From: Maribacter ulvicola
Lineage (GTDB): Bacteria; Bacteroidota; Bacteroidia; Flavobacteriales; Flavobacteriaceae
Length of the DNA: 64,000 nt
Direction of reading: 5' to 3'
NCBI RefSeq assembly: GCF_900155985.1
Contig: NZ_FTMA01000001.1
Location: forward strand, 992,001-1,056,000
In this document: positions 1 through 64,000 of the stretch, in pieces
Layout: every line of letters starts with the position of its first letter
How positions within the stretch are numbered: the first letter of the stretch is position 1
The notes under the pieces: model-generated
The model's input: the letters and a program-made list of their open reading frames with translations, nothing else
What the model was told of the DNA's origin: nothing
Database searches by the model: none
Translations under genes and position numbers: made by a program

Positions 1-55
1 CGCCTATTTTTTTAGCGCCATACCAAGCACCAAAGAATTGTATTAGTTTTTTCAT
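1..55 (-). CDS. 5' fragment of an unidentified gene
   Basis: An ATG on the minus strand at 55 opens a frame that runs off the window edge. The 18 visible codons start MKKLIQFFGAWYGAKK. It lies about 70 bases downstream of the oxidoreductase gene on the same strand, so it could be the next gene of that operon. Too little is visible to name a family, and a chance ORF is possible. Confidence 0.4.
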   Translation of the reverse strand, partial: MKKLIQFFGAWYGAKKIG

Positions 56-124
56 AAGAGCAATTTACAGGTATGTTTGGTTGTTATTCATAGAAATTGT
101 AGCCCTAAAAAGAGTGATGGAGAA

Positions 125-1099
125 TTAAGGTTTGCGCCCACTTAACCGTTCTAAAGTATCCATAACTAAAAGTCCGTCTTCTGCAGCACAAGGATTTTCA
201 TTTTGTCCAAGAAAATAATCTACCGTAGCTTTGATCATAGGTTCTTGAACGTGCTTGGGGTTTTTAAATTTAAAAATTTCAGTACCTTTTAAATTATTGA
301 GATGAACTTCGCTATCAAAGAAAGAGAATTTTATGGAACCCTCTGTTCCGTAAATAATACATTCATCTTTTTCATTTAATGGTGAGGAAGTAAAATTCCA
401 AATACCCCGAAATTGTATTCCATTTTCAAAAGAAATAACTCCATTAACAGTATCTTCTATTTTTGAGTTGTGCTCGGTAGAATATGAGGTGCCGCTTACT
501 TTATTCATTGCTCCAAAATAGTGATACATTAAATCAATTTGATGCGGCCCCAAATCATAAAAATAACCACCACCTGAAATTTCAGGGTTTATTCTCCAAT
601 TCTCTTCGCTATTTGCTATAAACAAGGATTTTTTAGCTTGCAAGATTTGAATATCGGCATGTGTAATTTTTCCGATAGCATTTTGGTCCAAAAGTTCTTT
701 TACTTTTAAAAAAGCAGGTAATTTTCTGCGATAGTGGGCAACAGTAAGTTTGCTTTTACTATTTTTTACAGCGTTGCATATTTCTTTAGCTTCAAGTGCA
801 TTTAAAGCCATGGGTTTCTCTAGGTAAACGTGTTTGTTAGTTTTTAATGCTTCTAAAGTATATTGTAAATGAGTAGAAGGCGGGGTTGCAATATATACAG
901 CATTAATCTCTTTGTCTCTTAATATATCTTGGGCAGAGTTTGTCCAATTGGGTACATGGTGTCTATGGGCAAAATCTTGTGCTTTGTTCGCATTTCTTCT
1001 CATCACACATAGCAAGGCGGAGTTTTCTGCCAATTGAAAAGCCGGTCCGCTTTTAACCTCTGCGACATCGCCACAACCAATAATTCCCCATTTTATCAT
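125..1099 (-). CDS. Gfo/Idh/MocA family oxidoreductase
   Basis: A 324-residue cytoplasmic NAD(P)-dependent oxidoreductase of the Gfo/Idh/MocA family, which usually acts on sugars, inositols or related polyols. The N terminus carries the Rossmann dinucleotide signature GIIGCGDVAE (residues ~5-14). The family motif EKPMA is near residue 95 and supplies the catalytic lysine. The C-terminal half contains GGGYFYDLGPHQIDL, the usual substrate-binding helix with its conserved His. Length is normal for the family. The start is the ATG at 1099, with the glycine motif right after it. The substrate cannot be read from sequence. It is divergent from the DUF808 gene and belongs to the chromosome flanking the ICE. 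Confidence 0.9.
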   Translation of the reverse strand: MIKWGIIGCGDVAEVKSGPAFQLAENSALLCVMRRNANKAQDFAHRHHVPNWTNSAQDILRDKEINAVYIATPPSTHLQYTLEALKTNKHVYLEKPMALNALEAKEICNAVKNSKSKLTVAHYRRKLPAFLKVKELLDQNAIGKITHADIQILQAKKSLFIANSEENWRINPEISGGGYFYDLGPHQIDLMYHYFGAMNKVSGTSYSTEHNSKIEDTVNGVISFENGIQFRGIWNFTSSPLNEKDECIIYGTEGSIKFSFFDSEVHLNNLKGTEIFKFKNPKHVQEPMIKATVDYFLGQNENPCAAEDGLLVMDTLERLSGRKP

Positions 1100-1238
1100 T
1101 TTACTCTAATATTTAAATTGTTGTAAATACTTATTTTGCTTACATAAAGTTACAATTTCGTGTTGGAGTTACCATTTCTGCCAATAGAATTCCCATATAT
1201 GATTCTGTTAAATTATTTTTGAATAAAATAAAGAATAT

Positions 1239-2105
1239 ATGGCTTCAGGTTTTTTCGCAATTTTAGATGATGTGGCAGCACTTTTAGATGATGTAGCGGC
1301 GATGAGTAAAATTGCTACAAAAAAGACAGCGGGAATTTTAGGTGATGATTTGGCGGTAAATGCGGAAAAAGCATCTGGTTTTGTTTCACAGCGAGAGTTG
1401 CCTGTGTTGTGGGCAATTACAAAAGGTTCTTTATTAAATAAAATTATAATTCTACCTATTGCCTTTTTGTTAAGTGCCTTTCTACCATGGGCGGTAACTT
1501 TAGTTTTGGTGCTTGGCGGAATTTATCTTGCCTTTGAGGGAGCCGAAAAAATATATGAATTTTTTGTGCCCCATGAACACGAGCATGTTACAGCTGATAT
1601 TGAACCTATGACCAAAGAAGAAATTTTGGCATTGGAAAAAACAAAAGTGAAATCTGCTATAGTCACTGATTTTATTTTATCTATTGAAATTGTAATCATT
1701 GCATTGGGAGCGGTAATATCTGAGCCTCTTCTTACACAGATTTTAGTTGTGTCCGTAGTGGCGTTATTGGCTACTGTTGGTGTTTATGGTATTGTGGCCT
1801 TGATTGTGCGTATGGATGAATTTGGGACTAGGCTTATCAATTTGAATGAAGAGGATGATAGTGTCTCTGATAAAATTGGACATTTTTTTGTAAGTGCTTT
1901 GCCAAAAGTGATTAAGGGATTGTCAGTTGTTGGAACAATTGCACTGTTACTGGTCTCTGGTGGTATTTTTGTTCACAACATTGATCTTTTACATCATTTA
2001 CTGCCAAACGTACCTGGTATTATAGTAGAATTTCTTGTAGGGCTCGTTATCGGTTTCGTTGCACTTTTACTTTTTAAAGGGATGAAGAAGTTGTTTAGAA
2101 AGTAA
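1239..2105 (+). CDS. DUF808 family inner-membrane protein
   Basis: A 288-residue protein matching the DUF808 (YedI-like) family. It opens with the typical MASGFFAILDDVAALLDDVA segment. Hydrophobic segments lie near residues 70-100, 140-180, 225-245 and 260-280, so it is a polytopic membrane protein. A charged cytoplasmic-type region with PHEHEH is near residue 110. The function of the family is not established. It is a chromosomal gene, transcribed away from the oxidoreductase, and looks intact. Confidence 0.85.
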   Translation: MASGFFAILDDVAALLDDVAAMSKIATKKTAGILGDDLAVNAEKASGFVSQRELPVLWAITKGSLLNKIIILPIAFLLSAFLPWAVTLVLVLGGIYLAFEGAEKIYEFFVPHEHEHVTADIEPMTKEEILALEKTKVKSAIVTDFILSIEIVIIALGAVISEPLLTQILVVSVVALLATVGVYGIVALIVRMDEFGTRLINLNEEDDSVSDKIGHFFVSALPKVIKGLSVVGTIALLLVSGGIFVHNIDLLHHLLPNVPGIIVEFLVGLVIGFVALLLFKGMKKLFRK

Positions 2106-2309
2106 AGGGTTGATTTAAATTCGATGCCATCGCAAATATGATATTGTGTAGCTATATTTCTATCCGATAATCATATTTGTTAGTATAATATATTTACAGA
2201 AGCCTTAACGGTAAAATAAAGCCGTTTAGGGAACAATTTTAGAGTGTGTAAAATGGAATATTCTTACTTTGTGTATTGATAATAATCGAGGTATAAAAAC
2301 TACCATTAA

Positions 2310-2852
2310 TATTCATCTGTTTTTAGTCTCATTTCTTTAATAAATGCTAGAAAATGGTGGTTCATTGCTTGCTATATAGGACAGCGTGGTGAAGCTTTCA
2401 CCAAGAGGATTACGGAAGAGAATTTTATTAAAAAGAGTGAGAATTTGATTATCAAGGTAATACAGAAAAAAGATAACAAACCTATTGTAATACCAGTATT
2501 ACCCAAAGTTAGGGAAATCTTTGGGCAAGGGCTACTTTATTCAGTTTCTACCCTAAAGCTTAATAAACATTTTAAGACGTTAGGTGAGAAGGCGGGAATT
2601 GATAAATCTACAATGGGAAGGTTAAAGGAAAAAGTAGATAAAGTGGGTTTAAGAGGTGTAAAAAGGGTGCGTCCTAAATGGATGTAGATGAGTACTCATA
2701 TAGGCAGAAGAACTTTTGCGACTATTCATTATAGTGAGCTCGACAATGCCTTTATAATGGCTGTTACAGGTCATAAGAAAGAATCTTCATTTTTGAAGTA
2801 TGTAAATAAATCAAATGACTCGCATGTAGACCCAATAATGCACTATTACTGA
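2310..2852 (+). pseudogene. Decayed tyrosine recombinase (integrase) remnant
   Basis: One reading frame across this stretch encodes the C-terminal catalytic domain of a tyrosine recombinase: an ACYIGQRGE box (Arg I), then HIGRRTFAT (the HxxR box), then GHKKESSFLKYVN (the GH box and catalytic Tyr). The frame is broken by an in-frame TAG at 2685-2687, just before the HxxR box, and the whole N-terminal arm- and core-binding region is absent. It is unrelated to the intact ICE integrase and probably marks an older element between DUF808 and tRNA-Asp. Confidence 0.75.
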
Positions 2853-3084
2853 AAAAAGAGGAGGAAGATAGAAAGTTGGTTAATTTATCTTTAGTTAAAG
2901 GAACAGAGTCAGCCTAAAGTGTGTTTTCATGGTAGGAGTTATTATTAAGTGTGTTTTATTTCCCCAAAGTGGTCATTGCATTGTTTTCTTATCATTTTCA
3001 TATAGTATTCTCGTAAAAGAGTCCGGTATTGATTGATTGGACTCTTTTTAGTTTATCATGTATTCAAAAGAACAGAAACAAAAA
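2853..3084. other. Intergenic region without a recognisable gene
   Basis: No open frame of convincing composition is visible. The region lies between the integrase remnant and the terminator of the lipoprotein gene and is probably decayed mobile-element DNA. Confidence 0.5.
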
Positions 3085-3106
3085 ATGCCCCATTTATATG
3101 GGGCAT
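3085..3106 (-). terminator. Rho-independent terminator of the lipoprotein gene
   Basis: A perfect 8-bp stem (atgcccca / tggggcat) with a 6-base loop. On the minus strand it is followed by a run of T. It sits about 20 bases past the stop of the 638-residue lipoprotein gene. Confidence 0.8.
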
Positions 3107-3128
3107 TGATATTGTTACTCAATTTATT

Positions 3129-5045
3129 TTAATCCTCTAGTTGCATAGTAAAATAGATTTTATACTCAACGCCATTATCCTCTACTACAACATAACCGTC
3201 GCGATCATTCACCGTTGAGGCATAATCTTCATTGGATAAAGCCCCTGTTAATACCGTGGTGGGATAAGTGAAATAATTCTCTACAACAACCTTTTCATGT
3301 TTACCTGTTACGATTCTTTTTATAGTATAATCCCCAATATCTTCATTGAAAGTCAAAAGAATCTGTTTTGCAGAAGTAGCATTGCTGTCGCTATATAGCT
3401 TTGACTCAGTAACCTCTAAAGTTGGGTGCTCTGAAGGCAGTTGCGTAATAGTAATGCTGTAACCGATGTATTCTAAGGGATAGATCGTATAGTTACTTGA
3501 ATAACCCACTTCATAGGTTCCCGTTGGCATGTATTGGCGAGATGAAAGATCAACGATAAGGTTTCCGTTAGCATCTACTTCTTCACTATAAACATAATAG
3601 TAATTACCCATACCATCACTTAGCAACACATTACTTCTTTCCCTTAAAAAGTTTGAGTTGGCATAACCAATAACAGGACCATTAAACAAATTTTCCCCTA
3701 CTATTTTAAAAGTCCCATCTTTGCGCACCGAAGTAGTACTTATAGAATTAACTACCGGCTCCTTGGCAAAAACAACCTCTATTTTGTTTCCTTCGCTATT
3801 GACAAGGTCAAATACTTCCTCCCCATCGGCATTTCGTATCGCTAATTTAAAATCGGTACCTTCTGCCGGCAATACATTTGGAAGTTCCGGCATCTCAACC
3901 CTAACCCCTGATGTAATAGATGTATTATACTCATCTTTTTTAATCAATTCATAATAGACCCCATCCTTTAACAGAAAAAATTCATGATCATCTACAGCAT
4001 CATCCTTTATATACACATACAAATCTAAACCATGCCCTGGCCATATTGCTTTCTCAACAGGTATTGGATTGCCATCGTTATAAGGGGTTACCACCCTTGT
4101 GAAATTCGATCTTCCTTTAAGTAACCTAAACCCGTCAGATTCATCGGTATTATCACTTGCGATCGAAACTTCAAGTTCAAATCTGTGATTTATATAGGAA
4201 TCGGGTAGGGTTGCCGTTATTTCCTTGGTTTCTTCATTAATACTCTTTACCTCGAGGTCAAAGGACTCCAAATCACTGAACAACCGTACCTGGATACTAT
4301 CGCGATAAGGTGTGAGTTCATTCACCTCGAACGTTATATCGCCTCCTAAAGGCACATCAGCAAATTCACTTGAAACAAAACCATCTATTCTCACTTCTTC
4401 AAGTGGCCGATTCTTAGCCAAAACAAGCATCTCATTTGTTGTACCGTCGACTCCTGTCACTGTATATTTGACCGGAGAAGAATAATCAGTTATTCCAGCG
4501 GGATCAGGCTCTAAAGTAGATCCTTCAGATACCTCGATCTGTGCTTTTAAATCTGTTATATCGGCAAACGTGAACGTATAATACAACGTATCTATATCTG
4601 CCGGATTTTGCCCGTAAAAACCCGTGCTATAACTGCCCGAATTCTCAAATGTTACCAGTGTAATTTCATTTTCGGAATCAGATTTGTCCAATACGGCCGT
4701 ATATTTCTTTTGAGATTCGTCCTCAGCTGTTACCGTATATTTAACTGGACCGGTAAAATCTACCGTTTCTTCCGAAGCGGGATCTATATCCGCCATTTCG
4801 GAATAGGTGATTATCGGTGCCAAAGCAGTTAAATCCGTGGTAGAAGGAAAAGTATAAAAGATACTGTCGTTCCTGATTATGGCCGTATAATCTTCATTGT
4901 CAATACTTATTTTAAATGAAATAATCTCTTTGGCATCACTCAAAACCTCCTCTTCCGGAGTTTTAGGCGAATCATCGGATTCATTTTTAGAACATCCTAA
5001 AAAAGACAAGGTCAATAAAAAAAGTGCAATAGGTTTTTTAAGCAT
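3129..5045 (-). CDS. Large multi-domain surface lipoprotein
   Basis: A 638-residue protein with a lipoprotein signal peptide: MLKKPIALFLLTLSFLGCSK, with the lipobox cysteine at residue 18. The acidic residues after the Cys (NESDDS) fit a Bacteroidota surface-export signal. The first ~220 residues hold two related segments, each ending PVKYTVT(A/G)(E/V)D, like the DUF5018-type repeats of flavobacterial lipoproteins. The remainder looks like tandem Ig/IPT-like beta domains, including FKIVGENLFN near residue 450. No catalytic motif is visible. A role in surface binding is plausible but not shown. Confidence 0.75.
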   Translation of the reverse strand: MLKKPIALFLLTLSFLGCSKNESDDSPKTPEEEVLSDAKEIISFKISIDNEDYTAIIRNDSIFYTFPSTTDLTALAPIITYSEMADIDPASEETVDFTGPVKYTVTAEDESQKKYTAVLDKSDSENEITLVTFENSGSYSTGFYGQNPADIDTLYYTFTFADITDLKAQIEVSEGSTLEPDPAGITDYSSPVKYTVTGVDGTTNEMLVLAKNRPLEEVRIDGFVSSEFADVPLGGDITFEVNELTPYRDSIQVRLFSDLESFDLEVKSINEETKEITATLPDSYINHRFELEVSIASDNTDESDGFRLLKGRSNFTRVVTPYNDGNPIPVEKAIWPGHGLDLYVYIKDDAVDDHEFFLLKDGVYYELIKKDEYNTSITSGVRVEMPELPNVLPAEGTDFKLAIRNADGEEVFDLVNSEGNKIEVVFAKEPVVNSISTTSVRKDGTFKIVGENLFNGPVIGYANSNFLRERSNVLLSDGMGNYYYVYSEEVDANGNLIVDLSSRQYMPTGTYEVGYSSNYTIYPLEYIGYSITITQLPSEHPTLEVTESKLYSDSNATSAKQILLTFNEDIGDYTIKRIVTGKHEKVVVENYFTYPTTVLTGALSNEDYASTVNDRDGYVVVEDNGVEYKIYFTMQLED

Positions 5046-5255
5046 AATTTGATTGTTTGTTTGTTGAGTTGGTTTAACGACGAAAATATAATTTCATTGC
5101 CTTTAAAAACATAAACACGGGTATTCACAACATGTTTTACTCTCTACACATCATTTCTTTTTAAAACAGGAAGGGGTGGCTACTTAAACTATGGAATAAA
5201 AACGAAATAAAATTTTTCATTTTCATATAGTATAATCATAAATCAATGACATATA

Positions 5256-5402
5256 CTATTTGTTTGATTTTGAAAGTATTGGCTCTACGATTTTAGCGAA
5301 TTTTGGATGATTTTTTTCTACCCTATTTTTAAACTCAGGATGCTTAACCATGGTTCTTAGTACTTTAAGGGTAATTTCTATTCTTTTTTCTTCGGTGAGC
5401 AT
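5256..5402 (-). CDS. Small hypothetical protein (48 aa)
   Basis: An ATG-initiated frame of 49 codons beginning MLTEEKRIEITLKVLRTMVK. It is charged and probably helical. It starts 25 bases after the end of the 75-codon frame upstream, so the two may be co-transcribed. No family recognised. It could be a remnant in this decayed region. Confidence 0.35.
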   Translation of the reverse strand: MLTEEKRIEITLKVLRTMVKHPEFKNRVEKNHPKFAKIVEPILSKSNK

Positions 5403-5427
5403 GTCTAGAGTTTTACATATTAACCAG

Positions 5428-5655
5428 TTAAGCAATTCTTTTTTGGCTTAACATACTTACTTTTTCTTTATCGGTTTTGGTATTTCCTTCTTTAAACCTT
5501 GTTTTCTGTCCTCCTATGATTAGGTTCTGCATAATAACCTTATTGTAGTTCTTTAAAGCTTGTTTTCTCATTTTGGTTTTAAGCTTCTTACTTATAATAC
5601 TCTTTTTAGGGTCTAAACCAAATTGTGGTTTGTATTGTTGGGGTTCGTTATACAT
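5428..5655 (-). CDS. Small basic hypothetical protein (75 aa)
   Basis: A Lys-rich 75-residue frame beginning MYNEPQQYKPQFGLDPKKS. No domain recognised. It lies directly upstream of the 48-residue frame on the same strand. Codon use looks coding-like, but neighbouring sequences are mobile-element remnants, so it may be degenerate. Confidence 0.35.
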   Translation of the reverse strand: MYNEPQQYKPQFGLDPKKSIISKKLKTKMRKQALKNYNKVIMQNLIIGGQKTRFKEGNTKTDKEKVSMLSQKRIA

Positions 5656-5918
5656 CGGGGGTATCTTTTTTAAAACTAATTAATTCAAAGAGTGTTCCTA
5701 TTAAAAATAATTAATCGGTGGCTAAGTTTTGAAAAGTTAATCCACTTAACTAATATACTTGCGATAACATAAGGTAGATTTTTTTTGCAATTTTGAGTTT
5801 CTACTGATAGTCGATAGAATATCTAATCTTAGATTATTGTAAATAGCCTCCGATATATTCGAGTATTTAAAATTGGCTCAACACAAAAAGTTGTGGAGAG
5901 GTTAAAATTGGTCGATTT
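5656..5918. other. AT-rich intergenic region
   Basis: No gene or convincing repeat is seen between the small ORFs and the transposase remnant. It probably includes one end of the degenerate insertion sequence. Confidence 0.4.
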
Positions 5919-5936
5919 TTGAGTTCAAAAAGTTCT

Positions 5937-7272
5937 ATGCTTTCAGATTCACTATCTTCTATTGCCAAATTATTATTACCTGAAGTTCTTGCGACTTATT
6001 TTGATTTGACCAAACATGAAGTCAAAGACGAAGAAATACACTTTTATTTCACGGAACTAAACGATATTTCCAAGGAGTCGACCGGAGTCAAACTTCATTC
6101 CAAAGGTTTCTTTCCGGAAGCTACCGTTCAGGACTTCCCGATACGCGGCAAGAATGTATTTCTTCATATAACACGGCGTAGATGGCTTGATGAATCTACA
6201 GATAATATGATTACAAGAGATTGGCAACTAGTAGCGAAAGGAACTAGGATTACTAGTGAGTTCGCTTCTTTTTTAAAAGAGATCCGTTAGCAACAACGCT
6301 TCCAGTACGTCGGTCGTAGCGAAATTCTATGGTGTAAACCCTAGAAGTCTACAACGACAATACAAAAATCACTTAAGCAATTTCGGCTCCTGGAGCCAAA
6401 GATCACACGCAAAACAATGGACGTTGTTCCCGAACAATATAGGAAGCCATCTATCTCTGGACGAAACTGCTTTTTCCAATGGCGATCTATACACCGTTCT
6501 AACCAATAAAAAAGAAAAAGGAAAGAAAGGAGTTATCATTACCATGATCAAAGGAACCAAGGTGGAAGCTGTTATAGCAATACTACATAAGATTCCTTTA
6601 AAACAACGAAAGAAGTTCAAGGAGGTTACCTTGGACATGGCGGGCAATATAGGACTAATCGTTAAAAAATCATTCCCGAACGCCACACTGGCCGTAGACA
6701 GGCTCCATGTTCAAAAAACTGGCCCTGGATGCATTGCAGGAAATTAGAATTAAACATAGATGGGAAGTACTGGATACCGACAAATGACGCTATAGAAAAC
6801 GCTAGAGGCAAGACCTTAAAATACACACCGGTATTACTATCCAATGGAGATATATTGAAACAACTCTTAGCTAGAAGTAGATATTTATTATTTAAATCCA
6901 GTAATAAGTGGACCGAAAACCAAGCTAAAAGAGCAGAAATACTTTTTAAACGCTATCCTGACCTGAAAAAAGCATATGGATTATGCCAAAAGCCAATCCT
7001 GGATATTCAACAACACAAAAGACAAGACCTCCGCGCTGATACGCTTAGCGAAATGGGATGAAAAATTGAGATAGGGCAAGTTTAAAAGCTTCAACACTAT
7101 TGCTAGAACTATGTCCATTCACTACAAAAATATACTTAACTACTTTGACAACAGGGATACAAATACTTCGGCAGAATCATTCAATGCCAAAATAAAAGCC
7201 TTCAGAGCTCAATTCAGAGGTGTTAGAAACGTAGAGTTCTTCTTGTTTAGACTAACTAATATTTTTGCATAA
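5937..7272 (+). pseudogene. Degenerate ISAon1/ISL3-type transposase
   Basis: The first frame (ATG at 5937, stop at 6290) encodes an ~117-residue N-terminal region like the separate ORF A of ISAon1-type elements (MLSDSLSSIAKLLLPEVL). The DDE part follows in another frame, with NNASSTSVVAKFYGVNPRSL and then LSLDETAFSNGD and VTLDMAGN. Further shifts occur near 6715 (an extra A in a run of A), near 6780 (right after an in-frame TGA) and near 7060. The last part, ESFNAKIKAFRAQFRGVRN, ends at 7272. An A/B frameshift could be programmed, but the later ones inactivate the gene. Family naming is from memory of the N-terminal ORF. Confidence 0.75.
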
Positions 7273-7380
7273 TCATAAAATTCCACAACTTTATGACTTG
7301 ATTCATTATTTTTCTTTTTAGACCCAACTTTTGAGATTGATCCCTCATTTCTATGAAAAATAGAAAAGTTATAGAACTAA

Positions 7381-7409
7381 AAAAGCTCTCAATTTCTTGA
7401 GAGCTTTTT
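7381..7409 (-). terminator. Displaced original terminator of tRNA-Asp
   Basis: A perfect 12-bp stem with loop tttc: left arm 7381-7392, right arm 7397-7408. It has a T-run when read on the minus strand. It directly abuts the 23-bp tRNA-Asp fragment at 7410, exactly where the tRNA's own terminator would have been before the ICE inserted. The hairpin is seen; its origin is inferred. Confidence 0.75.
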
Positions 7410-7432
7410 GCGGTCTGGACGGGACTCGAACC
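7410..7432 (-). other. attL: 23-bp tRNA-Asp 3'-end repeat
   Basis: Identical over 23 bases to 60239-60261, the T-arm and acceptor 3' half of tRNA-Asp. Identity stops at 7433 (t versus c), where ICE-specific sequence begins. This is the copy displaced by integration and marks the chromosome junction on the side distant from the integrase. Confidence 0.9.
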
Positions 7433-7643
7433 TTGCTTGGCGAGCCCTGTCGCTGTGGCACTTCTGCCAAATATTTTTATCTATGTTGACGATTTGTGAA
7501 CTAATTCTCGTGAGTTGTAGTTCAATTTGATTCGTCTGATGCAAAAATAATAATTCTTTTCAATTAACAACATTTATTACCAATAAATATTAAACTAATA
7601 TATTACCAATGAATTGAAAATAAAAATTTAACTAAGGGGGTTT
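7433..7643. other. ICE left end, non-coding, with integrase-arm-like repeat
   Basis: No gene is visible. An 18-bp direct repeat, tatgttgacgatttgtga, lies at 7482-7499 and again at 60116-60133 near the other end, 50 and 123 bp from the respective att cores. Such matching subterminal sites are what arm-binding sites of a tyrosine integrase look like. The rest is AT-rich. Confidence 0.55.
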
Positions 7644-7668
7644 ATTATCATACAATATGACCGCAATT

Positions 7669-7801
7669 TAAACTCGTAAAATACTTCCATCAAAAGACTA
7701 CGGCATAAAGCCAACGTCTCTTCCATCGCTTATTTATTCCGTTTCCTTTTGAGCCAAGATTTTATCTTCCGTTTGGTTTCTGCTCAAATATTGTTTAATC
7801 T
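7669..7801 (+). repeat. Structured leader repeat, copy A (upstream of parB-like gene)
   Basis: First of three ~133-bp near-identical leaders (others at 9732-9864 and 12915-13045), each ending just before a different gene's start. Common blocks are taaactcgtaaaatac, catcaaaagactacggcata and ttatttattccgtttccttt. Visible pairing includes ggc-ataaa-gcc and a long-range tttgagc/gctcaaa stem. Similarity to copy C extends upstream to about 7644. No protein frame runs through it. It could be a 5'UTR regulator, a promoter, or an ssDNA promoter of the leading region. Confidence 0.8.
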
Positions 7802-7815
7802 AAAATTTGAGTATT

Positions 7816-9612
7816 ATGACAACAAAAGCGAGTACCACAAGAAAGAGCGGTAAAAAAATTACCACCGCCAAGAAAGAAGTCAAAGAAAAATTGACACAAA
7901 AAGCGATTGGGCTTCAGATTGAGAACCTATCAACTGCAAAGGTCATTCCCGACCCGATGCAACCCAGAAAGACTTTTAATGAAGCACATCTGCAACAGCT
8001 TTCCGAAAGCGTCAAAAAGCACGGTGTTCTACAGCCTATTACAGTCCGAAAATCTGGAAACGAATTTATCATCGTGATGGGCGAACGTAGGTATCGAGCA
8101 AGTAAGATGGCCGACAAGAAAACTATTCCGTGTATTGTCAGGGAATATAAGAACAACGATGTTCTTGAAATTCAAATCATCGAAAATCTGCAAAGGCAGG
8201 ATGTTGAACCTACCGAAGAAGCTGAGGCGATTGCTTACTTAAGCGAAAAATATGCGCCTACAGAAATTGCAAAGCGATTGGGAAGAACAGATAACTTTAT
8301 CAGACAACGATTAAAGCTGGCTGGTTTAATTGAAGGTTTTAAGCATTTTGTTCGTAATGGCGAAATGACGATTTCGTTAGGTGTGGGTGTTGCACTTTTT
8401 GAACCAGAAGAACAGCAGATGATGTTGGAAACGATGGGCGAAGATTTTAGTGCCCATCAGGTGAACAGGATGATTAAAGACCAGACCTATGATTTGGAAA
8501 AAGCATCTTTTGATGTAAATGATAAGAAATTGGTGCCAAAAGTAGGCTCTTGTATTGAATGTCCGTTTAACGCGGCAAATCAAGGTAATCTTTTCGGCGA
8601 TGGCAAAATGGTTTGTACAAAATCAGCTTGTTATGAAACGAAGAAAAGCAAGTCGTTCTTGAATTTGATTGAAAAATCGAAACAAGAGAACATACTGTTA
8701 ATTCCTGAAATACGACAGTATTGGGCAGACGAGGAAAACAATCAGCTGATTATTTCACAATTGGAAAAGAACGGTTTGAAAGTCTATTTGCTGGATGATG
8801 TTGAAATCATAGAAAATCCGATAAAGCCAACAATTGAGGACATCAAGAAAGAATACCAACATTACGATTATTCCGAAGATGAATTTAAAGCTGAGCTGGA
8901 TGAAGCCTTACAGCAATACGAAGAAGAATTGGAAAAATACAATTCCGCTAAAGAAAATGAATTTGTAAAAGGTATTGTGTTCCATCCTGAAACATACAGA
9001 CACAAAGAAGTCTTTATAAAGATTGTTGAACAGTCCAAAAATGAATCGACATCGTATTCAGCACCTTTGGAAAACAGAAAAATGGCAGATTGTTCCCCTG
9101 AAGAACAGATAATTAAAATCAACGAAAGGGAAATACGCAAGAAGCAAATAGAGAACAACAAGCAGTTTGAAGAAGTTGTTGAAATGATTAGAGACACCAA
9201 ATACATTGATACGAAGAAAACACTTTCGGTGGATGAAATGGTAGCATTCTCATTGACGTTGTATGAAAACAATGTAGATTATGTTGGACGACAAAGATTC
9301 TTTTCAAATTTATTGGGCAATACATCCAAGATGACAGATGAAGAAATTGTTGAGAGTTTCAAAAAGAAGTTTAAAAAGGAAATCTTTCATAAGTTGATAC
9401 GGTATATACTAACGAAGCAAGTGCATTTTGGCGAAAGCAATCACGTTAATAATCTGACTAACATTTCATTCTACAATGCGATGCAAGGTTATTACAAGTC
9501 CAAGATTGACGGCATCGAAAAAGAATATGCCGAAAAAAGAAACAAGCGTGAAGAACGTTTGAAAGAGCGAATAACAGTTCTTGAAAAGCAAATTCAAGGA
9601 TTGAAAGAGTAG
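7816..9612 (+). CDS. ParB/Spo0J-family DNA-binding protein of the ICE leading region
   Basis: A 598-residue protein from the ATG at 7816; a TTG nine bases earlier is in frame but less likely. The ParB N-terminal nucleotide-binding domain spans ~35-135, with GERRYR (89-94) and ENLQR (123-127), followed by a helix-turn-helix near 140-175. A cluster of cysteines at ~243-275 (CIECP, CTKSAC) may bind zinc. The C-terminal half is charged and coiled-coil-like, far longer than chromosomal ParB. No ParA partner is seen in the window, so a pure partition role is doubtful. ParB-domain proteins are typical of conjugative leading regions. Preceded by leader copy A and followed by a strong terminator. Confidence 0.85.
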   Translation: MTTKASTTRKSGKKITTAKKEVKEKLTQKAIGLQIENLSTAKVIPDPMQPRKTFNEAHLQQLSESVKKHGVLQPITVRKSGNEFIIVMGERRYRASKMADKKTIPCIVREYKNNDVLEIQIIENLQRQDVEPTEEAEAIAYLSEKYAPTEIAKRLGRTDNFIRQRLKLAGLIEGFKHFVRNGEMTISLGVGVALFEPEEQQMMLETMGEDFSAHQVNRMIKDQTYDLEKASFDVNDKKLVPKVGSCIECPFNAANQGNLFGDGKMVCTKSACYETKKSKSFLNLIEKSKQENILLIPEIRQYWADEENNQLIISQLEKNGLKVYLLDDVEIIENPIKPTIEDIKKEYQHYDYSEDEFKAELDEALQQYEEELEKYNSAKENEFVKGIVFHPETYRHKEVFIKIVEQSKNESTSYSAPLENRKMADCSPEEQIIKINEREIRKKQIENNKQFEEVVEMIRDTKYIDTKKTLSVDEMVAFSLTLYENNVDYVGRQRFFSNLLGNTSKMTDEEIVESFKKKFKKEIFHKLIRYILTKQVHFGESNHVNNLTNISFYNAMQGYYKSKIDGIEKEYAEKRNKREERLKERITVLEKQIQGLKE

Positions 9613-9625
9613 CTTTTGTTGTTTG

Positions 9626-9665
9626 AAGAAGGATTGGCATTCGTGCTGGTCCTTCTTTTTTTTTT
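9626..9665 (+). terminator. Rho-independent terminator of the parB-like gene
   Basis: The stem aagaagga / tccttctt (9626-9633 and 9650-9657) is followed by a long run of T, starting 14 bases past the stop codon. Confidence 0.8.
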
Positions 9666-9731
9666 ATAATAGACACTTGGTTAAAATGGTCAAGGAATAG
9701 AGAGAATAATCAATCAATAGTAACGCAAAGG

Positions 9732-9864
9732 TAAACTCGTAAAATACACCCATCAAAAGACTACGGCATAAAGCCACCGCTTCTTCCCTTACTTATTTAT
9801 TCCGTTTCCTTTTGAGCTGAGATTTTAGCTTCCGTTTGGGTTAAGCTCAAATATTGTTTAATCT
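9732..9864 (+). repeat. Structured leader repeat, copy B (upstream of DUF932 gene)
   Basis: Second copy of the leader seen at 7669 and 12915. The outer stem here is tttgagct/agctcaaa, one pair longer than in copy A because both sides changed together, which supports a paired structure. It ends 13 bases before the ATG of the DUF932 gene. Confidence 0.8.
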
Positions 9865-9877
9865 AAATTCAAAAGCT

Positions 9878-10714
9878 ATGTATTTACAAAATTTGCAACA
9901 GGATGAAATCTTTGTTTCATCAGAAATGAAATCCTTAAAAACTCTGACACAGATAGAATCCCGACGAGGGCTTGAAAATGCCATCATTTCAAATGGTAAA
10001 ATCGTCAATGTGGTATCTAACAGTTATGGACACATTCCAAACCAATTGTTCTTCAAGAAAGCTGAAGAAATGCTGACAGATGCACAACTGAACTTTCACA
10101 AGCGCACCATCAACAAAAATGATAGGTCGTTCATTACCGACTTTATCATAGACGATATAAGTCAGTTTACCGTCAAGAACGATAAGGACGTGATACTGCC
10201 AATGCTACGGTTCAAAAACTCGTATGACGGTAGTGAAAAGACTTCTGGACACTTCGGATTTTATAGAGAAGTATGTTCCAATGGTTTGCACGTTTCACAA
10301 GCCGAAATTGAGTTTTCCATCAAGCATAGTAAGAACAATACACACCTTATTATGCCAAGACTAAACAACCTGTTCGACAAGTTTCTGGACAATGAATTCT
10401 ATACGATAACCAAGAAATTCGACAAGATGAAAGAATTTAAAATCATCGATACACAGGAATTTGTAAAAGCCATTCTTGATAAAACGAAACTCTTTAGATA
10501 TGAATGCAGCGACAAGAACAGCGACCCTTCGAAAAAATCTCGTGAAGTCCTGGAAATCCTGAATTATGAAGCATTGTTGCTAAACGAGGAACCTAATTTG
10601 TGGTTAGGTTACAATGCCTTCAATGCAGTTTTACACAACACGCTGAAGAAAAGCTTTGGCCAACAAGAAAGATTGGACAAGAAATTGTTTGATGAAATTT
10701 ATGAAATGGCCTAA
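9878..10714 (+). CDS. DUF932 family protein (phage/plasmid-like)
   Basis: A 278-residue soluble protein from the ATG at 9878; an in-frame TTG at 9854 lies inside the leader repeat and is rejected. It resembles the DUF932 / phage-plasmid-like TIGR03299 group, with the central segment GFYREVCSNGLHVSQAEIEF (residues ~130-150) close to the family's typical 'N-G-L-x' core. The biochemical role is unknown. Such genes are common next to ssb and ParB-like genes on conjugative elements, as here. Likely controlled by leader copy B. Confidence 0.8.
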   Translation: MYLQNLQQDEIFVSSEMKSLKTLTQIESRRGLENAIISNGKIVNVVSNSYGHIPNQLFFKKAEEMLTDAQLNFHKRTINKNDRSFITDFIIDDISQFTVKNDKDVILPMLRFKNSYDGSEKTSGHFGFYREVCSNGLHVSQAEIEFSIKHSKNNTHLIMPRLNNLFDKFLDNEFYTITKKFDKMKEFKIIDTQEFVKAILDKTKLFRYECSDKNSDPSKKSREVLEILNYEALLLNEEPNLWLGYNAFNAVLHNTLKKSFGQQERLDKKLFDEIYEMA

Positions 10715-11083
10715 AGCCAAAAGGTTCATCCAGTACCTTAAACTGGATTTTTTTGTGCTTGCTACTTATGTTTAAAAGCAATACCGTTCAGCACATTCCC
10801 CTACATTTCGCGAAAAGCTTCATTCCGGAAAAAGCGCTTCCCTATAATAATCTTGGACACAATCCCTAATTTTAGCTTTCCATAGTGTTAACCCTTCCCG
10901 TCACGAAACTTCGAGACTGCTAAATAACATTTCAGTTCCTATTCAAATACGTAAATTAATCAGTAATGTTCAAATAGAAATTTTTATAAGAATTAATTAA
11001 TCCTATCTAATAATACGAATAACATTATATTTATTGACCACAAAAATGAGTTGTGCGTCATTTAACAAAATATCAATTATTCA
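10715..11083. other. Intergenic region with D-repeat and promoter of the AraC gene
   Basis: No gene. It contains the first D-repeat (10787-10900), then an AT-rich stretch (10940-11083) that presumably holds the promoter of the AraC-type regulator. The sharp drop in GC marks the AraC/VOC pair as a possible insertion. Confidence 0.5.
10787..10900. repeat. D-repeat, copy 1
   Basis: Matches 12706-12875 and 13315-13498. Shared blocks include ttcagcacattcccctacat, cttggacacaatccc and ttttagctttcca, followed by gttaacccttcccg. This copy stops after the cttcccg block and lacks the final ~70 bases of the other two. Confidence 0.8.
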
Positions 11084-11899
11084 ATGAACTATCAAACATT
11101 CCAACCACATCCGGATTTAGAATCTCTTGTCAGTTGCTATTGGACTTTAGAAGTTCCTGCTGAACCTGATGTACAAAAACAACGAATCATTCCTGATGGC
11201 ACAATTGAAATGGCGTTTATACTTGGAGACGACATTAAACGATACACTTCGAAAGATGAATTTATACTACAACCTCGTGCAATGGTTCTCGGACAGACAA
11301 TTGAACCCTTTTATATAGAACCTACAGGATATGTGAATACTTTTGCAATTCGTTTTTACCCTTATGGTTTTGCAAATTTTGTAACAATGCCCATTAATAA
11401 CTTGGCAAACAAGGAAACGACAATAGAATTGTTGTTCGGAGAAAAAACTGCTAGTGACTTGGAGCGAAAAATAATTGAGGCAACTAATACTAGTGAACGA
11501 ATAGAAATTATTGAAAATTTTTTTTTAGACAAGTTGAATGAAAAAACTACAATTAATAATATCGTAAAAACAACAATTGATGCTCTTTTAGCAACAAATG
11601 GAAGTGCTTCGATAAGCAAAATCCTTAAAGAAGATTTATCAAAACGGAGACAACTTGAACGAAATTTCAAAAAACAAATTGGTGTTAGCCCAAAACAGTT
11701 GGGTAAAGTAATCCGACTGCAAAATGCACTAAAAATGCTTCTTAATAAAAAGTCAGAAAACCTAACCGACATTGCTTACGAAAGTGAATACTTCGACCAA
11801 GCGCATTTTATAAAAGACTTTAAAGAGTTTACCGGAATTAATCCGAAGGAATTTTTAGGCAATGAAAATATGGCACTCTCTACCCTCTTCTACAAATAG
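11084..11899 (+). CDS. AraC-family transcriptional regulator
   Basis: A 271-residue regulator. Residues ~1-150 resemble the DUF6597-type N-terminal sensor domain (start MNYQTFQPHPDLESLVSCYW). Residues ~170-260 form an AraC/HTH_18 DNA-binding domain, with a second helix-turn-helix ITYESEYFD-like segment IAYESEYFDQAHFIKDFKEF. It is transcribed toward the VOC lipoprotein gene 75 bases downstream, and may control it. Both lie between D-repeats, like a small cargo insertion. The ligand is unknown. Confidence 0.85.
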   Translation: MNYQTFQPHPDLESLVSCYWTLEVPAEPDVQKQRIIPDGTIEMAFILGDDIKRYTSKDEFILQPRAMVLGQTIEPFYIEPTGYVNTFAIRFYPYGFANFVTMPINNLANKETTIELLFGEKTASDLERKIIEATNTSERIEIIENFFLDKLNEKTTINNIVKTTIDALLATNGSASISKILKEDLSKRRQLERNFKKQIGVSPKQLGKVIRLQNALKMLLNKKSENLTDIAYESEYFDQAHFIKDFKEFTGINPKEFLGNENMALSTLFYK

Positions 11900-11974
11900 T
11901 CAGCGTGTCGCATTTTTACAATTTTTGTATTTGCACGAAATCTAAATTTGTCTTGTCAAATCAAACAGGACGAA

Positions 11975-12469
11975 ATGAAAAAATCCATTCTTTGTACAGC
12001 CATAATTCTTTCCTTTAGCATTACAGCCTGTAACAACCAAAACAAATCTAAAACCGAAACTATCCCGGTTGAATCTAATATTAATCAAAAAACAAAAGAA
12101 ATGAAAAGTCATATTTCAATCTTTGAAATTCCAGCAACGGATGTTTCAAGAGCAGTAAATTTTTATCAAGCAATTTTAGACATTAACATTGAGAAGATAG
12201 AAATGCCCGAAATGGAAATGGGGATATTCCCTTATGAAGAACAAATGGTTACAGGAGTTATCATTAAAGCAGAAGGCTATAAACCTTCATCTGATGGTGT
12301 AACTATATACTTAAATGGTGGAGATAATCTTCAAATTATTCTTGATAAAGTTGAGAAAAATGGTGGCGAAATAATTGTTCCGAAATCACTTCACGCAGAT
12401 GAAAGTGGTTATTACGGTCTATTTCTTGATTCGGAAGGAAATAAAATCGGTCTGCATTCACCGAACTAA
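11975..12469 (+). CDS. VOC-family (glyoxalase-like) lipoprotein
   Basis: A 164-residue protein from the ATG at 11975, chosen because it gives a clean lipoprotein signal peptide (MKKSILCTAIILSFSITACN). The mature part is one VOC/glyoxalase-fold domain: HISIFEIPATDVSRAVNFYQ at its start and GGEIIVPKSLH, then GYYGLFLDSEGNKIGLHS at its end. VOC proteins include lyases, dioxygenases and antibiotic-binding proteins. Membrane anchoring is unusual. It probably forms a pair with the AraC gene upstream. Confidence 0.8.
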   Translation: MKKSILCTAIILSFSITACNNQNKSKTETIPVESNINQKTKEMKSHISIFEIPATDVSRAVNFYQAILDINIEKIEMPEMEMGIFPYEEQMVTGVIIKAEGYKPSSDGVTIYLNGGDNLQIILDKVEKNGGEIIVPKSLHADESGYYGLFLDSEGNKIGLHSPN

Positions 12470-12705
12470 ACGAGTGAAAAAGAACAAACACAGAGCAATG
12501 TATATAAAAAAGAGGGCAAATAGTCCTTAAATAAAAGCTTTGGAGTATTTGCAAAGTAGCCATATTTTTAATTTGTATTTTGACGATAAGAAAGTTAAAA
12601 AGGAAATTAAAAATATGGCTTCGTGCTTTACCAAAGATTAAGTGCTTAATCAAGCAACAAATACACCCCATTCACTTTAAGATAGATATCAGTTTTAATA
12701 ACCCA

Positions 12706-12875
12706 CTCAGCACATTTCCCTACATTTCGCGGAATGCTACATTCCAAGAAAAGAGCTTCACTACGCAAGTCTTGGACACAATCCCCAATTTTAGCTTTCC
12801 ATTTCGTTAACCCTTCCCGCTATGCTGGGAAGGAACACTTCATTCCCTAGCCAAAATAGTGAATCAAGTCCGCTT
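12706..12875. repeat. D-repeat, copy 2
   Basis: About 170 bp, aligned with copies 1 and 3. Local hairpins ggaatg-ctac-attcc and cttccc-gctatgct-gggaag sit where copy 3 has different but equally paired bases. It ends in ...gaatcaagtccgctt, as in copy 3. Confidence 0.8.
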
Positions 12876-12914
12876 AAAAAAGGAAATCAATTATCATACA
12901 ATATACACGCAAGG

Positions 12915-13045
12915 TAAACTCGTAAAATACTTCCATCAAAAGACTACGGCATAAAGCCATAGCTTCTTCCCTCGCTTATTTATTCCGTTTCCTTTTGAGC
13001 CAAGAATTTTAGCTTCCGTTTGGTTTCTGCTCAATATTGTTTAAC
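12915..13045 (+). repeat. Structured leader repeat, copy C (upstream of 64-aa gene)
   Basis: Third copy of the leader, very close to copy A (ccatcaaaagactacggcat, then gagccaag...tttggtttctgctca). It ends 17 bases before the ATG of the 64-residue gene. Confidence 0.8.
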
Positions 13046-13062
13046 CCAAAAATTTTAACATT

Positions 13063-13257
13063 ATGAAAAGTACAGCTTTAAAATCCAACATTTCATTAAA
13101 AGAAGCCGAAGAACATTACCAATTAAGTAGTGAAAATTATACTATTGAAAGTGCAGAGTGTCATTTAGCTTACTACAGAGAGAAGCATCCCCTTTACTAC
13201 CAAATACTTTTAAATAATGTTTATTCTAAAAATCAAAAAGTACTTTTTGAAGAGTGA
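13063..13257 (+). CDS. Small hypothetical protein of the leading region (64 aa)
   Basis: A 64-residue acidic, helical-looking protein beginning MKSTALKSNISLKEAEEHYQ, with no signal peptide or membrane segment. No family recognised. That it is real is supported by the ATG placed at the same distance behind the conserved leader as in the parB-like and DUF932 genes. It may be an early-expressed establishment or anti-host factor, but no motif shows this. Confidence 0.65.
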   Translation: MKSTALKSNISLKEAEEHYQLSSENYTIESAECHLAYYREKHPLYYQILLNNVYSKNQKVLFEE

Positions 13258-14006
13258 GCTAACTATTCACAAAAGTACTATTACCCTTTTATTTAATGCG
13301 AGTTTCATAAGCCATTCAGCACATTCCCCTGCATTTCCCGAAAAGCTACATTTCGGGAAAAGAGCTTCACTACAAATATCTTGGACACAATCCCCAATTT
13401 TAGCTTTCCATTCCGTTAACCCTTCCCGTCCCGATAGCTATCGGGACTAGTAAGGAACACTTCATTCCTTTGCCAAAATTGTGAATCAAGTCCGCTTTTC
13501 ATCGGAAAGTCATCACTTCGGTTTTTTTAACAGGATTTTCGGCGCGGTCTTCTTGAGCCCTTACTCGAAAATCCTTAAAAACCGAACCGCTGCCTTACAC
13601 ATTTTAAGGGGTTTATAATGGATAAAGCCTTTATTGTTTTTCGGTACAGCGAAAAACAGGCACGACATAACCAATTCTAATTTAACCACAGCTGCTTATC
13701 TCGCTTAACTGTCGGTACGCTCAAACGCAACTGCGTTTAAAAGAATTGCTAATGCCCTTATGGAACTTGTAAAGACTATACAAGTTTTAGTGAAAAATAA
13801 GGTTTCTACTTCCTTGAAAATGCGAGCATTTTACTACGTCGCAAACACACCTGATTTATTCCCTAAAAGTCTTGACAAAACCCACTCTATCCATTGTGCG
13901 GCGCACAGAAGAAAAGAACAAACACCCCTTAAAATTTAATTCAGTTTAAATCAAATAAGGGAAATATAAACCAGTCTGTAACAAAGCAGACACAAATCTT
14001 TTTATT
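13258..14006. other. Hairpin-rich 750-bp non-coding region upstream of ssb
   Basis: Contains D-repeat 3 and then at least five strong inverted repeats without any gene: 13519-13584 (outer cggttttt/aaaaaccg, inner aggattttcg/cgaaaatcct), 13627-13661 (tgtttttcg/cgaaaaaca), 13723-13738 (aaacgca/tgcgttt), 13817-13832 (aaaatgc/gcatttt) and 13895-13907 (tgtgc/gcaca). The density of stems is far above the rest of the window. It ends about 100 bases before ssb. Confidence 0.7.
13315..13498. repeat. D-repeat, copy 3
   Basis: About 185 bp, the longest copy. It carries the extra perfect palindrome gtcccgatagctatcgggac (20 bp), where copy 2 has a shorter unrelated stem, and cccgaaa/tttcggg near its start. 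It lies between the 64-aa gene and the ssb hairpin region. Confidence 0.8.
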
Positions 14007-14351
14007 ATGAGTACTATTAAAAATCACGTACAGTTAATCGGAAACGTTGGACAAGAGCCAACCATTACGAACCTTGAAAGCGGAAAGAAAGTAGCCCGTT
14101 TTTCATTAGCAACAAATGAGTATTACAAGGACAAAGAAGGCAACAAGCAAACGGACACGAATTGGCATACCGTAGTAGCTTGGGGCAAAACTGCCGAAAT
14201 TGTAGAGAAGTATGTTGTTAAAGGCAAAGAAGTTGGAATATCGGGAAAACTTAAAACCCGAAGTTATACAAATGATGATAACGAACAACGCTATGTTACG
14301 GAAGTTGTAGCCGATGAAATTCTTTTACTTGGAAGCAAAGACGACAAGTAA
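14007..14351 (+). CDS. ssb: Single-stranded DNA-binding protein
   Basis: A 114-residue single OB-fold SSB. It starts MSTIKNHVQLIGNVGQEPTI and contains KVARFSLATNE and the WHTVVAWGKTAEIV segment typical of the family. It lacks the long acidic tail of chromosomal SSBs and ends ...LLLGSKDDK, so it may not recruit the usual C-tail partners. It probably coats the incoming transferred strand. It follows the hairpin-rich region and is ended by a clear terminator. Confidence 0.93.
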   Translation: MSTIKNHVQLIGNVGQEPTITNLESGKKVARFSLATNEYYKDKEGNKQTDTNWHTVVAWGKTAEIVEKYVVKGKEVGISGKLKTRSYTNDDNEQRYVTEVVADEILLLGSKDDK

Positions 14352-14363
14352 ATCTTAAAATAA

Positions 14364-14399
14364 AGAGGGCGTTCCCGTGAGAAGTTGCGCCCTCTTTTT
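14364..14399 (+). terminator. Rho-independent terminator of ssb
   Basis: Stem agagggcg / cgccctct (14364-14371 and 14388-14395) followed by a T-run, 12 bases after the ssb stop. Confidence 0.85.
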
Positions 14400-14429
14400 C
14401 ATTATTCACTAATTTAAAAAAGCAAAACA

Positions 14430-14810
14430 ATGAAAGCACAAGTTAACGAAATCAAAGAAGGATTGCAACATTTTCACGGAACGGAAATGTTCTATCAAAT
14501 CCCATTATTAAGAACACGTTTTACGGACGGACTAAAATATCTTGCTAATGCGGCAGATTGTTTTTGGCTCATTACGGACACTTCCGTAATTGCAAAAAGT
14601 CTGATGAACCGAAGCGAATTTATAACCATAGACTTCAAAAGATTGCCCGAAGATAAACAGGATTTTACAGGCTATGAAGCAGAGATAATTTACAGCGATG
14701 GCAACGACAATATTTTGGAAAAACACGGATATCGGGCAACCGATTTTCCGCTCGATGAACTGCGTTTATTTTTTGTAAATGATACGCTGATGTTACCAAG
14801 CGAATATTAA
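14430..14810 (+). CDS. DUF6876-like hypothetical protein
   Basis: A 126-residue soluble protein starting MKAQVNEIKEGLQHFHGTEM, with LLRTRFTDGLKYLANAADCF near residue 30. It resembles the DUF6876 proteins found on Bacteroidota mobile elements; that assignment is from memory. No catalytic motif. It is followed 12 bases later by a 65-residue gene, with which it probably shares a transcript. Confidence 0.65.
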   Translation: MKAQVNEIKEGLQHFHGTEMFYQIPLLRTRFTDGLKYLANAADCFWLITDTSVIAKSLMNRSEFITIDFKRLPEDKQDFTGYEAEIIYSDGNDNILEKHGYRATDFPLDELRLFFVNDTLMLPSEY

Positions 14811-14822
14811 AATTTTGAAGCT

Positions 14823-15020
14823 ATGATTTACATAAAATTTCAAGATTTGAGCGAGGAAAAACAAGAGGAACTTTTACAGGTTTCGAGAGAACACGTAACA
14901 CATCTTTATGGGGATTCCATAAAAAAATATGTGGAAGAAACTGGTGCAGATTATGAAAACTTGATTGACGAAGAAATGATTAAAAACTTATACACTTATA
15001 ATTTTATTTTCAATATGTAG
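14823..15020 (+). CDS. Small acidic hypothetical protein (65 aa)
   Basis: A 65-residue protein starting MIYIKFQDLSEEKQEELLQV. It is rich in Glu, has no Cys or membrane segment, and no family is recognised. It is the last gene of the DUF6876-like operon, directly followed by a terminator. Confidence 0.6.
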   Translation: MIYIKFQDLSEEKQEELLQVSREHVTHLYGDSIKKYVEETGADYENLIDEEMIKNLYTYNFIFNM

Positions 15021-15041
15021 CACCATTAAAATAGAGCATCG

Positions 15042-15070
15042 AACACCTCTAAAATTTTAGAGGTGTTTTT
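15042..15070 (+). terminator. Rho-independent terminator after the 65-aa gene
   Basis: Perfect inverted repeat aacacctctaaaa / ttttagaggtgtt, followed by T residues. Confidence 0.85.
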
Positions 15071-15302
15071 GTCTGCAATTAATATCAAGTCAAAAAAAAG
15101 CGTATCTTTATATCGCTGAAATTCAGCATTCAAATTAAAGTAGGGTTATCCACTTTTCGACTTTCGCCGATAATCTTACACATCGAAAAATAACATATCG
15201 GAAAATCATTTTCCCTGAAAATGGCAATTGGCTTTTTAGCCAGATTGTATGGATTTTTGTCCCGCGAGCGGGACGAAAAGATTTCCATGTTAAAATCTAG
15301 AA
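15071..15302. other. Hairpin-containing non-coding stretch left of the IS110 element
   Basis: No gene. Inverted repeats: ctgaa/ttcag (15118-15129), ggaaaatcattttcc near 15200, tggc-tttttta-gcca near 15230, and the 16-bp palindrome gtcccgcgagcgggac at 15259-15274, just outside the IS. It probably formed one continuous region with 16.5-16.77 kb before the IS entered. Confidence 0.5.
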
Positions 15303-15317
15303 AAAATGCAAAAATTT

Positions 15318-16313
15318 TTAGGCTACATTTTTGACATAGGGTTGCTGTCTTTTAATGACGGCACAGATCCTATGGACAAGTTTGTTCCTAACGTTATTGA
15401 TGATAAGCATTTTATTTTTTCCCTCTTCGACTTTCCTTTCAAAGTAAGCTTTGATTTCGGGATCGTGGTTGATTGCAGCCATGGCACCCATATGGAGATG
15501 TTTTTTGAGTGTTCTGTTTGCCATCGGATGGATTCTGGATTTTCGATTGATAGAAGATCCAGAGGTATATTCAAATGGTACGACACCACAATAACAAGCC
15601 AATTGTTTTGGATTATCATATTTGGTGAAGAAGCTAGTAAAAACGGTAAGATGAAGTGCCGTGATCTGTCCTATTCCAGTAACAGAAGTAACCAGTCCGA
15701 TCGTTTTATTGAGCCTGTCATCAGAAAGGATCAATTTTTTGATATCCCCTTCTATTCGCTCAATCTCGCCAGTAAGATTTTTATTGATTTTTTTAAGGTT
15801 CTTTTTGGCAAGCTTTCCCATTTCTGGAGAGAAGAGTTCAAGTTCATTGGGATACTTATTAAAATCGGCTCTGGCATTGACCAGTTGTCTTCTGATCTTG
15901 AGCAGTATTCTCACTTTTTCAAGGATTTCTGGAATCGGCTCATAGAGTTTGAGCTGGCCAACGTTTTTAGAGGCGTATTGCGCAATACGGACGGCATCGA
16001 CCCTATCATTTTTACCTCTGTGAAGTCCTATGCTCTTCGTGATCTTGATGGGCATCTCTACGCAGAAGCTCGCTTCTTTTTCAACAAGTTTGGCAATGAT
16101 GAGTTTTCCATAGACACCGGTATGTTCCATACAGGTGAGTGTGTCTTTCAATGGAATCTTTTGATTTTTCAAGAGCCTGATAAAAGCATTCGTTCCTTTT
16201 TTGGAATTCTCAAAAAAATAAGAGGTAGTCCTATCTTCATTCAAGATAGCTACGTCAAAAGTACTCTTCGATATATCAATACCGATGAAGTACGCAAAGT
16301 TCTGGTTTTGCAT
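15318..16313 (-). CDS. IS110-family DEDD transposase/recombinase
   Basis: A 331-residue recombinase. The N-terminal RuvC-like DEDD domain has GIDISKSTFDVAI (first Asp), CMEHTGVY (Glu) and KNDRVDAVRIAQY (Asp pair). The C-terminal Transposase_20 domain contains GIGQITALHL and VPFEYTSGSSINRKSRI, with the serine that acts as nucleophile in this family. Length is typical and no stop or shift interrupts it, so it is likely active. Members use a structured non-coding RNA from the element's end to choose the target. The 360-codon frame on the opposite strand is a shadow. Confidence 0.93.
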   Translation of the reverse strand: MQNQNFAYFIGIDISKSTFDVAILNEDRTTSYFFENSKKGTNAFIRLLKNQKIPLKDTLTCMEHTGVYGKLIIAKLVEKEASFCVEMPIKITKSIGLHRGKNDRVDAVRIAQYASKNVGQLKLYEPIPEILEKVRILLKIRRQLVNARADFNKYPNELELFSPEMGKLAKKNLKKINKNLTGEIERIEGDIKKLILSDDRLNKTIGLVTSVTGIGQITALHLTVFTSFFTKYDNPKQLACYCGVVPFEYTSGSSINRKSRIHPMANRTLKKHLHMGAMAAINHDPEIKAYFERKVEEGKNKMLIINNVRNKLVHRICAVIKRQQPYVKNVA

Positions 16314-16540
16314 AATGATAAAATTAAAGGATTAAGACCAAAATCCCAGATTGCCATCGAACCCCTGATAATAGGTCTAAAAACCTGAATTTCCATCTGA
16401 TGCCGGTCCAGAATAACCGAGAAGGGCTTTTATCAAATAATGCATAAGCCCGAAGCTTTGAATAGCGTATAATTCGCCCTTACCGGTTTTGGTCGTTATT
16501 CATAATTACTGAGGGTATTCCCCGATGAAAAGTTAGATAA
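16314..16540 (-). ncRNA. Candidate IS110 bridge-RNA region
   Basis: Non-coding DNA directly upstream of the IS110 recombinase. It contains the stem gggctt/aagccc (16424-16451) and a second G+C-rich pair region (tgccggtccagaataaccga near 16401 and gcccttaccggttttggtcg near 16476). In IS110-group elements the bridge RNA is encoded in this position. The guide loops cannot be assigned by eye. Confidence 0.5.
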
Positions 16541-16559
16541 TTAAATATAAAAATTCACC

Positions 16560-16770
16560 ACGTAAAAATCTCTATATAAACAACAATGCAAATCTAAGGG
16601 GAATAGCAAGAGGGTAACACGCTGCGCGATGTTTCGGATTCCTTTTCGTTTTCAAATAGCTGATAATCAGCGAATTGAATATATTATAATTTCCTGACAG
16701 TTAACGATTTGCGACAAACGGGCTGTTAACGCCCATTTTTAGGGATGATTTTGCGACAAATCGGCGAAAT
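16560..16770. other. Candidate oriT region upstream of the mob genes
   Basis: About 210 non-coding bases just before the relaxosome genes. A direct repeat tttgcgacaaa occurs at 16708-16718 and 16750-16760 (42 bp apart), flanking the stem gggc-tgttaac-gccc (16720-16734). Also present are gctga-taa-tcagc near 16660 and an acgctgcgcg motif near 16620. Repeats plus a hairpin beside mobA are the usual form of an oriT. The nick site cannot be placed. Confidence 0.5.
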
Positions 16771-17151
16771 ATGGACTCATTTATTGGAATTAGATTTAAA
16801 AAGGAAACTGCAAAACGTTTCCAAACGTTCTCACGTACTTACTTCAAATCGCACACCGAGGCGATGGCTACAATGCTAGATTTTTTCTTCTATAATGAAA
16901 TTTCGCCAAAAGAAAAATTAGGTCCAACGGGGCGAACCATCGAAGCTAAATTGCTCAAAAGAATCAATGCGGTTATTGCCATAATGCGAGATGTGGAAAA
17001 GACACAAACCAAACCTACGGTGGCTATGATTCAATCACTTTTTGAAACAGAAGAGCCAGAAAAAAAACCGCTGATTGTGGAAAAGAAATATGCGGAAGAA
17101 AAGAAAGAAGTGCGCTTTCGCGAAAAGCGAAACTTAAAGAACGAACTCTAA
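16771..17151 (+). CDS. BfmA/BtgA-family mobilisation accessory protein (MobA)
   Basis: A 126-residue basic protein starting MDSFIGIRFKKETAKRFQTF, with a ribbon-helix-helix-like first half and a Lys/Glu-rich tail. It resembles the BfmA/BtgA relaxosome proteins of Bacteroidota, which bind oriT and help the relaxase. It sits 10 bases upstream of the relaxase gene. Its last codons lie inside a short palindromic repeat (17111-17138) also found in the traN gene. Confidence 0.75.
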   Translation: MDSFIGIRFKKETAKRFQTFSRTYFKSHTEAMATMLDFFFYNEISPKEKLGPTGRTIEAKLLKRINAVIAIMRDVEKTQTKPTVAMIQSLFETEEPEKKPLIVEKKYAEEKKEVRFREKRNLKNEL

Positions 17152-17161
17152 TTTTTGAACT

Positions 17162-18193
17162 ATGTATATCACAATCACACCACAGAAATTAGGAACAAAT
17201 TACTCACAAAGTTCAGCCGATTTTGTAGGCTATTTAGAGAAAGAAAATGAAGGGATAAAGGAAGCAGATATGGAACATTTTTTCAATCAATATGGCGACG
17301 AGATTTCCGCAGAAGAAGTGGTAAAGGAAATTGATGGAAACACCGCAAAATTGAAAAAGAAAGAACCTAAATTTTATTCCATAACGGTCAGTCCTTCCAA
17401 GTATGAATTGAACAGATTACAGAACAGTCGTGAAGATTTAAAAACCTACACTCGTGAGCTAATGAAAGATTATGTTGCCAGCTTCAATCGGGAAATCAAT
17501 GGACGACCTATATCAATAGACGACATAAAATATTACGCTAAAATTGAACATCAAAGAACCTTCAAGGGTACGGACTTTCAGATAAAAGAAAACCAACCTT
17601 TCGCCACAAAAATACTTCAGCTCAAAACGGATATCCGAAATATTCAAGAAGGACGAGCTGAAGGGAATATTAAGAAAATGGAAAAGGAAATTGCCAAACT
17701 GGAACGCCAAGCGCCACATCAACAAAACGGAAAACGGATAGTTCAGGGAATGCCGAAAGCAGGAAACCAAAGTCACATTCATATTATCGTTAGCCGAAAG
17801 GATGCTTCAAATTCTATAAGCCTTTCCCCAGGAAGTAAGCACAAAGCATCCGAAGTAGAGATGCACGGAAAAAAAGTGAAGCGTGGTTTTGATAGAGATA
17901 CATTTTTCGCGAAAGCGGAAAAAACATTTGATAAGACATTTGGATATAAGCGCAATTACGCAGAGACCTACAAAGCTAAAAAGACCTTTGTAAAGAACCC
18001 AAACCTATATTTTTCAGCATTGATGAAATTGCCAGCCAATGAAAAAGCATTGGCTTTTAAAATGATAAGTAAATCAGGATTGCCCATAGTGCCGAGTATT
18101 CCAGTAAGTCAGGCACAAATAGCGCTTCGAGTTTTTAAGCGATTGAGACGTGGCGCAGAAGTGGCCATCAAATCAAGTTCCATCGGAATCTAA
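17162..18193 (+). CDS. Relaxase-type mobilisation protein (MobB, DUF5712-like)
   Basis: A 343-residue protein. It opens MYITITPQKLGTNYSQSSAD and contains the His motif NQSHIHIIVSRKD at ~residues 200-212, like the metal-binding HxH motif of HUH relaxases. A tyrosine-rich C-terminal part follows (FGYKRNYAETY). It matches the DUF5712 mobilisation family by eye. It should nick at oriT and stay bound to the 5' end. It is flanked by the accessory protein and the coupling ATPase in a tight operon (10 and 5 bases apart). Confidence 0.75.
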   Translation: MYITITPQKLGTNYSQSSADFVGYLEKENEGIKEADMEHFFNQYGDEISAEEVVKEIDGNTAKLKKKEPKFYSITVSPSKYELNRLQNSREDLKTYTRELMKDYVASFNREINGRPISIDDIKYYAKIEHQRTFKGTDFQIKENQPFATKILQLKTDIRNIQEGRAEGNIKKMEKEIAKLERQAPHQQNGKRIVQGMPKAGNQSHIHIIVSRKDASNSISLSPGSKHKASEVEMHGKKVKRGFDRDTFFAKAEKTFDKTFGYKRNYAETYKAKKTFVKNPNLYFSALMKLPANEKALAFKMISKSGLPIVPSIPVSQAQIALRVFKRLRRGAEVAIKSSSIGI

Positions 18194-18198
18194 TAGAT

Positions 18199-19779
18199 AT
18201 GCAGATAGACAATCTTATAACGATACTTTCAATTATTGGTTTGGCCAGTACCGTTTTCTATGGAATGTTTCGAGTATCAAAATATGCGTTTGTGTTGAAT
18301 AGCATATCGCTTTCAGTTCTCGTGTTCTATTTGTCTGAAGGAAATGAATTGATATTTATATTACTTTATTTGGTTTGTCCGCTAATGCTAATTAATATAG
18401 GACTGTATGTTTTTCTACATAAAACCGAAAGCCCGAAAAATGGCGACAGCAGATACCAAGTAAACTTTGCAACTACTAAAGGAAATTTCAGATTGGATAA
18501 TATCAAACGTGGTGCATCCATCATTGGTTCTGCCGGAAGTGGTAAAACCGAAAGCGTGGTTTATGGATTTCTAAAGCATTTTGAAAAAGAAGGTTTCTGC
18601 GGAATTATTCACGATTATAAAGATTTTGAATTGACCGAAATGGCATATCCGCTTTTCAAGGATAGCGACATCCCTTTTAAGGTCATTTCCTTCGATAAAA
18701 TCATTCATAAGGTAAATCCTATTGCGCCACGGTATTTAGAGAATGAGGAAAGCGTAAACGAGGTGTCAAGGGTGTTGATTGAGAATCTATTAGAGCAAAG
18801 AGAAAGCGGAACAACTGGCACGACAAAATTCTTCAACGATGCTGCAGAAGGGTTGATTGGTGGTTTGATTTGGAAACTGAAAACGGACTATCCCAAGTTT
18901 TGTACGTTGCCACATTTAATTGCGGTTTATCAATTTCTCGATACTAAAAGTTTGATTCAGTTTCTGGAAACCAACACCACATCACGAGCAATGGCAGATG
19001 CCTTTATAAGTGGCAAGGATTCTGAAAGGCAGACCGCTGGTGTAAAAAGCACATTGGCAAATGCGCTGAAAAGAATTAGTACACAACGGATTTTTATGGC
19101 TTTGTCCGCAGATGAAGTACCGCTAAATATAAATAGTGCTGAAAATCCCTGCGTAATTTCGATTGTGAACAACCCAAAATTCGAAACTTCGTATTCACCA
19201 GTAATCGCTACAATTATACACACTATTACAAAGCAAATGAGCGTGCGTAATTCAAAACCATCATTCTTGCTTATGGAAGAAGCACCAACCATTCGTTTAT
19301 TGAATATGCATCGAATTCCTGCAACATTGAGAAGCTATAATATTTCTACGATTTATGTGATGCAGGATAAAATTCAGAATGATATGATGTATGGCGATAA
19401 GGCAAGCAAGGCGATTCTTAGTAATCTATCCTATCAATTTTTCGGAAAGGTAAATGACCCGGACACCGCAAAATATTACGAACGCTTTTTTGAAATCATT
19501 AAAGACCCAACCAAGAGCATAAGTCGAGGACATAACCTCGATTTTGATACTCGCATTACTACGGGCGAAAAGGAAATCCCAAAGATTCGGGCGGACGTAT
19601 TTTTCAGGTTGAAACAGGGCGAGTTTATCACTTATGCAGATGGTAGGGATAAAAAGGTGCAGTTTAAATTAGCCGACATTCAAAGGGAACTTCCTAATGA
19701 GACTAAACAGTTTTCTAAAGCTGATTTGGGAGCTAATTTTGAGCGGGTTTATGAGGAAGCACGGTCTATATTTAAATAA
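18199..19779 (+). CDS. Type IV coupling protein (VirD4/TraG-like, MobC)
   Basis: A 526-residue membrane ATPase. Two or three N-terminal membrane segments (residues ~1-75) are followed by a P-loop, IIGSAGSGKTESVVYG (~110-125), and a Walker B-like LLMEEAPTI near residue 355. Later blocks (STIYVMQDKIQNDM) are typical of TraG/VirD4. It delivers the relaxase-DNA complex to the mating channel. It is the last gene of the mob operon. Confidence 0.88.
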   Translation: MQIDNLITILSIIGLASTVFYGMFRVSKYAFVLNSISLSVLVFYLSEGNELIFILLYLVCPLMLINIGLYVFLHKTESPKNGDSRYQVNFATTKGNFRLDNIKRGASIIGSAGSGKTESVVYGFLKHFEKEGFCGIIHDYKDFELTEMAYPLFKDSDIPFKVISFDKIIHKVNPIAPRYLENEESVNEVSRVLIENLLEQRESGTTGTTKFFNDAAEGLIGGLIWKLKTDYPKFCTLPHLIAVYQFLDTKSLIQFLETNTTSRAMADAFISGKDSERQTAGVKSTLANALKRISTQRIFMALSADEVPLNINSAENPCVISIVNNPKFETSYSPVIATIIHTITKQMSVRNSKPSFLLMEEAPTIRLLNMHRIPATLRSYNISTIYVMQDKIQNDMMYGDKASKAILSNLSYQFFGKVNDPDTAKYYERFFEIIKDPTKSISRGHNLDFDTRITTGEKEIPKIRADVFFRLKQGEFITYADGRDKKVQFKLADIQRELPNETKQFSKADLGANFERVYEEARSIFK

Positions 19780-19819
19780 CGTTAAACACCTTAATTCATT
19801 GGGCTAAACGGTTAATAAA

Positions 19820-19852
19820 TGATAATCTTAAAATTATCTTAACCCTTTTTTT
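19820..19852 (+). promoter_or_regulatory. Inverted repeat between mob operon and defence cassette
   Basis: The dyad gataat-cttaaa-attatc (19820-19837) is enclosed by gttaa/ttaac and followed by cccttttttt. It may be the terminator of the mob operon, or an operator upstream of the mod promoter. Confidence 0.5.
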
Positions 19853-19880
19853 GCAACGTGAAATTATACCAATATCTTTA
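19850..19880 (+). promoter_or_regulatory. Promoter of the defence cassette
   Basis: TTTG at 19850-19853, 19 bases, then TATCTTTA at 19873-19880. This matches the Bacteroidota -33/-7 consensus (TTTG...TAnnTTTG) with one mismatch. The mod ATG is 20 bases further. Confidence 0.6.
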
Positions 19881-19900
19881 ACACTTATTTTTACCACCAA

Positions 19901-21928
19901 ATGACAGAATTAAGCCAAAGAGAAAAGGACTATTTAATAGAAAAATTACAAAAGGGCGAGCAACTACCCGAGGACTTCAAGTACAAGCTTTTCCCCACTA
20001 TTCAAAAGGAATATGAACTCGTTTATGCTGGAAAAATGCGTAAAGAAGATATTCTTGCAGACGAAGATGGAGTAACTGCCGCACCTTTACAAATTGAAAG
20101 AACGTATAACGGCGACCGTGAGTCTTATCCTGACGGTTGGAAAAATATGATTGTATTTGGCGACAACCTTCAATTTCTCAAAACCATTTACAAAAATGAA
20201 GACCCACTTATAAAAGACAAGGTTAAGGGAAAGGTTAAATTAATTTACATAGACCCACCATTTGCGACAGAATCTGATTTTTCAGGGTCACAAGGTCAAA
20301 AAGCATATACAGACAAGGCTAAAGATGCTGAATTTGTAGAGTTTATACGAAGAAGATTAATTATTGCCAAAGAAATTTTGGCTCGTGATGGAAGTATTTA
20401 TATTCATCTTGACCAAAAAAAATCTCACTATATCAAAACCATATTAGATGAGATTTTTGGAGAAGGTAATTTTCGTAATGAAATAGTTTGGAAAAGAACA
20501 AGTGCTCACAGCGATAGCGGAAAGTTAGGAATAAACTGTGAATTTATTTTCTACTATACAAATTCTGAAAAATATATATGGAATCAGCTTTATGAGTATT
20601 ATTCAGAAAAACATTTGAAACGCTTTCGTAATCAAGATGAAGATGGTCGTTTATGGACTGATGGTCCTGTAACAGCTAAGGGGTTAAAGGGTTCAGGTTA
20701 TACCTATGAATACAAAGGCATAAAAGGATATTGGAGATGTCCATTATCAACAATGGAAAGACTTGATTCTGAGAATCGTTTGCACTTTACGAACAAGGGA
20801 GGAATCCGGGTTAAAAAGTATTTAGAGGAATTAAAAGGAATTCCGTTACAGTCATTATGGGATACAGTAAATCCCATCAATTCACAGTCCAAAGAGCGAG
20901 TTAGTTATCCCACACAAAAGCCTGAAGAACTAATCGAAAGAATTATACGGTTGTCAACCAATAAGGATGATTTAGTTTTGGATTTTTTTGGAGGTAGCGG
21001 AACCGTAGCCTCAGTTGCTGAAAAATTAGGTAGAAAATGGATTACTTGTGATATTGGTAAATTTGCTTTTTACACGATTCAAAAAAGAATATTGACAATT
21101 CAAAACTCAAAATCTCTAAAAAATAAAACTAAAGATTTTGGCAAGAAGTCAACATCATTTCACACGATTAATACGGGTTTTTACGATATAGAAAAACTAT
21201 TTTCATTACAACATAAAGAATATCAAGACTTCGTACTAAATCTCTTTGAAGTAACCCCAAAACCAAAAAAAATTGCAGGTATTGAATTTCAAGGAGAACG
21301 TAAGGATGGGTATGACGTATTGATTTGGAAATATTGGGAGCATAAGGATGCAGCAGTTGATGAAGATTATTTAGAAATTCTTCACAAAAATATTGGCAAA
21401 AAAGTTGGCGACCGTATCTATATTATAGCGCCAGCAAATTCTGTTCAATTTATTGATGATTACTATGAGATAGGGAATGTGCGCTATTACTTTTTGAAAG
21501 TACCATATCAAATTATTCAAGAATTGCATAAGGAGAAATTTAAAAAATTCAGACAGCCTACCAGTTCCAGCAACGTAAATTCACTTGAAAATGCAGTTGG
21601 TTTTCACTTTATAAGACAACCAGAAGTTAAGTCCTCGTTTGATGATGGTGTAATCACAATAAAGGCTTTTAAAGCCTACTACCCTGATGAAGATACCTTG
21701 GAAGATATTCCTGGTCTGGAAGCCTTGGCAATGGTTGTTGTAGATAAAAACTATAACGGCAATGAGTTTTTAATGTCCGATGTATTTTTTGCTGCTGATA
21801 TTGTTAGTGAGGATGGTAAAGCTAATGTTTCCATTGAAGATTGTGGCTCTAAAGTAAGTGCAGTATATATCGACATTTATGGCAATGAATTCCGCGAGGT
21901 ATTTACCAATAAAAATACGAAGGGATGA
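19901..21928 (+). CDS. mod: Type III restriction-modification DNA methyltransferase (Mod)
   Basis: A 675-residue adenine-N6-type methyltransferase of the beta class. Motif IV is IYIDPPFATESDF (~residues 114-126) and the AdoMet motif I is DFFGGSGTVASVAEKLG (~359-375), in that order. The region between them (~200-340) is the target-recognition domain. Length and arrangement fit type III Mod subunits, which give both the methylation and the recognition specificity of the complex. Its stop overlaps the start of the Res gene by four bases. It begins a five-gene same-strand cluster. The recognition sequence cannot be predicted. Confidence 0.92.
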   Translation: MTELSQREKDYLIEKLQKGEQLPEDFKYKLFPTIQKEYELVYAGKMRKEDILADEDGVTAAPLQIERTYNGDRESYPDGWKNMIVFGDNLQFLKTIYKNEDPLIKDKVKGKVKLIYIDPPFATESDFSGSQGQKAYTDKAKDAEFVEFIRRRLIIAKEILARDGSIYIHLDQKKSHYIKTILDEIFGEGNFRNEIVWKRTSAHSDSGKLGINCEFIFYYTNSEKYIWNQLYEYYSEKHLKRFRNQDEDGRLWTDGPVTAKGLKGSGYTYEYKGIKGYWRCPLSTMERLDSENRLHFTNKGGIRVKKYLEELKGIPLQSLWDTVNPINSQSKERVSYPTQKPEELIERIIRLSTNKDDLVLDFFGGSGTVASVAEKLGRKWITCDIGKFAFYTIQKRILTIQNSKSLKNKTKDFGKKSTSFHTINTGFYDIEKLFSLQHKEYQDFVLNLFEVTPKPKKIAGIEFQGERKDGYDVLIWKYWEHKDAAVDEDYLEILHKNIGKKVGDRIYIIAPANSVQFIDDYYEIGNVRYYFLKVPYQIIQELHKEKFKKFRQPTSSSNVNSLENAVGFHFIRQPEVKSSFDDGVITIKAFKAYYPDEDTLEDIPGLEALAMVVVDKNYNGNEFLMSDVFFAADIVSEDGKANVSIEDCGSKVSAVYIDIYGNEFREVFTNKNTKG

Positions 21929-24498
21929 TTCAGGAAAAAAAGCGATACGACACAAAAGATTTAATATTAAAAGTAAATCAATTTTATAATCAAAGCGAGC
22001 TACCACTTCCTTATTGGGATAGGTTTTTGGATGCACTTTGTGGAACAAGGGAATACCAAAAGAAAGCCATAAGAAGTTCAGTCATTTACTTGGCATCCAA
22101 AGAGTATACTAATATTCAAGACTTGGTTTCTAAAAATCATTATCAAAATCCTCAATTACGGGAGAGATATCCTGAGCTTGCAGATTACCACCGTAAGCTA
22201 CAGTTACCTTCAAAGTTATCTGCGACAATAGACCTTGCTACAGGAACGGGAAAAAGTTACGTAATGTATGGCATAGCACAAATCTTATTAGGTTTAGGCT
22301 TGGTCAAAAGAGTACTCGTCTTGTGTCCATCAACGACAATTGAAAAAGAACTGCATAAAAAGTTTTTAGCCTTGGTTTCTGACCCAATTCTAAAAGAAAC
22401 AATTCCGCCATCTGCAATTATTAGAAATCCGAGTATAGTTGATGGAAGTGTTACCGTGGATGAAGGTGCCATTTGTATTGAAAATGTCCACGCTGTTTAC
22501 GAAAGGACAGGTTCATCAATTGAAGATAGTTTTGGTTTCAAAAGAGGTTTTGACACGGTAGTTTTGAATGATGAAACCCATCACATTTATAATAAGATTT
22601 CAGGTAATACTACAGAAGCAAGAGGGTTAAAAATATGGAAGAAATTTTTATTGGACGATGGTTATAATTTTAAATATATGCTTGGTTTTACAGGTACAGC
22701 ATATATAGGGAATGATTACTTCAATGACGTTATTTACAGATACTCTTTACGAGAAGCTGTTGATGAAAAATTTGTTAAGAAGATTAATTATGTTTCAGAG
22801 GATGATAGCATAAACGAAGACCAAAGATTTCAGAAAATATATCAGAACCATAGCAATAATAAAGTTACTTACAAAAATGTAAAACCATTAACAATTCTGG
22901 TAACAAACAATATTACAAATGCCAAAAGACTTGAAACACGATTGGTTGAATTTTTAATGCTGGAAGAAGGTTTGGAAGAACAAGAGGTTCGGGATAAATT
23001 GGTTATGACGGTAACTTCAGATAAGGTACATAAGCATAATGTAATTCGTTTAGAGGAAGTAGATGAACAAGACTCTACTGTAGAATGGATTGTGTCCGTT
23101 TCTATGCTTACAGAGGGATGGGATGTTAAGAATGTATTCCAAATAGTCCCTATGGAAGAAAGAGCTTTTAATTCAAAATTATTGATTTCTCAGGTTTTAG
23201 GTAGAGGACTAAGAGTGCCGCCTGAATATATAAATAATGCAGAAGTTACAATATTTAACCATTCATCTTGGGGCTCAAAAATTAAAGGATTGGTAGATGA
23301 AGTACTGGAGTTAGAAATGCGATTGGAGAGTTCTAACTTAATCGATGGCGATAGGAGTAAATTTCATTTTGAACTTTACAATATAGATTACAACAAAATT
23401 GAAAAAGCGGTAGAAAACAACAGTAAAGAGAAAGAGTTTAATTATAAAGGTATCATAAACTTAGAATCTTCGGTAGACCAAGTAAGTCAGGAAACAACAT
23501 ATACCAACCTTGCGAGTGATTATAAGAGTGTAGAGTACAAGATTAAAAATAGAATGACACCAATTAAGGAAATCGTTGATAAAATCTATCACGAGTTTCA
23601 GACGAGAGAATGGGAAGGTGTTACACTTAAATTACAAGAAGGTCAATACACAAAAAACAACCTTCCGCCCAAAGAAGAGATTACAAAGCTGATAAGGCGT
23701 TCTATGGATAAGGTTGGTCTGGAAGGAGATGAATTGAACGAAAAGAATAAACGAAATATTTTTTCTTCATTCAATACGCTTCTAAGACGAAAAAATAAAT
23801 CGCTTGAATTAGTCAGAATAGCGCAAAAGCCCTTTGTTATCTCAACTAAAGAAAGAATAAAGGAAACATTGTCAATAGGGAATTTACGCCATAATTCTAC
23901 GGTTATGTATTCAAATAATTACAATGAAGAAGTTAAAGACACAGACGTCTTAAACTTTTTGCAGGAAGTAATTGATGATGGAACTTTTCCTCGTAATGCT
24001 ACTTTGCAGGCAAATAGTTATGATTTTAAAACACCGGTAGATTTAGCGTTCCTTAACGCAACACCTGAAAGAAAATTTGCTGAAAAATTGGTTAGGAATG
24101 AAAATTCCAAAGCCTTGGATGCTTGGCTAAAATCAACTAATCAAAGCTTCTATACTATTGAGTATTCGCTATCAAGTAAATCAGGAAACCATACAAAACA
24201 GGGCAAATTCAATCCAGACTTTTTTGTTAAAACCTCAGATACGGAAATAGAATATATTACCGTTGTCGAGATTAAAGATGACCAAGACTATTCTGATTTA
24301 AATAAAGCAAAATTTAAATGGGCGACCATTCATTTTCAGGAATTAAATAAACAACTTGAAGAAAATAATGTGAATCAACGCTATAATTTTCATTTCCTAA
24401 GTCCTGAGAATTATGATGATTTCTTTGAATATTTGAGAAATGGTAAATTGGTTCAAGGCCTATTTACGAGTAATTTGGATAAAGAATTGAGTACATAG
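21925..24498 (+). CDS. res: Type III restriction enzyme, helicase-nuclease subunit (Res)
   Basis: An 857-residue SF2 helicase. Motif I is DLATGTGKSYVMYG (~102-115), the DEAH-like motif II is LNDETHH (~213-219) and motif VI is SQVLGRGLRVPPE (~421-433). The C-terminal endonuclease domain shows NPDFF (~762) and VVEIKDD (~780), i.e. a PD-(D/E)xK site. It needs the Mod protein for target recognition and cuts unmodified DNA after translocation. It starts within the mod stop codon (atga), so the two are translationally coupled. No inactivating change is seen. Confidence 0.92.
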   Translation: MIQEKKRYDTKDLILKVNQFYNQSELPLPYWDRFLDALCGTREYQKKAIRSSVIYLASKEYTNIQDLVSKNHYQNPQLRERYPELADYHRKLQLPSKLSATIDLATGTGKSYVMYGIAQILLGLGLVKRVLVLCPSTTIEKELHKKFLALVSDPILKETIPPSAIIRNPSIVDGSVTVDEGAICIENVHAVYERTGSSIEDSFGFKRGFDTVVLNDETHHIYNKISGNTTEARGLKIWKKFLLDDGYNFKYMLGFTGTAYIGNDYFNDVIYRYSLREAVDEKFVKKINYVSEDDSINEDQRFQKIYQNHSNNKVTYKNVKPLTILVTNNITNAKRLETRLVEFLMLEEGLEEQEVRDKLVMTVTSDKVHKHNVIRLEEVDEQDSTVEWIVSVSMLTEGWDVKNVFQIVPMEERAFNSKLLISQVLGRGLRVPPEYINNAEVTIFNHSSWGSKIKGLVDEVLELEMRLESSNLIDGDRSKFHFELYNIDYNKIEKAVENNSKEKEFNYKGIINLESSVDQVSQETTYTNLASDYKSVEYKIKNRMTPIKEIVDKIYHEFQTREWEGVTLKLQEGQYTKNNLPPKEEITKLIRRSMDKVGLEGDELNEKNKRNIFSSFNTLLRRKNKSLELVRIAQKPFVISTKERIKETLSIGNLRHNSTVMYSNNYNEEVKDTDVLNFLQEVIDDGTFPRNATLQANSYDFKTPVDLAFLNATPERKFAEKLVRNENSKALDAWLKSTNQSFYTIEYSLSSKSGNHTKQGKFNPDFFVKTSDTEIEYITVVEIKDDQDYSDLNKAKFKWATIHFQELNKQLEENNVNQRYNFHFLSPENYDDFFEYLRNGKLVQGLFTSNLDKELST

Positions 24499-24510
24499 AA
24501 CTAAAAGAAT

Positions 24511-25356
24511 ATGACTGTTGAAAATGTAAAAAAAGCTATTACTTTATTGGAAGCGATAAATCCAGAAAATGAGTACGCTTACGAAAAAGCGGTTTTAGCC
24601 TATTTAACCATAGGAAGGCTTCCAGTTTTACAATATGAAATTCCTGCCAAATCAGTATTTTTCAGAACACGCACCCACGAAGACGATGATTTATTTCCAT
24701 TAATATCCGACATCTCAATAACACCAAATAAATTTGTCAAAGATTTTGCGAGATGTAATAGACCTTTTCAGTCTAAATTCTACTGTTCAGAAAATAGACC
24801 TACTTCATTTGCTGAGTTAGTCGAGTATTGGTCTGATACAAAAGATTTTGGCGATAAAGTTTACGTTACAATTGGGCGTTGGCAATTAAAGAAACCCTTA
24901 ATCGGAATTATAGTAACGACACCCGATAAAGACCATAGAATTTCGGAGTTCGACAAAGAACACGGAGCAGCTATGGAAACTTTCATTGAACAAAGTGACC
25001 CTGAAATAAGAGAAGCTACAATCTTATTTTATAGATTTCTTTTCGAGAAGTTCAGGAAATCTGCAAAAAATGACCGAAAAACATATATTATAACAACAGC
25101 CTATTGCAACGTGGCTCTTGCTCATTCCGAGGGTAAAGTAGATGGAATTTATTATCCAAGTGTACCTTTTGGCGAACAAGGAATCAATTTTGCGATTAAT
25201 TCAGATTATATTTTAGGAAATAATCTTGAACTCACACATATCCTGAGAAATGAGTTAACCGTTTCCAAAAATGAAAACGGAAAACACGGATTTACCGAAA
25301 CTGGAAAAGTAGAAGCTTCAGGATTTGATATCGAAAATAATTTAATAAGCTGGTAA
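24511..25356 (+). CDS. RES-domain-like protein (putative NAD-consuming effector)
   Basis: A 281-residue soluble protein. Residues ~45-110 fit the RES fold: FFRTRTH (Arg52/Arg54), then RCNRPFQSKFYCSENRPTSF followed by AE, with Arg81, Tyr91 and Glu102 as candidate active-site residues. RES proteins are ADP-ribosyltransferase-fold enzymes, several of which are NAD-degrading toxins. Here no Xre-type antitoxin is adjacent. Instead it lies 12 bases after res in a defence operon, which suggests a back-up suicide effector or a regulator of the restriction system. Family assignment is by motif only. Confidence 0.6.
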   Translation: MTVENVKKAITLLEAINPENEYAYEKAVLAYLTIGRLPVLQYEIPAKSVFFRTRTHEDDDLFPLISDISITPNKFVKDFARCNRPFQSKFYCSENRPTSFAELVEYWSDTKDFGDKVYVTIGRWQLKKPLIGIIVTTPDKDHRISEFDKEHGAAMETFIEQSDPEIREATILFYRFLFEKFRKSAKNDRKTYIITTAYCNVALAHSEGKVDGIYYPSVPFGEQGINFAINSDYILGNNLELTHILRNELTVSKNENGKHGFTETGKVEASGFDIENNLISW

Positions 25357-25416
25357 AAAAATAATATAAAATAAATGCCAACTGCATAATAGAAACTAAA
25401 ACCAACCAAGAAATTT

Positions 25417-27162
25417 ATGTCATTTCAAACCCCTATAACCATTTCTGATGCAATCGAAAAAATAGACTCAAATCAGTTTTTACTTCCAGCCATACAACGA
25501 GAATTCATTTGGAATCACTCTAAAATTGAATGGCTTTTTGATTCAATAATGAGAAATTATCCAATCAGTTCTTTTCTATTTTGGAAAGTAGAAGAAACCA
25601 CGTCAAAAGGATATAGATTCTACAAGTTCATAAATGAGTATCGCGAACGATATAAAACCCACAATGAGGAAATTTCAACAAATGGTATCAGTTCTTTTAA
25701 TGCGGTCTTAGATGGTCAGCAAAGATTAACTTCTTTATATCTTGGGTTAAAAGGTAGTTTCGGTTATAAAGAGTACCGTAGAAAGTGGGAAGATACAGAA
25801 TGGAGTATTCCAACGCGCCATTTGTATTTGAACATTACAACTGAACTTCAAGACGAGGAAGATGGCAGAATATACGAATTTAGTTTTCTTGAAAAATCTG
25901 AAACAGAAGAATCTGAAATTTACGAAGCGAATGAACAAAAATGGTTTAAGGTAGGTGCAATTTTAAATTATACCGAGGATGAAGCTTTTGATGAGTTTGT
26001 AGAAGAATTTGAAAGTAGCTTTTCCCGGAAAGCAATAAGACAGCTAAGGCGAACCATAATGGAAAAGCCTATAATTAATTATTTCCTTGAAAAAGACCAA
26101 AGTTTAGATAAGGCGCTAAACATTTTTATCAGGATAAATAGTGGTGGCGAACCTTTAAATTTTTCAGATTTATTAATGTCTATTGCAGTTGCAAACTGGA
26201 CAAAAAAAGATGCGCGTAAAGAGATTCATAAACTTGTAGATAGTATAAGAGATAAGGGTTTTTCAATATCCAAAGACCTAATACTTAAATCCTTTCTTTA
26301 TTTGTACAGTCGAGATATTAAGTTTAGGGTTACAAACTTTTCCAAAGGTAACGCAAAGGATTTTGAGACAGAATGGGAAAAGATTAGAGATTCAATCCTA
26401 TCCACATTTGATTTAATAAAAACTTTCGGATTTACGGATTACACTTTGACTTCCAAGAACTCTGTAATCCCTATCATTTATTATTTGTACCACAAGAATA
26501 TTTATAGAGATTATTCAACTAAGATAGAGTTCAAAGAGGACAGAGAATCGATAAAAAAATGGCTTCACATAGTGTTGATTAAGAGGATTTTTGGTGGAAC
26601 ATCAGATTCAGTTTTATCTCAAATAAGAAGGACTTTCACGGACAATGTAGTTGAAATGAAAATTAAGCCAGAGATTACTTCTTTTCCTGTCAATTCTATT
26701 TTTAATCATATAAGAAAGGATACGAGCGTTGGCGATGAATTTATAGAAGAAGTACTTTTCACACAGAAAGACAATCAGTATGCTTTTTCTATTCTCTCTC
26801 TATTATATCCAGATTTAGATTATAGAAATAATAATTTTCATAAAGACCATATACATTCTGCATTTGAGTTTAATAATCTTGAAGCTTCCGACAAAGAAAG
26901 CTATGGATGGCACACTTACAATTCTATCTATAACCTTCAAATGTTAGATGCCAATGAGAATATGTCCAAGAGTAATATGAATCTGTTGGATTGGGTTGAG
27001 AAAGAAACAAATGAAAATAATAGAACTCAATTTTTGAACGCTCATTTAATTCCAGATGTCGATTTGAATTTGAATGAATATGGAAATTTCCACGAAAAAA
27101 GGAAGGCACTATTATTGGATAAAATGAAAACCTTACTAAGCGAAAAAACTGTTAGCGTATAG
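25417..27162 (+). CDS. DUF262/HNH-like (GmrSD-type) nuclease protein
   Basis: A 581-residue protein. The N-terminal DUF262 domain is ParB-like, with LPAIQREFIW (23-32) and the nucleotide-binding signature LDGQQRLTSLYLG (98-110). The C-terminal part has NNFHKDHIHSAFEF (~470-483) followed by NLQMLDANENMSKS, like the HNH nuclease of DUF1524. The single-chain DUF262-DUF1524 layout is that of type IV, modified-DNA-dependent restriction enzymes such as GmrSD. It lies 60 bases after the RES gene. The target modification is unknown. Confidence 0.75.
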   Translation: MSFQTPITISDAIEKIDSNQFLLPAIQREFIWNHSKIEWLFDSIMRNYPISSFLFWKVEETTSKGYRFYKFINEYRERYKTHNEEISTNGISSFNAVLDGQQRLTSLYLGLKGSFGYKEYRRKWEDTEWSIPTRHLYLNITTELQDEEDGRIYEFSFLEKSETEESEIYEANEQKWFKVGAILNYTEDEAFDEFVEEFESSFSRKAIRQLRRTIMEKPIINYFLEKDQSLDKALNIFIRINSGGEPLNFSDLLMSIAVANWTKKDARKEIHKLVDSIRDKGFSISKDLILKSFLYLYSRDIKFRVTNFSKGNAKDFETEWEKIRDSILSTFDLIKTFGFTDYTLTSKNSVIPIIYYLYHKNIYRDYSTKIEFKEDRESIKKWLHIVLIKRIFGGTSDSVLSQIRRTFTDNVVEMKIKPEITSFPVNSIFNHIRKDTSVGDEFIEEVLFTQKDNQYAFSILSLLYPDLDYRNNNFHKDHIHSAFEFNNLEASDKESYGWHTYNSIYNLQMLDANENMSKSNMNLLDWVEKETNENNRTQFLNAHLIPDVDLNLNEYGNFHEKRKALLLDKMKTLLSEKTVSV

Positions 27163-27198
27163 TTATCTTTATTTCCAAATTGCCAATTTATTTAATTA

Positions 27199-28569
27199 AT
27201 GACCGAAACAAACCGCATAGAATACAAACGAGAATTGTCTGATGGACTTGAAAAAGAGGTCATCGCTTTTCTAAACTATCGCGAAGGTGGCATTATATAT
27301 ATTGGCATCGATAAGGATGGAAATACTTACGGATTGGCAGATTCTGATAGCGACCAGTTAAAGATTAAGGATAGATTAAAAAACAACATCCGCCCTTCCG
27401 CCCTTGGTCTGTTTGATATTGTGAGTGAGGAAAGGAATAGTAAGAACATTCTAAAAATCATAGTGGCCAGCGGTCCAGAAAAACCATATCATCTTAAAAA
27501 ATACGGGATGAGCGAAAAGGGCTGTTTTATTCGTTTAGGTTCAGCAGCTGAACCGATGCCACAAAAAATGATTGACGAGCTCTTTGCCAAACGTACCCGA
27601 AATTCCATCAGCAAGATTAAAGCAGGACGGCAGGATTTAGGCTTCGGACAGCTAAAAATTTACTACGAAGAATCTGGGTACACCCTTGGTAAACCATTTG
27701 CCAAGAACTTGGAACTACTTACTGAAGATGGTGCTTTTAATTATGCCGGCTATCTCTTGGCAGATAAGAATAACACATCAATTAAAGTCGCTAAATATTC
27801 GGGTATAACCAGAACAGACTTAATAGAAAGCAACGAATACGGTCACGAATGTTTGGTTAAGGCTACCAAACAAGTGATAGATAAAATTGCGGTCGAGAAC
27901 AGAACAACCACAAAAATTACAGCCAAAGAAAGACAACAAGCCAATCTTTGGCATCCCATCGCCTTGCGTGAAGCCATCATAAATGCGTTTGTGCATAATG
28001 ATTACACAAATGAGATTACCCCAAAGTTTGAAATCTTTACCGATAGAATCGAAATCACATCGGCTGGTGGTCTTCCGGAAGGATTGAGCAAGCAAGAATT
28101 TTTTGAAGGCTTTTCAGTCCCACGAAACAAGGAACTGATGCGAATTTTTAAAGATTTAGAACTGGTTGAACAATTAGGTTCTGGCATTCCTCGTATTTTA
28201 GAACACTACGGAAAAGAGAGTTTTAGTTTTTCAGATAACTTTCTTAGAATGACTTTTATTGCTAAAGAAGCTGTTGTTGAAGAAGGTGGTCAAACAGGTG
28301 GTGTAAAGGGTGGTCAAGAAGGTGGTGTAATAGGTGGTGCAATAGGTGGTGTAATTGATTCAACTGAAGCTCTAACTAGAAGACAAAAAGAAGTGCTTAA
28401 ACTTATTGCAACCAATACTACTATTACTTATACTGAAATAGCTGAAGCTTTAGGTATCAATGAATCCCCTGTGGGCAAACATATAAACGCACTAAAAACT
28501 AAAGGCTTTTTAATACGTCACGGTGGCACGCAAGGCTATTGGGAAATTAATCTCAAAAACAATCAGTAA
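27199..28569 (+). CDS. AlbA_2 (Schlafen-like) ATP-binding protein with winged helix
   Basis: A 456-residue protein. Residues ~5-120 form an AlbA_2 domain (NRIEYKREL, then GGIIYIGIDKDGNTYGL). Residues ~250-350 resemble the ATP-binding module of this family (HPIALREAIINAFVHNDY, GLPEGLSKQEF, QLGSGIPRI). A Gly-rich linker (GGQTGGVKGGQEGGVIGG) leads to a winged helix at ~395-450. Such proteins are usually called transcriptional regulators, and some sit in defence loci. As last gene of the cassette (36 bases after the previous one) it may control or sense for it. It ends close to the convergent tra operon. Confidence 0.75.
   Translation: MTETNRIEYKRELSDGLEKEVIAFLNYREGGIIYIGIDKDGNTYGLADSDSDQLKIKDRLKNNIRPSALGLFDIVSEERNSKNILKIIVASGPEKPYHLKKYGMSEKGCFIRLGSAAEPMPQKMIDELFAKRTRNSISKIKAGRQDLGFGQLKIYYEESGYTLGKPFAKNLELLTEDGAFNYAGYLLADKNNTSIKVAKYSGITRTDLIESNEYGHECLVKATKQVIDKIAVENRTTTKITAKERQQANLWHPIALREAIINAFVHNDYTNEITPKFEIFTDRIEITSAGGLPEGLSKQEFFEGFSVPRNKELMRIFKDLELVEQLGSGIPRILEHYGKESFSFSDNFLRMTFIAKEAVVEEGGQTGGVKGGQEGGVIGGAIGGVIDSTEALTRRQKEVLKLIATNTTITYTEIAEALGINESPVGKHINALKTKGFLIRHGGTQGYWEINLKNNQ
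28285..28354 (+). repeat. Imperfect tandem ggtggt repeats encoding a Gly linker
   Basis: Six or so 12- to 15-base units built on ggtggtgtaa or ggtggtcaa inside the AlbA_2 gene. All are multiples of three, so copy-number change would alter linker length without a frameshift. Confidence 0.7.
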
Positions 28570-28577
28570 AAGTCCTT

Positions 28578-28949
28578 TTAAAAAGGAGATTTGTCCTTTG
28601 AGCCTCTCGCATCCGCCAGCCACTTGCCATTTTGCTTAACCAGTTTAAAAAGGCCTGGTGTCTTATCATAGGCTGTCGTATATTTTACCCAAGCCACATC
28701 ACCCATAATGGTATCCTGCAAAACAGTAAAGTTTGAATCATCCTTTACCGTCGCATTAAACATATTTATAGTATTCATATAATTAGAATATGCCTGTGGT
28801 GTTGAGTTGGCTTTTAAAGCTTCCTCATCCTTTTCATAAAAGCTTTCAATAACAATCTGGGCTGTAGCACTTGGCCCAGAAACTTTAGTATCAGAATCGG
28901 CACAAGAAAGGAACAACAGTACGAGTGAGAAAACAATAATTTTTTTCAT
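28578..28949 (-). CDS. Small lipoprotein at the end of the tra operon
   Basis: A 123-residue lipoprotein: signal peptide MKKIIVFSLVLLFLSCADSD with the lipobox Cys at 16. The mature part (SATAQIVIESFYEKDEEALK...WLADARGSKDKSPF) resembles DUF4878/NTF2-like folds. It begins 6 bases after traN. By position it could serve as the VirB7-like lipoprotein of the mating channel, but that is inference. Confidence 0.7.
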   Translation of the reverse strand: MKKIIVFSLVLLFLSCADSDTKVSGPSATAQIVIESFYEKDEEALKANSTPQAYSNYMNTINMFNATVKDDSNFTVLQDTIMGDVAWVKYTTAYDKTPGLFKLVKQNGKWLADARGSKDKSPF

Positions 28950-28955
28950 AATATT

Positions 28956-29789
28956 TTAATTTGGGTTATTGATATATCTATGTGATATTTTCATTTCTAT
29001 ATTGCGTTCGCCATCTTTCTCGTTCAATTCTAAAATCGCCCTACGGTCATTAGATAATGAAAATTTGGGCAATACATAAACGAAGCGAACCGTCTCACTT
29101 TTTGCAATTTTTGAAGGCAGATTGTGTTTGTACGTTGGTTCTTGATACAGGCGTTGTAACGATTTTCTTTTCCCTTTTTGTCTTGTTTCAATCGAAAGGT
29201 TCAAGAAATTCAAATCGTAATCCAAAGTAGAATTATTCTCAATCTGGATAACGAAGTAGAGTTCTTTCTTATCAAAAACAATATTCTCAACACTCAAAAC
29301 GATACCTTCATTTCGCTTTTTAATTCGACCTATACGCTGGTTTCTGTTAAGAAGATACGAGCAGAATTTTTGGTAGTAATACGTTCTATTATCTACACGT
29401 TCTTCAGAGGATTCAGCAAGAATCGAATCGACCTTAATCGGTTTCTCATTCCCTATACTATTAGATAACGGAATGAAATAATTGAGCTTAGATAGCTGTT
29501 TTTTATATCTTACAATATACGAAAAAATTGAACCATTTCTATTGACTACCAGTAGATTACTTTCTTTGCCAGGCTTTGCTTGAAGAAGTCCAAAATACTG
29601 TTCTTTTTCACGGTTGTAGGTAAAAACAAAATTATCTGAACCGGTTATACCTTGCCGAATAGGTTCAGGGAAGAATAATGCAACGTTTTTGGTGTCGTTG
29701 GCATATATGGTATCGAGGACTGTAGTTGTTTGCGCTTTCGCGAAAGCGAAACTTAAAACAAGAGTGGAAATTATGATATACTTTTTCAT
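28956..29789 (-). CDS. traN: Conjugative transfer protein TraN (DUF4138, VirB9-like)
   Basis: A 277-residue periplasmic protein with signal peptide MKKYIIISTLVLSFAFAKAQ. The beta-rich body (LDTIYANDTKNVALFFPEPI, then FDKKELYFVIQIENNS) matches TraN of the CTnDOT-type transfer system, thought to take the VirB9 place in the outer-membrane core. It is shorter than CTnDOT TraN. The signal-peptide codons at 29731-29757 carry a short palindromic repeat also present in mobA. Next to traM, as in all such operons. Confidence 0.82.
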   Translation of the reverse strand: MKKYIIISTLVLSFAFAKAQTTTVLDTIYANDTKNVALFFPEPIRQGITGSDNFVFTYNREKEQYFGLLQAKPGKESNLLVVNRNGSIFSYIVRYKKQLSKLNYFIPLSNSIGNEKPIKVDSILAESSEERVDNRTYYYQKFCSYLLNRNQRIGRIKKRNEGIVLSVENIVFDKKELYFVIQIENNSTLDYDLNFLNLSIETRQKGKRKSLQRLYQEPTYKHNLPSKIAKSETVRFVYVLPKFSLSNDRRAILELNEKDGERNIEMKISHRYINNPN

Positions 29790-29820
29790 AAGAGTGTGTT
29801 TTTAAATGCCCATTATGGGC

Positions 29821-30750
29821 TCATAATTTAGGTTTTAGAATTAATTTATAATTATTCAATACCGTAACTTTTACGTTTCGGTTGTTACGTCTGAGTACTT
29901 TGGATATACCACCAACTTGTGGTACGGTGGGAATGTTGATATCGCCAATAATATCGTCCAAGACTTCGGTGGTGGCTTCAGCTCGAAAATTGTTCTCGAC
30001 ATAAATGCCCTCACTACCATCTGACAAATCGAATGCTTTGAGTTTAGTAGGATGGTGCTTTATATTTTCAATTTCAATTAAAGCTCGATTGGGCTGAAAG
30101 CTGATAAACCCAAAAATTGGTGTGTTATTCGGCATCTGCTTACCATTTATTATTGCAGGTTTGGTAAGGCGCATTCGTAATCTGGTATTCGCTTTGACTA
30201 TTTGGTCGCCATCTACTACTACGTAAATTGTTTCATCAGTATTACCGATGATTGAAAACTCGTTGGGTTTTGGCGATGCGGCAAAGAACAATTGATGTTC
30301 TAAGCCTAATTCTTTGGCTTCAATTTTTTGTTCTCGTTTGATTTCTGATGAATCGATTTGTTTTGTGCTTTTTTGAGCAACTTTTCTCTGTCCCAGATTT
30401 TGATAGCGTTTTTCAGAATATCGAATTTTGCCAGCATCGTAAATACTATCCACAATACGTTCTTTTTCACGTTCGGGCAAATCTGGGTCGTAAAAGCCCA
30501 ACGAGTCTATAAGCTTTTCATCATAGATGCTGGGTGCGTTATTTTCACGCACTTCCTTTAAATCATTGATGGCATCCAGTTTAGAATCGTACTCTTTTTG
30601 GTTTTCCTCTAAATCGGGAATTAATGTTTGTTGTAGGCTTTCGTTCTCGCTATCATCATCGCCCATTACCATTACGGAATAGGAAATAAGGAATATGAAA
30701 ATCACCGCCAATACTGCTGCAAATACTATTTTGTTCTTTTCTACTTTCAT
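29821..30750 (-). CDS. traM: Conjugative transfer protein TraM (VirB10-like)
   Basis: A 309-residue protein with a cytoplasmic N terminus, one membrane segment (KIVFAAVLAVIFIFLISYSV, ~7-26), a charged linker and a C-terminal beta domain (ETIYVVVDGDQIVKANTRLR, GFISFQPNRALIEIENI). This is the TraM/VirB10 layout that spans the periplasm. It is smaller than CTnDOT TraM. No traL-like gene lies between traK and traM, where one is expected. Confidence 0.82.
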   Translation of the reverse strand: MKVEKNKIVFAAVLAVIFIFLISYSVMVMGDDDSENESLQQTLIPDLEENQKEYDSKLDAINDLKEVRENNAPSIYDEKLIDSLGFYDPDLPEREKERIVDSIYDAGKIRYSEKRYQNLGQRKVAQKSTKQIDSSEIKREQKIEAKELGLEHQLFFAASPKPNEFSIIGNTDETIYVVVDGDQIVKANTRLRMRLTKPAIINGKQMPNNTPIFGFISFQPNRALIEIENIKHHPTKLKAFDLSDGSEGIYVENNFRAEATTEVLDDIIGDINIPTVPQVGGISKVLRRNNRNVKVTVLNNYKLILKPKL

Positions 30751-30781
30751 AATCTTGGTTTTTTAAATGCCGATTTTCGGC

Positions 30782-31396
30782 TCAACTATCATCATTCAGT
30801 TTTTTTAAAGTGTTTTCGAAGTAATTTGTAATTAGAAGTCCGTGCGGATTGTTGGGAAAGTTTCGGTCAACCATAATCAGGTTTCCAGTTGAAAACAGTT
30901 CGTAGGTGTCAATTATTGAACCTCTGTTAATTTCAAAAATGGTGGTGGTTGTAAAACTATACGAGCCATTATTTTCGTTTATCCTTGAGTCAATACTCAA
31001 TACTTTTTGAACCAATGAATACTGAAGCAACCTGTTGTAAACACCATCGGCTTTTTTCTGGCGGTAAAGATTGTCCACAGAACTATTGCCTAACCAAAGT
31101 GCTTTTTCCAAATTCCTTTCATAGTTACTGGCATCGATGTTATAGAAGTAGTTGTGGAACAGTTCTAAATGTGCCAGAGCTTCGACTCTAAAATTCTCTT
31201 TTTGAGTTACGAGCTTCAGGGGAATTATACTGCCATCTGTATTGATGGCAAAAGCACTATTGAGCGCTTTTTGATTTGTATTGAATACCATCCAAACTGA
31301 AAAGGTACTGGACAGTAAGGCACAGACAACAACTGCCAAAACGATAAACCGATTCAATTTTAGGACGTTATAAATATTCTTGTATGGTGTTTTCAT
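30782..31396 (-). CDS. traK: Conjugative transfer protein TraK (VirB8-like)
   Basis: A 204-residue protein with a single N-terminal membrane anchor (FIVLAVVVCALLSSTFSVWM, ~18-37) and a periplasmic domain containing ALAHLELFHNYFYNIDASNY, typical of Bacteroidota TraK. It is thought to be the VirB8-like assembly factor. It lies between traJ and traM with short gaps (20 and 31 bases). Confidence 0.85.
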   Translation of the reverse strand: MKTPYKNIYNVLKLNRFIVLAVVVCALLSSTFSVWMVFNTNQKALNSAFAINTDGSIIPLKLVTQKENFRVEALAHLELFHNYFYNIDASNYERNLEKALWLGNSSVDNLYRQKKADGVYNRLLQYSLVQKVLSIDSRINENNGSYSFTTTTIFEINRGSIIDTYELFSTGNLIMVDRNFPNNPHGLLITNYFENTLKKLNDDS

Positions 31397-31416
31397 ATTC
31401 TTATTTTTAATCTGCC

Positions 31417-32259
31417 TTAGGCAGTAAACAATCGGAGTGTAAAGGACGTTGCTCGTTTGTACAATTTGAATTTCAGGAAAACAATAAATGCAACAGAACC
31501 TAATTGAACCACAGGCGCAAAAAAGCCTTGACCTGTATCGGTACCAAATAAGTTAACCCAAAAATTGGTGTTGATTTCCGTATAAATAGCGTTAACAAAT
31601 ACATTGACTAAAAAGAATGCCGGCACTAACATATATACAGCAGCATACAACTTGAAGAATGTATAAGCAAGTGAACGGAATTTTTCAAATACTGCAAGGC
31701 TAATGACCAAAGGGAAGAACGCTTGCATTATCCCCAAAAGGAAAAAACGCTCTGCCAAGAATAGCGGATAGATGAACAAATCCAATATCCAGAGTATTGT
31801 ACTTAAAATGAAAGCTAATATCTTGAACCCATATAAGGGTGTTACCAAGGCCTCATACAAAAGCGTCATTGCTGAACTCGCAGCATCAAAAAGACTTACA
31901 TCTTCCTCTAACGGAATATCCTGCATCTGTAATGGCAATAATGCAGGTGCAGTCCCTCGATATTGACTTTCGATGGCCACTAAAATTCCATCGAAAAACC
32001 CTAATACCTGCGTTGAGAATATGACCAGAATAACAATAGCAAAATTCTTTGCCAGTTCACCAGGACTCAATCCCCAAGTGTACCCGTCTTTGTCCGCAAT
32101 ACCTTCATTGTACTTTTTAAGGATGTTGACCAGAAAGAACAGGACAGCAAGCGTTTTCATTCCGGCAATAGTATATTGCGAGAAGCTACTGTTCTGAATG
32201 GTCTGAAATACCGTATCGATATATTCCAATCCAATTCCTAAAAGTATGGTTGCGGTCAT
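31417..32259 (-). CDS. traJ: Conjugative transfer protein TraJ (VirB6-like membrane protein)
   Basis: A 280-residue polytopic membrane protein with about six hydrophobic segments, including ILAFILSTILWILDLFIYPL and a C-terminal VAFIVFLKFKLYKRATSF. It is the VirB6-like inner-membrane channel component of the CTnDOT family. It starts two bases after the traI stop, so the genes are coupled. Confidence 0.85.
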   Translation of the reverse strand: MTATILLGIGLEYIDTVFQTIQNSSFSQYTIAGMKTLAVLFFLVNILKKYNEGIADKDGYTWGLSPGELAKNFAIVILVIFSTQVLGFFDGILVAIESQYRGTAPALLPLQMQDIPLEEDVSLFDAASSAMTLLYEALVTPLYGFKILAFILSTILWILDLFIYPLFLAERFFLLGIMQAFFPLVISLAVFEKFRSLAYTFFKLYAAVYMLVPAFFLVNVFVNAIYTEINTNFWVNLFGTDTGQGFFAPVVQLGSVAFIVFLKFKLYKRATSFTLRLFTA

Positions 32260-32261
32260 TT

Positions 32262-32843
32262 TTAATATCCTGTTTCGCGGTTATTTACTTTATCCTGCAT
32301 TTTTCTGAATGAAATGATATCACGATAGCGTTTCGTTTTTGTAGTGATGGTAGAAACCATTTGCTTTGATTCCAGTTCTTTTTCTTTCAAAATTGCGGCA
32401 CGCTCTGCATCGCTCATTTTTAGATAGTCGCTTGATAGAACTTCATCAATAAAATCTACCGTGTCCAATGAATTTTGAACTATAGCATCAAACGATTCCA
32501 TAACCCTGCTTACTTCATCTGGCTTTATATAAGGCGAGTTTAAAATGTCCTGTAAATCATTTTGCATTACCTGAATAAGGCGTTGATTGTTGTCTGCAAT
32601 TTCTTGAACTGCTCTAAGTTGCTGAACCACATTTGAAACCTTTTCGATGGCCTCTTTTGCATCTTTTAAGAATTTTACAGACTTAATCATTTGAGCAGTC
32701 TGTTTACCCGATTCAATCAGTTGTTTTACCAAGCTGATAAAATTGGTATTGTCATAAGTGGGCATTCCTTGGGCAGTAGCGTTGCCCGACATAAATAAGG
32801 TCAATGCTACTGTCATTACTAAAATTTTGAATTTTGTCTTCAT
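32262..32843 (-). CDS. traI: Conjugative transfer protein TraI (DUF4141)
   Basis: A 193-residue exported protein with signal peptide MKTKFKILVMTVALTLFMSG...NATAQ, followed by a long helical region (LVKQLIESGKQTAQMIKSVK, then VSNVVQQLRAVQEIADNNQR). This is the TraI/DUF4141 pattern, comparable to VirB5/TrbJ. It is 4 bases from traG. Confidence 0.82.
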   Translation of the reverse strand: MKTKFKILVMTVALTLFMSGNATAQGMPTYDNTNFISLVKQLIESGKQTAQMIKSVKFLKDAKEAIEKVSNVVQQLRAVQEIADNNQRLIQVMQNDLQDILNSPYIKPDEVSRVMESFDAIVQNSLDTVDFIDEVLSSDYLKMSDAERAAILKEKELESKQMVSTITTKTKRYRDIISFRKMQDKVNNRETGY

Positions 32844-32847
32844 AATG

Positions 32848-35250
32848 TTATGTTTTAGATGTGAATTGAATTATTGCTTTTTCCATATCGTGATGCTCGT
32901 TGTAGAGCTTTATTATTTCTTCGTTTTCCTGTCCGTCGGTTAAGTAAGCCGCATAGACTTCCTTCGGAACTTCAAGACGGAAGATGTTACTTTCCCTACC
33001 GATTTTAATGAACATTTCGGTGTACTTCCGTGGCCCGGAAAGGTTGTTTTTGATGGACTTTAATTGGTTTAAATCGTGGCTTGAAAGATTAAGGCGTTTG
33101 ACCAATTCGGCATAGCCTTTTTCGTTGTTAAGGCTGTAAATGACCTGTGTATTTTCAAGGATGCTTGCAGATGTTGAATTGTTGGGAAGTTGATTGATGG
33201 ATTGAAGAATGATACCAATAGCACCGTTCTGTTTACGGATGGCTTGATAATAGAATTCTACGCTTTCAAGAACGTTCTCGAACTTCAGTTGCTTGGCAAA
33301 CTCGTCAAATAGGATGATACCTTTTTCAGCCCTATTTTTCCAAATGGTTCTTTGGATGGCTGACTTAATCAGCTTCAACATTACGGACAGGATTTCCTTA
33401 TTGTCTTTGACTTCATCGAGTTCAAAAACAATCAAACGTTTGTCCTCTATTTTATAGGTTTGGTCTTCACTCACTTCAAACAGAAAACTATATAGACCAT
33501 CGCCGACATATTCGGACATTACGTGCAAAAAGCTGGTAACGTTGAAGTAGTCGGGATGGATTTTTAGGGTGTCAAGAAGATCCTCTTGATTCCTTTCTAT
33601 AAAATTGTAAAATCCTTCGAGCGAATGATTTTCTGAAATGCTATTGTAATAATGACGCAATATTTTTTTGACTGAAACCGACTGTGCTTTAGTAACCTTT
33701 AAATCTGAAGCGAACAGCTCAAAAAGGAAAACAGACAAATCTTCCAATCGTTCAGGTGTCAGATCATTTGTATCACTTATATAAAAAGGATTGATGCCAA
33801 GATTTTTTCCACTTTCGTACCGAAGTACCGTATATTTTTCAGGATATAGTTTGGCAAATTTAGTGTACGAGCCACCCAAGTCGATAATGACCAGACGAAC
33901 ACCACTTTCAAAGTATTGGCGTAAAATATTATTGGCTAAAAAGGATTTACCCTCGCCCGTTGGTGCGAAAATGGCAAAATTCCGAGCCTTGATACGTTTT
34001 TTTCGCTCGTCCCAAACATCTTTTAGAACAGGAATATTATGCTCTCTATCATTGAAGATGATTCCGGTAGTATCAGATTTGTAATTGGTATTATTGATGA
34101 ATAGGCATAATGCGTGTTTTAAATCGGTAACATATAAATCGTTGTTCGAGAAATTGGACGAAAAACAGCAGTAACTGTTTAATATATAATTCTTGCGCTC
34201 TTCGCCTCTCGGATAGTATGGAATAATATCCAGTTCCTTAAATTCAGTTTTAATTTTTGAAGTTATTTTGTCTAGGTCTTTGGCTTCTTTAGACCAATAC
34301 ACAATATTGAGATGACCACGAATAATCCGTGCATTGTCATCGGCATTGATTTGGTCAAGAATATGTTGGATTTTCCCCAAAACCACTTTGTTCTGTGAAC
34401 CGAAATTGGAACTCTTGTTAAGTTCCTCGACTTTCTTGTCGAGCAGCTTGCGCCACTTTTGTTTGTCGTCGAGATATAAAATCTGATTGACAATGTGGTT
34501 TTCGTTAAGCGTAAGCCCTAAGCCATCAATAAACCCTTGATGAAACACAAAATCGTCAGATGTGAATTTCTCATTGGTTTTGCTACTCTGTACACTTTCG
34601 CCAAAGCACAGTTCGCTATTGATGGCAAGGGCATCAAAATGGTTTTCGCCAATATTGACGCTTTTCTTATCTAATAGAATGTCGGTATCGAAGCCTTCGT
34701 TGAAGCCATTGAAATAGCCATTTGTGAGTTTCTGAATCCCTTCCGCTTTAAGCGGAAGGAATGCCATCTTTCGGCTATTATTGATAAAGGAAACAGAATC
34801 GCTTACAGAGTTTACAAAACTCTTAATGTTATCGTCCAGTTCCTGTACAATTCCCTTTGAAATTTTTCTAAAGGGATTGACATATTTTGAATTGTTGAGC
34901 GCTTTGTTTTTGGTCAAGATGAAAAACAAATAGCACTTGTGCTCAATATGTCCACGACCTTTAAAATGCTCGTGCGTTGCTTTTTCTAAAAATGTTTTAT
35001 TCGGAAGCTGTTCAGAAGAATAGGATTTCTTCAGGTATATATCCTGTTTATGAACCACAGTTCCCACAGGCAGCGATTTCAAAGCCTGAAACCAAGCACC
35101 GTGCATATCTTCAAAGTCCTTTTCGGAAAGCGAATAAATTTCAGGTAGATTCCCTGTATAGCACAAGACCACATTGCCATTATTGGCAAAGACGATATTG
35201 TCCTGAATATCTACGATGGGCTGATATGCCGAAAGGTTAATCTTATTCAT
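32848..35250 (-). CDS. traG: Conjugative ATPase TraG (VirB4-like)
   Basis: An 800-residue cytoplasmic ATPase that powers the transfer channel. The N-terminal CagE/VirB4-type half is followed by the Walker A motif FAPTGEGKSFLANNI (~residues 430-445) and Walker B KGIILFDEFAKQL (~645-658). Further motifs include IIDLGGSYTKFAKLYPEKY. Length is typical of Bacteroidota TraG. Its start overlaps the end of traF by eight bases. Confidence 0.92.
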   Translation of the reverse strand: MNKINLSAYQPIVDIQDNIVFANNGNVVLCYTGNLPEIYSLSEKDFEDMHGAWFQALKSLPVGTVVHKQDIYLKKSYSSEQLPNKTFLEKATHEHFKGRGHIEHKCYLFFILTKNKALNNSKYVNPFRKISKGIVQELDDNIKSFVNSVSDSVSFINNSRKMAFLPLKAEGIQKLTNGYFNGFNEGFDTDILLDKKSVNIGENHFDALAINSELCFGESVQSSKTNEKFTSDDFVFHQGFIDGLGLTLNENHIVNQILYLDDKQKWRKLLDKKVEELNKSSNFGSQNKVVLGKIQHILDQINADDNARIIRGHLNIVYWSKEAKDLDKITSKIKTEFKELDIIPYYPRGEERKNYILNSYCCFSSNFSNNDLYVTDLKHALCLFINNTNYKSDTTGIIFNDREHNIPVLKDVWDERKKRIKARNFAIFAPTGEGKSFLANNILRQYFESGVRLVIIDLGGSYTKFAKLYPEKYTVLRYESGKNLGINPFYISDTNDLTPERLEDLSVFLFELFASDLKVTKAQSVSVKKILRHYYNSISENHSLEGFYNFIERNQEDLLDTLKIHPDYFNVTSFLHVMSEYVGDGLYSFLFEVSEDQTYKIEDKRLIVFELDEVKDNKEILSVMLKLIKSAIQRTIWKNRAEKGIILFDEFAKQLKFENVLESVEFYYQAIRKQNGAIGIILQSINQLPNNSTSASILENTQVIYSLNNEKGYAELVKRLNLSSHDLNQLKSIKNNLSGPRKYTEMFIKIGRESNIFRLEVPKEVYAAYLTDGQENEEIIKLYNEHHDMEKAIIQFTSKT

Positions 35251-35521
35251 AGTTAAAACCTGAATTTCTTTTGTTACTTATAATTTTTGGAAAAGCGTTG
35301 GCTGTTTGAAAAATCTGTGGGTTGTGGCTAATTCTTGTCAAAGCCACATAGAGCGCAGCGTTAAAAACGAGAATACCTATAATCATCACGAAGCTGAAAG
35401 AGAAAATTACTATGAGCAATGAGGCCAATATGGAAACTATCATTAAGGCAAACAGGGAAATGGGGAAGCCAAAAATGACTGCCCGTTTCCTAATGTTTTT
35501 ATAGACCTCGAACCGCTTCAT
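35243..35521 (-). CDS. traF: Conjugative transfer protein TraF (DUF4133)
   Basis: A 92-residue inner-membrane protein with two adjacent membrane segments (~residues 16-60) and the family-like ends MKRFEVYKNIRKRAVIFGFP and FKIISNKRNSGFN-type tail. It corresponds to TraF/VirB3. It overlaps traE by one base and traG by eight. Confidence 0.82.
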   Translation of the reverse strand: MKRFEVYKNIRKRAVIFGFPISLFALMIVSILASLLIVIFSFSFVMIIGILVFNAALYVALTRISHNPQIFQTANAFPKIISNKRNSGFNYE

Positions 35522-35808
35522 TATACAACGATTCCAATTAGGTAAGTGAAGATGCCGACTACTGCGCCAGCTATCAAAACAAATACAAGTACTCTGGTAA
35601 TACCCTTTTTTAGGTCAGCATTTTCCCCAAAGAAATGCCCTGCATTAAACAGGAAACCGATGAGGAAAATGACCCCTAATATGATTGGAAAAATGGTTCG
35701 GATGGTGTTGGAAACATCATCGACCGAATCTTCGATTCCCCCAATTTGTGCAAAAAGTGATGTTGAGAGCAACGACAAAAAAGTTGCCAAATAGATTGAT
35801 TTTTTCAT
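35521..35808 (-). CDS. traE: Conjugative transfer protein TraE (DUF4134)
   Basis: A 95-residue protein with signal peptide MKKSIYLATFLSLLSTSLFA, then two membrane segments (IFPIILGVIFLIGFLFNAGH and VLVFVLIAGAVVGIFTYLIG). This is the VirB2-pilin-like TraE of Bacteroidota. It is the first gene of the tra operon, whose promoter must lie in the 190 bases toward the amidase gene. Confidence 0.82.
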   Translation of the reverse strand: MKKSIYLATFLSLLSTSLFAQIGGIEDSVDDVSNTIRTIFPIILGVIFLIGFLFNAGHFFGENADLKKGITRVLVFVLIAGAVVGIFTYLIGIVV

Positions 35809-35880
35809 AACGTAACAGTTTAAATTTTTGTGTTGTTTTCGTTATTGGAAATTTACATATATTTATTTACAAATACCTGA

Positions 35881-35951
35881 TAATCAAATATTTGTGAACA
35901 AAATATTATTTGATTTTGTTTGAATTCCTTTGTTATTATTTGATATCAAAT
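35881..35951. promoter_or_regulatory. Candidate operator between tra operon and amidase
   Basis: The 11-base sequence tattatttgat occurs at 35904-35914 and 35934-35944, exactly 30 bases (about three helical turns) apart. The second copy is part of the perfect palindrome atttgatatcaaat (35938-35951), and a reverse half-site taatcaaata lies at 35881. This is the divergent promoter region, so a repressor or activator bound here could set the timing of tra expression. Confidence 0.55.
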
Positions 35952-35997
35952 TCTATGACTTTTGGAAGTTGAATTGTTAATAACCCTAAAATTGAAA

Positions 35998-36627
35998 ATG
36001 AAAAAAGTGCTCAAAAACGTCAGTTTTATGATTTTGCTCTTGAAAATGTGTATCATTTTTGGACAGGAAACAGCCATTCAAAAAAGAATACTAATTGACG
36101 TTGGACACGGTGGAAAAGATTCTGGTGCGATAGGTGTAAATGGCATCCTAGAAAAAGATGTTGTACTCAATATTGCAAGTGCGATTTTGAAGCTAAATAA
36201 CAAGTTGGATAAGCCTTTGGATATTTATTTGACCAGGTACAGCGATACACTTATTTCACTATCAGATAGAACCAAACTTGCCAAAGCTCTAAAAGCTGAT
36301 TTATTTTTGTCGTTGCATTGCAATCATTCGGATAATCCGAATGCTAGGGGTGTTGAAGTTTACGTGACAAATGCAGAATCCAAATATTCAGATGATTCTA
36401 CTTGGTTTGCTTTTCAAGTGCAAGCCGCACTTAATAAAGAATTGGGATATGAAAGTAGAGGTGTCAAGTTTGCAAATTTTCAGGTACTTCGAGAAACGGT
36501 TGATGTTTGCACTTCTGTACTTATAGAATTAGGGTTTTTGAGTAATAAAGATGAAGGCAACTATATTTCAAATTCTAACAATATCCAATTGATTGCCACA
36601 GCCATTTTGTTATCTATACAAAACTAA
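35998..36627 (+). CDS. N-acetylmuramoyl-L-alanine amidase (Amidase_3)
   Basis: A 209-residue exported zinc amidase from the ATG at 35998, chosen over the TTG at 35962 because it gives the signal peptide MKKVLKNVSFMILLLKMCII. The catalytic domain shows ILIDVGHGGKDSGAIG (His ligand), LEKDVVLNIA (Glu), FLSLHCNHSDNPNARGVEVY (His) and SVLIELGFLSNKDE (catalytic Glu), so it looks complete. It cleaves peptide from glycan and probably opens the cell wall for the transfer apparatus. Divergent from traE. Confidence 0.9.
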   Translation: MKKVLKNVSFMILLLKMCIIFGQETAIQKRILIDVGHGGKDSGAIGVNGILEKDVVLNIASAILKLNNKLDKPLDIYLTRYSDTLISLSDRTKLAKALKADLFLSLHCNHSDNPNARGVEVYVTNAESKYSDDSTWFAFQVQAALNKELGYESRGVKFANFQVLRETVDVCTSVLIELGFLSNKDEGNYISNSNNIQLIATAILLSIQN

Positions 36628-36634
36628 TACTATT

Positions 36635-36733
36635 ATGAAAGACCTATTTTTAGAATTAACAAAGAGTTTAAAAGCGATTGTAATCCAATTTATTTCTGAA
36701 GTGATTTTCTTATATAAGTCTTTCAGAAATTAG
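36635..36733 (+). CDS. Tiny membrane-associated peptide (32 aa)
   Basis: An ATG 7 bases after the amidase stop opens a 33-codon frame, MKDLFLELTKSLKAIVIQFI... ending in KSFRN. It is an amphipathic or membrane helix and in operon position. It may be a small toxin-like or accessory peptide, or chance. Confidence 0.4.
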   Translation: MKDLFLELTKSLKAIVIQFISEVIFLYKSFRN

Positions 36734-36804
36734 ATTATTTCCGCATAACACCCGCTATCTTATTTAAGACAACCAACTAAAAGTTAGAGCAGAATATAAT
36801 TTAA

Positions 36805-36846
36805 TATTTAAGTATTTGCTTAAATAAGTAATTACTTTTACCTTTG
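36805..36846 (+). promoter_or_regulatory. Promoter and ArsR-type operator of the mercury operon
   Basis: The inverted repeat tatttaag-tatttg-cttaaata (36805-36826) is the AT-rich dyad usual for ArsR/SmtB repressors. It overlaps a full Bacteroidota promoter: TTTG at 36815-36818, 20 bases, then TACCTTTG at 36839-36846. The start codon of the regulator is 18 bases downstream. A metal-released repressor would block the -33 element directly. Confidence 0.75.
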
Positions 36847-36864
36847 CTCGTCTAAAGCATTAAT

Positions 36865-37236
36865 ATGAAATTAGAAATATCCTGTACAAGAGCTGAGGCT
36901 GACCATAAGCAATTACTAAACTGTAGAACTACCATTGATGGTATGGCTAATGGTTTCGACAAAATATCGAAACTACTATCTATTTCAGGTAATGAAGTGC
37001 GCTTAAAAGTTCTATTTCTTTTAAATATGGAAAAAGAATTATGCCCTTGTGATTTAGCTGATATTTTAGGTATGAGTGTTCCTGCCGTTTCTCAGCATAT
37101 ACGAAAAATGAAAGATGCAGGTATTATAAGCTCAAGGAGAGAAGGGCAAACCTTATACTATTCATTGAATGAGGATGAGACGGATATTCTGAATAGTATA
37201 TTTAAGTCAATCAAATTAGAAAGAAAAACAGCATAA
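36865..37236 (+). CDS. ArsR/SmtB-family metal-sensing repressor
   Basis: A 123-residue winged-helix repressor. The DNA-recognition helix is near MSVPAVSQHIRKMKDAGIIS (residues ~72-91). The segment ELCPCDLADIL (~53-63) has the Cys pair where ArsR-type sensors bind soft metals, and further cysteines sit at the N terminus (CTRAEADHKQLLNC). It leads the mer operon and has its own operator in front, so it is probably autoregulated and responds to Hg(II) or a similar ion. Confidence 0.85.
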   Translation: MKLEISCTRAEADHKQLLNCRTTIDGMANGFDKISKLLSISGNEVRLKVLFLLNMEKELCPCDLADILGMSVPAVSQHIRKMKDAGIISSRREGQTLYYSLNEDETDILNSIFKSIKLERKTA

Positions 37237-37246
37237 ATTTTTAATT

Positions 37247-37852
37247 ATGAGTACAGAAAAAACATCAAAAAATGTAGCATATACAGGTTTGTTTGCTGCA
37301 ATAGCAGCGTCATCTTGTTGCATACCACCAGTTATTGCATTAATTGCTGGAATTGGAGGGAGTGCATCCGCTTTATCTTGGATGGAACCTTTTAGACCCT
37401 ATTTAATTGGTGTCGCTATCATAGCAATTGGTTATGCGTGGTATGATTATCTAAAACCTAAAAAAGCAGATGATTGCTGTGAAATAGATGCAAAGCCAAA
37501 GTGGTTTCAAACTAAAGGGTTTTTAATAGGAATTACATTATTTGCGGCTATCTCAATAAGCTTTCCATACTACTCTCATATTTTTTATCCAGTTAATAAA
37601 AAAGAAGTGGTTATAGTGAATCAATCCAATATTCAAACGGTAAATTTTGATGTAAAAGGGATGACTTGTGCTTCTTGCGAACAACACATTACGCACGCTG
37701 TTAATGAATTAGAGGGTATTGTAAATGTAAATGCTTCCTATGAAAAAGCTAACGCAAAAGTAGAATTCGATAATTCGAAAACTACTAAAGAGGATATAGA
37801 AAAAGCAATTAATTCTACAGGCTATAAAGTAACCTACAAAGAAGAAAACTAA
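37247..37852 (+). CDS. MerT-MerP fusion, mercuric ion transport protein
   Basis: A 201-residue protein: three or four membrane segments with the MerT-like Cys pair SSCCIPPVIALIAGIGG (~residues 23-40) and a second pair DDCCEID near 82, then a C-terminal HMA domain with GMTCASCEQH (~138-147). This is the fused MerTP layout of Bacteroidota, bringing Hg(II) inward. The operon has no mercuric reductase (merA), so uptake without reduction is odd. It overlaps the next gene by one base (taatg). Confidence 0.85.
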   Translation: MSTEKTSKNVAYTGLFAAIAASSCCIPPVIALIAGIGGSASALSWMEPFRPYLIGVAIIAIGYAWYDYLKPKKADDCCEIDAKPKWFQTKGFLIGITLFAAISISFPYYSHIFYPVNKKEVVIVNQSNIQTVNFDVKGMTCASCEQHITHAVNELEGIVNVNASYEKANAKVEFDNSKTTKEDIEKAINSTGYKVTYKEEN

Positions 37853-38058
37853 TGGAAGTCCAATTAAAATCAGAAATTACCTGCCCAAACTGCGGACATA
37901 AAAAAGTAGAGGATATGCCAACAAAAGCTTGTCAGTTTTTCTACGAATGTGAGAATTGTAAAACGGTTCTAAAACCAAATGAAGGGGATTGCTGTGTTTA
38001 TTGCAGTTATGGGACAGTTTCTTGTCCACCAATTCAAGAAAACAACAGTTGTTGTTAA
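37852..38058 (+). CDS. GDCCVxC-domain small metal-binding protein
   Basis: A 68-residue Cys-rich protein with CPNCGHKK, CENCK, the signature GDCCVYCSYG (~46-55) and a terminal SCC. It matches the GDCCVxC family, some members of which use selenocysteine at the second Cys; here it is Cys. It is coupled to merTP and could act as a cytoplasmic Hg or other soft-metal acceptor. Confidence 0.8.
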   Translation: MEVQLKSEITCPNCGHKKVEDMPTKACQFFYECENCKTVLKPNEGDCCVYCSYGTVSCPPIQENNSCC

Positions 38059-38122
38059 GTAAATAGGTTTTAAATGACCATCCATTAAACAAGCGCCAAT
38101 TTGAAAAATAGTATTCTAAAAT

Positions 38123-38785
38123 TTACTTCCGCTTATCCCCAGCTTTTGTATCAAAAGCAATCAAATTAAACAGTTCGCGCATTCTACTACGAACACGGTT
38201 TCCATACCGTTCTTCCAGTTCTTCAGCATTTAGGTTTGTAGTAGCGTGGGTTTTGACTTTGTGTTTGGTCTCAAGGTAAAGTTCGTATCGGGAAAGTAAT
38301 ACTTCGCCCATCACATTCAAATCTTTACCATAGAATCGTCCTGCAGGTTCAATGCCTAAATCATCAAAGCAGTAGAATTTGGTGCTGCCATAATCCTCAA
38401 TGGTTTTAAAGCCTAGATGGTTAAAGCTAAAAGCAACATTCCTGCACGGAATCATTTCATAAGGTCGTTGCATTGGCACGATATATCGCAATAGTTTCAT
38501 CAAAGTGGTCTTTCCACATCCCACAGGCCCGGATAGAAGAATACCCTTGTTAGTGTCGATATCATCTTTCAGGCAATTTTCTTTGTCCTTGATGAAATAG
38601 TGACATAGTTTGCGGATGATAACCGTGTCCTCATCATAGATTCTAAATTGTTTGCCAAAGAGCAACTTTCCCTTTGCATCCAAATAAATCAGGATTTTAT
38701 CAAAATCGTATAACACGCTTTTACCATCAAACTTTCCAAGCGAATATTCCACGCCACCTTCGGTAATTTTAGAGGGGTTGTCCAT
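38123..38785 (-). CDS. DnaC/IstB-like AAA+ ATPase
   Basis: A 220-residue ATPase starting at the ATG at 38785 (MDNPSKITEGGVEYSLGKFD); a longer frame upstream is not needed. It has the P-loop LLSGPVGCGKTTLMKLL (~residues 90-106) and Walker B FYCFDDLGIEP. The DnaC-like class loads helicase or assists replication. It overlaps the upstream gene by 17 bases. Together with its neighbours it resembles the replication/excision operon of CTnDOT-type elements. Confidence 0.8.
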   Translation of the reverse strand: MDNPSKITEGGVEYSLGKFDGKSVLYDFDKILIYLDAKGKLLFGKQFRIYDEDTVIIRKLCHYFIKDKENCLKDDIDTNKGILLSGPVGCGKTTLMKLLRYIVPMQRPYEMIPCRNVAFSFNHLGFKTIEDYGSTKFYCFDDLGIEPAGRFYGKDLNVMGEVLLSRYELYLETKHKVKTHATTNLNAEELEERYGNRVRSRMRELFNLIAFDTKAGDKRK

Positions 38786-39521
38786 AATCTTTGTTTTTAG
38801 TGGTACGCAAGTTGTCCTTAATATGGGACGGTTGCTTTGTGTTTGGTTTGTTTTCCTCATTGAATAATTCAGTTCTGTCCATCCAGTTTTTAGCCAAAGC
38901 TTGCCAATCTCGTATCGGTTTTCCGTCGCTTGTTTTCCAATCGTTCGATTCGTAGTGGTCGAAGAATTTTTTTCCTTCATCAGCATCAAAACCTTTTTCT
39001 TCAAAAAAAATAAAAACGGCCTGCCTGCCCTTTGGTTGTTTTATATTGTTTACTTGTTTGGTATTGTTTATAGTAGATACCAATGCTTGTCCACTCACGG
39101 GACGGTGCGAGTCCATTACTTGTCCATTTGTGGTATGGTGTTGGTACACTACTGGTTCATTTCTGGGATGGTAGTGTCCCGCAAGTTGTTCTAATATGGG
39201 ACTGTACCGTCCCACATCAGGCTCATCACTTGTCCCAATTATGGCCATCTTGATTTTACTGCCTTTGTAAGGATTGTTGGAAGGGAAGTATGATAGATAA
39301 TTCCAAGAGTCCAAATCCGTAACGCATCTGTGATAGGTTGATTTAGAACCAATTTTGGCAGCCCTCATTAAATCTCTGCGGTTCACATAAAATTCGTCCG
39401 CAAATCGGCTACTATTCCATTCTTGAAATAATGCCATATACAGGGTTATGTGCGTGGGATTGAGGCGGTCATCAAAATAGAACGTTGAAAAAGCCGCATT
39501 GAGTAGCTTTATATAGTTCAT
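38769..39521 (-). CDS. Replication-initiator-like protein with helix-turn-helix
   Basis: A 250-residue protein starting MNYIKLLNAAFSTFYFDDRL. The N-terminal ~100 residues look like a winged-helix domain (TLYMALFQEWNSSRF, DLMRAAKIGSKSTYHRCVTD). After a flexible linker, the C-terminal piece IRDWQALAKNWMDR is as in DnaD/RepA-type initiators of mobile elements. It is co-transcribed with the ATPase and the HTH gene (3 bases apart). The exact function is unknown. Confidence 0.65.
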   Translation of the reverse strand: MNYIKLLNAAFSTFYFDDRLNPTHITLYMALFQEWNSSRFADEFYVNRRDLMRAAKIGSKSTYHRCVTDLDSWNYLSYFPSNNPYKGSKIKMAIIGTSDEPDVGRYSPILEQLAGHYHPRNEPVVYQHHTTNGQVMDSHRPVSGQALVSTINNTKQVNNIKQPKGRQAVFIFFEEKGFDADEGKKFFDHYESNDWKTSDGKPIRDWQALAKNWMDRTELFNEENKPNTKQPSHIKDNLRTTKNKDYGQPL

Positions 39522-39524
39522 CGC

Positions 39525-39809
39525 TTAAGAATTTATGCTGTGTTGAACGCGGTTGGCGTTCATCACATTTTGGATTTCCTCTGCATCATAGTAAATGATT
39601 CCGCCAACTTTTGTGTAGGGCAACGTACCATTGATACGCAGATTTTGAAGTGTTCCTGGACTTACTTGTAGTAAATCCATAACCTCGGAAGATTTAAGAT
39701 ATTTCTTCAGTTTTCCAGTAGCTTGCTTGGAAAGAAGGTTTTTGATGTCATCGAGCAATTCCATTTTGAATTCCCGAAGGTCGTCTGTAGTAATTATTGA
39801 TGTCGGCAT
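39525..39809 (-). CDS. Excisionase-like helix-turn-helix protein
   Basis: A 94-residue protein with a MerR/HTH_17-type DNA-binding domain: YLKSSEVMDLLQVSPGTLQN, then GTLPYTKVGGIIYYDAEEI. Small proteins of this type in Bacteroidota elements (Orf2c/Xis group) help the integrase in excision and activate downstream genes. Its upstream region shares a 15-bp motif with the integrase promoter. It leads the three-gene operon. Confidence 0.8.
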   Translation of the reverse strand: MPTSIITTDDLREFKMELLDDIKNLLSKQATGKLKKYLKSSEVMDLLQVSPGTLQNLRINGTLPYTKVGGIIYYDAEEIQNVMNANRVQHSINS

Positions 39810-39874
39810 AATAGAACGGTTTTAATAGTAAGAGACTATCGCATCGCTGTCAAGTAATTTGATAGCCCCTGACC

Positions 39875-39889
39875 TGATTTGACTTTCGT
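39875..39889. promoter_or_regulatory. 15-bp motif shared with the integrase promoter (site 1)
   Basis: tgatttgactttcgt; the exact reverse complement is at 60044-60058 upstream of the integrase gene. Here it lies 66-80 bases upstream of the HTH gene start. A common regulator is suggested. Confidence 0.5.
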
Positions 39890-40058
39890 TCTACAAAATT
39901 GGGGTAGTTTGCTGGATTTTATTCACAAGTTAGGCCTACTTGGGTGTTTTTCTTCTCTCATTTTCAATGTAATACAATAGAGGGTTTTGGTACTTCTTCA
40001 GAAAAAATACCCTATCTAAAAACCACCAAATAAAATGAGATTTTCCATAAAACAAGAA

Positions 40059-40085
40059 ACACCCAAGTTGAAGCATCTTGGGTGT
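40059..40085 (-). terminator. Terminator of the rteC-like gene
   Basis: Perfect stem acacccaag/cttgggtgt starting 2 bases beyond the stop codon, with T-rich sequence on the minus strand. The stem and T-rich flanks would also work in the other direction. Confidence 0.75.
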
Positions 40086-40086
40086 T

Positions 40087-40938
40087 TTATTTTACGTTAT
40101 CAGTATCATCCATCCGTTTGGTCAACTGCTTTTTCAGAATATCCAAAAATTTGGTTCTGCCATTTTTACGCATCCGTATTTCCAAAAAAGCTCTGTAATA
40201 ATCGCCCAAGTCCACTTTAAATGTTTTTTCAACAAAATAGGCAATATCTTTAATGTCAACAGTACCATTATTAATGACATCTGTACTGTGCAAAGCGTAT
40301 ATCAGTTCAATTAAATATATTTTGTGGGCTGTCCAGGTAATTTTGGTTTTACTTTGTAACAATCTTAAACTTGCATAATTTCCATTATTCTCCAATTTAT
40401 CAATTTCCCGTTTTAAGTGTACAATCAAAAGGTCGTAGGCTAAAATTGAGGCCACGGTACTATCGTGGCTTGTTGCAAATTCTTCATCAACAAAAAAGTG
40501 AAATGAGTCTGGGAACAACCGAATATCTGCCTTGCCTCTTAAAAAATATTGCTCATCAAATACAGTAGCTTCCCTGCGGTAATAATGGTAAAAATCAAGA
40601 TTGTCGTTAAAGTAGGTTTGAAGTTTCTCAATATAATTGTTCAAATACTTTACTTGCGATTTATTGCTTCCCCTGGGTCTTTTACTTTCAATGTTAAATA
40701 ATTTTACGTAATAAATAAGTTTGCTATAAATTTTTGGTTTAGTACATTTAAAGAAATGAATTTCCTATAATTTGGTTTCAAATTCATAATCAACTACGAT
40801 ACTTCTAACTGATTTAAGGGTCTGTTTTGCAAGTTTAATCCCTTTTTCAGCTTTGAGTAAAATATCTTGTTCTTCTATTTCAAGAATATCTAATTTATTG
40901 TCTAATTTTTTTAATATATCGTCGTAATTTGTCGTCAT
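40087..40938 (-). pseudogene. rteC: RteC-family excision regulator interrupted by an amber codon
   Basis: Read from the ATG at 40938, one continuous frame gives a 283-codon RteC-like protein, the usual family length. It is broken only by TAG at 40765-40767 (codon 58). Before it comes MTTNYDDILKKLDNKLDILE ending VDYEFETKL; after it EIHFFKCTKPKIYSKLIYYV, then ESKRPRGSNK and the conserved YFNDNLDFYHYYRRE and RMRKNGRTKFLDILKK. RteC activates excision in CTnDOT. A CAG-to-TAG change is the simplest explanation. Translation could restart at a TTG (40644), giving 185 residues without the N-terminal third. Confidence 0.8.
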
Positions 40939-41004
40939 TCATTCTGGGTATCATTATTTTCACTTAATCTTCTGCAATAACGTTGCATTTAAAATTGTAA
41001 TTAA

Positions 41005-41178
41005 TTAAATAGATATAAAGTACTTTAGGAATTGCAAGAACAGTACAAAGAAGATTAACACAATAACAACGATTAGAATACTAATCCAAATTATTTTATC
41101 TTTTTTGGTAATACTATTTTTTACAGAGGGTACTTTATTGCTTTTTTTATTTCGTCTATTCCGTCTATTTTCCGACAT
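41005..41178 (-). CDS. Small basic single-span membrane protein (57 aa), paralogue 1
   Basis: A 57-residue frame: MSENRRNRRNKKSNKVPSVK, then KKDKIIWISILIVVIVLIFF. A strongly basic N terminus precedes one membrane helix. It is clearly related to the 55-residue protein encoded 90 bases upstream (MSQKRRNRRNKKNRKSSNTD), which supports both being real. Both follow the Zn/Cd ATPase and may be small partners of it. Confidence 0.65.
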   Translation of the reverse strand: MSENRRNRRNKKSNKVPSVKNSITKKDKIIWISILIVVIVLIFFVLFLQFLKYFISI

Positions 41179-41267
41179 AGAATATCATTTTTACTATATA
41201 TCAATCATTTCCACTTCAATTTTTGTAGCCACACAAACCACTTGGAATATTTTATTATCTTAATTCA

Positions 41268-41435
41268 TTAATGCTTATGAATATTTCCTTTTAGCACAAA
41301 AAAATAAAGCAGAAATGCGGCTATTACCATAAGGATTATCATAAGAATACCTTTGACCTTATCTCTTTTTGTGATGTCGGTATTCGATGATTTCCGATTT
41401 TTTTTGTTTCTTCTATTTCTTCTTTTTTGAGACAT
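41268..41435 (-). CDS. Small basic single-span membrane protein (55 aa), paralogue 2
   Basis: A 55-residue frame: MSQKRRNRRNKKNRKSSNTD, then KGILMIILMVIAAFLLYFFV. Same plan as its neighbour (basic tail, one helix). It starts 9 bases after the ATPase stop, so it is translated from the same message. Tandem duplication is evident. Confidence 0.65.
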   Translation of the reverse strand: MSQKRRNRRNKKNRKSSNTDITKRDKVKGILMIILMVIAAFLLYFFVLKGNIHKH

Positions 41436-41444
41436 TCTTTTATA

Positions 41445-43403
41445 CTATTTCCAATTCATCTTCTGTAATCGAACCGCATTCAGAATGGCTAACAAGGCCA
41501 CGCCTACATCGGCAAAAACTGCTTCCCACATCGTTGCCAGACCACCTGCGCCCAAAACCAAAACCACTGCTTTTACACCAAAGGCCAACCCAATATTCTG
41601 CCAAACGATGCGTCTTGTAGAACGTCCTATTTTTATGGCTCTAGCTATTTTACTTGGTTGGTCTGTTTGGATGATTACATCTGCGGTCTCTATCGCCACA
41701 TCGCTGCCCAAACCACCCATTGCAATGCCAACATCGCTCGCTGCCAAAACCGGTGCATCGTTGATGCCATCGCCTATAAAGGCTACTTTAGTATTAAATT
41801 GTTTTTTCAAATGCTCAACTTCGTTGAGCTTATCTTCTGGTAACAAACCGCCTTTTGCAGTATCAATACCCATTTCTTTTGCCACTTGTTGGGTTATGGA
41901 ATCCTTATCGCCGGAAAGCATTATGATTTTGGAAATTCCAGATTCTCTAATTTGTTTGATGGCTTCGTGGGCATCTTCTTTCAATTCGTCTGCAATGATG
42001 ACATAGCCAGCGAATTTACCATCAATGGAAACCATTACGATGGATTCTACAATGTTGTCGGTTTCAGATGGAACTTCGATATTATTTGAAGTCATCAATG
42101 CTTTGTTGCCTACCAAGACCGTTTTGCCATTTACTTTGCCTTTTAATCCTTTACCCGCGACTTCGGTTACTTCTTTTGCCTGAAAATCTTCGCCATCGGC
42201 TTTATATTCCATTATGGCCTTGGCAATGGGATGGGTGGATTGTTCTTCCATTGCCATTAGGTATTTCATAAATTCGGGTTCATCCCAATCAATGGTTTTT
42301 ATTTCCTTGATTTTGAAAACACCTTTGGTCACGGTTCCGGTTTTGTCCATTACCACTGTGGTTATCCTTGTCATTTCATCTAAAAAAGATGCTCCCTTAA
42401 AGAGAATTCCATTTTTTGAAGCTGCTCCCAATCCACCAAAATAACCCAACGGAATAGAGATAACCAAGGCACACGGACAGGAAATTACCAAGAATATCAA
42501 TGCTCTATATAACCAATCGTTAAACACATAATCATCCACAAAAAAGTAGGGCAAAAATGTTAATCCAATCGCCAAGAATACCACAATAGGTGTATAGATT
42601 CTTGCAAATTTTCTAATGAACAATTCGGTTTTTGATTTACGAGCCGTGGCATTCTGGACCATATCAAGGATTCGGGCAATGGAACTGTCTTTAAATTCCT
42701 TGGTGGTTTCGATTTCAATAACGCCATCAAGGTTGATGCTTCCTGCAAATACTTTTTCTCCTTTTGCAATGGTGTCAGGTTTGCTTTCGCCCGTTAATGC
42801 TGCGGTATTGAACGAGCCTTTTTCGGACAATAAAATACCATCCAAAGGAATTTTTTCGCCCACACGGACTTGCACTTTTTCGCCAATAGCAACGATTTCG
42901 GGATTTACAGAAACATAATTGTTGTTCCTATAGACCAAGGCTTCATTAGGTCTTACATCTAGTAATGCCTTGATGCTTCTCTTGGCTCTTTTAACGGCGG
43001 CACTTTGGAACAATTCGCCTACCGCATAAAACAACATTACTGCCACACCTTCGGGATATTCGCCAATGGCGAATGCACCTATGGTTGCGATGGACATCAA
43101 TAAAAACTCGGTAAAGAAATCGCCATTTTTGATGCTGTTCCAACCTTCCTTTATCACAGGAAAACCTACTGGAAGATATGCGACTGCATACCAGACAATA
43201 CGTATCCAATCTTTAAAAAAAGCTACGTCAAAATAATCCATCGCAATACCAATAATCAGCATTACAAAGCTGAAAATTGCTGGTACATAAATTTTAAATT
43301 TCCCTATACTTTCCGGACTGCTATGGTTGTGGCCATCATTGCGCTTGTGATTATCGGATGAAGTTTTATTTAAATCTCTTAAATTCAGTTTCTTTTTTTT
43401 CAT
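41445..43403 (-). CDS. P1B-type Zn2+/Cd2+/Pb2+-exporting ATPase (CadA/ZntA-like)
   Basis: A 652-residue heavy-metal ATPase. The ion-path motif is SCPCALVISIPLGY (CPC, ~residue 310), the phosphorylation site VVMDKTGTVTKG (~352), with the actuator TGES block (AALTGESKP) and hinge GDGINDAPVLAASDVGIAMG. The last helices carry the Lys and Asp typical of P1B-2 (FGVKAVVLVLGAGG, VFADVGVALLAILNA). There is no N-terminal HMA domain, only a His-rich stretch (DNHKRNDGHNHSS). It exports Zn, Cd or Pb from the cytoplasm and is part of the ICE metal island. Confidence 0.92.
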   Translation of the reverse strand: MKKKKLNLRDLNKTSSDNHKRNDGHNHSSPESIGKFKIYVPAIFSFVMLIIGIAMDYFDVAFFKDWIRIVWYAVAYLPVGFPVIKEGWNSIKNGDFFTEFLLMSIATIGAFAIGEYPEGVAVMLFYAVGELFQSAAVKRAKRSIKALLDVRPNEALVYRNNNYVSVNPEIVAIGEKVQVRVGEKIPLDGILLSEKGSFNTAALTGESKPDTIAKGEKVFAGSINLDGVIEIETTKEFKDSSIARILDMVQNATARKSKTELFIRKFARIYTPIVVFLAIGLTFLPYFFVDDYVFNDWLYRALIFLVISCPCALVISIPLGYFGGLGAASKNGILFKGASFLDEMTRITTVVMDKTGTVTKGVFKIKEIKTIDWDEPEFMKYLMAMEEQSTHPIAKAIMEYKADGEDFQAKEVTEVAGKGLKGKVNGKTVLVGNKALMTSNNIEVPSETDNIVESIVMVSIDGKFAGYVIIADELKEDAHEAIKQIRESGISKIIMLSGDKDSITQQVAKEMGIDTAKGGLLPEDKLNEVEHLKKQFNTKVAFIGDGINDAPVLAASDVGIAMGGLGSDVAIETADVIIQTDQPSKIARAIKIGRSTRRIVWQNIGLAFGVKAVVLVLGAGGLATMWEAVFADVGVALLAILNAVRLQKMNWK

Positions 43404-43436
43404 TTATATCAATTATAATTTTATTTAAATTCACAG

Positions 43437-43979
43437 TCATTCCAATCTCAACACCAATTGGGCAAACTGCACCTCTATGGTATCATCGATACCCTCTATT
43501 AAGGAATCCAAACCAGTATTTGAAACCAATAATTGTCCGGTTGCACTTATCAGGCAGGACATACTTACTCCTTGTTCTATATGGGTAATGGTTGCTTTAA
43601 ATTGTGATTTAAAGGATTTCCCTTGATAAGTAACATCTATCAGCCAATTAAAGTTGATAGGGTCGTGCCGTTTTGATAAAAAATCCTGTGATGGAATAGT
43701 GCCAGTAAACCGAAGTATTAAAGGGTCTTCCCGCTGTTCTAAAAGGGCATTGATTTTAGGACTATATGTTGATAAAGTCTTAAGGTCGAGTACACCATTG
43801 ACCACTTTGGAATCATAATCAAGATATAGTGCCAATTTATGGCTTTCTGCCTTGATGGGTTTATCATCAACCAAAGTCATCATCATAATATGACCTTCTT
43901 CAGTTGTATAAACTTTTTGGGCATTTACCTTATAATAACTAACCAACAAGATTATTAAAAAACAATGTTTAATATTCAT
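43437..43979 (-). CDS. Exported hypothetical protein, paralogue A
   Basis: A 180-residue periplasmic protein from the ATG at 43979 (an ATG nine bases earlier is also in frame). Signal peptide MNIKHCFLIILLVSYYKVNA. The body (TTEEGHIMMMTLVDDKPIKA, SHKLALYLDYDSKVVNGVLD, SKRHDPINFNW) is beta-rich, perhaps YceI-like, with scattered His and Met but no known site. It is about three-quarters identical by eye to the protein at 48838-49380, also 180 residues. It lies just before the CadA-like ATPase gene, so it may bind metal in the periplasm. Confidence 0.75.
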   Translation of the reverse strand: MNIKHCFLIILLVSYYKVNAQKVYTTEEGHIMMMTLVDDKPIKAESHKLALYLDYDSKVVNGVLDLKTLSTYSPKINALLEQREDPLILRFTGTIPSQDFLSKRHDPINFNWLIDVTYQGKSFKSQFKATITHIEQGVSMSCLISATGQLLVSNTGLDSLIEGIDDTIEVQFAQLVLRLE

Positions 43980-44003
43980 AATGCGCATCTTTACTTGTAT
44001 AAT

Positions 44004-44090
44004 TTAAAAAAGCAGCTTCTACTTTTGCTTTTAATACTATTAATCATTTTGCTTTAAAAAGCATCATAAAAGCTGCCTGCTATTAATTAA
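44004..44090 (-). repeat. Duplicated structured leader, copy 1
   Basis: About 87 bp, nearly identical to 49404-49490. Arms gcagctt and aagctgc enclose ~55 bases with further internal pairing (ttttgcttt/aaagca). On the minus strand the structure ends in a run of T, followed 25 bases later by the exported-protein gene. It looks like an attenuator or terminator copied with the gene. Confidence 0.75.
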
Positions 44091-44147
44091 GTTTTCACTT
44101 AACTTATTTAAATAAAAAATTTCGCTCATTCCTATAACGATTTACCG

Positions 44148-44414
44148 CTACTTGTTATCTATATCCTTTTCTCGTTTACCGAAATAATAAATTAGCGCAA
44201 CACTTGCACCTAATAAGCCAAACAGAGTGTTCTCAAAAATTTGATTCCCATTGATATTTAAAATTTCAATGAAATTATTTATTAAATATTGCCATCAATT
44301 GATTTCGTAATTCTGGCTGCTAAACGTGAAAATTGTTATCCCAAAAGGTTGAAGGATAAAAACACCTATGGCAAACCCAATTAAAATGGTAATAAGAATG
44401 CTTTTTTTATTCAT
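44148..44414 (-). pseudogene. Small two-helix membrane protein with in-frame TGA
   Basis: The frame from the ATG at 44414 reads MNKKSILITILIGFAIGVFI...SSQNYEIN, meets TGA at 44295-44297 (codon 40) and continues in the same frame with WQYLINNFIEILNINGNQIF and a second hydrophobic segment, TLFGLLGASVALIYYFGKRE, to the TAG at 44148. A single Trp-to-stop change fits. The family is unknown. Confidence 0.6.
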
Positions 44415-44438
44415 CGTCTGTCTTTTACGGAAGTAAGC

Positions 44439-44738
44439 TTACTGGCTCTCAATCCAATTTTTGGCATCTTCCTTTTGGTCTATATTGAAATACTTAATAT
44501 CGGCATTGGTAAAAGGCTTCATAAATTGGGTTATCCAATTCTGCCATTTTTTATCTCCTACCATTGCTATTTTTTCATAGTCCGTGGCGTGGGCTGTGTC
44601 CATTTTTAGGTCTTCCCATAAACCAGGTAAATCCCAACCTGTAAAGTTGACCATCTCAAAATACCAACGGACTTTCATTCCTTTGTCCAGTATGGCGTGG
44701 ATAAGTGGATGGATTTTTTCTATATCTTCTTTTCTCAA
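44439..44738 (-). CDS. SpoIIAA-like (STAS-fold) protein, N-terminally shortened copy
   Basis: A 99-codon frame from a TTG, related to 49867-50223 and 47974-48336: KVRWYFEMVNFTGWDLPGLW, then KIAMVGDKKWQNWITQFMKP. Upstream the homologous frame continues (EILQIIELKEKNIVATKASG), but the ATG at 44803 is one base out of frame with it, as if a base were lost near the start. The protein may therefore be truncated or unexpressed. SpoIIAA-like proteins bind lipid-like or unknown ligands; the role in metal islands is unknown. Confidence 0.6.
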   Translation of the reverse strand: MRKEDIEKIHPLIHAILDKGMKVRWYFEMVNFTGWDLPGLWEDLKMDTAHATDYEKIAMVGDKKWQNWITQFMKPFTNADIKYFNIDQKEDAKNWIESQ

Positions 44739-44976
44739 TTTGCCCGAAGCTTTTGTTGCAACAATATTTTTTTCTTTTAACTCGATTATCTGTAAAATTT
44801 CATATAATTTTTAATTAATTATTATCCTTCTAAATCATAAAACCATTCTTCTTCCTTTATGATGCCTTCCGATAATGATTTTTTTAGTTCTGCCATATTT
44901 GTTAGTTAAAGAGGGTGGAAGAAACCTGAACTGGGCCATTGGGCGCAAAGGTTCAAGGTTCGAGAACTCCCACCTG
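44739..44976. other. Short intergenic region between Fur gene and SpoIIAA-like gene
   Basis: Contains the displaced start of the SpoIIAA-like gene (ATG at 44803) and a 24-codon ATG frame (44822-44896, minus) starting MAELKKSLSEGIIKEEEWFY, which may be a relic. Nothing else seen. Confidence 0.4.
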
Positions 44977-45411
44977 TTATTTTTTTCTGCATTTTTCACA
45001 TATTCCTTTCAATACCAAGTTCACATCGCTCACTTCATAATCATCTGGCAAGCTCTCTTCCGATATTTTATTTGGTAAACAGATGGTTTTCGTACAAACG
45101 GTACAATGAAAGTGCATATGTAAATCTGTACCGTATTTACCTTTGGCATTTTCATCAGAAATCGCATATTTTGCCACCCCGACCCCATCATTAATCTGAT
45201 GAATCAGCCCTTTCACCTCAAAAATCTTGAGGTTTCGATAAAAGGTCGTTCTGTTGGCTGTTTTATTGGTTTCGCTCTTTTGAACAAAGGCTTTTTTTAA
45301 ATCGGAAAAGGACACGGCACTTTGTTTCCTTTTCAGGAACTTGTATATCTTCGACCTCATTTGAGTAGGGCGAATACCGTGATATGATAATATTTTTTCC
45401 GTTTTGGTCAT
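44977..45411 (-). CDS. Fur-family metalloregulator, paralogue A
   Basis: A 144-residue Fur/Zur-type repressor. The N-terminal winged helix (RPTQMRSKIYKFLKRKQSAV, TTFYRNLKIFEVKGLIHQI) is followed by a metal domain with DLHMHFHCTVC and GICEKC, the His-rich and paired-Cys zinc sites of the family. It is paralogous to the regulator at 50269-50682. It sits directly downstream of the P1B-4 ATPase gene on the same strand and probably senses zinc for this island. Confidence 0.88.
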   Translation of the reverse strand: MTKTEKILSYHGIRPTQMRSKIYKFLKRKQSAVSFSDLKKAFVQKSETNKTANRTTFYRNLKIFEVKGLIHQINDGVGVAKYAISDENAKGKYGTDLHMHFHCTVCTKTICLPNKISEESLPDDYEVSDVNLVLKGICEKCRKK

Positions 45412-45448
45412 TTTAACCTTAATTCAAAAGCAACCCTTTTTATTAAAT

Positions 45449-47977
45449 TTATTTTTTATAAGCCAAAAGTCTTAAGGCATTAAAAACCACCAGTAACGTT
45501 GAGCCTTCGTGGATGACCACTGCAATACCGATATTGGCCCAACCCATAATGGTCGATGGGATAAGTAATGCCACAATACCGAGGCTGACCCAAAGGTTTT
45601 GCTTGATAATGGTCTTTGCCTTCCTGCTCAAACCTATGGCAAAGGGCAGGGTTTCCAGTTTATCGGCCATTAGGGCAATGTCAGCTGTTTCCAATGCCAC
45701 ATCACTGCCCGCTGCACCCATTGCGATTCCTACGGTGCTGTCTGCCATTGCAGGGGCATCGTTCACACCGTCGCCAACCATTGCGACTTTGGATTCCTGT
45801 TCTTTTAATTTTTTAATGGCATCTACCTTTTCCTCTGGCAACAGGCTTCCCCAAGCATCGGTCAATCCAATTTCTTTAGCAACGGCGTCGGCAACCTTTT
45901 GATTATCCCCGGTTAGCATTATCATCCGCTTGATACCGATTTCCTTTAATTTTTTCAGCGTTTCCTTGGCCGCTTCCCGTGGGGTGTCCATCAGGGCGAT
46001 GATACCGATATATTCTTTGTTCCTTCTTATAAGCATCGTCGTGTTTCCGCCCCCTTCAAGTTCTTTTACTTTATTCGATATTTCTTCGGATGGTTTTGCT
46101 TCATCGAGGTCTTCGTACAAGTCCAGGTTTCCAATATAGATTTTATCCTTGCCCAAGGACGCTTTGATACCTTTTCCGAGAATCGCTTCCAAATCTGACG
46201 CATCGGTAATATCAGTACCTTTCAGACGCTCTTTCCCATCCCTTACGACGGCTTTGGCCAAAGGGTGGTCGCTCAAGTTTTCAACGGCAACGACTATCTT
46301 TAACAGTTCATTTTCTTCAATATTCCCCAATGGTACTACTTCGGTAAGTTTGGGCTTGCCTTCGGTAAGCGTGCCCGTTTTATCAAAAGCCAAAGCGGTA
46401 ATGACCCCTAAATCCTCAAGCGGTCGCCCACCTTTGATAAGTACACCGCCCCGTGCTGCCCGTGCCACACCGCTTAATACCGCACTTGGTGTTGAAATGG
46501 CCAGTGCACAGGGGCTGGCGGCTACCAATACTGCCATTGCACGGTAAAAACTGGCACTAAACGGTTCATCAATGACCAAAAAGGCAAAGAGTAGGATACT
46601 AACCAATATCAGTACGGATGGTACAAAATATTTTTCAAACTTGTCGGTCAACAGTTGGGTAGGGGATTTTTGGGTCTGTGCCTCGTTGACCAATTTGACC
46701 AGTCGGGACAGCGTAGAGTCTTTGGCTTCTTTGATTACCTTTATTTCCAAAGTATTATTACCGTTGATAGTTCCGGCAAAAACGCGGTTTTCGTCCTTGA
46801 TATCATCGTCTGCCGAATAGTCCTTGCCCGTATCTTCCACAGGAATTTTGTCCACAGGTACACTTTCCCCTGTGATAGGTGCTTGGTTGACACTGCTTTT
46901 TCCATTGACCACAACACCATCGGCAGATATTTTACTGTTGGGTTTGACCACAATGATATCGCCTATACTTAATTTTTCAATCCCGACTTCTTCTGTCTTA
47001 CCATCTTTTTTGAGCAATGCCGTTTTTGGTGCTAAATCTGCCAGTGCCGCAATGGACTTTCGGGCCTTTTCCATTGCATAATGTTCAAGGGCGTGCCCCA
47101 AACTAAACAGGAACAATAACAATGCACCTTCTGCCCATTCTCCCAGAATGGCTGCACCAATGGCGGCAACCAGCATTAAGAAGTCAATTTCAAAACCGCC
47201 TTTGGCAACGGTCTGTACTGCTTCCTTGGCCGTAAAGAAACCACCGAAAAAGTAAGCACCAATGTATAAAGTAAGACTGACCCAATCTGGGATGGATTCC
47301 ACATAGGAAAGGCCGAAACCTATTCCGAGAAGTGCCCCACAGATAATGGAAAAAATAAGCTCCGTATTTTTACCGAAAATACCACCGTGGGCGTGCTCTT
47401 CTCCTTCCTCGTGGGTCTCGCCTTCTTTGTGCTCGTGTCCCTCGGTGGAAGTTTGCTCTTTAGTCTCTTCCTTCTTTGAACGCTCTTGTTTTTTTCTGGA
47501 TGCTTCGGTGTAATCATTTTCGTTTGAAGCACTGCGTTGAACCTGAAGGTCTTCCTTTTCAATTTGTTTGCTTATTTCATCAAAATTTGTTTGCTTTTTA
47601 TCAAACTCAAGTCGTACCATTCCAGAGCCTGAAACGGAAGCTTCCAAAACTCCATTGATTGCCAAAAGGCTTCTCTCTATGGAACGAGCCTGTCTTGTGT
47701 GTCTGATTCCTTTAACTTCAATGAGCAAATGCCCGTATTTTTCGGTAATCTCGGCACCAGTACTTTCGGCGAGGGATTGAATGCGGTCAATGGAAATGAT
47801 ATCTGGGTCATAATGAAAACAGAGCTTTGGCACATCAGCTCCGTTTGCATCGGCAATGTGCACTTTTTCGATGCCCTCTTTAGCTTGTAGTTTTTGAATA
47901 AGTCTTTCAACACAAGTATCTTTTTCGTTTGGAACTTGCGGAAGTATGACCGGGATTTTTAGTTGTAGTTTTTTCAT
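45449..47977 (-). CDS. P1B-4-type heavy-metal ATPase (CzcP/Co-Zn type)
   Basis: An 842-residue ATPase. Instead of CPC it has the SPC motif (VAASPCALAISTPSAV, ~residue 487), and near the C terminus VVIHEGSTLLVVFNALRL (~822). SPC and HEGxT are the marks of P1B-4 pumps moving Co, Zn or Fe ions. Phosphorylation site: AFDKTGTLTEGKP (~530). The N terminus holds HMA-like repeats without CxxC (residues ~1-150) and a His/Glu-rich stretch (EGHEHKEGETHEEGEEHAHG). It overlaps the SpoIIAA-like gene by four bases. Confidence 0.9.
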   Translation of the reverse strand: MKKLQLKIPVILPQVPNEKDTCVERLIQKLQAKEGIEKVHIADANGADVPKLCFHYDPDIISIDRIQSLAESTGAEITEKYGHLLIEVKGIRHTRQARSIERSLLAINGVLEASVSGSGMVRLEFDKKQTNFDEISKQIEKEDLQVQRSASNENDYTEASRKKQERSKKEETKEQTSTEGHEHKEGETHEEGEEHAHGGIFGKNTELIFSIICGALLGIGFGLSYVESIPDWVSLTLYIGAYFFGGFFTAKEAVQTVAKGGFEIDFLMLVAAIGAAILGEWAEGALLLFLFSLGHALEHYAMEKARKSIAALADLAPKTALLKKDGKTEEVGIEKLSIGDIIVVKPNSKISADGVVVNGKSSVNQAPITGESVPVDKIPVEDTGKDYSADDDIKDENRVFAGTINGNNTLEIKVIKEAKDSTLSRLVKLVNEAQTQKSPTQLLTDKFEKYFVPSVLILVSILLFAFLVIDEPFSASFYRAMAVLVAASPCALAISTPSAVLSGVARAARGGVLIKGGRPLEDLGVITALAFDKTGTLTEGKPKLTEVVPLGNIEENELLKIVVAVENLSDHPLAKAVVRDGKERLKGTDITDASDLEAILGKGIKASLGKDKIYIGNLDLYEDLDEAKPSEEISNKVKELEGGGNTTMLIRRNKEYIGIIALMDTPREAAKETLKKLKEIGIKRMIMLTGDNQKVADAVAKEIGLTDAWGSLLPEEKVDAIKKLKEQESKVAMVGDGVNDAPAMADSTVGIAMGAAGSDVALETADIALMADKLETLPFAIGLSRKAKTIIKQNLWVSLGIVALLIPSTIMGWANIGIAVVIHEGSTLLVVFNALRLLAYKK

Positions 47978-48336
47978 TTTTTACTATTTTTTTCTATCCA
48001 TTCTTTGGCATTGTCTTTTTCTGCGGGCTTAAAAAATTTGATATGAGCCTTGGAAAAAGGCAACAACACTTCTATGAACTGCTCTTGCCATTTAACACTT
48101 CCTACTAATGCGACCCGTTTTAAATGTTCTTGACTTGGAAGATTTAATTCAATTCCCTTCCAATATGCACTTGCGGTCCAGCCTTCAAAATTTTCCATCT
48201 CGATGTACCAATACACCTGTGGATGGGTTTTTATATGGTCTGTCAATTCAAGGTTTAGGGTTTCATAGTCTTTTGCGTCAAGCTTATGCTGCGCCACGAT
48301 ATATACCGTACTTTGTTCTTTATAAATTGATATCAT
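47974..48336 (-). CDS. SpoIIAA-like (STAS-fold) protein
   Basis: A 120-residue soluble protein (MISIYKEQSTVYIVAQHKLD, VYWYIEMENFEGWTASAYWK, VALVGSVKWQEQFIEVLLPF) of the SpoIIAA-like group. It is a more distant relative of the proteins at 44439 and 49867. Translationally coupled to the P1B-4 ATPase (four-base overlap), so a role as a partner or small-molecule sensor for the pump is plausible. Confidence 0.75.
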   Translation of the reverse strand: MISIYKEQSTVYIVAQHKLDAKDYETLNLELTDHIKTHPQVYWYIEMENFEGWTASAYWKGIELNLPSQEHLKRVALVGSVKWQEQFIEVLLPFSKAHIKFFKPAEKDNAKEWIEKNSKK

Positions 48337-48387
48337 TTCTATAATCTTTACAAATCAATATTTTAGCTTAAATACCTTTTCTTATAA

Positions 48388-48819
48388 TTAGCTTTTATTT
48401 TTATTTACTTTTTTGAAATAGGGTAATTTTCGGGCGACCAGCAGCAATATGATAAGTAATGTGCTTGTGATACTCAACAAGTACATCCCAAACCCTAAAG
48501 CAATACCTACTCCTGCTGTTGCCCACACTGTAGCGGCCGTGGTCAAACCCACTATAGAGTTGGTTGAATTGTCCTTAAAAATAATTCCTGCTCCCAAAAA
48601 ACCAATACCAGAAACAATATTTGCAACAATCCGAGTTTGGTCTGCCACATCAATATGTGTATTGATGATTGTTAAAAGTGCGGCTCCAAGACATACAGCT
48701 GCATAGGTTCGGATACCAGCGTCGTGGCCGTCAGCTTCCCTATCAATGCCAATTAAAACCCCCAATAAAACTGCCAACCCCAAACGTGGTAATAGCAGTA
48801 GTTCTGTTTGAATGTCCAT
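48388..48819 (-). CDS. MgtC/SapB-family membrane protein
   Basis: A 143-residue membrane protein with the MgtC family core: LAVLLGVLIGIDREADGHDA, GIRTYAAVCLGAALLTI, ANIVSGIGFLGAGIIFKDN and GLTTAATVWATAGVGIALG. About four membrane helices. MgtC proteins modulate membrane energetics and Mg adaptation. Here it accompanies metal pumps, which suggests coping with ion imbalance. It lies between an exported-protein gene and the SpoIIAA/ATPase pair. Confidence 0.88.
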   Translation of the reverse strand: MDIQTELLLLPRLGLAVLLGVLIGIDREADGHDAGIRTYAAVCLGAALLTIINTHIDVADQTRIVANIVSGIGFLGAGIIFKDNSTNSIVGLTTAATVWATAGVGIALGFGMYLLSITSTLLIILLLVARKLPYFKKVNKNKS

Positions 48820-48837
48820 TTTTAATATTTAAAAAAG

Positions 48838-49380
48838 TTATTCCAATTTCAATACCAATTGCGAAAATTGTACTTCTATAGTTTTATCCACACCCTGTAT
48901 TAGGGAATCCAGACCTGTATCTACTACCAAAACCTGTCCTCTCGCACTTATAAGACAAGACATACTTATGCCTTGTTCTATATGGGTAACGGTTGCTTTA
49001 AATTGTGATTTATAGTTTTTTCCTTGATATGAAACATTTACCGGCCAATTAAAATTGATGGGGTCGTGGCGTTTTGATAAAAAATCCTCGGACGGGATTG
49101 TTCCTGTAAAACGTAAAATTAATGGTTCTTCTTCCTCGGTTAACATTGTATTGATTTCGACATTATCGGTCGATAGCGATTTTAGGTCGAGTACACCATT
49201 TACCACTTTGGTATTATAATCAAGATAGAGGGCCAATTTATGGCTTTCTGCTTTGAAAGGTTTATCATCAACCAAAGTCATCATCATTATATGACCTTCT
49301 TCCGTTGTATAATTTTTTTGGGCGTTTGCCTGATAATAACTAACCAATATGATTATTAAAATTAAATGTTTAACATTCAT
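48838..49380 (-). CDS. Exported hypothetical protein, paralogue B
   Basis: A 180-residue protein from the ATG at 49380; a longer frame upstream runs into the structured leader and is rejected. Signal peptide MNVKHLILIIILVSYYQANA. The mature part is closely similar to paralogue A (TTEEGHIMMMTLVDDKPFKA, SKRHDPINFNWPVNVSYQGK). The differences are scattered, so the duplication is not recent. Function unknown; periplasmic. Confidence 0.75.
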   Translation of the reverse strand: MNVKHLILIIILVSYYQANAQKNYTTEEGHIMMMTLVDDKPFKAESHKLALYLDYNTKVVNGVLDLKSLSTDNVEINTMLTEEEEPLILRFTGTIPSEDFLSKRHDPINFNWPVNVSYQGKNYKSQFKATVTHIEQGISMSCLISARGQVLVVDTGLDSLIQGVDKTIEVQFSQLVLKLE

Positions 49381-49403
49381 AATATCTATCTTTATTTGAA
49401 CAA

Positions 49404-49490
49404 TTAAAATAAAGCAGCTTCTACTTTTGCTTTTAATGCTATTAATCATTTTGCTTTAAAAAAGCATCATAAAAGCTGCCTACTATTAAT
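49404..49490 (-). repeat. Duplicated structured leader, copy 2
   Basis: Counterpart of 44004-44090, differing at a handful of positions while keeping the gcagctt/aagctgc arms and the T-run. Lies 24 bases upstream of exported-protein paralogue B. Confidence 0.75.
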
Positions 49491-49532
49491 CAATTTTTGA
49501 CATAAACCCATAGAGGCTGCAATCTCTTCTAT

Positions 49533-49802
49533 TTAAACCTTGATGCCACAATTAGGGCAAAATTTGGCATCCATAGGGATATCCTGCCCGCAATTGTCAC
49601 ATTTTCCCTTACCCAATGCTGAACCGCATTTTTGACAAAAAGCCGCACTTACTTCATTTTTCTCATCACATTTTGGGCATCTTATCTTAACCCTTGAATC
49701 TGAATAATCATCTCTGTTTTCATAATCGTGTTTGCGGTTATGTCTCCTTGAATGATGGCCTCCTCTGCCTTTTCCTCCTAACAAATGTTTTAAAAACCCC
49801 AT
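49533..49802 (-). CDS. Zinc-ribbon protein
   Basis: An 89-residue protein. The basic, His-rich N-terminal half (GGHHSRRHNRKHDYENRDD) is followed by two zinc ribbons: CPKC...CQKC and CDNC...CPNC. Stand-alone double zinc ribbons often bind nucleic acid or act as metal-responsive adaptors. It lies between SpoIIAA-like and exported-protein genes. Confidence 0.75.
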   Translation of the reverse strand: MGFLKHLLGGKGRGGHHSRRHNRKHDYENRDDYSDSRVKIRCPKCDEKNEVSAAFCQKCGSALGKGKCDNCGQDIPMDAKFCPNCGIKV

Positions 49803-49866
49803 AATATTTCGTTATTATTATTACTGTTTTTCAAATTTTAAATCAACATCGATGATTCCATTTTGA

Positions 49867-50223
49867 CTAAATTTCAATCCATTTTTGTGCATTACTTTTT
49901 TGCTTTATATCAAAGTATTTTATTTCGGCATTTGTAAAAGGTTTCATAAATCGGGCTACCCAATCGTGCCATTGTTCTTTACCTACTATTGCGATTTTTT
50001 CATACTCTTTTTCGTGTGCGGCATCGATTTTTAAATCTTCCCAAAAGCCATTGATATTCCACCCTTCAAAATCTTGCATCTCAAAATACCAACGGATTTT
50101 TAACCCCTTATCCAGAATAGTATGTATTATGGGGTGCACTTTTTCAATATCTTTTTGATGTAATTTCCCAATTGCAATTGTTGTGATTACATTTTCTTTC
50201 TTAATATCTAATATTTGTAACAT
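49867..50223 (-). CDS. SpoIIAA-like (STAS-fold) protein, intact copy
   Basis: A 118-residue protein from the ATG at 50223 (MLQILDIKKENVITTIAIGK), with IRWYFEMQDFEGWNINGFW and KIAIVGKEQWHDWVARFMKP. It is the intact counterpart of the shortened gene at 44439 and shows what that copy has lost. Found between the Fur and zinc-ribbon genes. Confidence 0.78.
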   Translation of the reverse strand: MLQILDIKKENVITTIAIGKLHQKDIEKVHPIIHTILDKGLKIRWYFEMQDFEGWNINGFWEDLKIDAAHEKEYEKIAIVGKEQWHDWVARFMKPFTNAEIKYFDIKQKSNAQKWIEI

Positions 50224-50268
50224 TTCTTTAAAATTAAATATAGTGTCCTCATATAGGAAGAGCAATTA

Positions 50269-50682
50269 TTACTTGCTACATTTCTCACAAATGCCCTTTA
50301 CCACCAAGTTAATGTCCTCCGTGATATAGCCATCAGGCAAGCTGATATGCGGTATTTTATGCTCTGTTAAACAGACCGTTTCATTACAATTGTTGCAATG
50401 AAAGTGCAAATGAAGGTCGTTGCCGACCTCACATTCACAATTGTCTTCGCAAAGGGCGTATTTTATGACTCCTGTTCCATCCTCGATTTGATGCACAATC
50501 CCTTTTTCCTCAAACGCTTTCATAGTCCTAAATAGGGTGCTTCTTTCACTGACCTTAAAATCCTTTTCCAAATCGCCAAGACTGATGGCCACCTCTAATT
50601 CTGCTAAACGCTTATAAGTCATCAAGCGCATAGCCGTAGGCCGTATCCCTTTGCTTTCAAGTAGTTGGACTATTTTTTCCAT
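50269..50682 (-). CDS. Fur-family metalloregulator, paralogue B
   Basis: A 137-residue Fur/Zur-type regulator: winged helix RPTAMRLMTYKRLAELEVAI and STLFRTMKAFEEKGIVHQI; metal sites DLHLHFHCNNC and GICEKC. An additional Cys-rich insertion (CEDNCECE, ~residues 77-84) is absent from paralogue A and may tune its metal response. Likely a zinc-type repressor of this island. Confidence 0.88.
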   Translation of the reverse strand: MEKIVQLLESKGIRPTAMRLMTYKRLAELEVAISLGDLEKDFKVSERSTLFRTMKAFEEKGIVHQIEDGTGVIKYALCEDNCECEVGNDLHLHFHCNNCNETVCLTEHKIPHISLPDGYITEDINLVVKGICEKCSK

Positions 50683-50697
50683 TTGTACTAAAGTGTT

Positions 50698-51036
50698 TTA
50701 TAGGTCGTACCGTTTTAAGGAATCTCCTGTTTTAATGTGAAACGCATCTTCTATATTAGCTATATAAATTATACCATCTCCAGGCCCGTCGGTTTTGGCG
50801 TTGGCTATAATTGTTTCAATGGCCGCTTGGGCTTCCTCATTTTGACAGACCAATTCCAATTTGACCACTGGACTATCTGTTACGTGAAAATCCAGCGACG
50901 GTCTGGCACCTTTTGCCTTGAACGCGCCCGTGCCTTCTGCTTGTGAAAGGGTCATACTTTCAAATCCATTGTCAGAAAGTGCTTCAATGACTCTTTGGAT
51001 TCGGTTCGGTTTTATAAATGCTTTTATTTCTTTCAT
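50698..51036 (-). CDS. PII-family signalling protein of the metal island
   Basis: A 112-residue GlnB/PII-fold protein (MKEIKAFIKPNRIQRVIEAL, GDGIIYIANIEDAFHIKTGD). The T-loop Tyr region differs from classical GlnB (QAEGTGAFKAKGARPSLDFH), so nitrogen signalling is unlikely. PII-like proteins beside CusA/CzcA pumps are recurrent in Bacteroidota and may sense metal or nucleotides. Co-directional with czcB. Confidence 0.85.
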   Translation of the reverse strand: MKEIKAFIKPNRIQRVIEALSDNGFESMTLSQAEGTGAFKAKGARPSLDFHVTDSPVVKLELVCQNEEAQAAIETIIANAKTDGPGDGIIYIANIEDAFHIKTGDSLKRYDL

Positions 51037-51151
51037 ATTATTAACTTTTTAAATTTTTAATCAATTTTGAACCGAGTCTGTTTTATAATTTTTAACTAAC
51101 TAATTAAGACGATAAACAAACTCGGAATCAAAATCTTTGATTGTTATTGAA

Positions 51152-52408
51152 TTAATGTCCGTGTTCCAGTTCGCCCTTGACCATTTCCGAAGACAGGTTA
51201 TAAGCTCCGTTTATCACGACTTTGGCATCCTTTGAAACTTCGGCAGGCAGGTTGACTTCAACAAAGCCTAAATCAGTAATACCAACCGTTACGGGTATCA
51301 TTTTAAATTTCATTTTGTCCGCTTCCATTTCTTCATCTTCATCCAAAATAAAAATAAAGGATTGCTCGCCTTCTTTTATAATGGCAGCTTCCGGTACGGC
51401 AAAACCCTTTTTCTCGCCTTGCACTATTCGCCCTTCCACATACATACCCGGCAATAGGTTTTTATCCTTGTTTTCAATATCTGCCAGAACTTCCAAAGCT
51501 TTTGGGTCTGTATTGAAGGTTTTACCAACAGACCGAACGGTTGCTTTAAGCAGTTCATCTGGACGAGAGGCCGTGGAAAAATATATCTGTTGCCCTTGCT
51601 TGATTTGCTTTATGTCCTTCTCATATACTTTGAAGTTGACATAAATTTTTGAGTTGTCGCTTATCGAGAACATTTTGGATTGTTGTGCCACGTAATCGCC
51701 AAGGCTAATCATTACTTCATCCACATACCCACTTATAGGCGAGGTAATGGGAACAGCGGAATATATCTGTCCTTCCGCCACTTTGTCCGGGTTAATGCTC
51801 AACAGTCTCAATTGGGACCGCAAACCATTGACGCTGGATGTTGTAGAACGAAATTTTGACTGTGCCATTTGAAATTCCTTGCCAGAAGAAACACCTTTAT
51901 CATAAAGAGTCTGCTTGCGCTCAAAATCCTGTTTCAAAAAGACCAATTCATCATTTTTTTCCTGATAATCTTGTTGCATTGCAATGATATCAGGGTGTTC
52001 TATATATGCCAACACCTGTCCTTTGCTTACGTTATCTCCGGGTATTACTTTTATGGAACTCACATTTCCACCAACAAACGGACTTATGTTCGCCTTATCC
52101 TGTGGGAAAAGTTCCAGCGTACCTGTTACCTTAATGTTGTTCCCTAAATTGCGTTCCTCCAAAAGTTTCATTTCCAAACCTATGGTTTCGGCCTGTTGCT
52201 TTGTGAGTTCCACAACGCCTTCTTCCTCGCTGTGACCTTCTTCTTCTCCTTCACTGTGGCCTTCCTCGCCGTGTGCATCTTCTCCAACTTCATTGGTCTT
52301 TGATACACCTTCGGCTTCATTATGTCCAAGTTCAGATTTTTGGGCATCATTACAACTCATAAACATAAGTGTAAATAATACGGTACTAACTAATAGTATA
52401 TTCTTCAT
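51152..52408 (-). CDS. czcB: CzcB/CusB-type periplasmic adaptor (membrane fusion protein)
   Basis: A 418-residue lipoprotein from the ATG at 52408 (MKNILLVSTVLFTLMFMSCN). A His/Glu-rich metal-binding stretch follows (GEDAHGEEGHSEGEEEGHSE). Then come the barrel-sandwich hybrid (NISPFVGGNVSSIKVIPGDN; later ITSPISGYVDEVMISLGDYV), the helical hairpin and beta-barrel domains of RND adaptors. It links the inner-membrane pump to the outer-membrane part. A longer frame to 52516 overlaps czcA and is not used. Confidence 0.9.
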   Translation of the reverse strand: MKNILLVSTVLFTLMFMSCNDAQKSELGHNEAEGVSKTNEVGEDAHGEEGHSEGEEEGHSEEEGVVELTKQQAETIGLEMKLLEERNLGNNIKVTGTLELFPQDKANISPFVGGNVSSIKVIPGDNVSKGQVLAYIEHPDIIAMQQDYQEKNDELVFLKQDFERKQTLYDKGVSSGKEFQMAQSKFRSTTSSVNGLRSQLRLLSINPDKVAEGQIYSAVPITSPISGYVDEVMISLGDYVAQQSKMFSISDNSKIYVNFKVYEKDIKQIKQGQQIYFSTASRPDELLKATVRSVGKTFNTDPKALEVLADIENKDKNLLPGMYVEGRIVQGEKKGFAVPEAAIIKEGEQSFIFILDEDEEMEADKMKFKMIPVTVGITDLGFVEVNLPAEVSKDAKVVINGAYNLSSEMVKGELEHGH

Positions 52409-52424
52409 TTCTCTTTTTTTAAGG

Positions 52425-55400
52425 TTATAAATTGCCCAATTGATATTGCATATCAATGGTCTGCTGGTTATACTGATTGATGTATTGTAAATGGTTTTGT
52501 TTAATACGGATGGCACTATTAAGAATGGTGATATAATTGACGTAATCTATTTCGCCTTCTTTAGAAGCCAACTGCGCTGTGGTAATTTGTTCTTCTGCCA
52601 AGAGTAGTGCGCCTTCTTCGTAATATTGCAAAATCTTCTTTGTTTTTTCGAGTGATTTGGTCAATTGTGAAACACGACTTTCTGTAACCGCTTTTTGCTC
52701 CAAATATTGATTCTCTGCTACCATTGCGTCTGCCTTGGCTGCCTTAACCCTTGACTTCTGCGGAAAAAACCATAACGGAATACTAATACCTGCCTGATAG
52801 GTATTAAACCCTGAAACATCATCCACAACCTGCCTGCCATATGATAAACTGAATTTCGGTAGGAATTGCGATTTTTCAACGCCCACATTTGCTTTACTTA
52901 CTTCGGCATTTTGCAAGGCATATTGCAACATTGGGTTATTGGCAACCGAAGTTGAATCCAATGTCGCCATAAAATCCAATGGCTCGTAAAAACCATCTAC
53001 CGTCTCGATGGTTTCATCCGTTCCCAAATATTGTTTTAAGGCACGTTTGGCAATTTCAATATCATCAAAAGCTTGTTGCCTCAACACTTGAATCTGTTGA
53101 AATTCGGAAGAGGCTGAAATAAATTCCAACTTGCCTGTTTCTCCAGTGTCATACCGAAGTTGGGCAGCGGTCTTAAAATTGGCATAAATACTGTCCAATT
53201 GGTCTGCAAAACGCAACTGTGCCTTGTAATAATTAATTTGGTCATAGGCTTGCATCACATTGCGCACCAACTGTTGTTCACTGGCCACATAAAACTTTTC
53301 TCCCAAGGCAATGCGCTCTTTATAAAACTTCGATTTTGAAAATCCTGAAAGCAAATCGATATTGCCCTGTTGCACGCCAACGGTTGTTTGCACTCCAGGA
53401 AGATTATTGCCATATTCTTCTTTGCCCGTGAAAACTTGTGTGCTACCAAGGTCAAAACTCGTTCCCTTTAGTGCCTTTTCCCGTTCAATAAATGCCTGAC
53501 TTTCCTTAAGCGATGGATAATTCTGTTTTGCCATAGCAATAGCCTCATCAATGGTCAAGGTCTTTGGCATTGTTCCATTTTGATTGGTGTCTTGGGCAAA
53601 TGAAGTACCAGAAGCCATCAAACCTCCAACCATCAATAATACGGTTACAATATTGGTTGATTTTTTAATATAACTTACATCTCCACCATTGTCCTTCTTT
53701 TCTTTTCGGGATTCCAGCCAATAATAAAGAATAGGAATAACCACCAAGGTCAGAAATGTTGCCGTAAGCATTCCTCCAATGACTACTGTCGCCAAGGGCC
53801 GCTGTACTTCGGCACCACCAGAGGTAGAAATCGCCATTGGGATAAAGCCCATAATTGTTGTAATGGCTGTTAATAAAATTGGACGTAAACGTTCGTGCGT
53901 AGCTTCATATATACGTTTTTTTAAATCTGTCATTCCACTGTCTTTTAATTCATTGAACTTATTTATGAGTATGAGTCCGTTTAATACGGCAACTCCGAAG
54001 AGCACGATAAATCCGACTCCCGCGGAAATACTGAAAGGCATTCCACGAATCAACAAAACGAAAACGCCACCAATGGCCGCCAAAGGCACTGCCATATAGA
54101 TCATCAAGGCTTGTGTAACTGAATTCAAAGCAAAGTAAAGCAGAACAAATATTGTTAATAGAACGATTGGGACTACAATCATCAATCGGTCTGATGCTCG
54201 TTGTAGGTTTTCAAATGATCCGCCGTAGGTTACAAAATAACCTGGTGGCAGTTTAACATCCGTTTCCAATTTTTGTTGAATTTCCTCGACCATCGATTTT
54301 ACATCGCGCCCACGAACATTGACCCCTACCGAAATACGACGGGAGGTATTGTCCCTTGAAATCTGCATCGGACCTGGCTTATAGCTGATATCTGCCACCT
54401 CCTTTAAAGGTACTTGTGCACCGTTTGGCAGGTCTATGAAAAGGTTTTTTAAGCTATTGATGTCTTGTCGATATTCCTCTGCCAAACGAATGACCACATC
54501 GAATCGTTTTTCCCCTTCAAAAATGACTCCTGCCTGTTCTCCAGAAAATGAAGCACTTACATAATCATTCAGCTTGTCAGCGGTTACACCGTATTGTGCC
54601 ATTTTTGCCCGGTTATACACCACTGTCATTTGTGGCAAACCGCTTGTAGCTTCTACATTGAGGTCAGCCGCTCCGGGAACGGTTCTGATGACCGCTGCGA
54701 TTTCCTGTACCTTGTCTGCCAAAACGCCTAAATCTTCTCCGTACAGTTTGATTGCCACGTCCTCACGAACCCCTGTAAGCAATTCATTAAAACGAAGTTC
54801 TACAGGTTGGGTAAACACGAAATTTACGCCGGGAACTACTGAAATTTTTTCCTGTATTTTTTCTATCAGTTCTTCTTTACTATCTGCGGAAGTCCATTTA
54901 CTCTTATCTTTTTCAAGAATAATATAACTATCGGCAATATCCATAGGCATCGGGTCTGTCGGTATTTCGGCCACACCAATCCTAGAAACTACTGTTTTTA
55001 CTTCCGGAAACTCATTGATTAACTTCTGAAGTTTCTCTGAAGCCTCAATAGATTCTGTAAGACTGCTCCCCGGTTTTATCAATGCTTGAAATGCAATATC
55101 GCCTTCATCAAATTTAGGGACAAATTCTGCTCCCATATTGCTGAAAATAAATCCTGAAATCAAAAGCAAGGAAACCGCGCCTATAACCACACCTGCCCGA
55201 AAGCGAAGTGCAAAATTTAATATAGGCAGATAGATACGATTCAGAACATCCATAATTTTATCACTGAACCTATCAATCTTGTTTTCAAACTTGGCGAACC
55301 AACTATTTTGATTTTTAGCAGGTTTTAAAAATAATGATGACATCATTGGCACGTAGGTAAGACAAAGGATAATCGCTCCTAAAACGGCAAAACCAAATGT

Positions 55401-56840
55401 AAATGCCATTGGTCGAAACATTTTCCCTTCCACACCGGTCAAAAAAAGAATCGGTGTAAAAACTATAAGAACAATTAGTTGACCGAAGAAGGCAGAATTC
55501 ATCATTTTACTTGAAGAATCATAGGCGATTTCATCCATTTCAGCTTGGTTGATGGCGGTTGTGGATTTTTTCATCCGTTGATGAATGTGGAAAACCGCTC
55601 CTTCCACGATAATCACCGCTCCATCTACAATAATTCCAAAATCGATCGCACCCAAGGACATTAAATTTGCCCAAATGCCAAATTGTTTCATCAAAATAAA
55701 TGCAAATAATAGACATAAAGGGATTATCGAAGCTGCTATCAAGCCACCACGGAAGCTTCCCAAAAGTAAGACCAAAACAAATATGACGATTAGGGCTCCT
55801 TCTATTAGATTGTTTTTAACGGTACTTGTGGTTGCCTCAATAAGTTCACTTCGGCTTAAAAAAGCATCAATATAAACACCTTCCGGCAGGGATTTTTGAA
55901 TTTCTACAATACGCTTTTCCACATTTTCGATCACGTCGCCTGGGCTTTCGCCTTTCAGCATTAAAATTTGTCCACCAACAGTTTCGTGTCCATCTTGGGT
56001 AAAAGCGCCATAGCGTACTTGGCTGCCATATCCAACCTTTTCAGCGACATCCCGTATTAAAACGGGACTACCGTTTTGAGTAGTTACAACTGTGTTTTCC
56101 AAATCGGCGATACTTCGGGCCAAGCCTTCGCCACGGATAAAATTGGCTTGGTTATTTTTTTCTATATAGGCACCTCCAGTATTGGCATTGTTCACTTTAA
56201 GGGCTTCAAAGACCTGGTTCATTGTAATACCGAAACTTTTTAGCTTATTGGGGTTTATGGCTACTTCATATTGCTTCACAAATCCTCCAAAAGCATTTAC
56301 CTCGACGACTCCTGGAACTAATGCCATTTGGCGTTTTACAATCCAATCTTGGATGGTACGAAGCTCCATTGCATCGTATTTATCTTCGTAGCCTTCCTTT
56401 ACTTTTAGGCTGTATTGGTAGATTTCGCCCAAACCTGTGGTAATTGGGGCCATAAATGGCGTGCCGAAGCCTTCGGGGATTTCTCCGGCAACTTCGGTTA
56501 ATTTCTCTTGCACTAATTGCCGGGGAAGATATGTGCCTGCCTCGTCCTCAAATACGATAGTAACAACTGACAATCCAAAACGAGACACCGAACGCAGCTC
56601 GATAACGTCTGGTAGATTTGCCATTGCCAATTCTACCGGATAAGTAACAAATTGTTCAATGTCTTCAGTACCTAAATTTGGGGCAACTGTAATAACCTGT
56701 ACTTGGTTGTTGGTAATATCGGGTACAGAACCCAGATTTATAGTGGCCATAGACCAAATGCCCGTACCTACAAGTGCCACTATAAAGAGCCCAATAATAA
56801 ACTTGTTATTAATGGAAAATGAAATGATTTTGTTAATCAT
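52425..56840 (-). CDS. czcA: CzcA/CusA-type RND metal pump fused to a TolC-like outer-membrane factor
   Basis: A 1471-residue protein. Residues ~1-1045 are a full heavy-metal RND pump: GSVPDITNNQVQVITVAPNL near the start, and the proton-relay segment AIDFGIIVDGAVIIVEGAVF (~400), which marks CzcA-type (divalent cation) pumps. After ESRKEKKDNGG comes a second hydrophobic signal-like segment (NIVTVLLMVGGLMASGTSFA, ~1060-1080) and a TolC/CzcC-like domain (LTIDEAIAMAKQNYPSLKES ... to the end). Such fusions are known in Bacteroidota. Start: ATG at 56840. Confidence 0.93.
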   Translation of the reverse strand: MINKIISFSINNKFIIGLFIVALVGTGIWSMATINLGSVPDITNNQVQVITVAPNLGTEDIEQFVTYPVELAMANLPDVIELRSVSRFGLSVVTIVFEDEAGTYLPRQLVQEKLTEVAGEIPEGFGTPFMAPITTGLGEIYQYSLKVKEGYEDKYDAMELRTIQDWIVKRQMALVPGVVEVNAFGGFVKQYEVAINPNKLKSFGITMNQVFEALKVNNANTGGAYIEKNNQANFIRGEGLARSIADLENTVVTTQNGSPVLIRDVAEKVGYGSQVRYGAFTQDGHETVGGQILMLKGESPGDVIENVEKRIVEIQKSLPEGVYIDAFLSRSELIEATTSTVKNNLIEGALIVIFVLVLLLGSFRGGLIAASIIPLCLLFAFILMKQFGIWANLMSLGAIDFGIIVDGAVIIVEGAVFHIHQRMKKSTTAINQAEMDEIAYDSSSKMMNSAFFGQLIVLIVFTPILFLTGVEGKMFRPMAFTFGFAVLGAIILCLTYVPMMSSLFLKPAKNQNSWFAKFENKIDRFSDKIMDVLNRIYLPILNFALRFRAGVVIGAVSLLLISGFIFSNMGAEFVPKFDEGDIAFQALIKPGSSLTESIEASEKLQKLINEFPEVKTVVSRIGVAEIPTDPMPMDIADSYIILEKDKSKWTSADSKEELIEKIQEKISVVPGVNFVFTQPVELRFNELLTGVREDVAIKLYGEDLGVLADKVQEIAAVIRTVPGAADLNVEATSGLPQMTVVYNRAKMAQYGVTADKLNDYVSASFSGEQAGVIFEGEKRFDVVIRLAEEYRQDINSLKNLFIDLPNGAQVPLKEVADISYKPGPMQISRDNTSRRISVGVNVRGRDVKSMVEEIQQKLETDVKLPPGYFVTYGGSFENLQRASDRLMIVVPIVLLTIFVLLYFALNSVTQALMIYMAVPLAAIGGVFVLLIRGMPFSISAGVGFIVLFGVAVLNGLILINKFNELKDSGMTDLKKRIYEATHERLRPILLTAITTIMGFIPMAISTSGGAEVQRPLATVVIGGMLTATFLTLVVIPILYYWLESRKEKKDNGGDVSYIKKSTNIVTVLLMVGGLMASGTSFAQDTNQNGTMPKTLTIDEAIAMAKQNYPSLKESQAFIEREKALKGTSFDLGSTQVFTGKEEYGNNLPGVQTTVGVQQGNIDLLSGFSKSKFYKERIALGEKFYVASEQQLVRNVMQAYDQINYYKAQLRFADQLDSIYANFKTAAQLRYDTGETGKLEFISASSEFQQIQVLRQQAFDDIEIAKRALKQYLGTDETIETVDGFYEPLDFMATLDSTSVANNPMLQYALQNAEVSKANVGVEKSQFLPKFSLSYGRQVVDDVSGFNTYQAGISIPLWFFPQKSRVKAAKADAMVAENQYLEQKAVTESRVSQLTKSLEKTKKILQYYEEGALLLAEEQITTAQLASKEGEIDYVNYITILNSAIRIKQNHLQYINQYNQQTIDMQYQLGNL

Positions 56841-56958
56841 AGAAAAAGTATTAATTCAGTTTAAACATCGCAATGCAAAGAAATGCAATGCGTTTATGAT
56901 GCGATACTTACTTTGAAAAGCATCACGGTAGGATATAGCTATCCTAAAAAAAACTGAA

Positions 56959-57354
56959 TTATACTTTAGGGGGTTGGAAAAGCGATTCCAGATATCTGGA
57001 AGTGAAGTTTACTTTATGTAAGTTAAACTGTTTTTTCTCTTCAAACTTTAGTCGATTGGTTAAAACCGAATTGTTGTTCGCAATAATTAATACTAAAGGG
57101 TGACAACATTGATGATGGGAATGGACTGGTGTATTCTCCTTATCTGGGTTATTATGATGCCCTTCATTTTTTGCATCATTGTCAATGTAATCTTCAACTA
57201 CATATTCAAGGAAAGAGTCTCCATAAACTTTATGGTCTTGATAATGGGTAATAATGCTTGAAATTTCTTTAATTGGTCCACAAAAGTCCATATCAATGCT
57301 AATTCCCTGAAAAAAGAATAAAATTGACATTGATATGGAAAAGAATATTTTCAT
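56959..57354 (-). CDS. Cys/His-rich periplasmic protein at head of efflux operon
   Basis: A 131-residue protein from the ATG at 57354 (the TTG at 57366 lies inside the promoter). Signal peptide MKIFFSISMSILFFFQGISI. It contains DFCGP, VHSHHQCCHPLV and a terminal FQPPKV, like the small HYC_CC_PP-type proteins next to metal pumps in this phylum; the first motif is DFC rather than HYC. A periplasmic metal-sensing or metal-carrying role is likely but unproven. Confidence 0.65.
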   Translation of the reverse strand: MKIFFSISMSILFFFQGISIDMDFCGPIKEISSIITHYQDHKVYGDSFLEYVVEDYIDNDAKNEGHHNNPDKENTPVHSHHQCCHPLVLIIANNNSVLTNRLKFEEKKQFNLHKVNFTSRYLESLFQPPKV

Positions 57355-57363
57355 AAAGTTTGA

Positions 57364-57407
57364 CAAAGATACAAATTAATCGATGCACAGGCTGTGCAAA
57401 GATTAAT
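57364..57407 (-). promoter_or_regulatory. Promoter with 33-bp dyad operator of the efflux operon
   Basis: The -7 element TATCTTTG (minus strand, 57371-57364) matches the Bacteroidota consensus and is only nine bases from the ATG. Directly upstream is a nested dyad: attaatc ... gattaat (57375-57381 and 57401-57407) enclosing tgcacaggctgtgca (57384-57398). There is no good TTTG at the -33 spacing, so an activator may bind the dyad. Confidence 0.65.
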
Positions 57408-57448
57408 CAGCAGTATGAAATCAGAAATTAATCACACTATTTAATGTA

Positions 57449-57763
57449 TCATCTGCCTCTTTGTGGATGAAGTTTGTTTGATAGCGTATGGTTGTTGTGA
57501 AAGAAAAATGTCAATATAATTTTTACAGCATTTGAATAGGAATTTGTAATAGGCTCTTTAACACCGCAATGAAATATTACAGAATTGGATGTGTGAAATA
57601 GGTTTTCAAATAACATTCTTGGGTAATCGTCATTGTCCATAAGCCAATTCACGGTCTCATCTTCACTCTCAAAAGTTCGTGTTACACTATCATCTGGCTC
57701 AAGATTATTTACGAAGAAGGAAACTGTAGATTTACCATAGATACGTTGTTTATCTGAAAACAC
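57449..57763 (-). CDS. Hypothetical protein (about 104 aa)
   Basis: A frame from a GTG at 57763. Codons upstream remain open into the end of the preceding gene (IAILIYEVTQYVFSDKQRIY), so the true start is uncertain. The acidic middle (EPDDSVTRTFESEDETVNWL) and FENLFHTSNSVIFHCGVKEP do not match a family I know. It is probably translated with the 301-residue gene before it. Confidence 0.5.
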   Translation of the reverse strand: MFSDKQRIYGKSTVSFFVNNLEPDDSVTRTFESEDETVNWLMDNDDYPRMLFENLFHTSNSVIFHCGVKEPITNSYSNAVKIILTFFFHNNHTLSNKLHPQRGR

Positions 57764-57783
57764 GTATTGCGTAACCTCATAAA

Positions 57784-58689
57784 TTAAAATGGCAATACTT
57801 GACTTGTAAATTCTTTGAATATTTCGCTCGCTAATGCCTTATCAAATGCCTTGGCTGTTACTAAATCGCCAAGTTTCGATTTTAATAATTGACCAAATGA
57901 CTTTTTGCTCAAATGCGGAATGTCATCGCGAAGCTCATCGAACTCGTCGAAAATAATTTGCTGTCCAAAACCTAAACCTTCAATTTTCGAGAGAACCTGT
58001 TTTATAAGTTCTTTCAGTTCCTCATCGGAATTACTAATTTTGGAATAGTCCGTTGTCTGGGCTTTTCTTGATTGCTCAATGGCATATTTACCTTCCAATT
58101 TCAGTTTGGCATTTACATTCCTGCCATTCATACATTCAATAAATCCTCGGTTTTCAAGCATTCTTCCATAGTCCCAATCTTCGCCACGACCGTTTAATTT
58201 AATTCCATTGCCTTCAAGAATCCAGTTAATAGAATGGTATTTACCATCTTTATAAAGGTCATATAGTTTTGAAAGTATTAGTTCGAGTATGCCTTCGGTG
58301 TCAAGATTTTGACGTTCATTCAAATCAATTTCATCTGGCCTTACAATTGCATCTGAAATGAATAACATTTTCAAGTAGTAGTCAAGCCCGTTGATTTCAT
58401 CTTTTAGGGCTTGAATTTCATTTTTAATTTTTTGGTCAGTCCCTAATTTAAAGCCAGTATTATATCCTCTTTGAGCTTTAAACTCATTTGCAAAATTTCT
58501 GTTTTCTGGTTCAAAAGATGCTCGAACATAGCTAACAACAGTATTTTCCCAAGATTGTTTTTCTTCCTTAAAATTATTAAATTCATCTTCTGTTTTTGAA
58601 GACCTATATTTATCGACAATTGCATTTCCAGTAGATACAAACCCATCGATTTCTTCTTTAAAATCTTCCCATTTTACCTTTATAATCAT
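57784..58689 (-). CDS. Unknown protein next to the integrase (301 aa)
   Basis: A soluble 301-residue protein from the ATG at 58689 (MIIKVKWEDFKEEIDGFVST); a longer frame upstream is rejected. It is largely helical. The middle (ILEGNGIKLNGRGEDWDYGR) looks like a DNA-binding-type winged region, and the end (IIFDEFDELRDDIPHLSKKS) is acidic. No family recognised. Genes beside ICE integrases are often variable cargo. Confidence 0.6.
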   Translation of the reverse strand: MIIKVKWEDFKEEIDGFVSTGNAIVDKYRSSKTEDEFNNFKEEKQSWENTVVSYVRASFEPENRNFANEFKAQRGYNTGFKLGTDQKIKNEIQALKDEINGLDYYLKMLFISDAIVRPDEIDLNERQNLDTEGILELILSKLYDLYKDGKYHSINWILEGNGIKLNGRGEDWDYGRMLENRGFIECMNGRNVNAKLKLEGKYAIEQSRKAQTTDYSKISNSDEELKELIKQVLSKIEGLGFGQQIIFDEFDELRDDIPHLSKKSFGQLLKSKLGDLVTAKAFDKALASEIFKEFTSQVLPF

Positions 58690-58788
58690 ACACACTATTT
58701 TAGTCTGTAAAGGTAGTGGAATGAAAATGCAAACTGTTAAAATCTCAATTGAAGATTTCAACAGTTAGTAAATGCTTATAAAATTTCA

Positions 58789-60009
58789 TCAACCAATTTT
58801 TGATTTGAGAAGCGCCATATCATCACTCACTTTCCTCTCAACGACCCTTGCATAGATTTGTGTTGTGGATAGTTTGGTATGCCCTAATAATTTAGATACT
58901 GTCTCTATTGGAACACCATTGCTTAAAGTTACTGTGGTAGCAAAAGTATGGCGCGCCATATGAAAAGTCAGGTTTTTTTTGATACCACATAGGTCAGCGA
59001 TTTCCTTTAAATAACTGTTCAATTTCTGATTAGATAACTTGGGCAAAAGATTGGATGTGTCATTGGTTCTATAATGGTCTTTGTATTTATCTATTAAGAT
59101 TGCAGCTTTGGGTAATAGTGGAATTTTGAATGGTGCACCTGTTTTTACTCTTTCGGCCATTATCCAAGGACTACCATCTATACCCATTACAATATTATCT
59201 TCATTTAATTGTACAATGTCAACATAAGAAATACCGGTGTAACAACTAAAAACAAATAAATCTTTCACAACCATAAGACGCTCTATGGAAGAAGACAAAT
59301 CTTCAATACTTAATAATTCAAAATCTGTAAGGAAACCACGTTCTTTCTTTTCAATTTTCATTTTAAAATTGACAAACGGGTCTCTTTCAATCCATTTCAT
59401 CCGATAGGCAAGAGTAACCATTCTGCGTAAACGCTTAATATGCTTCATTGCGGTATTATTGCCAATTTTAGATTGTCCGCTTTTAGGTACATACGACCGA
59501 AGAAAATCTTCAAAGCCCACGATAAAACCATATTCAAGATTGAAAAGTGGGATGTCTGTCAGTTTGTATTCCTTTAGAATATATTCCATCATATAACGTT
59601 GACTGGTCTTATATTGACCCATCGTATTCCTATGCAACTTATGTTGCATCTTTTCATTGTAGTAATCAACAAGGTTTTGAAAGGAAAAACGTGTTTTATC
59701 TTCGCCTAAAAATTTGGCTTTGACCATTTGGGAAGTGAAAGGCACTTCATCCCTCTTGAAATCTTCGTAAATCCTATATACTTTTGATTGTACTTCGTTC
59801 AAGTAAAGATTGAGAATACGGGAATCCTTATCGGTCCCACTTGCTCTTTGTAGTTTTTCATCCCAAGTAGAAATATTGATTTTCTTCTTGAGACTAATGT
59901 TGACACGTTTACCGTTTAAGGTAACCCGAATGTAGATATTTGCTTTGTTGTTTACAGCACGTTTTCCGTACACCCAAAACAATATTGAAAATGTTGATGA
60001 AGTTCGCAT
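58789..60009 (-). CDS. int: Tyrosine recombinase integrase of the ICE (IntDOT-like)
   Basis: A 406-residue integrase with an N-terminal arm-binding domain (ANIYIRVTLNGKRVNISLKK), a SAM-like core-binding domain (~105-200) and a catalytic domain. Catalytic residues seen: Lys in RVKTGAPFKIPLL, HMARHTFATT (~349-358, HxxR), LLGHTKLSTTQIYAR (His and Tyr ~385). In the first box, FSCYTGISYVDIV, the usual Arg is replaced by Ser, as known for IntDOT of CTnDOT. It integrates the ICE at tRNA-Asp, 230 bases away. Start: ATG at 60009. Confidence 0.92.
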   Translation of the reverse strand: MRTSSTFSILFWVYGKRAVNNKANIYIRVTLNGKRVNISLKKKINISTWDEKLQRASGTDKDSRILNLYLNEVQSKVYRIYEDFKRDEVPFTSQMVKAKFLGEDKTRFSFQNLVDYYNEKMQHKLHRNTMGQYKTSQRYMMEYILKEYKLTDIPLFNLEYGFIVGFEDFLRSYVPKSGQSKIGNNTAMKHIKRLRRMVTLAYRMKWIERDPFVNFKMKIEKKERGFLTDFELLSIEDLSSSIERLMVVKDLFVFSCYTGISYVDIVQLNEDNIVMGIDGSPWIMAERVKTGAPFKIPLLPKAAILIDKYKDHYRTNDTSNLLPKLSNQKLNSYLKEIADLCGIKKNLTFHMARHTFATTVTLSNGVPIETVSKLLGHTKLSTTQIYARVVERKVSDDMALLKSKIG

Positions 60010-60043
60010 AATTGTCGTCTTTAATGATTAAACATTTAGTGAG

Positions 60044-60058
60044 ACGAAAGTCAAATCA
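60044..60058. promoter_or_regulatory. 15-bp motif shared with the HTH-gene promoter (site 2)
   Basis: acgaaagtcaaatca, 35-49 bases upstream of the integrase start; reverse complement of 39875-39889. A candidate site for a protein that controls both integration and excision genes. Confidence 0.5.
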
Positions 60059-60115
60059 ACTATACTAACACCAGTAAGTTACGTCAATCTGTCAACATAA
60101 TCGCAGATAAAAAAA

Positions 60116-60133
60116 TATGTTGACGATTTGTGA
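60116..60133. repeat. Integrase-arm-like repeat, right end
   Basis: tatgttgacgatttgtga, identical to 7482-7499. An inverted partial copy (gtcaatctgtcaacataatc) lies just inside at 60083-60102. Confidence 0.6.
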
Positions 60134-60181
60134 CCTTTTAGATGCAAATGATATGAAATTATATGATTGCCCTAAAAACAT

Positions 60182-60215
60182 AAAACCTTGCAAATCATAA
60201 GATTTACAAGGTTTT
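60182..60215 (-). terminator. ICE-supplied terminator for tRNA-Asp
   Basis: Inverted repeat aaaaccttgcaaatc / gatttacaaggtttt, with one mismatch and loop ataa, 24 bases past the tRNA 3' end on the minus strand. It replaces the original tRNA terminator now stranded at 7381-7409. Confidence 0.65.
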
Positions 60216-60238
60216 GAGGAAATTTGATTTCCCATTTA

Positions 60239-60261
60239 GCGGTCTGGACGGGACTCGAACC
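60239..60261 (-). other. attR: 23-bp repeat within tRNA-Asp
   Basis: Second copy of the 23-base att core; covers the 3' acceptor strand and T-arm of tRNA-Asp plus one base beyond the discriminator. Confidence 0.9.
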
Positions 60262-60313
60262 CGCGACCCCCTGCGTGACAGGCAGGTATTCTAACCAACT
60301 GAACTACCAGACC
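60240..60313 (-). tRNA. tRNA-Asp (GUC)
   Basis: On the minus strand the gene begins ggtctggtagttcagttggt and has the anticodon arm cctgc-ctgtcac-gcagg with anticodon gtc. The T-arm gcggg-ttcgagt-cccgt and acceptor ccagacc plus discriminator g follow. All stems pair. CCA is not encoded. Its 3' half is the ICE integration site and has been faithfully restored by the element. Confidence 0.96.
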
Positions 60314-60384
60314 GTGGCGCTTAGCGAGTGCAAATATAAGAGGTTTATTTAATTGCACAAGCATTTTTTTTATTTTTTTTCATT

Positions 60385-61314
60385 CTAGAGAAATTTATTT
60401 CTTTCTACAAGAAAAGTATTGAGTACCGTTGAGAAATCTCGGTGTATATCTATGTCCACATATTTAATTTTGTATTGTGCACATTTCATTTTTATATCAG
60501 ATAAATAGGCGGTAATTCGTTCATTATAAGCTTCTTTAATATTATCGGCATATGCATCTAAATGTTCGCCGGTTTCTACGTCCACAAATCTCTTGGCCGT
60601 ATTTTCAAAATTGAAGAATAATTCTCGATTTTTATCCATTGGGTGAAAAAGTACTACATCGTGCTTATTATATTTTAAATGACGGAGCGCTTCAAACAAT
60701 TCATCATCATTTTTTTCGGTTTGAAACATATCTGTAAATAGAAAAATGAGACTTCTACGTTTAATGTTTTCTGCAATTTGATGTAAATAGGTGTATGTAT
60801 TTGTTTCCTTGGGCGGGTTTTTGGCCATGCCAACTTCTCTTAATTGTGCCAGGAGCATTTGAAAATGACGCTCACTGCCTTTTTCTGGGGCATAATAATT
60901 ATAAGTGTCAGCGTAAATACTTAATCCCACCGCATCACGCTGCCTTTTAAGGACGTTCATAAGTGCCGCAATGGCTAAGACGCTAAACCCTATTTTATTT
61001 AAAGAATCAATGTTGATATTTTCTACCTGCGGATAATACATAGAGGCAGAACTATCCAAGATCATGTGACACCTTAAATTGGTCTCCTCCTCATACCGTT
61101 TGGTGTAAAGTTTGTCTGTCTTAGCAAAAAGCTTCCAGTCTATATGTTTGGTGCTTTCGCCATTGTTGTAAATTTTATGCTCGGCAAATTCCGCAGAAAA
61201 GCCATGAAATGGACTCCGGTGTATTCCGCTAATAAAACCTTCTACTACTTGGTTGGCAAGTAGCTCTAGGTTAGAGAATAGAGATGATTTGTTTAATTCT
61301 GATTGTAGATTCAC
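60385..61314 (-). CDS. DUF58 family protein
   Basis: A 309-residue protein starting with GTG at 61314 (MNLQSELNKSSLFSNLELLA). It has the DUF58 signature (HIDWKLFAKTDKLYTKRYEE) and a vWA-like Asp motif, MILDSSASMYYP (~residues 84-95). It is usually found with MoxR-type ATPases in BatA/aerotolerance-like operons of Bacteroidota. Its role is poorly defined. Chromosomal, downstream of trxA. Confidence 0.88.
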   Translation of the reverse strand: MNLQSELNKSSLFSNLELLANQVVEGFISGIHRSPFHGFSAEFAEHKIYNNGESTKHIDWKLFAKTDKLYTKRYEEETNLRCHMILDSSASMYYPQVENINIDSLNKIGFSVLAIAALMNVLKRQRDAVGLSIYADTYNYYAPEKGSERHFQMLLAQLREVGMAKNPPKETNTYTYLHQIAENIKRRSLIFLFTDMFQTEKNDDELFEALRHLKYNKHDVVLFHPMDKNRELFFNFENTAKRFVDVETGEHLDAYADNIKEAYNERITAYLSDIKMKCAQYKIKYVDIDIHRDFSTVLNTFLVERNKFL

Positions 61315-61380
61315 AATTCTAAAGATACTAAAGACGGTTTAACTTTAGGGATGTGAGGAATTAAAATTATCCCAAATAAA

Positions 61381-61407
61381 AAATCCTGCTTTTAGCAGGA
61401 TTTTTTA
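61381..61407 (-). terminator. Terminator of trxA
   Basis: Stem aaatcctgct / agcaggattt with T-runs on both sides, between trxA and the DUF58 gene. Confidence 0.8.
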
Positions 61408-61442
61408 AATTTTATATTCCCCTTTTGGGGGTTAGGGTGTTT

Positions 61443-61760
61443 TTACAAAGCTGCATCAATAGCATCTGTGTAAACTTTCTTAGGTGATACACCTACTTGT
61501 CTGCTTACAATTTCACCACCTTTAAAAACTAATACAGTAGGTATGTTACGTACCCCGTATTTAGCGGCAAATTCTTGATTTGCATCTACATCAACTTTAC
61601 CAACAACAGCTTTGCCGTCATATTCAGTACCTACTTCATCGATGATAGGACCTACCATACGACAAGGACCGCACCATGCTGCCCAAAAATCTACTACTAC
61701 TGGTTTATCGCTTTTTAAAACTACCTCGTCAAAAGTAGCATCTGTTATTTCTAATGCCAT
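61443..61760 (-). CDS. trxA: Thioredoxin
   Basis: A 105-residue classical thioredoxin with the redox motif WAAWCGPCRMVGP (Cys 31/34 region) and the cis-Pro loop VRNIPTVLVFKGG. It reduces protein disulfides in the cytoplasm. Normal length, own terminator, chromosomal. Confidence 0.96.
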   Translation of the reverse strand: MALEITDATFDEVVLKSDKPVVVDFWAAWCGPCRMVGPIIDEVGTEYDGKAVVGKVDVDANQEFAAKYGVRNIPTVLVFKGGEIVSRQVGVSPKKVYTDAIDAAL

Positions 61761-61969
61761 TTTAATATCTTTTATTGATTATGCAAATTTAGTCAATTAT
61801 TCTTCTGTTTCCTTACAGTCAGGCAATTCGTTTTGCCTATTCAGGTATTGGGCTAATTTATTAATTTATATAGTTCTTTTCGTACATCTAACGGCTAAAT
61901 AAAAATTATAGACAGATAAGGGGGTAAATTTGAAAGCTACTTTTTGTTTTTAAACGTGATATTCTGGCT
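61761..61969. other. trxA-dnaE intergenic region
   Basis: AT-rich, no gene. It contains the trxA promoter region; the TTTG-type elements are not unambiguous. Confidence 0.4.
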
Positions 61970-64000
61970 TTAATTTAGTTTAAAGTGAACGTCTTGTTTT
62001 TCTAAAAGCTGTAGTAACTCTGTCGATATATTTACTTTTTGTCGCCTGCTATTTAAAGTAACCTTAATTTTTTCTTCCATTTCATAGACGATAAAGTTGA
62101 CAGGATGTTCTCCTACATGGTCAATGAAGGTGTCTTTTAGAGCGCGAACTTTTTCCGCTTTTAATTCGGCAATGTTCAATTTTATCGTAAGCTTTCGGGC
62201 GTAGGTTTCCATTACTTCTTGTAAAAGCATAAAGCTATTAAACTGCATTCTGGGGTCTCCTTTTATGCCGGTATCCTTATTCATCCATCCATCGCGAACA
62301 AATAATTTAACGTAGGCAAAAGAATTGATCATTAAGAAATGCCTGAATTTTAGATACTCCTCACCAAAAATTCTAAATTCATAGGAATCTGTATAATCTT
62401 CCATGGTGAAAGCTGCCCATCCTTTTCCATTTTTAGAAACCCTATGCTGTACATCTGTAATTACAGCGGCAAAGGTGAGTTCTCTATTTACGTAGGTCGG
62501 TAGATCATTTACACAAGCTATGTTGGCGTTACAAAATGCTTTTACTTCGGTTTTAAAATCATCTAACGGGTGACCGGAGATGTAAATACCTACCACTTCT
62601 TTTTCTCTTCGCAGTTTCTCCATCGTGCCCCATTCCTCACATGGCGGTACTACGGGTTCCGGTATTTGTACTTCGCTGGCATCACCAAAAAGACTAACCT
62701 GACTTGAGTTTTCACTTTCTTGGAACTTTGCGCCATATTTTATGGTCTTTTCTAAAAAGGTGACTCCGTCTCCTTCATTATGAAAATACTGGGCTCTGTG
62801 TGTGTTACCAAAAGAATCGAATCCTCCGGCAACGGCTAAACTTTCGAAGGCTTTTTTATTGGCTGCGCGAAGGTCTATGCGTTTTGCGAAATCGAAAACC
62901 GATTTATAAGGTCCTTCTTCTTTTCTGTTTTCAACGATGGTTTCTACTGCACCACGCCCCACACCTTTTACGGCACCCATTCCAAAACGAACGGCACCGG
63001 CATCGTTCACGGCAAACTTGTAATAGGATTCATTTACATCTGGCCCAAGAACGTCTAAGCCCATGCGCTTACATTCTTCCATGAAGAAGGTAACCTGCTT
63101 AATATCGTTCATGTTGTTACTTAATACAGCTGCCATATATTCAGCAGGGTAGTGGGCTTTACAATACGCAGTTTGGTAGGCGATCCAGGCGTAGCAGGTA
63201 GAGTGAGATTTGTTAAAGGCGTAGGCTGCGAACGCTTCCCAGTCTTTCCAGATTTTTTCCAATTTATCTACCGCATGCCCTTTTGCAGAAGCTTGTTCAA
63301 TGAACTTTGGCTTCATCTTATCTAGTACATGCTTTTGTTTTTTACCCATGGCCTTACGTAAGACATCGGCTTCACCTTTTGTAAAGTCAGCCAGCTTCTG
63401 GGACAGCAGCATCACTTGCTCTTGGTATACCGTAATTCCATAGGTTTCCGCTAGGTATTCCTCGCAGGCATCAAGGTCATATATAATTTCTTCAGTACCG
63501 TGTTTACGGGCAATGAAGCTTGGTATATACTCCATTGGACCTGGTCGATACAGGGCATTCATAGCAATTAAATCTGCAAAAACTGTTGGTTTTAGAGATC
63601 TCATGTGCTTTTGCATCCCTGGAGATTCATATTGGAACACTCCAACGGTTTCCCCTCTTTGGAAGAGCTCGTAGGTTTTTACATCATCTAAAGGAAAGTT
63701 CTCCGGATCTAGTTCAACACCGTGTTTTGCTTTTACAATTTTAACGGTGTCCTTAATTAAGGTCAGCGTTTTCAATCCCAAGAAATCCATCTTTAGCAGT
63801 CCGGCATCCTCCACAACAGAGTTATCAAACTGGGTACAGTACATTTCTGAATCTTTGGCAAGCGCCACAGGAACGAACTTGGTAATATCATCTGGAGTAA
63901 TGATCACCCCACAGGCATGAATACCGGTATTACGTACAGATCCTTCTAGAATATATGCCTGGTTCAAGGTTTCTGATTCAGGGCCATCACCCTCGGAAAT
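61970..64000 (-). CDS. dnaE: DNA polymerase III alpha subunit, C-terminal part (5' end beyond window)
   Basis: The frame is open to the window edge (ISEGDGPESETLNQAYILEG at the start), so about 676 C-terminal residues are visible. They include the PHP/Pol3 region GIHACGVIITPDDI, the palm segment LKMDFLGLKTLTLI, the fingers (GVFQYESPGMQKHMRSLKPT, YQEQVMLLSQKLADFTKGEA, AYAFNKSHSTCYAWIAYQTA) and the OB domain (ELTFAAVITDVQHRVSKNGK). It is the replicative polymerase of the host chromosome. Confidence 0.96.
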   Translation of the reverse strand: MSEGDGPESETLNQAYILEGSVRNTGIHACGVIITPDDITKFVPVALAKDSEMYCTQFDNSVVEDAGLLKMDFLGLKTLTLIKDTVKIVKAKHGVELDPENFPLDDVKTYELFQRGETVGVFQYESPGMQKHMRSLKPTVFADLIAMNALYRPGPMEYIPSFIARKHGTEEIIYDLDACEEYLAETYGITVYQEQVMLLSQKLADFTKGEADVLRKAMGKKQKHVLDKMKPKFIEQASAKGHAVDKLEKIWKDWEAFAAYAFNKSHSTCYAWIAYQTAYCKAHYPAEYMAAVLSNNMNDIKQVTFFMEECKRMGLDVLGPDVNESYYKFAVNDAGAVRFGMGAVKGVGRGAVETIVENRKEEGPYKSVFDFAKRIDLRAANKKAFESLAVAGGFDSFGNTHRAQYFHNEGDGVTFLEKTIKYGAKFQESENSSQVSLFGDASEVQIPEPVVPPCEEWGTMEKLRREKEVVGIYISGHPLDDFKTEVKAFCNANIACVNDLPTYVNRELTFAAVITDVQHRVSKNGKGWAAFTMEDYTDSYEFRIFGEEYLKFRHFLMINSFAYVKLFVRDGWMNKDTGIKGDPRMQFNSFMLLQEVMETYARKLTIKLNIAELKAEKVRALKDTFIDHVGEHPVNFIVYEMEEKIKVTLNSRRQKVNISTELLQLLEKQDVHFKLN

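Follow-up and report, generated by a model that had tools for sequence, protein, structure and literature searches.

The segment between 7.6 and 14.0 kb of the window (the whole 64,000-nt stretch of Maribacter ulvicola DNA analysed here) is read, with a probability of about 60%, as a flavobacterial ICE's leading region, equipped with cis-elements acting on the transferred single strand. These elements, called D1, D2 and A, are conserved, as are their placement and their direction relative to an oriT-like hairpin, and A is structured on the bottom strand. The best interpretation is that they serve early genes as promoters and/or priming sites on single-stranded DNA, and they would probably switch on the first genes of the ICE before its DNA turns double-stranded. 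Features are listed in Table 1.

Table 1. Features of the predicted leading region and of the adjacent mobilization region (window coordinates)
Feature	Position	Strand	Remarks
Left ICE end	7410..7432	+	23-bp copy of tRNA-Asp 3' end
D1 copy 1	7669..7804	- (by analogy with A)	imperfect hairpin, directly 5' of parB
ParB-family protein	7816..9612	+	ParB_N and HTH_ParB
D1 copy 2	9732..9867	- (by analogy)	directly 5' of DUF932
DUF932 protein	9878..10714	+	
D2 copy 1	10775..10947	- (by analogy)	core 10775-10900; shorter than the other two
AraC-type regulator and glyoxalase-like protein	11084..12469	+	putative cargo amid D2 copies
D2 copy 2	12694..12892	-	core 12694-12819
D1 copy 3	12915..13050	- (by analogy)	5' of 64-aa ORF
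64-aa ORF	13063..13257	+	preceded by D1 copy 3
D2 copy 3	13303..13514	-	core 13303-13428; abuts element A
Element A, terminal hairpin	13507..13596	-	helices 16-18
Element A, multi-branched fold	13601..13935	-	closed by helix 1 (13924-13935 with 13601-13612)
Single-stranded DNA-binding protein (SSB, gene ssb)	14007..14351	+	
DUF6876 protein	14430..14810	+	
65-aa ORF	14823..15020	+	conserved
oriT-like core	16605..16635	-	invariant AGCAAGAGGG and covarying hairpin; 36/36 loci
Two TTTGCGACAAA repeats	16708..16760	.	5' of mobA; co-vary across loci
mobA (BfmA/BtgA family), mobB relaxase, coupling protein	16771..19779	+	

The ICE and the predicted entering strand

The ICE spans positions 7410-60261 and is flanked by 23-bp repeats derived from tRNA-Asp, the sequence at 7410-7432 being identical to that at 60239-60261, at the tRNA-Asp gene (60239-60313). 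In a second genome hosting a nearly identical ICE, the match begins at 7409. These att repeats, along with genes for MobA, MobB and a coupling protein, TraG, TraM, RteC and a tyrosine integrase, are those of a CTnDOT-like ICE, and bear out the identity claimed in the first-pass annotation. The likeness to the CTnDOT/CTn341-type elements of Bacteroides concerns the BfmA/BtgA-type MobA, the MobB relaxase and the coupling protein, as well as TraG, TraM, RteC and a DUF4138 gene, in the ICE presumably TraN. To our knowledge, no leading-region function is known for CTnDOT. As a difference from these elements, the core of element A was detected only in the family of the window, to which belong all 3 genomes with a match among 345 genomes of the class searched with strict filters.

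All genes recognised between 7816 and 15020 (ParB, DUF932, the AraC-type regulator, the glyoxalase-like protein, the 64-aa ORF, SSB, DUF6876 and the 65-aa ORF) lie on the + strand and aim at oriT, as had been claimed for the genes from 7.8 to 15.0 kb; ORFs of at least 80 aa on the - strand overlap them. The two genes at 11084-12469 look like cargo, and different genes are found at this spot in other loci. The position of DUF6876 is taken in several relatives by a gene which we assume to be RadC-like.

The oriT-like hairpin occurs, with covariation, in all of the 36 loci examined. On the basis of its geometry, the bottom strand is predicted to be the T-strand, putatively nicked in this block and going leftward, and the region at 7-14 kb would thus be the first to enter; the order of entry envisaged in the first-pass annotation agrees with this geometry. 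The same geometry provides the identity of the strand whenever A is said to fold on the transferred one. The TTTGCGACAAA repeats are possible MobA sites.

Transfer would begin at 16605-16635, the bottom strand moving leftward with its 5' end leading. The complements of the 65-aa ORF, DUF6876 and ssb would be first in, followed by element A, which would fold into a multi-branched structure on the entering strand. RNA polymerase (or primase) of the recipient would load on A and copy the strand back toward oriT, making SSB and its neighbours available ahead of complementary-strand synthesis, and D1 elements would act likewise in turn for the 64-aa ORF, DUF932 and ParB upon entry. Polymerase loading and early expression are the steps that we infer; by analogy, D1 and perhaps D2 may act like A.

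Placement and direction of the elements

The six copies of two repeat types and the hairpin cluster previously noticed are all present, as three D1, three D2 and element A, which covers ~430 nt (13507-13935) 5' of ssb. D1 copies 2 and 3 exhibit 90% and 82% ungapped identity to copy 1, whose conserved flank, including an outer inverted repeat, starts ~30 nt upstream. D2 copies 1 and 3 are 78% and 87% identical to copy 2, and an extra 62-nt tail (12825-12886 and 13447-13508) is found with 84% identity.

In 62 loci, all complete copies whose position relative to mobA could be established are directed toward oriT. The orientation is that of mobA in 36/36 D1, 64/64 D2 and 40/43 A matches, and relative to mobA all 143 matches are found on the same side as ssb. 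The three exceptional A matches are short and antisense, span 69, 69 and 113 positions, and fall within A copies that are palindromic. As loci were picked by a match to A or D2, the presence of the elements is not in itself evidence, but their direction is.

D1 is followed within 120 nt by the start of an ORF (45 aa or longer) in all of the 69 copies retaining the 3' end, redundant copies counted, and the gap to the start codon is narrow (median 13 nt, 10-90% range 11-15). Downstream of A, an ORF of 90 aa or more starts within 250 nt in 115 of 119 copies (median 49 nt; redundant copies counted). A precedes a RadC-like gene in locus L071 and an unrelated ORF in locus L070, and is therefore a module rather than a leader of ssb only; an ssb-specific leader is thus ruled out. 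As for D2, 69 of 72 matches in the 62 loci have no query gene within 200 nt downstream, and copies border different cargo in different loci. The notion that the repeats stand in front of genes thus holds for D1 and A, which directly precede ORFs, but mostly not for D2.

Fold and strand of the elements

The bottom strand at 13500-14010, folded as single-stranded DNA, reaches -78.9 kcal/mol (z -6.5), a value equalled by none of 100 shuffles. RNAalifold assigned -82.6 to the bottom and -38.7 to the top strand of A (36 non-redundant sequences out of 65 long matches), and the median z of sequences folded one by one with DNA energies (14 of the 36) is -7.6 and -3.8, respectively. In the covariation alignment (32 of the 36, four divergent sequences omitted; core model built on 25 of the 32), the bottom-strand fold includes 135 pairs, with 96.4% of cells paired. 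Double changes occur at 47 of the 135 pairs, against 22.3 in shuffles, and covariation is 0.200, compared to 0.109 in shuffled and 0.039-0.054 in slid alignments; in these as in all other counts, related sequences are taken as independent. Coding controls from 23-24 chosen loci reach 0 to -12 when folded. Shuffles, slid alignments and coding controls rule out a chance origin of the fold.

Held-out sequences were gathered in two sets, which may have genomes in common: 16 of 19 sequences in one, 34 of 72 full copies (80 of 118 loci) in the other. Of the 262 double changes in the 34 sequences, 228 retain standard pairing (213 Watson-Crick, 15 bottom-strand wobbles), and single changes produce 103 bottom-strand and 28 top-strand wobbles. 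At the 52 pairs predicted from both strands, the held-out count is 19 to 3, again in favor of the bottom strand. The own fold of the held-out sequences has 125 of 128 pairs in common with the derived one. When pairs are picked without wobbles, bottom- and top-strand wobbles number 31 and 9 in the bottom fold, and 16 and 10 in the top fold; pooling the pairs of both strands in the training set yields only p 0.026. The 18 top-only pairs favour the top strand (13 vs 5 in the 34 sequences, 16 vs 4 in the other held-out set), a lean expected from the way those pairs were picked, and include one compensated column in the 34 sequences. Compensatory changes and strand-specific wobbles, confirmed in held-out sequences, thus indicate, at the level of sequence comparison, a bottom-strand fold of element A. 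Measured by nucleotide identity to the copy in the window, A is more conserved than mobB in 23/23 loci, and than ssb in 22 of 26, with one tie (locus L062, with a partial ssb match, excluded).

D1 and D2 behave differently from A. Removal of near-identical sequences reduced D1 rows from 40 to 23 (all folded singly; models built on 21) and D2 rows from 108 to 62 (24 folded singly). Relative to shuffles, the bottom strand has the lower z in 12/23 D1 with DNA and 4/23 with RNA energies, and in 11/24 and 9/24 D2, respectively. The paired stems of D1 are conserved, with double changes between two subtypes in 5 columns, and wobbles are too few to pick a strand (3 bottom vs 3 top in pair sets picked without wobbles). 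With DNA energies, D2 yielded no consensus structure on either strand, and zero pairs in the set picked without wobbles; its bottom-strand signal is weak. Folding of the repeats as single-stranded DNA, suggested as a check in the first-pass annotation, therefore points to a bottom-strand structure for A, whereas hardly any strand preference emerges for D1 and D2 by themselves.

Promoter scans and alternative readings

The pattern TTG-N17-23-TAnnTTTG, searched toward the gene with up to 1 mismatch, is present in 0/36 A regions (4.4 in mononucleotide shuffles); with the same tolerance it occurs in 5/23 D1 regions (6.3 in shuffles). Scans of both strands gave no conserved flavobacterial promoter (-33/-7) in A or D1, and sigma-70-like sites are missing both from A and from the interval that separates it from ssb. 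Near-consensus -10/-35 boxes (here -7/-33) that a folded stem could rebuild are likewise not conserved in A or D1, although another promoter code may operate. A perfect leftward promoter consensus is found at 7570 and 9756, outside A.

These data bear on the main rival, according to which A would be a leftward bottom-strand gene for a structured non-coding RNA, sited 5' of ssb for antisense or transfer control. A multi-branched, wobble-tolerant bottom-strand fold is typical of RNA, a bottom-strand terminator-like site lies in D1 copy 3 (12963-12943), and mobilization modules are known to include small RNAs: PMC9299015 describes one needed for SGI1 mobilization, a non-coding element beside the mobilization module as A is. 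Yet that site is ~540 nt past the left end of A, where no terminator-like site is found, and bottom-strand promoters (up to 1 mismatch) right of A are fewer (5/36 copies) than in shuffles (15.5), although other sigma factors or another kind of 3' end may be in use. Compared to the SGI1 RNA as presented there, the position of A, tightly spaced to the start of a + strand gene (mostly ssb, once the RadC-like gene), and the missing promoter favour DNA; moreover, Rfam gave no match within 13489-13939 at E 1 or better. We consider the RNA gene unlikely. Two weak Rfam matches both fall outside the elements.

Somewhat less probable still is that the elements are ssi/sso-like initiation sites, priming the complementary strand with no role in gene expression. 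Identical strand and place would be expected in this case, and Frpo itself serves primer synthesis in addition to transcription, according to a 1997 paper in Cell; but several elements tied to genes exceed the needs of priming, and the constant closeness of D1 to start codons would be superfluous. A third, quite improbable reading takes D1 and D2 for regulatory repeats of the ordinary double-stranded kind, or for + strand leader-RNA hairpins, which would have been copied from gene to gene and co-regulate these genes, D2 being mainly a mark of cargo insertion. The poor strand preference of D1 and D2, the varying cargo next to D2 and a sigma-70-like site (12874-12902) that overlaps D1 copy 3's conserved flank fit such a view. 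However, stems kept by double changes are needless for plain DNA sites, leader RNAs need a promoter upstream of D1, where no conserved one was found, and A is clearly a bottom-strand structure.

Relation to Frpo and distribution

Single-stranded promoters are known so far from gut-bacterial plasmids of the E. coli type. Like Frpo/ssi of F-like and IncI plasmids, the ICE elements are non-coding and present in multiple copies per leading region. Frpo and A are both several hundred nt long, lie 5' of ssb and other leading genes aiming at oriT, and fold more stably on the T-strand (the predicted one for A; D1 and D2 have no clear preference). The leading region of F, used as positive control, likewise has ssb, ParB and DUF932 genes. 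Frpo2 folds at -89.1 (z -5.9) on the T-strand and -81.6 (z -4.5) on the other, and 13 Frpo copies at -137.8 vs -121.4. In these copies wobble columns are 15 to 3 for the T-strand at T-strand pairs (p 0.013), and 16 to 7 (p 0.09) at pooled pairs: the signature is of the same kind as in A, but weaker, and weak once the pairs of both strands are pooled. In contrast to the one long hairpin of Frpo2, A is multi-branched; moreover, the ICE has three element types rather than one, no detected -35/-10 or -33/-7 consensus, a MobB relaxase and a flavobacterial host. The elements are, as anticipated, unrelated to Frpo in sequence: 14 Frpo sequences (one a reversed duplicate) gave with window positions 7001-17500 just blastn matches (word 7) of 12-20 nt (E at least 0.14), and no nhmmer match.

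Tentatively, and with odds somewhat against it, these ICEs may have evolved, independently of Frpo, several functional families of single-stranded DNA (a ~430-nt multi-branched fold, a ~135-nt hairpin) recruiting the Bacteroidota RNA polymerase without the -33/-7 boxes that it normally uses. If the elements work like Frpo, expression from the incoming strand would be a general strategy, arisen more than once, extending to a phylum with a different promoter code and, beyond plasmids, to ICEs. ParB-like, DUF932, SSB, DUF6876 and RadC-like proteins and small ORFs would be candidates for the first genes made in a new host, and the leading region a place to seek anti-defence genes in Bacteroidota. 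A would also exemplify a large DNA fold on which structural selection is strong; should the reading be correct, compensatory changes found at dozens of its pairs would place it among the most elaborate folded DNAs so far known from nature.

No published description of these flavobacterial elements was found in a literature search. A plasmid collection searched with 12880-14010 and viral contigs searched for the exact A pattern gave zero matches. The D1 covariance model detected matches in 8 of 196 genomes of the order; two of the 8 have weak ones (E 1e-4 and 9e-4) and belong to another family. About 20 of 87 matched genomes have matches only above E 1e-6, many to the short D2 palindrome. In the genome of the window itself, a D2-like stretch (82% identity over ~75 nt) resides at position 1135557 of contig C5, outside both ICE leading regions.

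Layout of the predicted leading region

The ICE carries a tyrosine integrase gene adjoining the tRNA, an rteC gene, transfer genes (TraM, DUF4138 and TraG-type), and mobilization genes encoding a BfmA/BtgA-type MobA, a MobB relaxase and a coupling protein. Three non-coding elements, the repeats D1 and D2 and the structured element A, are interspersed with the genes of the predicted leading region.

Features of the ICE in the window
Feature	Position	Description
ICE	7410-60261	delimited by the tRNA-Asp gene and a 23-bp copy of its 3' end
D1		136 nt, three copies, each ending directly before a gene (ParB, DUF932, 64-aa ORF)
D2		about 130-210 nt, three copies, intergenic
A	13507-13935	non-coding, 71 nt before ssb
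Insertion sequence	15281-16599	presumably IS110-like, with a 331-aa ORF (- strand); about 6 bp away from the oriT-like core, toward the leading genes
11-bp repeats before mobA	16708-16718 and 16750-16760	differ between loci, alike within a locus

The order recurring in relatives is D1-ParB, D1-DUF932, D2, A-ssb, a DUF6876 gene or, in its place, a gene which we take to be RadC-like, the 65-aa ORF, oriT, mobA, mobB and the coupling protein gene, individual members being absent from some loci. Among 62 loci, of which 47 have both mobA and mobB, 143 element matches could be placed. None of the 143 is found beyond mobA as seen from ssb, and 140 share the direction of mobA, the three opposite ones being short antisense matches within palindromic copies of A. 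The elements point toward mob/oriT, as the first-pass annotation had it for the genes. An ORF lies close downstream of 69 of 69 D1 and 115 of 119 A copies. A precedes a RadC-like gene at one locus (L071), and an unrelated ORF at another (L070), where two copies of A are found. Five loci (L076, L077, L078, L080 and L082) have no A; the place between D2 and ssb is taken there by a different conserved stretch, which by eye may be a small lysine-rich ORF. Cargo beside D2, between DUF932 and A, differs among loci: L053 has a 7-kb block in reverse orientation, while L044 and L049 carry what are presumably an efflux-like set and a helicase-like gene, respectively. D2 may mark an insertion spot for cargo.

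The predicted transferred strand and the folding of the elements

The block AGCAAGAGGG, located between the 65-aa ORF and mobA, is common to all 36 first-set loci with a mobA match. To its right is a hairpin whose arms vary together (for example GTAAC/GTTAC, GTAGC/GCTAC, GCAAT/ATTGC), with one mismatch in several copies, that of the window included. In well-studied oriTs the nicked strand carries its hairpin 5' of the nick. By analogy, the bottom strand would be the T-strand, running left, so that the D1/D2/A region would enter first, with ssb at a predicted distance of about 2.6 kb from oriT and the D1 of ParB at about 8.8 kb; the hairpin geometry thus favors the direction of entry proposed earlier. 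The paired 11-bp repeats suggest sites co-evolving with MobA.

RNAalifold folds 36 A sequences at -82.6 kcal/mol on the bottom strand and at -38.7 on the top. An alignment of 32 of them yields a bottom-strand structure with 18 helices and 135 pairs, in which 96.4% of the cells are paired. Double-sided changes affect 47 pairs (22.3 in shuffles) and 196 cells (52.8 in shuffles), and covariation is 0.200, compared with 0.109 in shuffles and 0.039-0.054 when slid. Single changes from Watson-Crick pairs among the 36 sequences produce G.T on the bottom strand in 43 columns versus 17 otherwise (p 0.003; unpaired control columns, 71 to 74). The count is 45 to 23 when pairs of both strands are pooled (p 0.026), and with wobbles barred from pair choice the bias is 31 to 9 or 16 to 10, depending on the strand folded.

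The fold was tested on two held-out sets. In 16 sequences with 43-90% identity to the nearest training sequence, standard pairing is kept in 154 of 211 double changes at the 83 pairs that only the bottom-strand fold contains. In 34 sequences (median identity 91%) it is kept in 228 of 262, all 135 pairs considered; wobbles are 103 to 28, and columns 45 to 20 (unpaired control 38 to 43, p 0.008). At the 52 pairs predicted from both strands, where choice-of-strand bias is removed, wobbles are 19 to 3. Folded alone, the 34 sequences give -97.9 versus -44.9, and share 125 of their own 128 pairs with the derived fold; the 18 top-strand-only pairs of A show one compensated column. Coding controls (ssb, mobB and coupling protein, at 23-24 chosen loci) fold at 0 to -12, and each strand shows between 0 and 4 compensated columns. 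For the intergenic region at oriT the values are -12.5 (bottom) and -8.5 (top).

The single-strand folding which the first-pass annotation had imagined for hairpin cluster and repeats alike is borne out for the cluster, A, on the bottom strand; D1 and D2, folded singly, prefer neither strand relative to shuffles. D1 comes in two subtypes, between which double changes preserve its hairpin; it also has an outer inverted repeat. The wobbles of D1, 8 to 3, are not significant and too few for choosing a strand. In D2 a bottom-strand stem of 12 pairs is seen, and wobble cells are 54 to 4 at pairs with a Watson-Crick majority (p 0.016 for pooled pairs), but stable structure is scant overall, and absent with DNA energies or when wobbles are disallowed. 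Assignment of D1 and D2 to the same mechanism as A rests on their position.

Promoters and comparison with Frpo

The flavobacterial -7 element is given as TAnnTTTG in PMC9723704. No conserved match to the flavobacterial promoter is found in A, D1 or D2, and the best promoter-like match in D1 combines TTC with TCCGTTTG (mean 6.4 of 9). One alternative is transcription of ssb from an ordinary promoter. The stretch 12850-14430 contains eight sigma-70-like sites where 3.6 are expected, none of them within A or between A and ssb, and a near-consensus promoter precedes ssb in 0 of 36 copies (4.4 in shuffles). Alternatively, A could be a bottom-strand RNA gene, but a leftward near-consensus promoter is present to its right in 5 of 36 copies, fewer than in shuffles (15.5). 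As regards consensus-type promoters, the scans speak against both alternatives, and equally leave the proposed single-strand promoter unexplained. Perfect leftward TTG-N17-23-TAnnTTTG sequences occur at 7570 and at 9756, the latter inside D1 copy 2.

The leading genes of F are expressed early and transiently, in dependence on the stem-loop promoters Frpo1 and Frpo2 (PMC9849209), and 13,089 Frpo-homologous promoters are reported across 6,006 conjugative elements (PMC11541004). By word count, 'bacteroid' is absent from the main text of the latter paper, and likewise of PMC12826799; no paper on single-stranded promoters in Bacteroidota was found in the part of the openly accessible literature that was sampled. 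The F plasmid, fetched as a control, resembles the ICE in that its leading region has ssb, ParB and DUF932 genes which point to oriT. For Frpo2, the T-strand fold is at -89.1 and that of the other strand at -81.6; for 13 Frpo copies the values are -137.8 and -121.4. Among these copies, wobble columns number 15 to 3 when T-strand pairs are counted (p 0.013), and 16 to 7 when pairs are pooled (p 0.09). A exhibits a strand signature of the same kind, and a stronger one. Sequence similarity between A, D1 or D2 and Frpo is absent, in keeping with the earlier notion of a set unrelated to known F-type elements. The leading-region anatomy is best explained by elements acting on the entering strand, where they would start mRNAs, primers or both.

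Distribution of A and related ICEs

Matches to 13290-14008 are found in 87 of 249 family genomes at E 0.001, and in 67 once those above 1e-6 are dropped. The A core model matches 58 of 397 family genomes and, class-wide, 3 of 345, all three in the family of the window. The exact A pattern occurs in at least 118 stretches of named genomes. Among the matches listed, nearly all hosts are flavobacteria (Maribacter, Arenibacter, Aquimarina, Cellulophaga and others), the outliers being one Saprospirales, one Cytophagaceae and one unplaced Bacteroidetes MAG. In the first two, also MAGs (L191 and L284), either A has spread further or the binning is in error. Compared with the window copy, A has a higher nucleotide identity than ssb in 22 of the 26 loci with a full ssb match, with one tie (medians 0.84 and 0.77), and a higher one than mobB in 23 of 23.

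A near-twin ICE (L165, 1425-16001), which begins at the same end, is 99.99-100% identical to the window across 14.5 kb; its host is a MAG labelled as another genus, and the near-identity is due to recent transfer or mis-binning. The twin lacks the insertion sequence found beside the oriT-like core, which may impair transfer of the window copy. A second related ICE (L006) resides in the genome of the window; it has D1, D2, A, ssb and mob genes of its own, and is 75-85% identical in the long blocks. Three very divergent copies of A (L147, L148 and L149), 43-45% identical to the nearest training sequence, are hosted by one genome, and ssb fragments lie near one of them.
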